A stretch of DNA of 35,733 nt from assembly GCA_024226935.1 (NCBI GenBank), contig JAAELK010000495.1, positions 1-35,733 on the forward strand. Reading direction: 5' to 3'. Below are positions 1 through 35,733 of the stretch, one piece after another. The notes under the pieces were generated by a model. The model ran no database searches. It was not told where the DNA came from and worked only from the letters and a program-made list of their open reading frames with translations. The stretch comes from Desulfobacteraceae bacterium (GTDB lineage Bacteria > Desulfobacterota > Desulfobacteria > Desulfobacterales > Desulfobacteraceae). Each line of letters opens with the position of its first letter. Position 1 is the stretch's first letter. The translations under genes and the position numbers were made by a program.

Positions 1-130
1 AAAGTAGCGACACAATAGCAAAATTTTCTCATGGGTGAGAATGGGCTTCAATGACCCGTCGGAACTCATGAGGAGATTTTGCGGTGAAGCTGAGAAATCT
101 TTTTAGGAAAAGGCGACAACTTGCTTGACA
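1..130. mobile_element. Probable edge of an insertion element that disrupts the neighbouring gene
   Basis: The TPR coding pattern of the neighbouring minus-strand gene stops abruptly near 131-143, and the bases to the left encode nothing recognisable. The segment contains an imperfect inverted repeat (18-33 against 67-82, 14 of 16 bases paired) that could form a hairpin around a 33-nt loop. The outer end reads, on the minus strand, TGTCAAGCAAGTTGTCGCC, which would suit a terminal repeat starting in TG. No transposase is visible because the window starts inside the segment. The element family is unknown; it could also be a simple deletion junction. Confidence 0.33.
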
Positions 131-1175
131 CACACCGATATGGTTTTGCCTCATTATATCGCTGGATATCTATGAGTGAAATAGCCATTGTAAGAGAGTT
201 AATGGAATTAATAAACTTATCACCGGCCTTTAAACATGCTGAGCGTGCAGCATTTATCATGCCGAATCCCTGGGCGGCCCGGCCTATCATTGTGTAACAA
301 TTTCCCAATACAGAATCTGTCATAAGCTGAAAACGGGGAGCGATCAATGGATCACTGCCTGATATTTCTGATTCATACAAATCCACAGCTTCTTTAAAGT
401 ATCCCTGCCAATAATGGAAAAAAGCAGAAAAATTGATGGCAGAAGATTTTAATTTCTTGTCATTTATAGTTTTGGAAATCTCCCACCCCCTGTTAAACAA
501 CTTTATAGCTTCAGGAAAGTTTGATCGATACCACTCATTTTTAGCCATTTGCATCTGGATCAGGGATAGGGATTTTAAATCTTTACGATTTTCAGCTTTT
601 TCTAGAGCCTGATTTAAAATATTCATTATTTTATAAATATTAAATTCAACATCGGAAATTCTGGCATATTTTAGTGAGGTTTCAATAAAAAGTTCGCAGG
701 CCGCAGTTCCTTCTATTCGGGACAGATTATCAAGGACTTTATCAAAGCATTTAATGGAATTTTTAATTTGAAAACAGTGGTTATAGATATCAGCAGCTTT
801 TGCCAGCCATCTGCACTGTTGTAGATCATTTTCACTATCCAGAAGAATATCTGCTAACTGGTCGGCTTTTTCTTCATCATCGGGTAATTCTTTTAAAAAA
901 ATATCTGTGATTTTCTTTTGAAACCCTTTCATTTCCTGGGATGTGAGCTGTTTTTTAAATGATGCTTTAATCTCTTTATCGGAAAAACTAAATTTGCTGA
1001 AATTCATTTTCTCAAGAATTTTATCTTTTGTTGCCTGTTCAAGTATTTCAATCATAACGGAGGGTTTTTCCTCCATAAGCTGAATAAGCCAGTCAATGGA
1101 AAATCCGTTTTTAAAAAGAGAAGCGGCTTTTAGTGTGGATAGGGTAGGTTCGCTGATATTTTTTTCTCTGTTCAT
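66..1175 (-). pseudogene. Truncated winged-helix/TPR signalling protein, 3' end lost
   Basis: The reading frame gives 369 residues. Residues about 15-95 look like the winged-helix segment that follows the ATPase in STAND-type regulators. Residues about 120-335 are helical pairs of TPR type (for example a YWQGYFKEAVDLYE repeat). The last ~25 residues are basic and unlike a TPR, so the natural 3' end is missing and the frame runs into foreign sequence near 131-143. The start at 1175 is supported by AGGGAAA upstream and an in-frame TAA just before it, so no ATPase domain is fused at the N-terminus. It is divergent from the glycyl radical operon, a usual place for a regulator, but I see no DNA-binding motif and no ATP site. 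Regulatory function is inference. It may be a scaffold or an unrelated TPR protein. Confidence 0.6.
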
Positions 1176-1272
1176 ATCATTTCCCTGTTATTTTTCATAT
1201 TTGGTGTAATGGTAAAATTCATAACATAACAAAGAGAGTGAGTCAATTTTGAGTTTAAATGGTGACGAATCA

Positions 1273-1284
1273 TCGATATATCGA
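1273..1284. promoter_or_regulatory. 12-bp perfect palindrome, possible activator site
   Basis: TCGATATATCGA is a perfect palindrome lying about 70 bp upstream of the -24 box of the sigma-54 promoter, within the distance range of enhancer-binding proteins. Binding of a regulator here is inference only; a 12-bp AT-rich palindrome can arise by chance. Confidence 0.25.
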
Positions 1285-1350
1285 CTTGGAGCATTGGATT
1301 CAACTCTTGTATTATAGCTAAATATCTGAATTTTATAAGTAAAAACAAGC

Positions 1351-1366
1351 GGCATTAAAATTGCTA
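1351..1366 (+). promoter_or_regulatory. Sigma-54 (-24/-12) promoter of the glycyl radical operon
   Basis: CGGCAT, five bases, then TTGCT matches the RpoN consensus TGGCAC-N5-TTGCA, with the invariant GG and GC dinucleotides exactly 10 bases apart. Transcription would begin near 1377, leaving a leader of about 44 nt before the ATG at 1421, which has a strong AAGAGGTG ribosome site at 1408-1415. Sigma-54 control implies an ATP-driven enhancer-binding protein; none is intact in this window. Confidence 0.6.
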
Positions 1367-1420
1367 CATCTAAATGTAAGGAACTCAATAATAAAACAAA
1401 TTTAAAAAAGAGGTGAATAT

Positions 1421-3832
1421 ATGATTCCATTGATAAATACAGAAGGGATAAGAGAAAAACTTGTAATCAAAGCTGTAAGAAATATTCGTAAAAATTTTAA
1501 AACCAAGGAAGAAGAAGGCGCAAGTATGTACCGGGAAGGTATAAGTCTGGATTTATCAAGATCCCGACTTTTAACCCAGTCATATAAAGAAACCGAAGGA
1601 AAACCCATGGTTCTTAGAAGAGCCTGGGGCCTTGAAAAAATTCTTGAAGGAATGGATTTATATATTCAGGACTGGGAAGTTGTGGTTGGAAGCAATGTAT
1701 CATCCCCTGAAGGTTTGTTTTTTGGGATTGATATGAACTGGAGATCGGTAAAGCGTGTTTGTGATAGTAAGGCAGGAAGAAGTCTTCTTGATGATGAGGG
1801 AAGAAAAGAACTTGCCAAAATGTCTGAATACTGGAATGGAAGAAGTATAAGTGATATTCAGCGTGAAAAATTTTCAGGGGATGTGCTGGATTACTGGAAA
1901 ATGTCAAAAGGCGCACCTGTTACATGGTCTCACTGGTCGCATCTTGGAATTCCTGACTATGAAAAACTTTTTAAATTAGGTGTAAAAGGATTTATAAAAA
2001 AAGCTTGCGATCGCCTTGTGGAACTGGATAAAACTGTTCCCCTTGATTATATTGACCAAAAAGAGTTTCTCCAGGCTGTAATTATAACACTAAAAGCTGT
2101 CATCACATTTGCTAACCGCTATTCAGACCTGGCAAAGAAAAAAGCTGAAGAGACAATAGATCCCACAGATAAAAAGCGACTTGAACATATTGCAAAAGTA
2201 TGTGCAAAGGTTCCAGAGCATCCTCCCAAAACTTTTATTGAAGCGCTCCAATCGTTTTATTTTATACATCTTGCACGAAGCCTTGAGTTCTCTTCATTAG
2301 GAATTGGATTGCGATTTGATAAAATTTTTGGACCATATTTTGATAAAGATGTAAAAGAGGGCAGGATTACAAGAAAAGAAGCAATGATAACTCTTCAGTT
2401 ACTCTGGGTGAAAATTCATGATCTTGGATTAATTTATTCCCCAACACTTTCCTCAATTTATGGTGGAGTGGCTTCCCTCCAGGCCGTTACCCTTGGAGGA
2501 GTTGATGAAAACGCAAATGATGTTACAAATGAGATGTCATACATGGTACTTGAAACTGCAAAATTAATGCAGACTCCAGAACCAACAATCGCATTGCGGT
2601 ATCATGATTATACTCCCCGGGAATTACTCTCTGCTGCAACAGATGTTATTAAAACCGGAGTTGGTTACCCATCGCTTTTTAATGATAAATCCATGATACC
2701 ATTAATGAAAAACTGGGACGTACCCCAGGAACATGCCACAGATTATGCTATCAGTGGTTGTGTTTATCTTGAATTACCAGGAAAAAATATTTCTAATCGT
2801 GCCGTTGGCGGAATTATACTTCCCGGAGCTCTTCTTTATGGGCTAAGTCAAGGAATTAACCCCATGAACGGTGAGCAGATTGGTGCAAAAACACCAGATC
2901 CCAAAACGTTTAAGTCCGTTGATGATGTGATGGACGCATACCTTACCCAGGTTGATTTTTTCTTTAATAAACTATGCACTATTGATAATATATCTAAATC
3001 TTTATATGAAAAATATATACCAAGACCTTTTTATTCAGCATTTCTTGAAGGGTGTATTGAAAAAGGTAAGGATACATCAAGTTGGGGTTATCCATCTGCA
3101 ATCTCTGATATTTGTATTGTTATCGGACCTACTAATGTATCCGATTCAATTACTGCCATTAAGAAAAATGTTTTTGACGATAAAAAAATTACCATGGAAG
3201 AGCTTCTTACAGCAATGGCTCATAACTGGGTAGGTTATGAAGATATACAACAGATGATGATCAATGCTCCAAAATATGGAAATGATGATGATTATGCAGA
3301 TTTTATTGCAGCACAAACCCAGGAAAGAACAGCCAAAGCCATGATGAATTCAACAAACAGATTTGGATACCCATGCCGTGGAGACGGAAGCGGAATTTCC
3401 GGAACTTATGCAGCAGGGTCAATTATGCCTGCAACTCCGGAAGGTCGTAAAGCTGGTGAACCTTTTGCCGATGCAACACTCTCTCCTGTTTTTGGAATGG
3501 ATACAAAAGGGCCCACAGCAGTACTTAAATCAGCATCTAAAATCAACACTACTAAAACACATAACCATCTTATGAATCAAAAATTTCTACCTTCAGCATT
3601 AGAAGGTAACATGAAAGAGGTTTTCATAGATTACATAAGGAGTTGGGGAGATCTGAATATTAACCAGATTCAGTTTAATGTAGTGGATTCAAAAACGTTG
3701 AAAAAAGCTCAGGAAAATCCGGAAGAACATAAAGACTTGTTGGTAAGGGTTGCAGGTTACAGTGCTTATTTTGTTGATCTTTCAAAGGGTCTGCAGGATT
3801 CAATTATTACAAGAACAGCCCAGGGTTTTTAA
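1421..3832 (+). CDS. Glycyl radical enzyme, PFL/dehydratase superfamily, substrate unassigned
   Basis: Cytoplasmic oxygen-sensitive radical enzyme of 803 residues. The C-terminal glycyl radical motif RVAGYSAYF places the radical on Gly779. The thiyl-radical cysteine is Cys447 in SGCVYLELPG. The Cys-Gly spacing of 332 fits the dehydratase/lyase and arylalkylsuccinate-synthase branches rather than pyruvate formate-lyase, which has a Cys-Cys pair. Diol dehydratases, choline lyase, isethionate lyase and hydroxyphenylacetate decarboxylase carry Glu two residues after this Cys (GCxE); here it is Tyr449, so ordinary dehydration chemistry is unlikely. The segment TPEGRKAGEPFADATLSP and the ending DLSKGLQDSIITRT recall the benzylsuccinate-synthase/arylacetate-decarboxylase side, but no BssB/BssC-like small subunit is encoded nearby. 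The stop overlaps the activase start. Family assignment is firm; substrate is unknown. Confidence 0.93.
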   Translation: MIPLINTEGIREKLVIKAVRNIRKNFKTKEEEGASMYREGISLDLSRSRLLTQSYKETEGKPMVLRRAWGLEKILEGMDLYIQDWEVVVGSNVSSPEGLFFGIDMNWRSVKRVCDSKAGRSLLDDEGRKELAKMSEYWNGRSISDIQREKFSGDVLDYWKMSKGAPVTWSHWSHLGIPDYEKLFKLGVKGFIKKACDRLVELDKTVPLDYIDQKEFLQAVIITLKAVITFANRYSDLAKKKAEETIDPTDKKRLEHIAKVCAKVPEHPPKTFIEALQSFYFIHLARSLEFSSLGIGLRFDKIFGPYFDKDVKEGRITRKEAMITLQLLWVKIHDLGLIYSPTLSSIYGGVASLQAVTLGGVDENANDVTNEMSYMVLETAKLMQTPEPTIALRYHDYTPRELLSAATDVIKTGVGYPSLFNDKSMIPLMKNWDVPQEHATDYAISGCVYLELPGKNISNRAVGGIILPGALLYGLSQGINPMNGEQIGAKTPDPKTFKSVDDVMDAYLTQVDFFFNKLCTIDNISKSLYEKYIPRPFYSAFLEGCIEKGKDTSSWGYPSAISDICIVIGPTNVSDSITAIKKNVFDDKKITMEELLTAMAHNWVGYEDIQQMMINAPKYGNDDDYADFIAAQTQERTAKAMMNSTNRFGYPCRGDGSGISGTYAAGSIMPATPEGRKAGEPFADATLSPVFGMDTKGPTAVLKSASKINTTKTHNHLMNQKFLPSALEGNMKEVFIDYIRSWGDLNINQIQFNVVDSKTLKKAQENPEEHKDLLVRVAGYSAYFVDLSKGLQDSIITRTAQGF

Positions 3833-4761
3833 TGAACAAAAATATTAAGGGAATAAAAGAAGAAAGAGGTGTTGTATTTAATATCCAACGGTTCAGCACC
3901 CATGACGGGCCAGGCATCAGAACAACAGTTTTTTTAAAAGGATGTCCTTTAACCTGTTTATGGTGCTCAAATCCTGAATCCCAAAAAGAAAAACCTCAGT
4001 TAATGGTTAGGGATATTAAATGTTCCGGGTGTGGGGCTTGTCTTTCTTCTTGCCCGGAACAGGCAATTTCTTTTTCTAAAAAGAGAAAGCGGATAATAAA
4101 CTGGGAAAAGTGTAATAACTGTTTCTCATGTGTCGATGCCTGTCTTTATAAGGCATTAACAGCCGTGGGTGTTTATAAAAGCGTTGAAGAGATTGTAGAG
4201 GTTGTGGAAAAAGATCGTATCTTTTATGAAAATTCCAAAGGAGGGGTCACATTTTCCGGCGGGGAAGTGCTGACCCAGCACAATTTTCTGGAAAAACTTT
4301 TGATACGATTTAAAGAGGAAGGAATACACAGAACAGTCGATACCACAGGCCTTGCATCATTAAAAGTAGTAAAAAAAATTATTCCACTTACTGACCTTGT
4401 TATGATTGATATTAAACATCTCAACTCAAAAAAGCATAAAGAGGGAACCGGAGTTGGCAACGAACTCATACTTAGTAATCTTGAATACATTGCAAAAAAT
4501 ATTACTACATGGATTCGTCTACCTTTAATTCCAGGCTTTAACGATGATCAAGATCATATTTTAAAAATTGCACAGCTTGCAACCAGGTTAAATGTAGAAA
4601 AGATTTCTCTACTTCCATACCACGAGGGGGGAAGAGCAAAAGCCGCACAGATCGGTGAAACATTTGAACAAGAAGAGATGGAAACACAGTCAGACGAACA
4701 CTTGAAAAGATTGACTGATATTCTATCCAAGAGGGATATTAAAATTACTGTTAGTTCTTAA
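3832..4761 (+). CDS. Glycyl radical enzyme activating enzyme (radical SAM)
   Basis: Activase of 309 residues that uses S-adenosylmethionine and a [4Fe-4S] cluster to put the radical on Gly779 of the preceding enzyme. The radical-SAM triad is Cys38, Cys42 and Cys45 (GCPLTCLWC), preceded by the activase signature RFSTHDGPGIRTTVFLKGC. A ferredoxin-like insert holds two further four-cysteine sets, Cys64/67/70/74 and Cys94/97/100/104, as in activases of dehydratases, decarboxylases and benzylsuccinate synthase but not of PFL. The SAM-binding GGE motif (FSGGEVLTQ) is present. The ATG shares one base with the upstream TAA (TAATG), which suggests translational coupling. Length is normal and all key residues are present. 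Confidence 0.95.
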   Translation: MNKNIKGIKEERGVVFNIQRFSTHDGPGIRTTVFLKGCPLTCLWCSNPESQKEKPQLMVRDIKCSGCGACLSSCPEQAISFSKKRKRIINWEKCNNCFSCVDACLYKALTAVGVYKSVEEIVEVVEKDRIFYENSKGGVTFSGGEVLTQHNFLEKLLIRFKEEGIHRTVDTTGLASLKVVKKIIPLTDLVMIDIKHLNSKKHKEGTGVGNELILSNLEYIAKNITTWIRLPLIPGFNDDQDHILKIAQLATRLNVEKISLLPYHEGGRAKAAQIGETFEQEEMETQSDEHLKRLTDILSKRDIKITVSS

Positions 4762-4858
4762 GAGGCATGGATTATCTTTTTTTGATTTTTAGGCCTTATA
4801 ACTGAATTAAATGACATCAAATCATACCATAATAAATGACGCCAAAAGGAGAACGTTC

Positions 4859-6589
4859 ATGCTTTATGATCAAAAACCATGGATAAAATTCTATGATAAA
4901 ATGGTTACCCAAGAAATTGAAAAGCCTGAATTAAATTATCTTGAATTTCTAAACAGGGGTTTAAAGCATGATCCTGGAAAAATTGCATTTCATTATTTAG
5001 GTTCTTCCTACACTTTTAAAGAGATGGATGAATTATCCACAAAGTTTGCTCTATTTTTGATTCAAAACGGTTATAAAAAAGGTGATGTGGTTGGAATTAA
5101 TCTGCCCAACACACCTCAGTTTTTAATAGCCCTTGCCGGTTCAATACGTGCCGGGTGTATTGTTACCGGGACATCACCACTTTTAACTCCAAAAGAGTTG
5201 ATTCATCAGATTAATGATTCTGGTACAAAAATAATGATAACTCTTGATATACTTTACGAAACAAATTTTGCATCACTACAGGGAAAAGTTCCAGATCTTG
5301 AATCTGTTATTGTAACAAACATTGCAGAATTTATTTCACCGGTTAAGCGTTTTATTGGAAAATTATTAAAAAAAATTCCCGTGGGAAAAACAAATCCTCT
5401 AGAAGGGATGAAGCTTTTTGATTTCAGAAAAATTTTATCAATTAATCTTGAGAAGTTGCCTGAATTAGAAGTTAATATAGACGATACTCTTTTGTATCAA
5501 TATACCGGTGGAACCACCGGCCCGTCTAAGGGAACCATCTTAACCCACAGAAGTGTAATGTCCAATATCAAACAGATTGTTCAATGGTTTGTAAAATCGG
5601 AAAAACCCCTTGAAGATTCAATTAAAACCGCCCTGGGAAAAGATATTTGTTGTTCAGGTTTTCCCATGTACCATGTGGCTGGCATGTCTCAGGGTTTACA
5701 ATATTTAGGCCTTGCCGGCACACAAGTATTAGTACCAGATCCAAGAAATACAGATCAAATTTGCAAGGATCTTAAAAAGTATAAACCACAGGTTCTATTA
5801 AATGTTTCTACCCTCTATCTTTTATTAATGGATAATCCAAAGTTTAAGAAAATTGATTTTTCTGGGTTAATATTTGCACTTTCTGGTGCAGCCCCATTGG
5901 ATGTGCATTCAAACCTGAGACTTGAAAAAATAATTGGAAAAGGAAAAGTGATTGAAGCATTTGGAATGACGGAAGCTGGTCCCATTGCAACCATGAACCC
6001 CTTTGTGGGAAAAAAGAAAACAGGTTCTATTGGAATTCCTGTTCAAAGTACCAAAATTAAAATTGTTGATATGGACACCGGAAAAATTGAGATGGGAGTT
6101 GGAGAACCGGGTGAGTTAATAATTCAAGGTCCACAGATGATGGATGGATATTTTAATAAAAATGAGGCCACAAAAAAAGCAATGCGTGACTCTGGTGATG
6201 GAAAGTGGTTATATACCGGTGATATAGCAAAAATGGATGAAGATGGTTTTATCTATATAGTTGACAGAACAAAAGATATGCTGCTTGTGGGTGGGTATAA
6301 TGTCTATTCAAAAGAGGTTGAAGATACATTGTATGAAATCCCCTCAATTGAGTTGTGTGCTATTGTTGGAAAACCTAACCCCCAAAGACTTGGAAGTGAA
6401 ATAGTAAAAGCTGTAATTCAATTATCAAATGCATTTAAAGATAACAGCAAGGATACCCTTGAAGAAGAAATAACAAAATATTGCAGACAAAATTTAGCAC
6501 CATATAAAATTCCAAAAATCTTTGAATTTCAAGAGAAAATACCTCTGACTCCTGTGGGCAAGGTTGATAAGAAATTGTTGAGGAAGTGA
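4859..6589 (+). CDS. AMP-forming acyl/aryl-CoA ligase
   Basis: A 576-residue ANL-superfamily ligase that would activate a carboxylic acid to its CoA thioester through an acyl-adenylate. It shows the P-loop-like motif YTGGTTGPSKGTILTH, the adenylate motif FGMTEAG, the hinge region YTGDIAKMDEDGF, the GYNVYSKEVED segment and the C-terminal catalytic lysine in TPVGKVDKK. It resembles long-chain or FadD-type ligases more than benzoate-CoA ligase. An in-frame ATG at 4811 has no ribosome site, whereas the ATG at 4859 is preceded by AAAAGGAGA at 4844-4852; I therefore take 4859. It lies about 100 nt after the activase with no terminator between, so it is probably in the same sigma-54 operon and may activate the product or substrate of the radical enzyme. 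The substrate is unknown. Confidence 0.9.
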   Translation: MLYDQKPWIKFYDKMVTQEIEKPELNYLEFLNRGLKHDPGKIAFHYLGSSYTFKEMDELSTKFALFLIQNGYKKGDVVGINLPNTPQFLIALAGSIRAGCIVTGTSPLLTPKELIHQINDSGTKIMITLDILYETNFASLQGKVPDLESVIVTNIAEFISPVKRFIGKLLKKIPVGKTNPLEGMKLFDFRKILSINLEKLPELEVNIDDTLLYQYTGGTTGPSKGTILTHRSVMSNIKQIVQWFVKSEKPLEDSIKTALGKDICCSGFPMYHVAGMSQGLQYLGLAGTQVLVPDPRNTDQICKDLKKYKPQVLLNVSTLYLLLMDNPKFKKIDFSGLIFALSGAAPLDVHSNLRLEKIIGKGKVIEAFGMTEAGPIATMNPFVGKKKTGSIGIPVQSTKIKIVDMDTGKIEMGVGEPGELIIQGPQMMDGYFNKNEATKKAMRDSGDGKWLYTGDIAKMDEDGFIYIVDRTKDMLLVGGYNVYSKEVEDTLYEIPSIELCAIVGKPNPQRLGSEIVKAVIQLSNAFKDNSKDTLEEEITKYCRQNLAPYKIPKIFEFQEKIPLTPVGKVDKKLLRK

Positions 6590-6659
6590 TTTTTACATGC
6601 AATACTAAAAAAAGGGACAATCCTTTTTTTTTCAAATCACACTATGAAGGGGAAGCCAT

Positions 6660-6731
6660 ATGGATAATCAATCTTTTTGGAATCCAATTTTGGAGGCACT
6701 GCCCCGAAAAAAATTTAAACATCTGCAATGA
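6660..6731 (+). pseudogene. 5' stub resembling a phenylacetate-CoA ligase (PaaK family)
   Basis: A 23-codon frame (MDNQSFWNPILEALPRKKF and a few more residues) begins after a good ribosome site (AAGGGGAA, 6647-6654) and ends in TGA. The pattern (aromatic-WNP, E, LPR, LQ) is like the first residues of PaaK-type phenylacetate-CoA ligases. Nothing matching the rest of PaaK follows, so a deletion seems to have left only the beginning. The match rests on a short segment recognised by eye and could be coincidental. Confidence 0.42.
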
Positions 6732-6801
6732 TTCTTATAAAACTCCAATGAACTTTATGGGATCTCAAAATCAAACCATAAACGCATAATTTTTAACATA
6801 A

Positions 6802-6846
6802 TTTTCCCTGCTGTTTGATTTTTGCAATTTTAAACAGCAGGGAAAA
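6802..6846. terminator. Bidirectional intrinsic terminator
   Basis: A perfect 15-bp inverted repeat (6802-6816 and 6832-6846, TTTTCCCTGCTGTTT and its complement) has a 15-nt loop and A/T runs on both sides. It lies between the end of the glycyl radical operon and the convergent sulfatase, so it can end transcription from both directions. Confidence 0.85.
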
Positions 6847-6878
6847 TGTCATGGGTTTTTATCGATGGGTGTTTATGT

Positions 6879-8405
6879 TTAGTGATTTAAATCAGATTGG
6901 ATATTATTTTCATAAAAGTGGCAGTCATCACCTTTACAGGTCTTAAAATTATTAAGTGTTTTAGAATATTGTTTTTCCATTAAGGGTGGAAGTTGATCAT
7001 AAAAGTTATTTAACTGATATTTGTCTAAATTAATATCATAATACTCGATGGCATCTTTTATTTCAGTTGCCTCGGTATAGGACCCATTTATATCAGTTTC
7101 ACCGTTAATTATCTTATGCTCTTTTCCATAATTAACATATAGACTGTTTTCGTTTGGTGTTAATGTTCTTAATGCCTGAAATTCAGGAATAATATCCAAT
7201 GCTTCAAGTCCAGTCGCTTCTTGATAAAATCTCACGAGAAATCGTTTACGTGGAAAACTTTTAAGGCTGGTATCTCCATTTGTCGTACTAAACAAAGGAA
7301 CCATTGATTGCCCGTCGGTTTCCCGAAGTGGTACCACACTAGCCATATCTGCAATAGTTACAGCCAAATCATTGTTCAGAACCAGGGCATCTGAAGTTTT
7401 ACCCTTTAATGATTCATCGGTATTTGGGACGGCAATTACCAATGGCACTCTGATAGCTTCTTCATAGGGGGCACCTTTTTGTGTTAATCCAAATTCACCC
7501 ATATAAAATCCATTATCCGATAAAAAAACAATTACTGTATCATCGTAGAGTCCTTTTTTTTCAAGGGCGTTAACAACATTGCCAACCATTTTGTCGATGC
7601 CGCGCATATTTGAATATCTTGATTTATAGTAATTATTAATACCCTTATAGTAAAGATTAACATGTTCTGTATCAATATTATCCGTGATCCACGTAGATTT
7701 TCCATCTATTTTGAAGAAATTTTCTTTTCTAACAAGATCAGGGGATTCATTAAGGGGGAAGTCTGGATAAGGTTGAAGTGTAGCGGCATATGTTAATGAA
7801 TAAGGTATTGGTCGTCCAAAGCCATCTCCGGGTTGATAGGGCATATTAGTATGTGGTGCTGTCGGTGCCATATAAAGGAAAAAAGGTTTATTGGATTCCA
7901 CTTGGTTTTCAATAAAGTCGATGCCTTTTTCAGCAATAAAATCAGTTTGAAAAAGGGTATTTTGTTCAGGGTCCGGGATTGAACCGTCATTATCAATATA
8001 AGTGTACTCGGTCATTTTATATGAAGAATGGCCGAATAATGCAACCCAGTAATCCCATCCTTCGGGTTTAGCTGGGTCTGCCGCATAGGCATTCAGATAT
8101 TTACCAACTAAGCCAGTTGTATAGTTCTTTTCTTTCAGCCAATTTTGTAGAAATGTTTTGTCTCCGTCTTGGCCGGTTGGATCATTGGGATAAATAAGTT
8201 CATAACCCTGGGTTATATTTGTTATGCCATGATTTTGTACATATTGCCCCGTCAGAAAAGTAGCTCTGGACGGACAGCAAATTGCATCTGTGGCGAAGAA
8301 ATTAGAAAATTGAATTCCTCTATTTACAATGTGCTTATCAATATTAGGTAATTTTTTATTTTTAAGCATTAATTGAAATAGATTAAGGTCTAAATCGTCT
8401 ATCAT
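6879..8405 (-). CDS. Sulfatase (formylglycine type), export signal out of frame
   Basis: Hydrolase of the arylsulfatase family that cleaves sulfate esters. The open part has 508 residues. The formylglycine motif CxPSR is present as CCPSRATFLTG (Cys43 in this frame, modified by FGE or an anaerobic sulfatase-maturating enzyme). Metal-binding parts are visible as MIDDLD at the start and FLSDNGFYMGEFGL. The frame continues upstream of 8405 without a stop (residues ...TPNFTAINNKSPNFLVF) to a hydrophobic stretch. A signal peptide with an AYA/Q cleavage site, an ATG at 8542 and a strong GGAGGA site would complete it, but a run of 12 A (T on the coding strand) at 8509-8520 puts the ATG out of frame. 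The ATG at 8405 has no ribosome site, so the intended gene is 6879-8542 with a frameshift. Substrate is unknown. It lies alone, convergent with the radical-enzyme operon. Confidence 0.85.
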   Translation of the reverse strand: MIDDLDLNLFQLMLKNKKLPNIDKHIVNRGIQFSNFFATDAICCPSRATFLTGQYVQNHGITNITQGYELIYPNDPTGQDGDKTFLQNWLKEKNYTTGLVGKYLNAYAADPAKPEGWDYWVALFGHSSYKMTEYTYIDNDGSIPDPEQNTLFQTDFIAEKGIDFIENQVESNKPFFLYMAPTAPHTNMPYQPGDGFGRPIPYSLTYAATLQPYPDFPLNESPDLVRKENFFKIDGKSTWITDNIDTEHVNLYYKGINNYYKSRYSNMRGIDKMVGNVVNALEKKGLYDDTVIVFLSDNGFYMGEFGLTQKGAPYEEAIRVPLVIAVPNTDESLKGKTSDALVLNNDLAVTIADMASVVPLRETDGQSMVPLFSTTNGDTSLKSFPRKRFLVRFYQEATGLEALDIIPEFQALRTLTPNENSLYVNYGKEHKIINGETDINGSYTEATEIKDAIEYYDINLDKYQLNNFYDQLPPLMEKQYSKTLNNFKTCKGDDCHFYENNIQSDLNH

Positions 8406-8508
8406 AAAAACAAGAAAATTAGGAGATTTATTATTTATTGCAGTAAAATTAGGGGTGTCAGCTTCAAATTGTGGTGCCTGAGCATAAGCATTTACACAAA
8501 AAACACAT

Positions 8509-8520
8509 AAAAAAAAAAAA
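8509..8520. repeat. 12-base homopolymer causing the sulfatase frameshift
   Basis: Twelve consecutive A on the plus strand lie inside the hydrophobic core of the sulfatase signal peptide. With 12, translation from the ATG at 8542 stops after 16 codons. With 10 or 13 it would read through signal peptide and sulfatase as one frame of about 554 residues. The tract could be a phase-variable switch, a fixed mutation or a sequencing error. Confidence 0.8.
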
Positions 8521-8653
8521 TTACTATTCTAAAAACGGTCATAGCTTCCTCCATAAGATTAAAAGCTATAACTCTTAGAACGGGAGGTTTATCCTTGTCA
8601 AGGAATATGAAAAAAACTAGACATTTATGTAGAAAGAAAAGAGTAAAGTTTAG

Positions 8654-8794
8654 AGCTTTGCTGACGGCAATGCCAAAGTGGTTTACACCTCCAGAGACAG
8701 AGAATACCAGAAAGTCTTCAATGCCCTGGACAGAATAAAACTTAAGGTTGGACTCCTATCAAATGTGTCAAAATTAAGTATGAAAACACCTTGA
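8654..8794 (+). pseudogene. Remnant resembling an IS91-family (Y2) transposase
   Basis: A start-less open stretch of 46 codons contains KVVYTSRDREYQKVFNALD. This resembles the KVVYxSRD...KxFxAxDWLA block of IS91/IS801-type transposases. It is bounded by stops, and no complete element is present. The surrounding 8543-9076 region of about 530 bp holds no gene, only this relic, the inverted repeat at 8846-8892 and AT-rich DNA before dctP. The identification is from memory of the family and is tentative. Confidence 0.38.
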
Positions 8795-8845
8795 AGGATC
8801 AACTCAGACCGAAAACAAACCTGGGGTACCAAATTGAATACTATG

Positions 8846-8892
8846 ATTATGGCAACCTGCCACGATATGAAATTAAAGCCGGTTGCCATAAT
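8846..8892. repeat. Perfect 12-bp inverted repeat with 23-nt spacer
   Basis: ATTATGGCAACC (8846-8857) is exactly complementary to GGTTGCCATAAT (8881-8892). It lies just after the transposase-like relic and could be a transposon-end hairpin or a stray regulatory stem-loop. It is not followed by a U-run, so it is a poor terminator. Confidence 0.5.
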
Positions 8893-9076
8893 TTGTGCGT
8901 TATCGCCATATTTATCAAGTCACTGCCCCGGGGAAAATAACAACCATTGATTTTATGATTATTATTTGATAATAAAGTATAGATTCATAATTATTATTTT
9001 CTCCCTTTTTTTGTCCGAAAAACACGCAATAAAATTGCATGAAGCGTAAAAAAAATGCTCCGGCAAGGACAATTTT

Positions 9077-10063
9077 ATGAATAAAAGATATCCGGTACTT
9101 TTGTTGATCGCCGTACTGATTATTCTATCATCCAGCGTTTATGCAGAAAAAACTTTGCGTATCAGCCTCCAATTACCCCTGAAAAATCCCATAGGTCAAA
9201 ACCTGCTAAAATTTCAAAAGGAGGTGGAAAGAAAAAGCAATGGTTCCCTGAAGATTGAAATATACCCGTCTGCACAGCTCTATAAAGACAAAGAGATCCC
9301 CCAGGCCGTGTCTTTTGGAGCCGTTGCCATGGGGGTTGCTTCTTTGACCCTTTTTGCCGGAACCATTCCGGCGGTGGATCTTTTTTATATACCTTTTTTA
9401 TTTGACAGCCCCCAAAAAGTCCTCAAGGCAACAGCCCCCCAAAGCAATATCCGCAAAGCCCTGGACAAAGCAATTCTTGCCACAGGAACACGTGTTCTCT
9501 GGTGGCAGGCCTATGGGAATGTCATTCTTTTAAGCAAAAGAATCATCATCAGAACCCCAGGGGACATGAAGGGAAAAAAGGTAAGGGTTTTTGGCAGAAC
9601 AACAGGTGATACCGTCACAGCTTTAGGGGGAGCCCCCATCATGTTGTCCGGCTCCAAACAGTTTCTTGCCTACCAGCGGGGTATGATTGATGCCGGAATG
9701 ACCGGAATAACTACGGTAAAATCGAGAAAATTATACGAAGTCATGGATTATATGACCCTGACCCGCAATGCCAATGTTGAATTTATTGTCCTTATCAATG
9801 AAAAGATCTGGCAGCAACTGAGCAACACACAAAGAGATATCATAACCAGGGCCGGGCTTCGGGCGGAAAAAGAACTTCGGAAAAAAACACAGGCCATCGA
9901 ACAACAAGCTCTGGAATGGGTGAGTGACAAGATAAAAATAATTAACTTAACAGATGATCAGCGTAAAAACTGGCGCAAGGCAACAACACCCGTGCTCATA
10001 GATTTTCAAAAAAGGGCTGGTGAACTTGGCAGACAACTCGTTATGGAAGCTCAAAATTTATAG
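9077..10063 (+). CDS. dctP: TRAP transporter periplasmic solute-binding protein
   Basis: Extracytoplasmic binding protein (328 residues) of a tripartite ATP-independent periplasmic transporter, which couples uptake of an organic acid to a sodium or proton gradient. The N-terminus is a classic Sec signal (MNKRYPVLLLIAVLIILSSS, cleavage after VYA, about residue 23). The family pattern is present: SLQLPLKNPIG near the start, GDMKGKKVRVFG with the arginine that usually salt-bridges the substrate carboxylate, and the AYQRGMIDAG block after it. The likely ribosome site is AAGGAC before the ATG. A 13-nt palindrome GCAATAAAATTGC (9026-9038) in front could be an operator. dctQ and dctM follow on the same strand. 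Substrate cannot be told from sequence; a C4-dicarboxylate or another carboxylate is likely. Confidence 0.93.
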   Translation: MNKRYPVLLLIAVLIILSSSVYAEKTLRISLQLPLKNPIGQNLLKFQKEVERKSNGSLKIEIYPSAQLYKDKEIPQAVSFGAVAMGVASLTLFAGTIPAVDLFYIPFLFDSPQKVLKATAPQSNIRKALDKAILATGTRVLWWQAYGNVILLSKRIIIRTPGDMKGKKVRVFGRTTGDTVTALGGAPIMLSGSKQFLAYQRGMIDAGMTGITTVKSRKLYEVMDYMTLTRNANVEFIVLINEKIWQQLSNTQRDIITRAGLRAEKELRKKTQAIEQQALEWVSDKIKIINLTDDQRKNWRKATTPVLIDFQKRAGELGRQLVMEAQNL

Positions 10064-10149
10064 TTCTTTCAAACAGCTTTAGATACTCTTATTGGCAATA
10101 ATTATGAACTGTCTGGACAGGCCCGGTGTCCCCAGGGGAGATGTACCAT

Positions 10150-10656
10150 ATGATCCACATAATAGACAAAATCACTGAGATGGCTGCCCATATTGCAGCC
10201 TGGATTATTTTCACCATAGGTATCATAATAACCTACGAAGTTATAATGCGTAAATTTTTTAATTCCCCCACCATATGGGTTGATGAAACAGCCAGATTTT
10301 TTCTGGTATGGGCAGTTTATATGGCAACCCCACATATGTTAAAACTGAGAAATATGATAATCGTAAATCTTTTCCCAGGTTCCCTTTCCGGAATGATATT
10401 CAAATTATTGGAATTTTTGACACTCTCAGTAATCGCCTTTTTTTCCTTTGTAGCACTATATTATGGTGGAGAAATAGTCCTCGAGTCCATAGAAACAGGC
10501 AGAAAGACATCAACCATGCTCGAAGTACCAGAATGGCTCACCCAAAGTGCTATCCCTGTGGGTTTTGGTTTGCTCTTTATCCAGACAATTGTCGAGTTTC
10601 TAAAGCTGATTTACAACAAAGGTCCAACCATCAAAAAGAAGAGGACACCGGTATGA
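10150..10656 (+). CDS. dctQ: TRAP transporter small permease subunit
   Basis: Integral membrane subunit of about 168 residues with four predicted transmembrane helices. They start near AHIAAWIIFTIGIIITYEVI, then FFLVWAVYMA, then LTLSVIAFFSFVALYYG, and finally a helix around IPVGFGLLFIQTIVEFL. The family signature VDETARFFLVW is present after the first helix. A GTG at 10126 and an ATG at 10141 are possible starts, but the AGGGGAG at 10134-10140 sits at the proper distance (9 nt) only for the ATG at 10150, which I use. The stop overlaps the dctM start (ATGA), showing translational coupling. It pairs with DctM in the membrane complex served by the DctP protein just upstream. Confidence 0.9.
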   Translation: MIHIIDKITEMAAHIAAWIIFTIGIIITYEVIMRKFFNSPTIWVDETARFFLVWAVYMATPHMLKLRNMIIVNLFPGSLSGMIFKLLEFLTLSVIAFFSFVALYYGGEIVLESIETGRKTSTMLEVPEWLTQSAIPVGFGLLFIQTIVEFLKLIYNKGPTIKKKRTPV

Positions 10657-11924
10657 CCACAATTTTCATTCTTATTTTTCTTCTCCTGCTTTTATTTCTC
10701 CGGATTCCAGTCGCCTTCTGTCTTGGTGGGCTTGGCCTATTTCTGCTGATCCTGAAGGGCTTTCCTCCGGTGATTGTTCCCTTTTGTCTTTTCAGTTCCA
10801 TAGACAGCTTTGTCCTGATAGCAGTACCCTTATTTCTTCTCATGTCCAACATTCTTCTAAAGGGAGATATCAGCAAAGACCTGTTTACTGCAATCCAGAG
10901 TTGGGTAGGACATTGGCCGGGGGGACTTGGTGTGGCAACTGTCATCAGTTGTGCAATTTTTGCCGCAATTTCCGGCTCTTCTGTGGCAACGGCAGCGACA
11001 ATCGGCACGGTTGCAATTTCCGAGATGACACAACGTGGCTACAATCGTCCCTTTGTCCTTGGCCTCATGGCGGCAGGAGGAACACTGGGCATACTGATTC
11101 CACCGTCGATCCCCATGATTATCTATGGGGTGATAACAGAAGAGTCCATTGTTGATCTTTTCCTTGCTGGAATTGGTCCCGGTATTTTTCTGGCCTGTCT
11201 TTTTATTGGTTTTTGTTTTCTTTATGCCAAATTCGGCAAAGGATACGAGCCTATGGAAAAAGCATCCTGGAAGGAACGCCGGGACACAACCCTGCTCATT
11301 ATTCCCACCATTTTTATAGCAGCGGTTGTGATCGGAGGTATTTATGCCGGATGGTTTACCCCCACAGAATCCGCCGGTATAGGATTCTCCCTGGCACTGA
11401 TTCTTGTCTTTGCCATGGGGCGAATGACCCTGATTAAATTAAAGGAAGCCGTCCACAATGCCATGGAAACAACGGTGACCATTTTCCTGATCATTGCTGG
11501 AGCAAAGCTGTTTGGCAAGGCCATCACCCTCTATCGTATTCCCCAGGAAATTTCAGGAATAGTTACTGCCAATATCCTGGAACCCGGATTCTTTATCCTG
11601 ATAATCTGCCTGGTTCTACTCATAATGGGTCTTTTTCTGGAATCTCTTTCCATGCTGCTCATCATGATACCGGTACTCTATCCGTCCCTTGCCGGGTTGG
11701 GAATTGATCCCATATGGTTTGGAGTAATGTTTGTTATCATGATTGAATGTGCATTAATCACCCCCCCTGTAGGCCTCAATCTTTTTGTTATCCAGGCAGT
11801 TGCCAACGCTCCTCTTTCCGATGTAATCAAGGGGGTCTGGCCATTTATTTTAATCATGCTGGCTACAATACTATTTTTATGGTTTTTCCCCGGCCTGGCA
11901 ACTTTTATTCCCTACAAATTGTAA
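10653..11924 (+). CDS. dctM: TRAP transporter large permease subunit
   Basis: The transport-channel subunit of the TRAP system, 423 residues, the normal length, with about a dozen hydrophobic helices. Recognisable family blocks are the N-terminal FLRIPVAFCLGGLGLF, the AAISGSSVATAATIGTVAI segment, AAGGTLGILIPPSIPMIIYG, and near the end ECALITPPVGLNLFVIQ, which are the conserved IPPS and TPPVG elements. A longer open frame extends upstream inside dctQ, but the ATG at 10653, overlapping the dctQ stop as ATGA and preceded by AAGAGGA, is the real start. No clear terminator follows in the 180 bp before the histidine kinase gene, so read-through into it is possible. Confidence 0.94.
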   Translation: MTTIFILIFLLLLLFLRIPVAFCLGGLGLFLLILKGFPPVIVPFCLFSSIDSFVLIAVPLFLLMSNILLKGDISKDLFTAIQSWVGHWPGGLGVATVISCAIFAAISGSSVATAATIGTVAISEMTQRGYNRPFVLGLMAAGGTLGILIPPSIPMIIYGVITEESIVDLFLAGIGPGIFLACLFIGFCFLYAKFGKGYEPMEKASWKERRDTTLLIIPTIFIAAVVIGGIYAGWFTPTESAGIGFSLALILVFAMGRMTLIKLKEAVHNAMETTVTIFLIIAGAKLFGKAITLYRIPQEISGIVTANILEPGFFILIICLVLLIMGLFLESLSMLLIMIPVLYPSLAGLGIDPIWFGVMFVIMIECALITPPVGLNLFVIQAVANAPLSDVIKGVWPFILIMLATILFLWFFPGLATFIPYKL

Positions 11925-12106
11925 CCTGCAAAACCTCAACCGCCTGCATACCCCACCCAAAAAGCTAAAAACCACTATTGCCAGCCTTGATCACTCCCAT
12001 GGTGATTCATAACATTGACAATCAGGTTGTACACTTAAATATTTTTATGGCGAATTCGTCTGGGATCTGATAGTTTTAAAAAAAAATCAAATAAAATCGG
12101 TTGCCA

Positions 12107-13915
12107 ATGAATTTTAAAAAAAGAATCACAAACTTTTTTGAATTACCCCATCCATCAGGGGAAAACAAAATAGATTATTTCCGTCAACGCCTTTTATTTT
12201 ACCTGCTTTTGGGCTTTGCCATCTTTGGCTTTCTTGCCTACCTGCCCAGTATCTATTTTTCTTTTGTTTTAAAATTTCATGGGATTGCCTTCCTGGACAC
12301 CCTCGTCCTTGGGATGGTATTTTTATTATTGTTTAACAAAAAAATCTCTTTTTTCTATAAAGCCCTAGGGCTGCTCTCCATATTTTATATTCTTGGCCTT
12401 GGACTACTCATCGTTTTGGGCCCCACCGGGGCTGGTTTTCTATGGCTGCTCATGTTTTCGGTTATGACCGGAGTCCTGCTGGGGGTCTCTGCCTCTTTGA
12501 TCTCCCTGGGAATCAACCTTATCACCCTGATCGTACTGACTCTGCTTATCCAAACCCGGGGATTACTCTGGATGGAGACCCAACCCAATGCCTGGGCCAT
12601 CTGGATTGTAGTCGGAGTAAATTTTATTTGTATCAATGCAGTCGCCGCCAGTTCCGTTGCTTTTCTCATCGACAAAATCGCCCGGATGCTCCAGGACGAA
12701 AAACAGGGACGCATCAAACTGGAAAGTGAAATCAAGAGCCGAATCCAGGCGGAAAAAGACAACAAGGAACTGCTCCGTCTGCTCCATCATTCCCAAAAGA
12801 TGGAGGCCCTGGGTACCCTGGCAAGTGGAGTGGCACATGATTTCAATAATATCCTGAGCGCCATCCTCGGATATGCCGAACTTTCCCTGCTGGACATGGA
12901 CAATACCCACCCGGCCCACAAAAACCTTGAACACATCTGCCAGGCCAGTGAACGGGCCAAGTCAATTGTCCACCAAATTCTGACCTTCAGCCGTCAGGCC
13001 CCTTCCAATAAAGAGGCCTGCGATCTTAATCAAATTATTTTAGAATGTATCACCTTTTTTAAAATCGGTATCCCCAACACCATTCAGGTGACCGCCAACA
13101 TCCCTGATACCCCACTTTCCGTCCATGTTGACAAAACAAAAATTTACCAGGTTATCATGAACCTGCTGACCAACAGCATGCACGCCATTGAATTAGATTA
13201 TGATAAGGAAAATAGGATTATTTCCCTCGGGGCTCAATTATTTTCCATTGAGCCTGATACCTATGAATCCATGGTTCTGGAACCGGGGGACTATATAAAA
13301 CTTACGGTGGAAGATACGGGTTGCGGCATTCAAAAAAAAGAGATTCATAAAATTTTTGAACCCTATTTCACCACAAAAGAAACAGGCAAAGGAACAGGCA
13401 TGGGATTATCCATTGCCCACGGCATCATCCGGGCCCATGGTGGAGAAATCATGGTATCAAGTGTACCTGGTAAGGGAAGTTGCTTCATGATCTACCTGCC
13501 TTGTCACGGACCTCTGAAGAATATGGTCAAACCACCAAAAAAAGAGATAGATCTGAAGGGGAGTGAAACTATTCTCTTTATTGATGACGAAAAAGAACTG
13601 GTTGAGATTCAAATCCAATTTTTGGAAAAATTCGGATACCGAGTCATAGGCTTCACCGATCCTCTGGAAGCAAAGTATCAATTTGAGAAAGACCCTGATT
13701 TTTTTGATCTCATAATCACCGACAACAAAATGCCGGACATGACCGGCGACCGCTTGACCGCTGAAATCAAAAAAATAAACCCTCGCATTCCCGTAATTCT
13801 CTGTTCTGGATTTGTGGATTCAGCTGATGACAGCCTTTTTAATGCAGTCCTGACAAAACCTGTCGCCGGCCGTGTACTGGCAGAAAACATCCGAAGAGTG
13901 GTGGACAAATCCTAA
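12107..13915 (+). CDS. Membrane-bound hybrid histidine kinase with receiver domain
   Basis: Sensor kinase of 602 residues. Residues about 25-190 form roughly six transmembrane helices with short loops and no large periplasmic sensor domain. A short coiled segment leads to the HisKA domain with His244 in GVAHDFNNILSAILGYAEL. The ATPase domain (about 290-410) has the N box (NLLTNSMHAI), the G1 box (VEDTGCGI) and the G2 box (GKGTGMGLSIAHG). The C-terminal receiver (about 485-600) has the acidic pair FIDDEKEL and the phospho-acceptor Asp539 in ITDNKMPDMTG. No separate response regulator or DNA-binding output lies nearby. The ATG at 12107 is preferred over the TTG two codons upstream; neither has a strong ribosome site. 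It follows the TRAP genes on the same strand, so a role in sensing the transported compound is plausible but unproven. Confidence 0.9.
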   Translation: MNFKKRITNFFELPHPSGENKIDYFRQRLLFYLLLGFAIFGFLAYLPSIYFSFVLKFHGIAFLDTLVLGMVFLLLFNKKISFFYKALGLLSIFYILGLGLLIVLGPTGAGFLWLLMFSVMTGVLLGVSASLISLGINLITLIVLTLLIQTRGLLWMETQPNAWAIWIVVGVNFICINAVAASSVAFLIDKIARMLQDEKQGRIKLESEIKSRIQAEKDNKELLRLLHHSQKMEALGTLASGVAHDFNNILSAILGYAELSLLDMDNTHPAHKNLEHICQASERAKSIVHQILTFSRQAPSNKEACDLNQIILECITFFKIGIPNTIQVTANIPDTPLSVHVDKTKIYQVIMNLLTNSMHAIELDYDKENRIISLGAQLFSIEPDTYESMVLEPGDYIKLTVEDTGCGIQKKEIHKIFEPYFTTKETGKGTGMGLSIAHGIIRAHGGEIMVSSVPGKGSCFMIYLPCHGPLKNMVKPPKKEIDLKGSETILFIDDEKELVEIQIQFLEKFGYRVIGFTDPLEAKYQFEKDPDFFDLIITDNKMPDMTGDRLTAEIKKINPRIPVILCSGFVDSADDSLFNAVLTKPVAGRVLAENIRRVVDKS

Positions 13916-13937
13916 AAAAAACCGGACTGTGGGTTGC

Positions 13938-14741
13938 CTAAAGCCTGATCATTTCTCCTGGCTGATCCGGTCCTGCCACATACAGAGCAATATCGGATCC
14001 ATTGAGACCTTTGGCCACTTCAATGGCGGCTTTTTTGGGACAATTGTTCTCCTCACTCAAATGGGCAAGAATCACATGTTGCAATGTCGGGTTTAAATCC
14101 GAATTCAGATCCTGATCCAATATTTCTGTAAGAAGTTGCCTGGTATCCATGTTGGACAAATGCCCAGTCCTTGACTTGACCCGCTGTTTTAAAAACCAGG
14201 GATAAGACCCGTTGATCAGCATCTCAGGATCATGGTTGGATTCAATATAAAGCAGATGACAATTTTTCAAATGCTCTTTGACAAGCCCTGTGGCGTGGCC
14301 AAGATCGGTGGCGATACCAATTTTACTTTCCCCAAAAGAAAGGGTCAGCCCAGCAGGGTCCTGGGCATCATGGGAAATTGAAAAAGGGACCACCTGCAAC
14401 TGGTCAATGGAAAAAGCGGTACCGCATTCAAAAAAATTGAGCAGTTCAACTTTACCCAGATTATTACAGGCGTTAAAAGTTTGGGGAGTAATATAGACAG
14501 GGATATTGAACCTGCGGCTCAATATCCCTGCCCCTCTCACATGATCGGAATGCTCATGGGTGATGATGATGGCAGAAAGCTGTTCCGGTGTTTGCCCCAC
14601 CTGGGTGAGGCGTCTCTGAATTTCTATACCGGAGAGTCCTGCATCAATCAATACGGAAGTTTCCGGAGAGGAAACAAACACAGAGTTCCCCTTGCTACCA
14701 CTGGCAAGGGGACAGATACAAAATCCTTTATTTTTCTTCAT
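13938..14741 (-). CDS. Metallo-beta-lactamase-fold hydrolase, WalJ/YycJ type
   Basis: A 267-residue cytoplasmic metallohydrolase. The N-terminal LASGSKGNS block and the metal motif THEHSDH are typical of the WalJ (YycJ) branch, which includes DNA-directed 5' exonucleases. Further metal ligands are probably the Asp of IGIATDLGH and the His of ESNHDPEML and [12 protein letters not shown]. The start overlaps the 3' end of pnp by 14 nt, so it is cotranscribed with, and probably translationally coupled to, polynucleotide phosphorylase. It is the last gene of the long minus-strand cluster, ending 22 bp from the convergent histidine kinase. Fold and branch are clear; the in vivo substrate is not. 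Confidence 0.85.
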
Positions 14742-16818
14742 CTTTTTTAGCTGCTTTGTAACTCAGCTTGACTTTGCCATCCCGTGTAATGTCCAAGACC
14801 TTTACAGAAATAATTTCACCTTCCTTGACAACATCGGTAACCTTTTTGACCCGATGTTCAGCCAATTCTGAAATATGAACAAGACCATCGGTTCCAGGCT
14901 TAATATTAACAAAAGCACCAAAATCTGTAATTTTTACGACTTCACCATCATAGATGGCACCGATTTCAGGATCCATGGCAATATCAGAAACCATCTTGAT
15001 TGCCTTATCGGCATCTTCCTGGTTTTCAGCAGCAATTTTTACAATACCTGAATCATCCACTTCAAGCACGGTGTTGGTTTCCGTCTGAATGGCACGGATC
15101 ACCTTGCCGCCAGGTCCGATGATGTCTCTGATCTTATCTTTATTGATCTGAACACTCACAATTTTTGGAGCAAGGGGAGACAGATTCTCCCTTGTTTTAT
15201 CAATGGTTTTCAACATTTCATCCAGGATATGGAGCCGTCCGCCCCGGGCCTGATTCAAAGCTGTTTCCATTATATCTTTGGACAACTCTTTGATCTTGAT
15301 ATCCATCTGAAGAGCGGTAATACCTTCGGTGGTACCAGCTACCTTGAAATCCATATCTCCAAAATGATCTTCATCACCCAGAATATCGGACAGGATAACG
15401 GTTTTTTCCCCATCTTTTACAAGACCCATTGCAATCCCGGAAACAGGAGCCTTAATCGGCACCCCGCCATCCATGAGGGCCAGAGTACCAGAGCAAACTG
15501 TTCCCATGGAAGAACTACCATTGGATTCCATGACCTCTCCTACAAGACGAATGGTATACTCAAAATCTTCTACGGAGGGAAGAACCCTTGCCAGAGCCCG
15601 GTGGGCCAGGTCTCCGTGGCCAATATCCCTACGACTGGGACCACCAGCACGACGTACTTCACCCACTGAAAAAGGAGGGAAATTATAATGGAGCATGAAA
15701 GCCCGGGTGGTATCCCCATTATTCAAGGTTTCAATGCGTTGCTCATCTCTACCGGAACCCAGGGTCAAAACGCCCAGCACCTGGGTTTCACCCCGGGTAA
15801 AAAGAGCTGAACCATGGAGCCTTGGCAGACAACCAGCTTCACAGACAATGGAACGAATCTCATCAAAAGACCTACCGTCAATACGCTTGTCTTCCTTGAG
15901 AACAATGTCCCGGCTGACAGACTTGACAGTCTTGCCGAAGGCCTCTTTGATCTCATCGATCCCTTCGGGATATTTCTCACAAAAATGAGCCACTACCTCT
16001 TCTTTTAAAAGGCTTAAAGCATTGGCACGTTCAATCTTTGTTTTGATCTGAACCTTTTCATGAATTTTAGGGGCGGCAAAGGCGATCACTTCTTCTGCCA
16101 ATACCTCATCCTTTACAGGAGGAGTAAAAACTCTTTTTTCTTTTCCAAGGAGATTTTTCAGTTCCACCTGGATATCGATCAAGGGCTGCATGGATGTGTG
16201 ACCAAAAAAGATGGCATCCAGCATATCTTTTTCAGATACAACATCTGCCCCGCCTTCCACCATTACCACACCGGTTTTAGAACCGGCAACGGTAAGATCT
16301 ATATCGCTTTGCTCCATCTGCTCGGGAGTAGGATTAGCAATAAACTGTCCATCAACCCGGCCCACTTTAATACCGGCAATCGGGCCGTTAAAGGGGATAT
16401 CAGATATTTCAAGGGCAGCCGAAGCACCCACCATGGCCAAGACCCCGGGATCGCAAAGTTTATCCGTTGACAAAACCGTGGCAATCACCTGGGTTTCAAA
16501 ATTATAACCCGCCTCAAACAAGGGTCTGATGGGACGATCAATCATCCTGGCTCTCAAAGTTTCATTTTCCGAAGGCCGGCCTATTTCCCGTCTGAAATAA
16601 TTTCCCGGGATTCTGCCTGCGGCATAAATCCGCTCCTGATATTCTACCGTCAGGGGCAAAAAGCTGATTTCCTTAGGGGTCTTTGAAGCCACGGCAGTAA
16701 CAATTACCCTGGTTTCTCCATACTGGACAATAACCGATCCAGATGCTTGTTTTGCAATCTTACCGGTGGTGATGGAAAATTCTTTTCCACCGACAATTGT
16801 TGTTCTAGTTTGTTCCAT
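14728..16818 (-). CDS. pnp: Polyribonucleotide nucleotidyltransferase (PNPase)
   Basis: Phosphorolytic 3'-5' exoribonuclease of 696 residues that forms a trimer and degrades mRNA, releasing nucleoside diphosphates. Domain order is standard: a first RNase PH core (about 10-230), an all-helical linker, a second RNase PH core (about 310-540, with [14 protein letters not shown] and the phosphate-site [16 protein letters not shown]), a KH domain with IGPGGK near residue 565, and a C-terminal S1 domain ([15 protein letters not shown] onward). The ATG at 16818 follows a good TAGGAGAAATT site. Its leader carries the conserved two-hairpin repeat at 16829-16918, which may affect expression; in enterobacteria the pnp leader hairpin is an RNase III target used for autoregulation. 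Confidence 0.98.
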
Positions 16819-16828
16819 AATTTCTCCT

Positions 16829-16918
16829 AATAACCGCCATGGGCGGAACAGGGATTTTTACCCTTGATTCCGCCCATAACAAAATTTGGAACTCTTTTTT
16901 AATATCGAGAGTTCCATA
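16829..16918 (-). repeat. Two-hairpin intergenic element, copy 1 (pnp leader)
   Basis: A 57-bp block (16829-16885) is about 85% identical to 32685-32741. It contains a hairpin with a perfect outer stem, ATGGGCGGAA (16839-16848) with TTCCGCCCAT (16868-16877). Beside it is a second hairpin, TGGAACTC (16887-16894) with GAGTTCCA (16909-16916). At the equivalent place the other copy has an unrelated stem sequence that still pairs, so structure is kept while sequence changes. This copy ends 10 bp before the pnp ATG. Confidence 0.75.
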
Positions 16919-16965
16919 TAAATAAAAAAGGCGGAGACTTTGAGATACCTTAAAAATAATAAACC

Positions 16966-17008
16966 CGCATCTTTACAATCAAACATAAAGCTTGATAACA
17001 AAGATGCG
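16966..17008 (-). other. Additional stem-loop in the rpsO-pnp interval
   Basis: CGCATCTTT (16966-16974) pairs perfectly with AAAGATGCG (17000-17008), and the inner part continues with wobble and Watson-Crick pairs. The rpsO-pnp interval (16819-17134, 316 bp) holds no gene. It contains this stem-loop, the two-hairpin element at 16829-16918 and the terminator at 17084-17122. Confidence 0.6.
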
Positions 17009-17083
17009 AACTTATTCAAAAGCATCCCAAATGGTCGCCGCCCACAATTAAACATACAATGTATAAAAAAATAATTGATAAAT

Positions 17084-17122
17084 AAAAAACCGATTTTTGA
17101 CACATAGACAGCCAAAAACCGG
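17084..17122 (-). terminator. Intrinsic terminator after rpsO
   Basis: Directly after the rpsO stop, CCGGTTTTTG and CAAAAATCGG (minus strand) form a 10-bp stem with one G-U pair, followed by TTTTTTATTT. It should end most rpsO transcripts or attenuate read-through to pnp. Confidence 0.65.
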
Positions 17123-17134
17123 TTAATAGTCATT

Positions 17135-17404
17135 CTACCTTCTAAGTCCGAGTCTTTCGATCAAAGAACGGTATCTGTTTATGTCTTTTTTCTTCACATA
17201 GTCCAAAAGACTTCTGCGCCTTCCAACTAAAATCAAAAGACCCCGTCTTGAATGATGATCTTTTTTATGAATTTTAAGATGTTCAGTAAGATAACTGATG
17301 CGGTGGGTTAAAATTGCCACCTGCACTTCGGGTGAGCCTGTATCGGACTCATGGAGTTTAAAACCTTCGATCATTTCTTCTTTATTTTCTGCTAATAAAA
17401 CCAC
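17135..17404 (-). CDS. rpsO: Small ribosomal subunit protein S15
   Basis: Primary 16S rRNA-binding protein of the 30S platform, 89 residues, the usual size. It has the family blocks [35 protein letters not shown] and [17 protein letters not shown]. The frame is open upstream to 17449, but the GTG at 17404 is preceded by AAGGAG at the right distance and gives the standard N-terminus ([15 protein letters not shown]), so GTG is the start. S15 commonly represses its own mRNA through a structure around the start. pnp follows 316 bp downstream, the classical rpsO-pnp pair. Confidence 0.97.
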
Positions 17405-17556
17405 TTTCGTACTCCTTTGTCTGGAATAAATAAAACATGGTATAAACATTGATCTCTTTTTTCATACCTTTTATCCGATATTCCATTCAGAAAAAAAAGG
17501 GGTGCAAACAGATCAAAATACCATTACAAATACATATAACCTTACATAATTATCAA

Positions 17557-18471
17557 TTAACTGGTAAAAACGCAAGAATAATTATAAAAGGGCAGATCTT
17601 TATCAGATTCAATAAGAGCGAGTAATTTGTTTGAAGAATCTACCATTTTAATAAAGGATGCTGGCACCGGGGCAGGCAAAAGGAAAGGATCGACCTCTTC
17701 TCTGGACAACTTCTGGCCATAACTGATTTTCTTTTCAAGTACAGCATCAGCCGTGACGCTGGGCAAAAAAGAAAGACACTCGGACATGGGAAGGATATAT
17801 GGTTCGATTGCCGAAGGCTCCATTTTTTCCAAATCCCCAAGGGCAATGGCTTGCTTCAAGTCAAAAGCAGAGGATTTTGTCCGGCACAACCCCGACAGAT
17901 GAGCCCCACATTTAAGTTTTTTTCCAATATCATAGGCCAGACTACGAATATAGGTACCACCGGAACAATGAACATCCATTTCAAATTCAGGCAATTCCAT
18001 GTGTCCAACCGATATATCGTAAATTTTTATATTCCGGGGAGGCTTTTGTATCATCTCACCCCTGCGGGCCAATTTATAGAGGGGCTGTCCCTTATGCTTC
18101 AAAGCAGAAAAACTTGGGGGAATCTGCTCCTGGTCACCTGCAAATTCAGCAACTATCCGCCTGACATCTTCCAAAGATATGGCATCCACCACCCCGGGAT
18201 CTGCCTTGGACATAGTCTGACCTGTACAATCATAAGTATCCGTCTCAACTCCCAAGGTGACCCTGGCAATATATTGCTTGCTGCCACCAAGAAAGAATCT
18301 GGATATCCGGGTGGCCTTTTGAACGGCAATAAGCAAGAGCCCTGTTGCAAAAGGATCCAAAGTGCCGGTGTGTCCAATCTTTTTAACACCCAGCACCCGC
18401 TTTACCCGGGCTACAACCCCGGCAGAAGAGATTCCTTCCGGCTTGTTAATTGCTAAAATACCATCTTTCAT
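17557..18471 (-). CDS. truB: tRNA pseudouridine(55) synthase
   Basis: Converts U55 in the T-loop of tRNAs to pseudouridine. At 304 residues it is normal in length. The catalytic aspartate is Asp39 in GHTGTLDPFATGLL, and the N-terminal DGILAINKPEGISS block and the SGGTYIRSLAYDIG motif are typical of TruB. The C-terminal ~60 residues form a poorly conserved PUA-like region. It starts 23 bp after rbfA on the same strand and belongs to the nusA-infB-rbfA-truB-rpsO group. Confidence 0.97.
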   Translation of the reverse strand: MKDGILAINKPEGISSAGVVARVKRVLGVKKIGHTGTLDPFATGLLLIAVQKATRISRFFLGGSKQYIARVTLGVETDTYDCTGQTMSKADPGVVDAISLEDVRRIVAEFAGDQEQIPPSFSALKHKGQPLYKLARRGEMIQKPPRNIKIYDISVGHMELPEFEMDVHCSGGTYIRSLAYDIGKKLKCGAHLSGLCRTKSSAFDLKQAIALGDLEKMEPSAIEPYILPMSECLSFLPSVTADAVLEKKISYGQKLSREEVDPFLLPAPVPASFIKMVDSSNKLLALIESDKDLPFYNYSCVFTS

Positions 18472-18494
18472 TTAAAGCTGACCCCAAAAAATAG

Positions 18495-18914
18495 TTAGAG
18501 CCCCTCTGGATCAGATATATCTTCGGTGGAATCAGACAATTGCTCCGGGTTTTCCGGGATTTTTGCATCCCCATCCGAAGCAGCCTTGATCAGGGCATCC
18601 ATTTTTGCAGCCCTGTCAAAGGAATCATCATGAATAAACCGCAGTTCCGGCATGAATTTAAGACCCAATTTAGGGGCAATACTCTTTTTAATAAACCCCT
18701 TTGACTTCTTAAATCCTTCCATGGCCTCGGCAATCTTCTTCTTACCTCCGAATACCGTGATATAAATATCAGCCAATCTGAGATCGGCACTTACTTTCAC
18801 ACCACTGATCGTAGCCATTTCAACTTTGGGATTCTGTATCTTTTTTCTTAACAGGTCGGTAATGGCCACCTGAATCATTCCGGAAATTCTATCCGCTCGT
18901 GAATAAGGTTTCAT
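18495..18914 (-). CDS. rbfA: Ribosome-binding factor A
   Basis: Assembly factor of 139 residues needed for late 16S rRNA maturation and 30S assembly. It has the single KH-like fold with RADRISGMIQVAITDLLRKK at the start, an SADLRLADIYITVFG strand-loop-strand, and the LRFIHDDSFDRAAKMDALI helix at the end. The last ~25 residues are an acidic tail (DGDAKIPENPEQLSDSTEDI) beyond the conserved core. It begins 6 bp after the infB stop. Confidence 0.96.
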   Translation of the reverse strand: MKPYSRADRISGMIQVAITDLLRKKIQNPKVEMATISGVKVSADLRLADIYITVFGGKKKIAEAMEGFKKSKGFIKKSIAPKLGLKFMPELRFIHDDSFDRAAKMDALIKAASDGDAKIPENPEQLSDSTEDISDPEGL

Positions 18915-18920
18915 TTTTAC

Positions 18921-21887
18921 TTACTCACCTTTATATTTTCTTTCTTCAACTTCATAACACTCAACGGCATCACCAACTTTGATATCATTATATTTTTCAA
19001 GACCGATACCACACTCATAGCCCTGATCCACTTCCTTAACATCATCCTTGAACCTTCGCAGGGAAGACAATTGGGTATCACATTTAATAACACCATCCCG
19101 AAGTAGGCGAACCTTTTTACCCCGGACAACTTTACCATCCACAATATGCGATCCTGCAATGGTACCAATTTTCGGCACAACAAAGGTCTCCCGAACTTCA
19201 GCACGCCCGATAATGATTTCATGGAAGGTGGAAGGCATCATCCCATCCAGAGCCGCCTTGATATCATTGATCACGTTATAGATAATGTCATAGAACCGCA
19301 TGTCCACATTTTCATCCTTGGCAATTTTACGGATCTGGGGAGAAGGCCGGACATTAAATCCGATGATAATGGCATCGGAAACGGCCGCAAGAGCTACATC
19401 GGACTCATTAATGGTTCCTGCACCGGAATGAATAATTTTAATATCCACTTCTTCCTTGGCAAGATCTTTCAAAGAATCGTTCAAGGCTTCAATGGAACCA
19501 TGAACATCTGCCTTGACTATGAGTTTAAGCTCTTTAACTTCAGCAGACCCAAGGTTCTCAAACATTTTTTCAAGGTTGGACCGGCTCTTTTTGGCCAGCT
19601 CTTTGGCCCTTTGTTTTTGCATTCTGTTGGAAGCTATCTGCTTGGCTTCCTTATCCGAATCCACGGCGGTAAACTCATCACCGGCATCGGGTACTCCTGT
19701 GAGCCCCACGATTTCAACAGGCATACTGGGCCCTGCTGCATCGATACGAACTCCGGAATCATCAATCATAGCCCGGATACGACCGGAATGAAGCCCGCAG
19801 ACAATGGGATCACCATCCCTGAGGGTTCCCTGCTTCACCAGAACAGTGGCAACAGAGCCGCGGCCTACATCAAGCCTGGACTCCACAACATATCCTGTGG
19901 CCTTCCGGTCCGGGTTAGCCTTAAGTTCAAGCACCTCGGATTGAAGAATAACCATTTCAAGCAGTTCATCAATCCCTTCGCCTGTTTTGGCAGAAACCTT
20001 TACAAAGATGACATTACCACCCCATTCTTCGGACAGCAGATCCAACTCGGACAATTCCCGCATGATTCGATCCGGATCCGCCCCAACCTTATCCATCTTA
20101 TTCACTGCTACAACCACCGGCACACCGGCAGCCTTGGAATGATTAATGGCTTCTATGGTCTGGGGCATAACACCATCATCAGCCGCTACAACCAGGATAA
20201 CAATATCCGTCACCTTGGCCCCCCGGGACCGCATGGAAGTAAAGGCAGCATGGCCCGGTGTATCAAGAAAGGTAATCTGGCCACCCTTGGAAGTTTCCAC
20301 ATTATAGGCACCAATATGCTGGGTAATTCCCCCGGCTTCACCACTGGTAATTTTTGAGGTACGAATCACATCCAGCAATGAGGTTTTTCCATGATCGACA
20401 TGGCCCATAATGGTAACAACGGGCGGACATTCAATCAGGTCTTCCTCGGCATCCTCGGCAGTCTTAATACTGAGAAGGGTTTCCTCCTGGAAATTGACCT
20501 TTTCCACTTCAAAATCAAATTCTGTAGCCACAAGAGTTGCGGTTTCAAAATCAATGGTCTGATTCACCGTGGCCATAACTCCCATGCCCATCAGTTTTAC
20601 AATCATCTCATTGGCCTTGATCCCCATACGCTTAGCTAATTCTGCAAGCTCGATGGCCTCGTCAATCTTAATCCGGCGTTTAATGGCCTTGGGTGTCGTA
20701 ATCTGGGTTTTCTGGAAATTGCCTTTTTTACTACCCCGGGTATCTTTCTTACCCCGTTTTTTCCGGCCCCGGCCCCTGTACAACGCGTCCCCTTCGACAA
20801 CCGATTTTTGTTTACGTTTTTTACGTTTCCCGGCAAATTCGGACTCAGTCGGGGCCTCCCGTCGTCTATCTTTCTTTCTAAGATTAGGGTCACCGGCTTC
20901 CGGCATGGCTATATCCGGTCCAGAAGCAGCAACTTTTTCCGGACGAGCTGTAGCTGCAGGCCTTTGCTGTACTGGCCTTTGTTGCGCTGGTTTTCGAGGC
21001 TGCGCAGGTTTTTTATCAGAATTACCGGGACGTCCTTCTCCCCTGGCAACCGGTCGTTTTTTCTCTTCAGGAGATTTTAATTTTCTTAAGTTCTCAAGAA
21101 CTGCCGGATCCGCAACCTTAACAATTCTAGCCGGAGTTGACTTACGTTTTTTCTTTTTCTTTTTATCCAAGGCCTTTACATCCTCGGTTTCGACACTTTT
21201 TATCTCAGTCGATTCAGGATGCTCTTCAACAGTCACTATTTCATTCACTATTTCGTTGATCACTTCAGATGCAGACCCGGAATTTAATTTTTCTTTTACA
21301 GACGTTTCCACTTTCGCTTCCTCTAATCCATTCCCCTCAAGTTCCGGGTCCTTTTCCTTCACCAAAGAATCTTCAACATTGGTCTCTGTGACAACAGGTT
21401 CCACAACCTTTTCAATTATCGGTTCAGGCTCCGGCGCCTTAATCACCTTAGCCGGTCTCACTATCTTTGCAGGCGCTGCTTTCTTTCTCTTGGATTTAGA
21501 GGCCACCTTTTTTAAAGGTTCTACTTTGGCCTCAACCACCTTCTCTTTTTTTTCACCAGATTGCCCATCGGCAACCTCTCCTAGAGAAGCGGCATCAATG
21601 ATCTCGGCTTGGACAGGCTGTTCTTCGAGGAGATCATCTTCATGCTCATTGTCAAATTCATCCTCGTCCGATTGTTTACGTCGACGAATAACAGAGGCTT
21701 TTACCTTTACATCATCTTTGTCTTTCTTTTGACCGAACAGGCTTTTTTTAATTGCACTGACTGCACTATTTTCCAGAGAACTCATATGGCTTTTAACTTC
21801 GATTTTCAATTCCTTCATTTTATTAAGAAGCGCTCTGTTTGTCATGTTCAGATCTTTAGCTAACTCATATACCCTGACCTTCACCAT
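18921..21887 (-). CDS. infB: Translation initiation factor IF-2
   Basis: GTPase that brings fMet-tRNA to the 30S subunit and promotes subunit joining. At 988 residues it is on the long side because of an extended N-terminal half (about 50-390) of low-complexity charged and Pro/Ala/Lys-rich sequence, including a [15 protein letters not shown] stretch. The first ~50 residues are the IF2-N helical domain ([20 protein letters not shown]). The G domain begins near residue 490 with [14 protein letters not shown], then DTPGHAAF and the guanine-specificity NKMDK motif. Domains II-IV follow, ending in the C2 fMet-tRNA-binding barrel ([18 protein letters not shown]). It follows nusA by about 66 bp and precedes rbfA. 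Confidence 0.98.
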
Positions 21888-21953
21888 TCGTTGCCCCCAG
21901 TAATCCTCTTTTAATATTTTTTTCTCTTGCCTGCTGCCTGTTCCGCCTAAAAC

Positions 21954-23372
21954 TTAATCTTCAGCACCTTCTCCGTCATCATCCGTTATCGGTGTCTCAG
22001 AACCCAAAGATTCTTCGTCCCCACCGGATTCCTGCTCTTTGGCTGATTGCTCCTGTTCCTTGGCCAGACGTTCCTGTTCCTTGGCCAAACGATCCTGCTC
22101 TTTGACCAGACGTTCCTGCTCTACGGCCAAACGATCCTGCTCAAGTATCTGCTTTGCCTCTTCAATAGTTGCCATGCCATCCTCGGTCGGGATCTCCATC
22201 ACGGAAACAATATCTTCCACAGAGGCTTCCGAAAGATCAAGAACAGACGCATACCCTGCCTTGAACAGATTTTCAGCCATGGCCAACCCCACATTACTCA
22301 ATCTCATGAGACTATCGTACCCTTGTTTGACCTCACGACTATAATCTTCTTCACTGGTCACTTCCAAATGCCATCCGGTAATTTCACAGGCCAGAGAAAC
22401 ATTTTGCCCACCCTTACCTATGGCAATGGAAAGATACTCATCGTTAACGATCACTTCCATGGACTTATTGTCCTCATCGATGATCACCCTGGCAATTTCA
22501 GCCGGAGAAAGTGCATTGCATACAAATCTGGCAATATCAGGACTCCATTGTACAATATCGATCTTCTCGCCCCTCAATTCCTGGACGATACTCTGTACTC
22601 TATTACCCTTCATCCCCACACAAGCACCCACAGGATCCACGTCCGAATCGATGGAAGAAACAGCAATCTTCGCCCTCAGGCCCGGCACCCTGGCTGAAGC
22701 CCGGATGGAAACAATTCCCTCGGACACCTCAGGCACCTCGGTTTTAAACAATTCCGTTATAAATTCCGGATGGGTTCTGGAAAGAATAATCTGGGCACCT
22801 TTTGACTCTTCAAGCACGTCCTGCACATAAGCACGGATTCGGTCCCCACGCTTATAGTTTTCCTTGGGCATCTGATCTCTGGGTCTTAAAATAGCCTCAG
22901 CCTGACCCAAATTAACCACAAGATTCCCCCGATCAAACCGCTGAACAATTCCATTAATAATTTTACCCTTTTTATGGATAAAATTATCATATACTGCATT
23001 CCTCTCAGCTTCCCGCATTTTTTGAATAATAACCTGCTTGGCTGACTGGGCCGCTATTCGGCCGAATTCTTCTGTATCGATACGTATGCCGAGACTATCA
23101 CCGACTTCACATTCCGGATCATATTCATAGCCTTCTTCCAGAGTCAGTTCACTATCTGCATACTCTACTTCTTCAACAACTTCCTTAAAATGGAACACCT
23201 CAACATCGCCGCTTTTTTCATCATAATGGACCTCAATATCCGCCCGGGGCCCAATCTTTTTTCTTGCAGCTGAAACGATGGCCTCTTTAAGTGTGGTTAT
23301 GAGTACTTCCGAATCGATACCCTTTTCACGGCTTACTTGGTCAATTACCCTTTTAATATCTGTGATAAACAT
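21954..23372 (-). CDS. nusA: Transcription termination/antitermination protein NusA with C-terminal heptad tail
   Basis: RNA polymerase-binding factor that controls pausing, termination and antitermination. At 472 residues it has the N-terminal polymerase-binding domain (1-125), an S1 domain (about 135-200), KH1 and KH2 (about 230-345; VGACVGMKGNRVQSIVQEL and IAIGKGGQNVSLA), then a single helix-hairpin-helix-like acidic-repeat region (about 350-405). After that comes an unusual tail of near-identical seven-residue units EQxRLxK (about 411-447) encoded by 21-bp tandem repeats, then a Gly/Glu/Asp-rich end. The tail predicts a charged coiled coil and is not part of the usual family. It lies between rimP (17 bp gap) and infB, the standard order. 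Confidence 0.97.
   Translation of the reverse strand: MFITDIKRVIDQVSREKGIDSEVLITTLKEAIVSAARKKIGPRADIEVHYDEKSGDVEVFHFKEVVEEVEYADSELTLEEGYEYDPECEVGDSLGIRIDTEEFGRIAAQSAKQVIIQKMREAERNAVYDNFIHKKGKIINGIVQRFDRGNLVVNLGQAEAILRPRDQMPKENYKRGDRIRAYVQDVLEESKGAQIILSRTHPEFITELFKTEVPEVSEGIVSIRASARVPGLRAKIAVSSIDSDVDPVGACVGMKGNRVQSIVQELRGEKIDIVQWSPDIARFVCNALSPAEIARVIIDEDNKSMEVIVNDEYLSIAIGKGGQNVSLACEITGWHLEVTSEEDYSREVKQGYDSLMRLSNVGLAMAENLFKAGYASVLDLSEASVEDIVSVMEIPTEDGMATIEEAKQILEQDRLAVEQERLVKEQDRLAKEQERLAKEQEQSAKEQESGGDEESLGSETPITDDDGEGAED
22030..22143. repeat. 21-bp tandem repeats within nusA
   Basis: Five full units and a partial sixth of 21 bp, each beginning TCCTGYTC on the plus strand, run head to tail. 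Each encodes one heptad (EQERLAK, EQDRLAV and similar). Third-position and substitution differences between units alternate (CGA/CGT ends), which suggests duplication of a 42-bp pair. Copy number is likely to vary between strains. Confidence 0.85.
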
Positions 23373-23389
23373 GTTAAGCGTTCTCCATA

Positions 23390-23866
23390 TTACCGACCTG
23401 CAAGCATTGCTTTGCTGATCATAAGGTCTGCTATTTCAACTTTTTTATCATCAACTGCAATCACAACAGAATCATCATTTATCTTCTCAAGAATACCAAT
23501 AAACTTTTTTTGACCCTCAACTGCCTCGTATGTTTTTATCTTAACCCTCTCACCCGCAAAGCGATGAAAGTCCTCTTTTGTATTTAAGGGCCTGTCAGGC
23601 CCGGGGGAGGACACTTCAAGCCGATAGCTACCAATCCGCTCCAAATGAATATCGATCAAATCCCCAAGCTGCCGACTGAGACACACACAATCGTCCAGAA
23701 ACACCCCGCCGGACTTGTCAACATAGACCCGAACCATTTTTTCTTTATCACCGGAGACGCATTCAACACGCACAAGCTCAAAATTCTCGGCCTGGCATAA
23801 AGGCAGAGCAATCTCTCTGATTTCTCCCGCCAACGTCCCGGTATATTCATGCTCTCCAAATTTCAT
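23390..23866 (-). CDS. rimP: Ribosome maturation factor RimP
   Basis: Cytoplasmic 30S maturation factor, 158 residues, normal length. It has the N-terminal alpha/beta domain with FELVRVECVSGDKEKMVRVYVDKSGGV, the DDCVCLSRQLGDLID helix, and the YRLEVSSPGPDRPL motif that is diagnostic of the family, followed by an SH3-like C-terminal domain. It is the first gene of the rimP-nusA-infB-rbfA-truB group. The start at 23866 lies 38 bp beyond the hairpin that ends the tRNA-Gly transcript. Confidence 0.96.
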   Translation of the reverse strand: MKFGEHEYTGTLAGEIREIALPLCQAENFELVRVECVSGDKEKMVRVYVDKSGGVFLDDCVCLSRQLGDLIDIHLERIGSYRLEVSSPGPDRPLNTKEDFHRFAGERVKIKTYEAVEGQKKFIGILEKINDDSVVIAVDDKKVEIADLMISKAMLAGR

Positions 23867-23903
23867 AAAGCAGCTACAACCCCTTCAAATTCATACATCC
23901 CCA

Positions 23904-23929
23904 AATACAAAAACGGGCAGATGCCCGTT
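23904..23929 (-). terminator. Intrinsic terminator of tRNA-Gly / upstream of rimP
   Basis: On the minus strand AACGGGCA, TC, TGCCCGTT is a perfect 8-bp stem with a two-base gap, followed by TTTG. It lies 100 bp after the tRNA and 45 bp before rimP. It should end the tRNA transcript and could also attenuate read-through into the rimP operon. Confidence 0.7.
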
Positions 23930-24030
23930 CCTAGTAATACAATCTTTGACAAAACCCTTTCCAAAAAGACTCCCGACTCAGATCATACCGCACCTCTTCA
24001 AATGAAACCTAACCACCACCCCAAAAAGGA

Positions 24031-24106
24031 TGGAGCGGGCAACGAGACTCGAACTCGCGACATCAAGCTTGGGAAGCTTGCACTCTACCAGCTGAGTTAT
24101 GCCCGC
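24031..24106 (-). tRNA. tRNA-Gly (anticodon CCC)
   Basis: The 76-nt sequence folds as a complete cloverleaf. The acceptor stem is GCGGGCA with TGCCCGC, and a D arm follows. The anticodon stem CAAGC with GCTTG encloses the loop TTCCCAA (anticodon CCC), and the T arm has TTCGAGT. The CCA end is encoded. It reads GGG glycine codons. It stands alone between pheT and rimP. Confidence 0.95.
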
Positions 24107-24117
24107 AATAGCAGCGT

Positions 24118-24146
24118 ACTATATCAACCACCATACCTTTTGTCAA
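24118..24146 (-). promoter_or_regulatory. Sigma-70 promoter of tRNA-Gly
   Basis: Minus strand TTGACA, 17 bases, TATAGT: perfect -35, near-perfect -10 and ideal spacing. It would start the transcript a few bases before the tRNA 5' end at 24106. It lies in the 49-bp gap after pheT. Confidence 0.85.
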
Positions 24147-24155
24147 CACCCCTTT

Positions 24156-26594
24156 TTACTCCGGTAAATCGGCTTTAAATTTATCCAGAATAACAGCTGA
24201 CATATTGGTATGAATTTTTTTAATATTTTTTTCCGTCAAAGTCTTAGTAGCCGACCTGTAAACCACCCTGAAGGATAAAGATTTTTTCCCATCATCAAGG
24301 GAACCACCCTCAAACACATCAAAAAGAAAATAATCTTCAATAAGAGATTGTTTTTTTGCAAATATTTTCATTTGATCAAGAACGGCACCCACTTCAATCT
24401 GCCCATCCACAATAAAGGTCATATCCCTTGAAATGGACGGAAATCTCGGCAAAGGTTCGGCCTGGATGGATTCCGGGAGCAAATTTAACAGCATTGCCAA
24501 ATCAAAATCAAACACATAGGCAGGATGTTTTAATCCATAATTTTTTAACACCTGACCATCTATTTTTCCAAGGGAGCCCAAAACCTTATCAGATGTTTTT
24601 ACAATAGCCCCAAAACCTTTTTCAAAATATGGACAAGCATCCCCATCAATTTTTAAAAATTGAATATCTGCTATCATCAAATCACCAAGCAAGCCTTCCA
24701 CGACTCCCTTGAGATCAAAAAAATCGACACTCTCTTTCTTGGAAAACCAGGACTGTTCAGAACGATTTCCCGTTATCAGCCCCGCCACCATCTCTTTTTC
24801 TCTGGGTAATTCCCCTTTTTGCCTGGCAAAAAAAGCCTTACCGATTTCAAAGATCCTTATGGAATCAGACTGTTGGGAATTATTGCGTTTCATGACTTCA
24901 AGAAGCCCCGGCACAAGGGATGTTCTCAACACAGACATCTGGTCTGAAATGGGATTCAAAATTTTTTCAACGGATCTTCTGGGATCAGTTTCAGATAATT
25001 TCAGCCGATCACAAGAATCCCCATGGATAAAATTATAATTAATGACCTCATAGAAAGAAAACCCAGGCAGAATTTGTCGAAGCTTTTTTCTAAGCCGCAA
25101 CACAGGGGCCAGAACCTTTCCCTGGGCAGGCACCAAAGGATAACTGGTCTTAATATTATTATACCCCCACAGACGGGCAACCTCCTCGGACAGATCTTCG
25201 GGGCGGACCACATCCACACGAAAGGAAGGAACAAAAATATTTAATTGATTCTCACCTGTTTGCTCAACCCCAAATTCAACCGATTTTAAAATCTGTCCAA
25301 TGGCTTCACAGGAAAACGAGGTCCCAAGACGGGTATTCAACGCATCTGCGCCAAGCAAAATCTCCACCGGCTCTGCCTTTAATGGATATTCATCTATAAC
25401 ACCAGAAGCAATGGACGCACCACAGATCTCAGAAATCAAAGAAAGAGCACGCTTCATTGCGTATACTGTGCCCTCGGGATCCGCCCCCCGTTCAAATCGA
25501 TGGGAAGCATCCGTTGCAATACCGGTTTTCTTGGCAGTCCTGCGAATAGAAACCGGATTAAAGTAGGCACTCTCTATTAAAACACGGGTGGTGGTATCAC
25601 AAATTTCTGAGTTTTCACCCCCCATAACACCGGCCAAAGCAACCGGCCGTTCCCCGTCACAGATCATGAGCATTTCAGACTCAAGCCTATGTTGTTTATT
25701 ATCCAGAGTAGTAAAATCGACAGCAGATCCGGCTCGCCGGACAATGACTTTTCCTCCGGCCAGATTATCAAAATCAAATGCATGGAGAGGCTGTCCGGTT
25801 TCAAGCATGACAAAATTGGTTACATCAACCACATTATTTACAGGGGTCAAACCAACTGATTCCAGTTTTTGACACAACCAAAAAGGAGATGGTCCAACTT
25901 TGACATCAAAAAGCATTCCAGCAGAATATCGGGGGCAAAGATCCGCATCCATAATCGCAACCTGTGCATAATCATGAATGGACTTATCAATTATTTTTTC
26001 CGGAGGCAAAATCACTTCCGGCAATTTTACCCGGCCCAGGGGCTCAGTAAATGCACCTATTTCCCTTGCCACACCAATCACACTTAGGCAATCCGGCCTA
26101 TTGGGAGTCAAATCAATTTCAAAAACGGTATCGAAAATATCCAAAGCCTTTTCCAAAGGCATTCCCGGCAGATGACCTTCCCCAAGGTCCATTATCCCTG
26201 CAGCATCGGAAGCAAGCCTCAATTCAGACCCACTACAAAGCATACCACAAGATTTTTCACCCCTGAGCTTGCTTTTCTTAATTTTCAAATCTCCGGGCAG
26301 CACAGCACCGGGCAGAGCGCAGGCAACATACATGCCTTCCCTTACATTGGGCGCACCACAAACAATTTGTACAGGCTCATCTTCCCCGGCATCAACAGCA
26401 CAACAGGAAAGCTTATCTGCGTTGGGATGTTTTCTGACATCAACAACCCGGCCCACAACAATATTGTCCAGATAATCATACAAATTTTCAACACAATCAA
26501 CTTCAAGCCCCGCCATGGTGAGCTTGTCAGAAATTTGTTGGGGATCAAGATCAACAGGAATGTATTCTTTTAACCAGCTTAAACTGACTTTCAT
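24156..26594 (-). CDS. pheT: Phenylalanine-tRNA ligase beta subunit
   Basis: Large subunit of the alpha2-beta2 synthetase that charges tRNA-Phe. It has 812 residues. Domains in order are the EMAP/OB tRNA-binding-like domain (about 40-150, VVGRVVDVRKHPNADKLSCC), B3/B4 editing domain (about 210-385, with TGIATDASHRFERGAD), B5 domain, the catalytic-like core, and a C-terminal FDX-ACB anticodon-binding domain (about 720-810, LPRFPSISRDMTFIVD). It begins 1 bp after the pheS stop, so the two are coupled. Stem-loops or leader peptides of a Phe attenuator are not evident in front of the pair. Confidence 0.98.
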   Translation of the reverse strand: MKVSLSWLKEYIPVDLDPQQISDKLTMAGLEVDCVENLYDYLDNIVVGRVVDVRKHPNADKLSCCAVDAGEDEPVQIVCGAPNVREGMYVACALPGAVLPGDLKIKKSKLRGEKSCGMLCSGSELRLASDAAGIMDLGEGHLPGMPLEKALDIFDTVFEIDLTPNRPDCLSVIGVAREIGAFTEPLGRVKLPEVILPPEKIIDKSIHDYAQVAIMDADLCPRYSAGMLFDVKVGPSPFWLCQKLESVGLTPVNNVVDVTNFVMLETGQPLHAFDFDNLAGGKVIVRRAGSAVDFTTLDNKQHRLESEMLMICDGERPVALAGVMGGENSEICDTTTRVLIESAYFNPVSIRRTAKKTGIATDASHRFERGADPEGTVYAMKRALSLISEICGASIASGVIDEYPLKAEPVEILLGADALNTRLGTSFSCEAIGQILKSVEFGVEQTGENQLNIFVPSFRVDVVRPEDLSEEVARLWGYNNIKTSYPLVPAQGKVLAPVLRLRKKLRQILPGFSFYEVINYNFIHGDSCDRLKLSETDPRRSVEKILNPISDQMSVLRTSLVPGLLEVMKRNNSQQSDSIRIFEIGKAFFARQKGELPREKEMVAGLITGNRSEQSWFSKKESVDFFDLKGVVEGLLGDLMIADIQFLKIDGDACPYFEKGFGAIVKTSDKVLGSLGKIDGQVLKNYGLKHPAYVFDFDLAMLLNLLPESIQAEPLPRFPSISRDMTFIVDGQIEVGAVLDQMKIFAKKQSLIEDYFLFDVFEGGSLDDGKKSLSFRVVYRSATKTLTEKNIKKIHTNMSAVILDKFKADLPE

Positions 26595-26595
26595 A

Positions 26596-27603
26596 TTAAA
26601 ACTGCCCTAGAAAACGAACATCGTTTTCATAATATTTTCTAATATCATCGATACCATACTTAAGCATGGCCATCCTTTCGATACCAACACCAAAGGCAAA
26701 CCCGGTATAAATCTTCGTGTCATATCCGACATTTTCAAATACCGCTGGATGAACCATTCCAGAACCCAAGACCTCAAGCCAACCTGTTTTAGAACAGACG
26801 CGGCACCCCTTACCCTTACACATCACACATCGGATATCCACTTCGGCACTGGGTTCGGTAAACGGAAAAAAACTGGGCCTGAAGCGCAGGGAGGTATCTT
26901 TATCAAAAAACTGATGAACAAAGGTGGTCAATATTCCCTTGAGATCACCAAAGGATACGTTTTTATCCACCAGCAGCCCTTCGACCTGGTGAAACATGGG
27001 GGTATGGGTCAAATCTGAATCACACCGAAACACCTTTCCAGCAGAAATAATACGCACAGGAGGATCCGTTTTTTCCATAGCTCTTGGCTGGGATGGAGAA
27101 GTATGGGTTCTCAAAACAATATTATCGGACAGGTAAAAGGTATCCTGCATATCCCTGGCTGGATGATATTTTGGAATATTTAAGGCCTCAAAGTTGTAAT
27201 AATCGGTCTCGACCTCAGGGCCTTCCGCAACATCAAACCCCAACCGCATAAAGATGCCGGAGATCTCATCCAAGACCTGGGTAATAGGATGAAGAGCACC
27301 CCTGACAGCCAACCGGCCGGGCAGAGTCACATCAACACCCCTATCATCGTCTTTATTTTGCTCTTCAAGATCTGAGGATGCTTGCTGAATCAACGATTCA
27401 AGCTTAACCTTTAATAAATTAGCATCCTTTCCGGCCCCGGGGCGATCCGCCACGGGAAGAGATGAGATATTTCTCAAAAAACCGGTGAGCTCTCCCTTTC
27501 TCCCAAGATACCGGGTGGATACCAACTCAAGGGCTTCACCGGATTCAGCTTTTTCAATATTCTCAAGGGCCTCTTTTTCAATATCGGCAATACTGTTTTG
27601 CAA
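26596..27603 (-). CDS. pheS: Phenylalanine-tRNA ligase alpha subunit
   Basis: Catalytic class II synthetase subunit, 335 residues, normal length. It has an N-terminal coiled coil that contacts tRNA (about 1-90). The catalytic core follows, with motif 1 near HPITQVLDEISGIFMRLGFD, motif 2 around FRCDSDLTHTPMFHQVEG and motif 3 GFAFGVGIERMAMLKYG. A cysteine-rich insert CVMCKGKGCRVCSKTGW (about residue 260-278) with four to five Cys resembles a zinc knuckle, known in a subset of bacterial PheS. It starts 18 bp after rplT, in the conserved infC-rpmI-rplT-pheS-pheT order. Confidence 0.98.
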   Translation of the reverse strand: MQNSIADIEKEALENIEKAESGEALELVSTRYLGRKGELTGFLRNISSLPVADRPGAGKDANLLKVKLESLIQQASSDLEEQNKDDDRGVDVTLPGRLAVRGALHPITQVLDEISGIFMRLGFDVAEGPEVETDYYNFEALNIPKYHPARDMQDTFYLSDNIVLRTHTSPSQPRAMEKTDPPVRIISAGKVFRCDSDLTHTPMFHQVEGLLVDKNVSFGDLKGILTTFVHQFFDKDTSLRFRPSFFPFTEPSAEVDIRCVMCKGKGCRVCSKTGWLEVLGSGMVHPAVFENVGYDTKIYTGFAFGVGIERMAMLKYGIDDIRKYYENDVRFLGQF

Positions 27604-27621
27604 ATTACCCCCCAGTGTCGT

Positions 27622-27975
27622 CTAATTTAATCGGGCAGTTGCCTGGGATGCCAACTGGGAAAAACCGGCGGGATCACAAATAGCAAGATCAGCTAATACT
27701 TTACGGTCCAGTTCACAACCGACCAATTTAAGACCATTCATAAATTTAGAATAGGAAAGGCCATTCATCCTTGCGCCGGCATTGATTCTAACAATCCACA
27801 ATTTTCTGAATTCTCTTTTCCGAACACGTCTATCCCGATAAGCATACATCAACGCTTTATCAACCGCATCTGCAGCGGTTCTATATAATTTACTCCGGCC
27901 GCCTCTAAATCCCTTTGCAAGCTTGAGAACTTTATTCCTACGTCTATTTGCTTTGAATCCTCTTGTAACTCTCAT
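27622..27975 (-). CDS. rplT: Large ribosomal subunit protein L20
   Basis: Ribosomal protein of 117 residues needed early in 50S assembly. The basic N-terminus [20 protein letters not shown] and the following [20 protein letters not shown] are diagnostic. The globular half contains [20 protein letters not shown]. In other bacteria L20 represses translation of the infC-rpmI-rplT message; the attenuator-like hairpin between infC and rpmI may be related. It lies 67 bp after rpmI. Confidence 0.98.
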
Positions 27976-28042
27976 CTACCTAACTCCTTACTATATCTTG
28001 GGTTCCAGATTATTATCCCACAAAGGACAATCCGAACATTAA

Positions 28043-28240
28043 TTAGCCATTTGGCAACAAACGTCTGACTTCTTTCAGATTTGAAGCATCAATGATCTGA
28101 TCCTGGCGCATAGAACGTTTTCTCTTAGTGGTTTTTTTTGTCAAAATATGACTGGCATGGGATTTACGGAATTTATATTTCCCAGTTCCTGTTTTTTTAA
28201 ACCGCTTTGCCGCCGCCCTGCATGTTTTAATTTTAGGCAT
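28043..28240 (-). CDS. rpmI: Large ribosomal subunit protein L35
   Basis: Small basic 50S protein of 65 residues. The sequence begins [20 protein letters not shown] and contains [20 protein letters not shown], the family pattern. It lies between infC and rplT, as in most bacteria. The 133 bp between infC and this gene contains a perfect hairpin with a U-run. Confidence 0.97.
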
Positions 28241-28269
28241 TTTACCCTCTCTATGTATTGCAATTTACT

Positions 28270-28304
28270 AAAAAAATAGAAGGTGGTATATGAGATATAC
28301 CACC
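28270..28304 (-). terminator. Attenuator-like terminator between infC and rpmI
   Basis: On the minus strand GGTGGTATAT, a CTC loop, and ATATACCACC make a perfect 10-bp stem, followed by TTCTATTTTTTT. It is a textbook intrinsic terminator placed inside the infC-rpmI-rplT transcript, 30 bp before rpmI. That suggests regulated read-through rather than simple termination. Confidence 0.75.
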
Positions 28305-28373
28305 ATAGATTATCTTATATTTTCAAAATATACTTCAAACAACCCGCCAAACCTGAATCAGGAAGACAAAATC

Positions 28374-28907
28374 CTAACTTTTCGGTCCAAGCAACATGGT
28401 CATTACCCTGCCTTCAAACTTAGGAGACTGCTCAACCACTGTAAATTCCTGGGTCAGGTTGACAATCTTTTCCAAAACAGCGTTGGCCTGTTCCCTGAGC
28501 ATAAACTCCCGCCCACGGAAAACCAACGTAATCTTAACTTTATCGTTCTTACCGATAAATTTTTCAATGTGCCGGACCTTGGTTTCAAGGTCATGATCAT
28601 CTGTTTTGGGACGGACCTTTATTTCCTTAATCTGAGAACCTTTCTGCTTTCTCCTGGCCTCCTGTTTTTTCTTGGTAAGCTCGTACTTATACTTTCCATG
28701 ATCCATAATCTTACAGACAGGCGGATTAGCATCCGGAGAAACTTCAACCAAATCCAGATTCACATCCCCGGCTATTTGCAATGCTTCTGCAATGGGTAAA
28801 ACCCCTATCTGTTCGCCGTCAGAACCAATCACACGCACCTCACTGGCCCTGATCCCCTTATTCACGCTTGTCTGATCCTGTCGTCCTCGTTTATTAGATA
28901 TTTTCAC
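28374..28907 (-). CDS. infC: Translation initiation factor IF-3
   Basis: Factor of 177 residues that binds the 30S subunit, checks start-codon pairing and prevents premature 50S joining. The N-domain has GIRASEVRVIGSDGEQIGVL, the linker is lysine-rich (YELTKKKQEARRKQKG), and the C-domain has EIKVRPKTDDHDLETKVRH and the FRGREF motif. The start is a GTG at 28905-28907, giving the usual ~15-residue basic leader before the N-domain. Atypical starts are common for infC and support autoregulation by the factor itself. The ribosome site is moderate (GGGAAG, close to the start). It is first in the operon behind its own promoter. Confidence 0.96.
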   Translation of the reverse strand: MKISNKRGRQDQTSVNKGIRASEVRVIGSDGEQIGVLPIAEALQIAGDVNLDLVEVSPDANPPVCKIMDHGKYKYELTKKKQEARRKQKGSQIKEIKVRPKTDDHDLETKVRHIEKFIGKNDKVKITLVFRGREFMLREQANAVLEKIVNLTQEFTVVEQSPKFEGRVMTMLLGPKS

Positions 28908-28978
28908 ACTTCCCGCTTTAGCACGCCTCCCTAGTATAATTATAGTCCATCAATAGTATAAGTAAGTATAATCTTGTT

Positions 28979-29007
28979 ATTATAACGGCTCAATATAATA
29001 AATGCAA
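28979..29007 (-). promoter_or_regulatory. Sigma-70 promoter of the infC operon
   Basis: Minus strand TTGCAT, 17 bases, TATAAT: perfect -10 and partial -35 at ideal spacing. It leaves a leader of about 65 nt before the infC start. It sits just after the deaminase stop at 29011. Confidence 0.65.
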
Positions 29008-29010
29008 GCA

Positions 29011-29559
29011 CTATTTACTTCCATGTGGACAATCATTTTTGACTGACAATAGTTTTTGCTCCAGAGTATACTCTTCCAAGAAACTGTCTTTCCAATAAAA
29101 GTTTCCCTCCTTATTAAAAAAATCATAAAAAAGATCAAGACTTTTTTCACGCAACACCCCTGGCACAACTTCTACTTTTGCATCCCTGTATAGAGGTGTC
29201 ATCGAAGCCAGGCTGCACTTAGTCCCTCCACCCATGGGATCTTCATAGGCATAAACAATTTTTTTTATTCCTGCAAGAATAATCGCAGCAAAACACATCA
29301 AACAAGGTTCCATGGTACAAAAAAGAACAGATTCCGCCGGATTAAACTCCCGATCAAAATTTTCCAGGGACTTCAAGGCGCGGATCTCCGCATGATCAAT
29401 TTCACTGATAAACGCTTTACCAAAAATAGTTCCCTGCCTGGCCCCGGTTGCAACCACCTCTTCCCCCTGGACAATCACACAACCCACGGGAAACTCCCCT
29501 TTTATAAAAGCAATTTTAGCCTGACCCAAAGCCATTTCCATAAAAAATCTATTTGACAA
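29011..29559 (-). CDS. TadA-like nucleoside/tRNA adenosine deaminase
   Basis: Zinc-dependent deaminase of the CDA superfamily. HAEIRAL carries the first zinc ligand and the catalytic glutamate, and PCLMCFAAI supplies the two cysteines. The pattern, with VEVVPGVLREKSLDLFYDFF at the end of the core, is closest to TadA, which converts A34 to inosine in tRNA-Arg. It has a ~30-residue C-terminal extension beyond the usual TadA. The frame is open up to 29643, but I favour the TTG at 29559, which has AGGGGA at the right distance and gives 182 residues. An ATG five codons further in has no ribosome site. It lies upstream of infC on the same strand. A cytosine or guanine deaminase role cannot be excluded. 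Confidence 0.8.
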   Translation of the reverse strand: MSNRFFMEMALGQAKIAFIKGEFPVGCVIVQGEEVVATGARQGTIFGKAFISEIDHAEIRALKSLENFDREFNPAESVLFCTMEPCLMCFAAIILAGIKKIVYAYEDPMGGGTKCSLASMTPLYRDAKVEVVPGVLREKSLDLFYDFFNKEGNFYWKDSFLEEYTLEQKLLSVKNDCPHGSK

Positions 29560-29689
29560 AACATCCCCTATATATATTAAATTATGGATACTCGATCTTG
29601 ATACAAGCACCGGAACCAAAGAGCCACTTGCTTTTTTTGACAATCCTTGTATATTATTCGGATCCTAACAAATATTCAATAATGAATTT

Positions 29690-30787
29690 ATGAATTTATT
29701 TAAAAAAAACGATAAGCCCCTTGAAAAAGGTCTTTGCATCAAGGAAATGTTTCAACAGCGGGAACAAAGTTTTCTTTCTGAACATGGAACACCAAGCACC
29801 GGGACCACACGAAGAAAAGAAGAAAAGATTAACTGCAATATCCGAACCCCATTTCAACTGGATAGGGACAGAATAGTCTACTCCAATTCTTTCAGGCGCC
29901 TGAAATACAAGACCCAAGTCTTTCTATCTCCCCTGGGCGACCACTACCGAACCCGGCTGACCCATACCCTCGAGGTGTCTGAAATTGCCAGAAATATTGC
30001 CAGGGCCTTTGCATTAAACGAAGATCTTGCCGAAGCTATTGCCCTGGGCCACGACCTGGGTCATACCCCCTTTGGCCATGGCGGGGAGGCTGCCTTAATC
30101 GAAGTACATTCCGCTCATTTTTCCCACTCGGACCAGAGCCTGAGGGTAGTGGACATACTGGAAAACAACGGCCAAGGCCTGAATCTCACCAACCAAGTCC
30201 GGGATGGAATTCTCAAACATTCAAAGGGATTTGGCAACATCATCCCCAGCACTGCAGGTGAAACCGCCATCACCATAGAGGGAAGAATTGTCCGGGTGGC
30301 TGATATCATTGCCTACCTGAACCATGACCTGGACGATGCCCTTCGTGGAAAAGTGATCTCCAAGGATGATGTGCCGGCTATCTGCTTTCAGACACTGGGC
30401 AAAACCCATTCCGCCAGGGCCAGTACCATGATCGAACACCTGGTTTACAACTCGGGTTCCCAAAATGGTAAATTTGTTCTGGATATGGGAAAGGATACCT
30501 TCCATGCCATGACAATTTTACGCAAATTTCTCTATGACAATGTCTATCGCTCTCCTGGGGTTCACAATGAATTTATAAAGGCCAAAAAAGTGATTATTGG
30601 TCTTTATCATTATCTTACCGAGCACCCTACACTCATGCAAAAAGAATTGGAAAAAATGGAAATGGCCCCCTGGGATTCAAATAAGAATGCACTGAAACGA
30701 TCTGTCTGCGATGTAATTGCCAGTATGACCGACCGATATGCACTGGATTTATATACAAAACTGTTTTTTCCCAACCCCTTGGTATAA
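29690..30787 (+). CDS. dgt: dGTPase-like HD-domain phosphohydrolase
   Basis: Deoxynucleoside triphosphate triphosphohydrolase-like protein of 365 residues, a length typical of the shorter Dgt-like class. It would split dNTPs to the nucleoside and tripolyphosphate. The N-terminal signature FQLDRDRIVYSNSFRRLKYKTQ is diagnostic. The HD metal site is formed by RLTHTLEVSEIA, GHDLGHTPFGHGGE and, further on, the Asp of RVADIIAYLNHDLDDA. The ribosome site before the ATG at 29690 is weak. It diverges from the deaminase gene and is followed 4 bp later by the YkgJ-type gene, so the two are probably cotranscribed. Confidence 0.92.
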   Translation: MNLFKKNDKPLEKGLCIKEMFQQREQSFLSEHGTPSTGTTRRKEEKINCNIRTPFQLDRDRIVYSNSFRRLKYKTQVFLSPLGDHYRTRLTHTLEVSEIARNIARAFALNEDLAEAIALGHDLGHTPFGHGGEAALIEVHSAHFSHSDQSLRVVDILENNGQGLNLTNQVRDGILKHSKGFGNIIPSTAGETAITIEGRIVRVADIIAYLNHDLDDALRGKVISKDDVPAICFQTLGKTHSARASTMIEHLVYNSGSQNGKFVLDMGKDTFHAMTILRKFLYDNVYRSPGVHNEFIKAKKVIIGLYHYLTEHPTLMQKELEKMEMAPWDSNKNALKRSVCDVIASMTDRYALDLYTKLFFPNPLV

Positions 30788-30791
30788 GCCC

Positions 30792-31340
30792 ATGACATCA
30801 AATATATTCCACCAGCTTTCAGAAATTTACATGACCATGGACAGAGAATGGGAGATGACTGCATCCCAATACGGCTTCCGGTGTAAGGGATGCGAAGATA
30901 ATTGTTGCAAATCCTTGTTTTTCCACCACACCTTTATTGAAAAAGCATTTCTTCTCCATGGCTTTAAACAATTGCCCCCGAACACACAAGAGGAGGCTCT
31001 TTCCCGTGCCGGGACCTATTACAATAAAACTTTTACCGGAAAAACAGCAAGATCCTTAAAGCTGATCTGCCCCCTCAACCAGGACGGCCAATGCCTAGCC
31101 TACGATTATCGCCCCATGATATGCAGACTCCACGGCCTTCCCCACGAACTTCACAGACCAGGAGCCGCCACCTTTAAAGGACCTGGATGCCATGCCGGTC
31201 TTTTTGATAAACACAAATACATCCCCTTTGACCGAACCCCTTTCTACAAAAAGATGGCCCAGGTTGAAAGACTATTTCGACAACAAATCCGCAAAACTGA
31301 AAAAATCAAGGAAACCGTGGCCCAGATGCTTCTCTTTTAA
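30792..31340 (+). CDS. YkgJ-type cysteine-cluster (zinc/iron-binding) protein
   Basis: About 182 residues. The cysteine cluster CKGCEDNCC and, further on, ICPLNQDGQCLAYDYRPMICR (CP...C...RPxxCR) are the signature of the YkgJ/UPF0153 family of putative metal-binding proteins, whose function is unsettled. A later GPGCHAG adds another cysteine. The frame is open further upstream inside dgt, but the ATG at 30792, just after the dgt stop, gives the natural start; the ribosome site is weak. Its 3' end overlaps the convergent phosphatase gene by 35 bp. Confidence 0.82.
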   Translation: MTSNIFHQLSEIYMTMDREWEMTASQYGFRCKGCEDNCCKSLFFHHTFIEKAFLLHGFKQLPPNTQEEALSRAGTYYNKTFTGKTARSLKLICPLNQDGQCLAYDYRPMICRLHGLPHELHRPGAATFKGPGCHAGLFDKHKYIPFDRTPFYKKMAQVERLFRQQIRKTEKIKETVAQMLLF

Positions 31341-32664
31341 AACAGACCATGGTCAAATCATCGGTTTGCCCCCGATCCCGGGAAAACCTGTCCACAGAAG
31401 ATAGGACCTTTTGTACAAGGGTGGCCGAATCTGCCGTACACCCTTGTACAATTTTCTCCAGGCGATCAAACCCATACAATTGTTGATCCTGATTTTTTGC
31501 CTCAATAACGCCGTCGGTATAAATGAGAATCATACCATTTTTTTTGATCAAGAACTGATCCTGCCCATATTCGGCTTCCGGAACTATTCCCAGGGGAGGC
31601 CCCTTGGCCTGGTGACTGCCAAGCACCTGAACTCCCTGTTCATCCACAAAGACCGGTGAAATATGCCCTGCGTTGGAAAAACTGATCTGCCCCGTTTTAA
31701 CATCCAGAAGAATATAGACCAGAGTAACGAACATCCCCTGTTTTGCCCGGGCACAAAGCTGCCTGTTAAGTTTTGAAAAAAGCTTGCAAGGATCGGTATA
31801 AAGAAAAGCATAATATTGAAGATCACTGCTGAACCTTGCCATAAAAAGTGATGCTGCAACCCCTTTACCCGACACATCCCCAATGGCCACCCCAAGTTTA
31901 CCACCGGGCAGCTTAAAAAAATGATAAAAATCTCCACCCACCTCAAGGGCAGGACGATTCATAGCAGCAAAGCAAAAACCTTCTATCTTGGGAACCTGGG
32001 CCGGTAAAAAACTTTCCTGCACCGCCCTTGCCAACTTAAGATCCCTTTCCATGGCTTTTTGACGAAGTCGGTGCAACTCATCCAATTTAATATATTGTTG
32101 TGCACTCTCAATGGCCAAAGCCATATAGGTTGCTGCAATCTGCACAATTTCAATGGATTCTTTATTAAAATGACCTGGCAACGGGTGCATCAAGGTAAGA
32201 ATACCGAACAAGGATTCATGTTTGATAATGGGAACGGCCATGGCTGATCTGACCTTATACGGCTCTTCGGGCAGGGACAGCCATCGAGAATCCTTTTGGG
32301 TATCATCAATTATTCCTACCCTGTGATGGGAGCGAACCCAGCCGGCAAGACCATTATCCAGAACTGACCCCACAAGTTTTGAACGCATGGTGGGGCTAAC
32401 TTTTTCCCTGGTAAGAAGACTATCTGTAACCACTCCTTCCTGGTTCAACAAAAAAAGACTGCCCATCCTGGCCCCGGACAACCGAGCGGTCACCTCAAGG
32501 GTTTTGAGCATGGAGATCTTAAGCATTTTTTGTTCAGCCGCAGATCCGGCCATTTCAATCAACAGCTCAAATAAACGCCCCTGGGCCTTACATACACTAT
32601 TTTCCTGTTTTAACAGCCGGTTCTCTTTTTCAAGAGCCCTTACCAAGTCCCTGGAGATCACCAT
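31306..32664 (-). CDS. GAF domain and SpoIIE/RsbU-type PP2C phosphatase
   Basis: Signalling protein of 452 residues. After a short N-terminal coiled coil, a GAF domain (about 40-190) may bind a small ligand. A coiled linker leads to a PP2C-like SpoIIE phosphatase domain (about 215-445). The acidic metal-binding motifs are EVGGDFYHF, GDVSGKGVAASLFMARF and YTDGVIEAKN, plus the ending GQTDDLTMV. Such proteins dephosphorylate anti-sigma-antagonist (STAS) proteins in partner-switching systems. No anti-sigma kinase or STAS gene lies nearby, so the partner is elsewhere. It is 121 bp downstream of pta, separated by the second copy of the two-hairpin element, and overlaps the YkgJ gene tail-to-tail. 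Confidence 0.92.
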   Translation of the reverse strand: MVISRDLVRALEKENRLLKQENSVCKAQGRLFELLIEMAGSAAEQKMLKISMLKTLEVTARLSGARMGSLFLLNQEGVVTDSLLTREKVSPTMRSKLVGSVLDNGLAGWVRSHHRVGIIDDTQKDSRWLSLPEEPYKVRSAMAVPIIKHESLFGILTLMHPLPGHFNKESIEIVQIAATYMALAIESAQQYIKLDELHRLRQKAMERDLKLARAVQESFLPAQVPKIEGFCFAAMNRPALEVGGDFYHFFKLPGGKLGVAIGDVSGKGVAASLFMARFSSDLQYYAFLYTDPCKLFSKLNRQLCARAKQGMFVTLVYILLDVKTGQISFSNAGHISPVFVDEQGVQVLGSHQAKGPPLGIVPEAEYGQDQFLIKKNGMILIYTDGVIEAKNQDQQLYGFDRLEKIVQGCTADSATLVQKVLSSVDRFSRDRGQTDDLTMVCFKREASGPRFP

Positions 32665-32684
32665 ATCTGAATATCAACCTTTTT

Positions 32685-32780
32685 TAATAACCGCCGTGGG
32701 CGGACCAGGGGATTTTTCCCTTGGTTCCACCCACAACAAAATATGAAAGAATCCGATAAGTTACTTGGTTCTTTCATATA
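32685..32780 (-). repeat. Two-hairpin intergenic element, copy 2 (after pta)
   Basis: The 57-bp block 32685-32741 matches the pnp-leader copy at about 85%. Its hairpin GTGGGCGGA (32696-32704) with TCCACCCAC (32726-32734) has a C-A mismatch in the plus strand, which is a U-G pair in minus-strand RNA. The second hairpin, ATATGAAAGAA (32741-32751) with TTCTTTCATAT (32769-32779), is a perfect 11-bp stem. Its sequence is unrelated to that of copy 1. It fills the gap between the pta stop and the phosphatase gene. Confidence 0.75.
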
Positions 32781-32785
32781 AAAAA

Positions 32786-34942
32786 TCATCCGCAGTTTCC
32801 GGTTGTTTCACACTCTTTTTTAGTGGAGAGCAGCTCTTCTTTCATTGCCATATCCAATCCCTGGGCCTGGATAGCTGTAATGGCAACAGTGTTCACAATA
32901 TCTGCAACCAAGCATCCCCGGCTCAAGTCATTGACCGGTTTGTTCAGACCCTGGAGAACAGGACCGACAGCCACAGCCCTGGATGATCGTTGTACCGCCT
33001 TATAAGTGTTGTTACCCGTGTTAAGATCCGGAAAAATAAATACCGTGGCTTTTCCCGCAACCAGACTATCCGGCATTTTAGTCCTGGCCACATTGGGTTC
33101 AATGGCGGCATCATACTGGATAGGTCCTTCCACCAGCAATTCCGGGTGTTTTTTTCTGACCAGTGTCGTGGCATCACGAACCTTTTCAACATCCTTTCCT
33201 TTTCCCGATGACCCGGTGGAGTAAGATAGCATAGCGATTCGAGGCTCAATGCCAAACATTTTAGCAGTCTCTGCCGAGGTAATTGCGATCTCTGCCAGCT
33301 CCCTTGCATCCGGATCCGGATTTATGGCACAATCACCGTAAGCTATCACCTGATTCCACAAGCACATGAAAAACAGACTGGAAACCGGGGTAAGTTTTTC
33401 TTTGGCCTTTATGATTTCAAAAGCAGGCTTGATAGTGGCGGCCGTGCTGTGAACAGCCCCTGAAACCATTCCATCCACATGCCCGAGATGGACCATCATT
33501 GTACCAAAATAATTAACACCACAGAGAAGATCCCTGGCATTTTCCCTTGTTATCCCTTTATGCTTTCTCAATTCAAAATAGGTATCGGTATAAAGATCAA
33601 GATGGGAAGATTTCAATGGGTCTATGATCTCAATTTCCGGCATACGCAACCCCAATTGAGACATTTTTTGTTCGATCTTTTTTTTATTTCCAAGAAGAAC
33701 TACATCCACTATTCCACGGCGAAGAAGGGTTTCCGTCGCCAGAAGAACACGATCTTCACTTCCTTCGGGCAGAACGATTCTTTTTTTATGGGCTTTTGCC
33801 CTCTGGATGATTTTAAATTCAAACATTTTGGGCGTCACAATGGTGCTTTCTGTTGTGATGACCTTTTCTCCCAGTTTTTCAATATCGATATATTGTTCAA
33901 ACAAAGCCATGGCACGGGTGATTTTACGCTCATCGTTGGGAGAAATATCTGCCTGTATTTTTTCAACCAGAACCGTTGTTTCAAAGGTATCAACATCAAC
34001 ACTGAGAACGGGAACCATGTCTGCAAATCCTTGAAGAAGATCCCAGATAGGTTTTTCCGGCTTTAGTCCTCCGGTAAGAATAATTCCGGAGATTTTTTCC
34101 ATGGAACTCGAAGAGAGAGTGGATAAGCAAGCAACAATAATATCTGCCCGGTCCCCGGGGGTAATTATCAATGCACCGTGGGTAATCCGGGGCAATAAAT
34201 TTCTCAATTGCATGGCTGCTACTGTAAAGCTTCTGGCATGGCGGTACATCTGTTTGTGACCACACAAGATTTCCGCATTAAGGGCATTGGCAACTTCGAA
34301 CAGGGTCGGCTTTGCCAGCACTGGTTCATCGGGGATGGCATAGATCAATTGTTTTCGAACAAGTCCGGCCGCTTTAATACGAGCAATGATATCATCCTCT
34401 GTTGTGGAGGTGACACGATTAATAACGGTACCGACAACTTTACATCCCTTTGCAACAAGGGATTCAAGTGTCAAAGAGATAAGCCTGGAAACATCTTCCA
34501 GAGATTTTTGAAAAGCATTTGCAACCAGCAACACCGGACATGCCAGATTCTTGATTATGCTGGCATTAATATCAAATTCAACACCGGCTGTAGAGGACAC
34601 AAAGTCGGTTCCTTCACAGAGAATAAAATCACAATATTTTTGTGCGTCATTATATTTTTCAATAATTTTTTCAATCACTTCCCCTTTTTTTCCAAGACCC
34701 ATTAAGCGCTCAGCCTCTACCTGGGTGATGCCATACATTTTTTCATAGGGCAGGTTTATGTTAAACTGGGAGGCCATCAATAAAATATCAGGATCCTGGA
34801 CCATTTTGGAATTAGGATTAATAATGGGTCGGAAAAAACCGACACAGTCCAATTTTCTAAAAAGCATCTCCATTACACCCAAAGCAACGGCAGATTTCCC
34901 ACTTCCAGATTCAGTGGCGGTTATATAAAGCCCATTCGACAT
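32786..34942 (-). CDS. pta: Phosphate acetyltransferase, long (three-domain) form
   Basis: Interconverts acetyl-CoA plus phosphate and acetyl phosphate plus CoA. At 718 residues it is the long type found in E. coli. There is an N-terminal BioD-like P-loop domain (ESGSGKSAV with Lys16), a central DRTGG domain (about 215-325), and the C-terminal PTA/PTB catalytic domain from about 385, with RIVLPEGSEDRVLLA, YSTGSSGKGKDVEKV and VEGPIQYDAAIEP. The ATG at 34942 has an AGGAGAAAA site. ackA is not adjacent, at least downstream. In sulfate reducers Pta links acetyl-CoA to acetate activation or ATP formation. It has its own promoter at 35052-35080. Confidence 0.97.
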   Translation of the reverse strand: MSNGLYITATESGSGKSAVALGVMEMLFRKLDCVGFFRPIINPNSKMVQDPDILLMASQFNINLPYEKMYGITQVEAERLMGLGKKGEVIEKIIEKYNDAQKYCDFILCEGTDFVSSTAGVEFDINASIIKNLACPVLLVANAFQKSLEDVSRLISLTLESLVAKGCKVVGTVINRVTSTTEDDIIARIKAAGLVRKQLIYAIPDEPVLAKPTLFEVANALNAEILCGHKQMYRHARSFTVAAMQLRNLLPRITHGALIITPGDRADIIVACLSTLSSSSMEKISGIILTGGLKPEKPIWDLLQGFADMVPVLSVDVDTFETTVLVEKIQADISPNDERKITRAMALFEQYIDIEKLGEKVITTESTIVTPKMFEFKIIQRAKAHKKRIVLPEGSEDRVLLATETLLRRGIVDVVLLGNKKKIEQKMSQLGLRMPEIEIIDPLKSSHLDLYTDTYFELRKHKGITRENARDLLCGVNYFGTMMVHLGHVDGMVSGAVHSTAATIKPAFEIIKAKEKLTPVSSLFFMCLWNQVIAYGDCAINPDPDARELAEIAITSAETAKMFGIEPRIAMLSYSTGSSGKGKDVEKVRDATTLVRKKHPELLVEGPIQYDAAIEPNVARTKMPDSLVAGKATVFIFPDLNTGNNTYKAVQRSSRAVAVGPVLQGLNKPVNDLSRGCLVADIVNTVAITAIQAQGLDMAMKEELLSTKKECETTGNCG

Positions 34943-35295
34943 CAGTTGTTTTTCTCCTGTCCAAACATAAATGATCTATTTTATTATTCTATTGTAGCCC
35001 AACAAAGTGATAGCCGGAACATTATCTCTATAAGGCACCGGACCACCGGGAATAATACAGGATTCCTATTTAAATATCAATTCTTTTTGCCCTGATTGGG
35101 TTTATTTTATCAACCTTCAACTTATTTGAGCACCGCCCCATCTTATTTCACCACAAAAAATAGCAACACCCTAAATTGAGAATTTCCATAAAATTTGCAA
35201 ATTAATAACATTAAATATTTTTATATTTAATATTATATAGAATAATAAAATCTTTATGTGGTATGCGTCCATGAAATAAATCTGGAGTAAATTGA
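34943..35295. other. Gene-free AT-rich interval upstream of pta
   Basis: This stretch holds the pta promoter, a perfect AT-only hairpin (ATTAAATAT, TTTT, ATATTTAAT at 35210-35231) and otherwise no convincing open frame. From 35296 remnants of another locus begin. Confidence 0.6.
35052..35080 (-). promoter_or_regulatory. Sigma-70 promoter of pta
   Basis: Minus strand TTGATA, 17 bases, TATTAT, five of six matches in each box. It would give a leader of about 100 nt before the pta ATG. Confidence 0.7.
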
Positions 35296-35415
35296 ACCAG
35301 TTTTTCTCATACAGGAGAACCTATACCTATTTATGTTTTAGGTGTTAATTCAGATGTGTTTAGAGGCCATATTGATAATACAAAAAAAATAATTTCAATT
35401 GCAAATTTATTATAA
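35296..35415 (+). pseudogene. Start-less reading-frame remnant, unrecognised
   Basis: Thirty-nine codons are open from just after a TGA to the TAA at 35413, with no ATG in frame and no ribosome site. The translation (GEPIPIYVLGVNSDVFRGH and onward) has the balanced composition of a real protein. It ends 8 bp before the next gene, as a 3' gene end would. I do not recognise the family. It may be the 3' tail of a gene deleted upstream, or chance. Confidence 0.35.
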
Positions 35416-35423
35416 GGTAAGAG

Positions 35424-35702
35424 ATGAAAGAACCACTTTTTAAGAGATCAGAAAAATTCAACCCTTCGAAGGAACAAACAAAAGAGATTTTAAGTAAAAT
35501 CTCAAATATTTTAATGGAAAAACTCGATATTAAAAGTTGTAATTTTGAAAGGAATAAAAATGGACAAGGGATCAATTATAGAATTTATTTAAATTCAGAA
35601 AAAGACCCATCATACTTATTACGTATCATTGCAAATGAGGGTAGAATTTACAACCAAAAAATGACCCCCTTTTATAACCCAATTTTGACCCACCTTGATT
35701 AA
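35424..35702 (+). CDS. Hypothetical protein, 3' part replaced by insertion-element sequence
   Basis: A 92-codon frame begins after an AAGG-type ribosome site (TAAGGTAAGAG). About the first 77 residues are lysine/glutamate-rich, mixed alpha/beta in look (EQTKEILSKISNILMEKLDI, then a YRIYLNSEKDPSYLLRI strand region) and unrecognised. The last ~15 residues (QKMTPFYNPILTHLD) are encoded by the IS21-like repeat DNA starting near 35652, so the native protein was longer and the gene is probably inactivated. It may form a pair with the remnant just upstream. Confidence 0.5.
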   Translation: MKEPLFKRSEKFNPSKEQTKEILSKISNILMEKLDIKSCNFERNKNGQGINYRIYLNSEKDPSYLLRIIANEGRIYNQKMTPFYNPILTHLD

Positions 35703-35733
35703 AAAAATAGCTTTAAAACTTTTTTCACCACCT
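35652..35733. mobile_element. Probable end of an IS21-type element
   Basis: Two adjacent 24-bp imperfect direct repeats (35652-35675 and 35676-35699, 17 of 24 identical) read AACC..., TGACCC..., AT. On the minus strand they read GGTGGGTCAAAATTGGG and GGGGGTCATTTTTTGG. Multiple GGGTCA-TTTTGG repeats of this kind are typical of IS21-family ends. The window stops before any transposase (istA/istB). Confidence 0.45.

Follow-up and report, generated by a model that had tools for sequence, protein, structure and literature searches.

The oxygen-sensitive glycyl radical enzyme (GRE) described here belongs to a clade of proteins which our sequence trees place, with good support, as the sister of the X-succinate synthases (XSS), the benzylsuccinate (BSS) and alkylsuccinate (ASS) synthases by which anaerobes couple oil hydrocarbons to fumarate. 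This clade takes in uncharacterised relatives (reading CMRW, CMQP and others) and is marked by an Asp-Gly-Ser/Thr (DG[S/T]) signature; the enzyme itself, an 803-residue protein encoded by an intact reading frame at 1421..3832 (+ strand) of the window (the whole 35,733-nucleotide stretch of Desulfobacteraceae DNA that was analysed), lies in a 'CVY' subclade of it, as assigned from its ORF, its Pfam and NCBIfam matches, alignment and trees. We tentatively propose, with somewhat less than even confidence, that it may act as a single-subunit, C-C bond-forming radical enzyme which couples its substrate to fumarate or a comparable acid, with CoA activation and degradation of the product to follow.

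The window enzyme, its locus and its thiyl loop

The protein has PFL-like (544 bits) and Gly_radical (92.9 bits) domains in Pfam, together with Cys447, the loop around Gly779 and a cognate radical SAM activase, as expected of a member of the GRE superfamily. Residues 446-456 read G-C447-V448-Y449-L-E451-L-P-G-K455-N456, and the Cys447-Val448-Tyr449 codons (2759..2767, + strand) set a tyrosine two residues after the predicted thiyl cysteine, where by alignment eliminases have Glu and XSS have Ser. Gly779 (3755..3757, +), in the loop RVAGYSAYF, is the glycyl radical site predicted from the Gly_radical profile and the sequence. The activating enzyme (3832..4761, +; ORF and profiles) is a radical SAM protein with ferredoxin-type Fe-S domains; its ORF starts at base 3832 and so shares a single base, the final one, with the GRE stop codon, and its match to TIGR02494, a subfamily of GRE activases, scores 347 bits (cut-off 174). 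Thus the first-pass annotation, which had reported the Cys-Val-Tyr triplet, an intact glycyl radical loop and an adjacent activase, was right on all three.

An AMP-forming, FadD-like acyl-CoA ligase gene (4811..6589, +; ORF and profiles) follows some 50 bp 3′ of the activase gene, and its product may act in the same pathway. 5′ of the GRE gene, CGGCATTAAAATTGCTA (1350..1366, +) is a consensus match to a possible sigma-54 (-24/-12) promoter; similar elements, likewise consensus matches, precede the GRE copies at loci L054, L055 and L059, and no convincing one was found before either GRE copy of L053 (Desulfatibacillum alkenivorans DSM 16219; one copy at 9971-12379). Transcribed divergently, with its terminus near the contig edge, is a TPR-type protein gene (66..1175, - strand; profiles and comparison with the L055 regulator), whose product shares 51% identity over 336 residues with the N-terminal third of the regulator that neighbours the L055 copy; this L055 regulator, the single member of its cluster to be scanned, has sigma-54 activator and GAF domains. 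The source genome, a 6.09-Mb assembly in 590 contigs that is 95% complete, belongs by computed kinship to the same order as genome G100, and its strong dsrA match (596 bits against a cut-off of 393) suggests that the bacterium is probably a sulfate reducer.

Relatives were gathered from an order sample of 389 genomes and a phylum sample of 395, with the top two candidates per genome scored, so that paralogues are undercounted in both. Among 58 genomes of the genus, family and order (its own included) the best other match to the window GRE was a partial gene at 39% identity; the order and phylum samples held relatives of up to 68% identity over the full length. C-V-Y is read in 30 of 123 aligned GRE rows, drawn from 19 genomes (again including its own) plus two other named contigs. 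Each of the 28 rows with at least 48% identity to the window GRE has it, the four rows at 45-47% divide between C-V-Y (L043, L080) and C-I-Q (L074, L075), and it occurs in no aligned row below 45%. The C-V-Y motif is conserved, and chance is excluded.

The first-pass annotation had called this loop non-canonical, since reference enzymes have a catalytic Glu at Cys+2. Glu does stand there in 56 of the 123 rows, including those that NCBIfam names HypD, CutC, HpsG and HPAD, and in the solved structures of glycerol dehydratase, CutC and isethionate lyase, and the statement is correct for glycerol dehydratase, CutC, isethionate lyase and HPAD; but it omitted XSS, whose thiyl loop reads CMS in 11/11 rows, and PFL, which reads ACCVS. 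Because none of the 11 XSS rows has Glu at Cys+2, just as none of the 49 rows of the window's clade does, the view of the missing Glu as an anomaly is not supported, and the set of enzymes with which the loop had been compared was too narrow.

Other positions are held more widely in the clade. Lys at Cys+8 is present in every row (30/30 CVY, 49/49 in the clade), and Arg at Cys+13, which is Arg460 in the window (2798..2800, +), is found in 28/30 CVY and 14/19 sister rows (42/49 overall). Cys+4, occupied by Glu451 in the window, is Glu in 25/30 CVY rows and Asp, Gln or Asn in the other five, and is Glu in none of the 19 sister rows, so that there is no invariant base at this position; Cys+2 itself varies among R, Q, V, K, I, W and Y in the sister rows. 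The DG[S/T] signature, Asp655-Gly656-Ser657 in the window (3383..3391, +), occurs in 46/49 clade rows (28/30 CVY, 18/19 sister) as against 0/74 others, a count that includes a truncated clade copy ending before the site; the two CVY rows without it are L063, cut before the site, and L080, which is frameshifted. Among 12 additional loci the signature was found in 11 (L169-L178 and L180), L179 being without it.

Placement beside the X-succinate synthases

In a FastTree analysis of 101 rows (22 of the 123 being left out as short or as more than 82% identical to a retained row), XSS and the window's wider clade were joined with a support of 97. The same grouping received 100/100 under an IQ-TREE mixture model on 45 rows and 737 columns, from which the Cys-loop and DG[S/T] columns had been removed and three of 48 rows (HPAD and two other long rows) left out; in that run BSS+ASS alone received 100/99 and the window's clade alone 100/100. 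It also holds without ASS (99) and without BSS (100), in trees that additionally omit L123, and its support is 99 when the tree is rooted on E. coli PflB/TdcE with the motif columns retained; in this PFL-rooted tree the position within the group of L180 (GCVCPN), a deep lineage, is unsettled. The XSS side is anchored by L007, which matches TutD/BssA at 1031 bits, and L124, which matches MasD at 1478 bits, both reading CMSP. AU tests, which inherit the model's long-branch attraction, rejected trees in which the clade was forced with HpsG/CutC/PFL2-3 (p-AU 1.8e-8) or with the HypD group (p-AU 2.75e-6).

Raw similarity places dehydratases above XSS (458 bits to 1r8w, the best solved structure, against 359 to TutD), and we read this as fast change in XSS; the BSS and ASS stems are about 0.8 changes per column long in the IQ-TREE analysis. 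The best NCBIfam match, to the HpsG model, is 538 bits where 1000 are required, and the protein lies below every NCBIfam equivalog cut-off that it matched, which bears out the earlier suggestion of an uncharacterised branch. The tree check that had been proposed with that suggestion, made here on GREs including BSS, ASS, HypD, CutC and HPAD, puts the clade beside XSS but not inside it; HPAD falls outside the window's clade, its exact place on a long branch being unsure. The family is apparently unstudied; the trees place it among GREs other than PhdB, NmsA, HbsA and IAD. Genomes beyond the phylum were reached by a narrow pattern scan only, and the pattern scan of genome contigs gave three close loci.

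Candidate reaction, subunits and genomic company

If the window enzyme does add its substrate to fumarate, the activase would install a radical on Gly779, from which a thiyl radical would form on Cys447. With no Glu at Cys+2 there would presumably be no Glu-assisted elimination of the dehydratase kind; instead, by analogy with BSS and MASS, the thiyl would abstract hydrogen from an organic substrate to give a carbon radical, which would then attack the C=C bond of fumarate or of a similar unsaturated acid. Fumarate is bound in BSS and MASS through contacts of the Cys-loop backbone to one carboxylate and of Arg508/Arg492 to the second, with a further contact from BSS Gln707 or MASS Glu690 (PMC12358834). 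Counted from Cys493 (BSS) and Cys477 (MASS), this Arg is at Cys+15 in both. Its column is a gap for the window GRE in the alignment, the conserved Arg being at Cys+13 instead, and the Gln707 column is occupied in the clade by the Ser/Thr of the signature, so that Ser657 aligns with BSS Gln707/MASS Glu690. Arg460 may take the place of the fumarate Arg, as a guess by position; one carboxylate would then rest on the Cys-loop backbone and the other on Arg460, with Ser657/Asp655 in place of Gln707/Glu690. An AlphaFold2 model made with five sequences (the window GRE, L051, L052 and two copies from L053) has a mean pLDDT of 51 and a pTM of 0.46, with disordered Cys and Gly loops, a quality too low for conclusions on the pocket. 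The substituted succinate could next be activated with CoA, a step for which the neighbouring ligase is a candidate in the window, and the thioester would be degraded by acyl-CoA dehydrogenase and hydratase and, in the sister subclades, by a B12 mutase.

The XSS of known structure, BSS and MASS, are multi-subunit complexes (PMC12358834). The window's genome gave no match to PF08201, the BssC/TutF profile, nor do the CVY genes of G100 and G464 have such a match as a neighbour. The two ASS genes of G100 each have one next to them, as do four of the five full-length ASS genes in G464 and the BSS gene of G023; in G045 the profile matches below its cut-off only, at the same place as a match to PF18512. 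The latter profile (BssB/TutG), with no match in the window's own genome, matched in one of six genomes and missed G023, G100 and G171, all of which bear BSS or ASS, so that its result decides nothing. At 25 CVY loci, 205 small ORFs on the GRE strand and at most 1.5 kb from the GRE were compared, and six pairs matched from one locus to another. Four of the pairs are among ORFs of the window, L054 and L055 that overlap the regulator regions in different reading frames; the remaining two pair the window ORF with L065 and L060 with L133 (35 aa, no assignment). No small ORF recurs widely, and none was recognised as BssB/BssC, near these 25 loci. This, with the lack of a BssC match, suggests that the window enzyme is probably single-subunit.

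Gene context was counted at 25 CVY, 31 sister, 10 XSS and 20 Glu-type loci of 3-22 kb, mostly about 10 kb on each side (365, 461, 184 and 378 kb in total). The Glu-type controls, all 20 of which read Glu at Cys+2, came from six genomes (G464, G100, G171, G160, G001 and G048); the duplicate L056 (of L053), the frameshifted L080 and short-flank loci were left out, and L061 and L063, near-identical cut copies from one genome, were counted as two loci. Once fumarate has been added, alkane degradation proceeds through CoA ligase and mutase steps (assK, mcmLS) and toluene degradation through dehydrogenase and hydratase steps (bbsG, bbsH), according to PMC6776118. Genes for acyl-CoA dehydrogenase, hydratase or hydroxyacyl-CoA dehydrogenase are present at 8/25 CVY, 13/31 sister, 3/10 XSS and 1/20 Glu-type loci (compared with Glu-type, the one-sided Fisher p is 0.027 for CVY and 0.004 for CVY and sister loci together), and B12 mutase, B12-binding or MeaB genes at 0/25, 6/31, 4/10 and 0/20 respectively (sister against Glu-type, one-sided Fisher p 0.041); the loci are related, so these p-values are guides only. 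L062 is arranged hydratase-ligase-GRE-activase with a dehydrogenase gene upstream; L082 brings together in one region genes for two ligases, the GRE, two mutases and a B12-binding protein; L078 reads GRE (a broken copy)-mutase-B12 protein; and L055 is looser, with arginine decarboxylase and agmatinase genes separating the activase from the acyl-CoA genes.

Two neighbours were considered and rejected as evidence. AMP ligases are found at 5/25 CVY, 2/31 sister, 3/10 XSS and 3/20 Glu-type loci; the five CVY-locus ligases share 25-29% identity between lineages, the sole higher value, 66%, being for two genomes from the same genus, and the window's own genome has 27 AMP-binding matches. A neighbouring ligase does recur, but the ligases are not orthologous and Glu-type GREs have them nearby about as often, and we do not count them as a conserved partner. 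The JS1 fumarate-addition operons are reported to have a C4-dicarboxylate (TRAP) transporter near the GRE (PMC6776118). One is present in the window and at L090, but the match in so few loci (2/25 CVY, 2/31 sister, 0/10 XSS, 1/20 Glu-type), without discrimination, means that it is not a feature of the clade.

Against fumarate addition stand the absence of the XSS Arg from its column, and of Arg460 from 2/30 CVY and 5/19 sister rows; the higher raw scores of dehydratases; the lack of a mutase gene at all 25 CVY loci, and of acyl-CoA dehydrogenase, hydratase and hydroxyacyl-CoA dehydrogenase genes at 17 of them; the similar frequency of AMP ligases near CVY and Glu-type GREs; the small subunits with which BSS and MASS operate, none being found at CVY loci; context p-values resting on related loci; and a structure model at pLDDT 51. 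The tree and gene context would be identical for a radical enzyme that forms or breaks C-C bonds without fumarate, by addition to another unsaturated acid, for example, or by the reverse fragmentation of a branched acid, and that feeds beta-oxidation. Such an enzyme could explain why the side-chain fumarate contacts of BSS/MASS (PMC12358834) differ by alignment in the window GRE, and the wide variation of Cys+2 in the sister rows suggests diverse substrates. We think it unlikely: nothing positive points to any particular acceptor, and the mutase-type genes at sister and XSS loci fit succinate-type products.

It is improbable that the enzyme is an eliminase or dehydratase with its catalytic base relocated, for example to Glu451 or Asp655. 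Its top raw similarities are to glycerol dehydratase and HpsG, and Asp655 is kept in all 28 CVY rows in which the site can be read, but Glu451 is replaced in five of the 30 CVY rows and matched in no sister row, and the tree grouping with the two dehydratase groups was rejected. The first-pass annotation had offered decarboxylation or C-C chemistry on an aromatic or hydrophobic acid. Of these C-C bond formation fits the tree, and an HPAD- or IAD-like decarboxylase is disfavoured, since in each of these enzymes the Glu next to the thiyl cysteine is retained (PMC6181972); none of the findings argues specifically for an aromatic substrate. Decarboxylation of arylacetate-like acids, as carried out by PhdB, is a separate case, as PhdB is thought to differ from HPAD and to act by hydrogen abstraction at the methylene (PMC7670169), so that a missing Glu need not exclude it; an acid CoA ligase is also encoded next door. 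This too we regard as quite improbable, given that HPAD and IAD retain Glu, that HPAD, albeit on a long branch, groups apart from the clade and that decarboxylation has no need of dehydrogenase or hydratase neighbours.

Returning to fumarate addition, we suggest more speculatively that the window's clade might be a third large branch of fumarate-type addition beside BSS and ASS, which works with a single subunit and an activase, has its own anchor (Arg at Cys+13 and DG[S/T]), has multiplied across the phylum and has Cys+2 tuned to the substrate. If so, a sister family free of extra subunits would offer a simpler system in which to study and use radical C-C bond formation, and there may be extra anaerobic degradation routes which searches with BssA/AssA as markers would overlook. 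Even were fumarate not the acceptor, the sister position would locate the loss or replacement of the Cys+2 Glu within GRE evolution; the residues which the window's clade singles out are Tyr449, Arg460, Asp655 and Ser657.

Comparison with known systems

No relatives of the window GRE were found on viral contigs, and all 46 matching plasmid records are below 60% identity, the best among the matches listed being 33%. Among solved structures 9rco, entitled 'Glycyl radical protein' and given no function, matches it at 390 bits. We found no description of the DG[S/T] clade in text searches of open-access papers.

HPAD and IAD resemble the window enzyme as GREs with an activase, and HPAD is present in the same genome (L003), but they have Glu beside the thiyl cysteine, L003 reading GCLE. 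Glycerol dehydratase/PFL2-3 (1r8w), HpsG, CutC and HypD give the top raw scores and have Lys/Arg at Cys+8 in common with it, but carry Glu at Cys+2, and their grouping with the window's clade was rejected; with Tyr449 at Cys+2, and no curated equivalog model passed, the window GRE does not appear to belong with the Glu-type eliminases. Nor, as judged from its sequence, is it a member of XSS: its clade is outside the BSS+ASS clade, it has no CMSP loop, and no BssC-type subunit was matched; at the column of the XSS Arg (Cys+15) it has a gap, for which the Arg at Cys+13 might or might not make up.

Two other divergent branches of fumarate addition are not this clade: that of the JS1 Atribacteria has faeB/faeC subunits and is about 55% identical to a BssA (PMC6776118), and limonenylsuccinate synthase lies inside the BSS branch. 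AssA/MasD (PDB 9o8u; D. alkenivorans copies L124 and L126), of the sister clade, is 30-32% identical to the window GRE; ASS loci share the company of B12-mutase genes with the window enzyme's sister subclades, whereas CVY loci are without a mutase. BssA/TutD (PDB 4pkc), at about 32% identity, reads CMSP where the window has CVYL, has an Arg at Cys+15 and a Gln707 where the window GRE aligns a gap and Ser657, and works with BssB/BssC subunits, of which the BssC type has no match in the window's genome; yet it is a GRE of the sister clade and, like the window enzyme, has no Glu at Cys+2 and a radical SAM activase.

Genes flanking the glycyl radical enzyme

Beyond the AMP-forming acyl-CoA ligase gene, the window encodes a TRAP transporter of the C4-dicarboxylate-type family (DctP-DctQ-DctM; 9077-11924, forward strand), which begins 2.5 kb past the ligase; the gap holds a sulfatase-family gene in antisense orientation (6879-8405). 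At L090, a locus from a sister subclade, DctP and DctM homologues are found immediately ahead of the glycyl radical enzyme (GRE) gene.

The regulator stretch at 66-1175 (reverse strand) is about one third of the length of its relative at L055, a locus of another CVY-type GRE; its frame ends close to the contig edge, where either a stop or faulty assembly cuts it short. At 12101-13915 (forward strand) lies the gene for a hybrid sensor histidine kinase that combines a MASE11 membrane domain with a receiver domain; proteins near the GRE copies of L051 and L057 share a BLAST cluster with this kinase. The reverse strand at 14728-27603 is taken up by an ordinary block of housekeeping genes, among them pnp, truB, infB, nusA, pheT and pheS.

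Multiple GREs within single genomes

The window's own genome (loci L002, L003 and L004) also codes for 4-hydroxyphenylacetate decarboxylase (1436 bits) and for a second GRE with Glu at Cys+2, for which the strict threshold applied gave no curated-family match. The genome has three full PFL-like matches, none of them AssA or BssA, and in addition a weak and partial fourth. Other genomes also hold many GREs: five have 8-12 PFL-like matches each. G464, which carries both ASS and CVY genes, has 26 such matches, pieces included, and G594 yielded 31 first-look candidates, two of which were scored.

Lineages around the window's clade

The ‘NNCMQP’ subclade (L091, L092, L169-L178) is well conserved and spread over several genera of the phylum; some of its copies have MeaB, B12-binding, hydratase or carboxyltransferase genes nearby, and it may be the easiest member for pathway assignment. 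A deep lineage carrying both GCVCPN and DGS (L180:9368, forward strand) resolves in the tree with neither the X-succinate synthases, such as BssA and AssA, nor the window's clade, and is possibly an intermediate branch.
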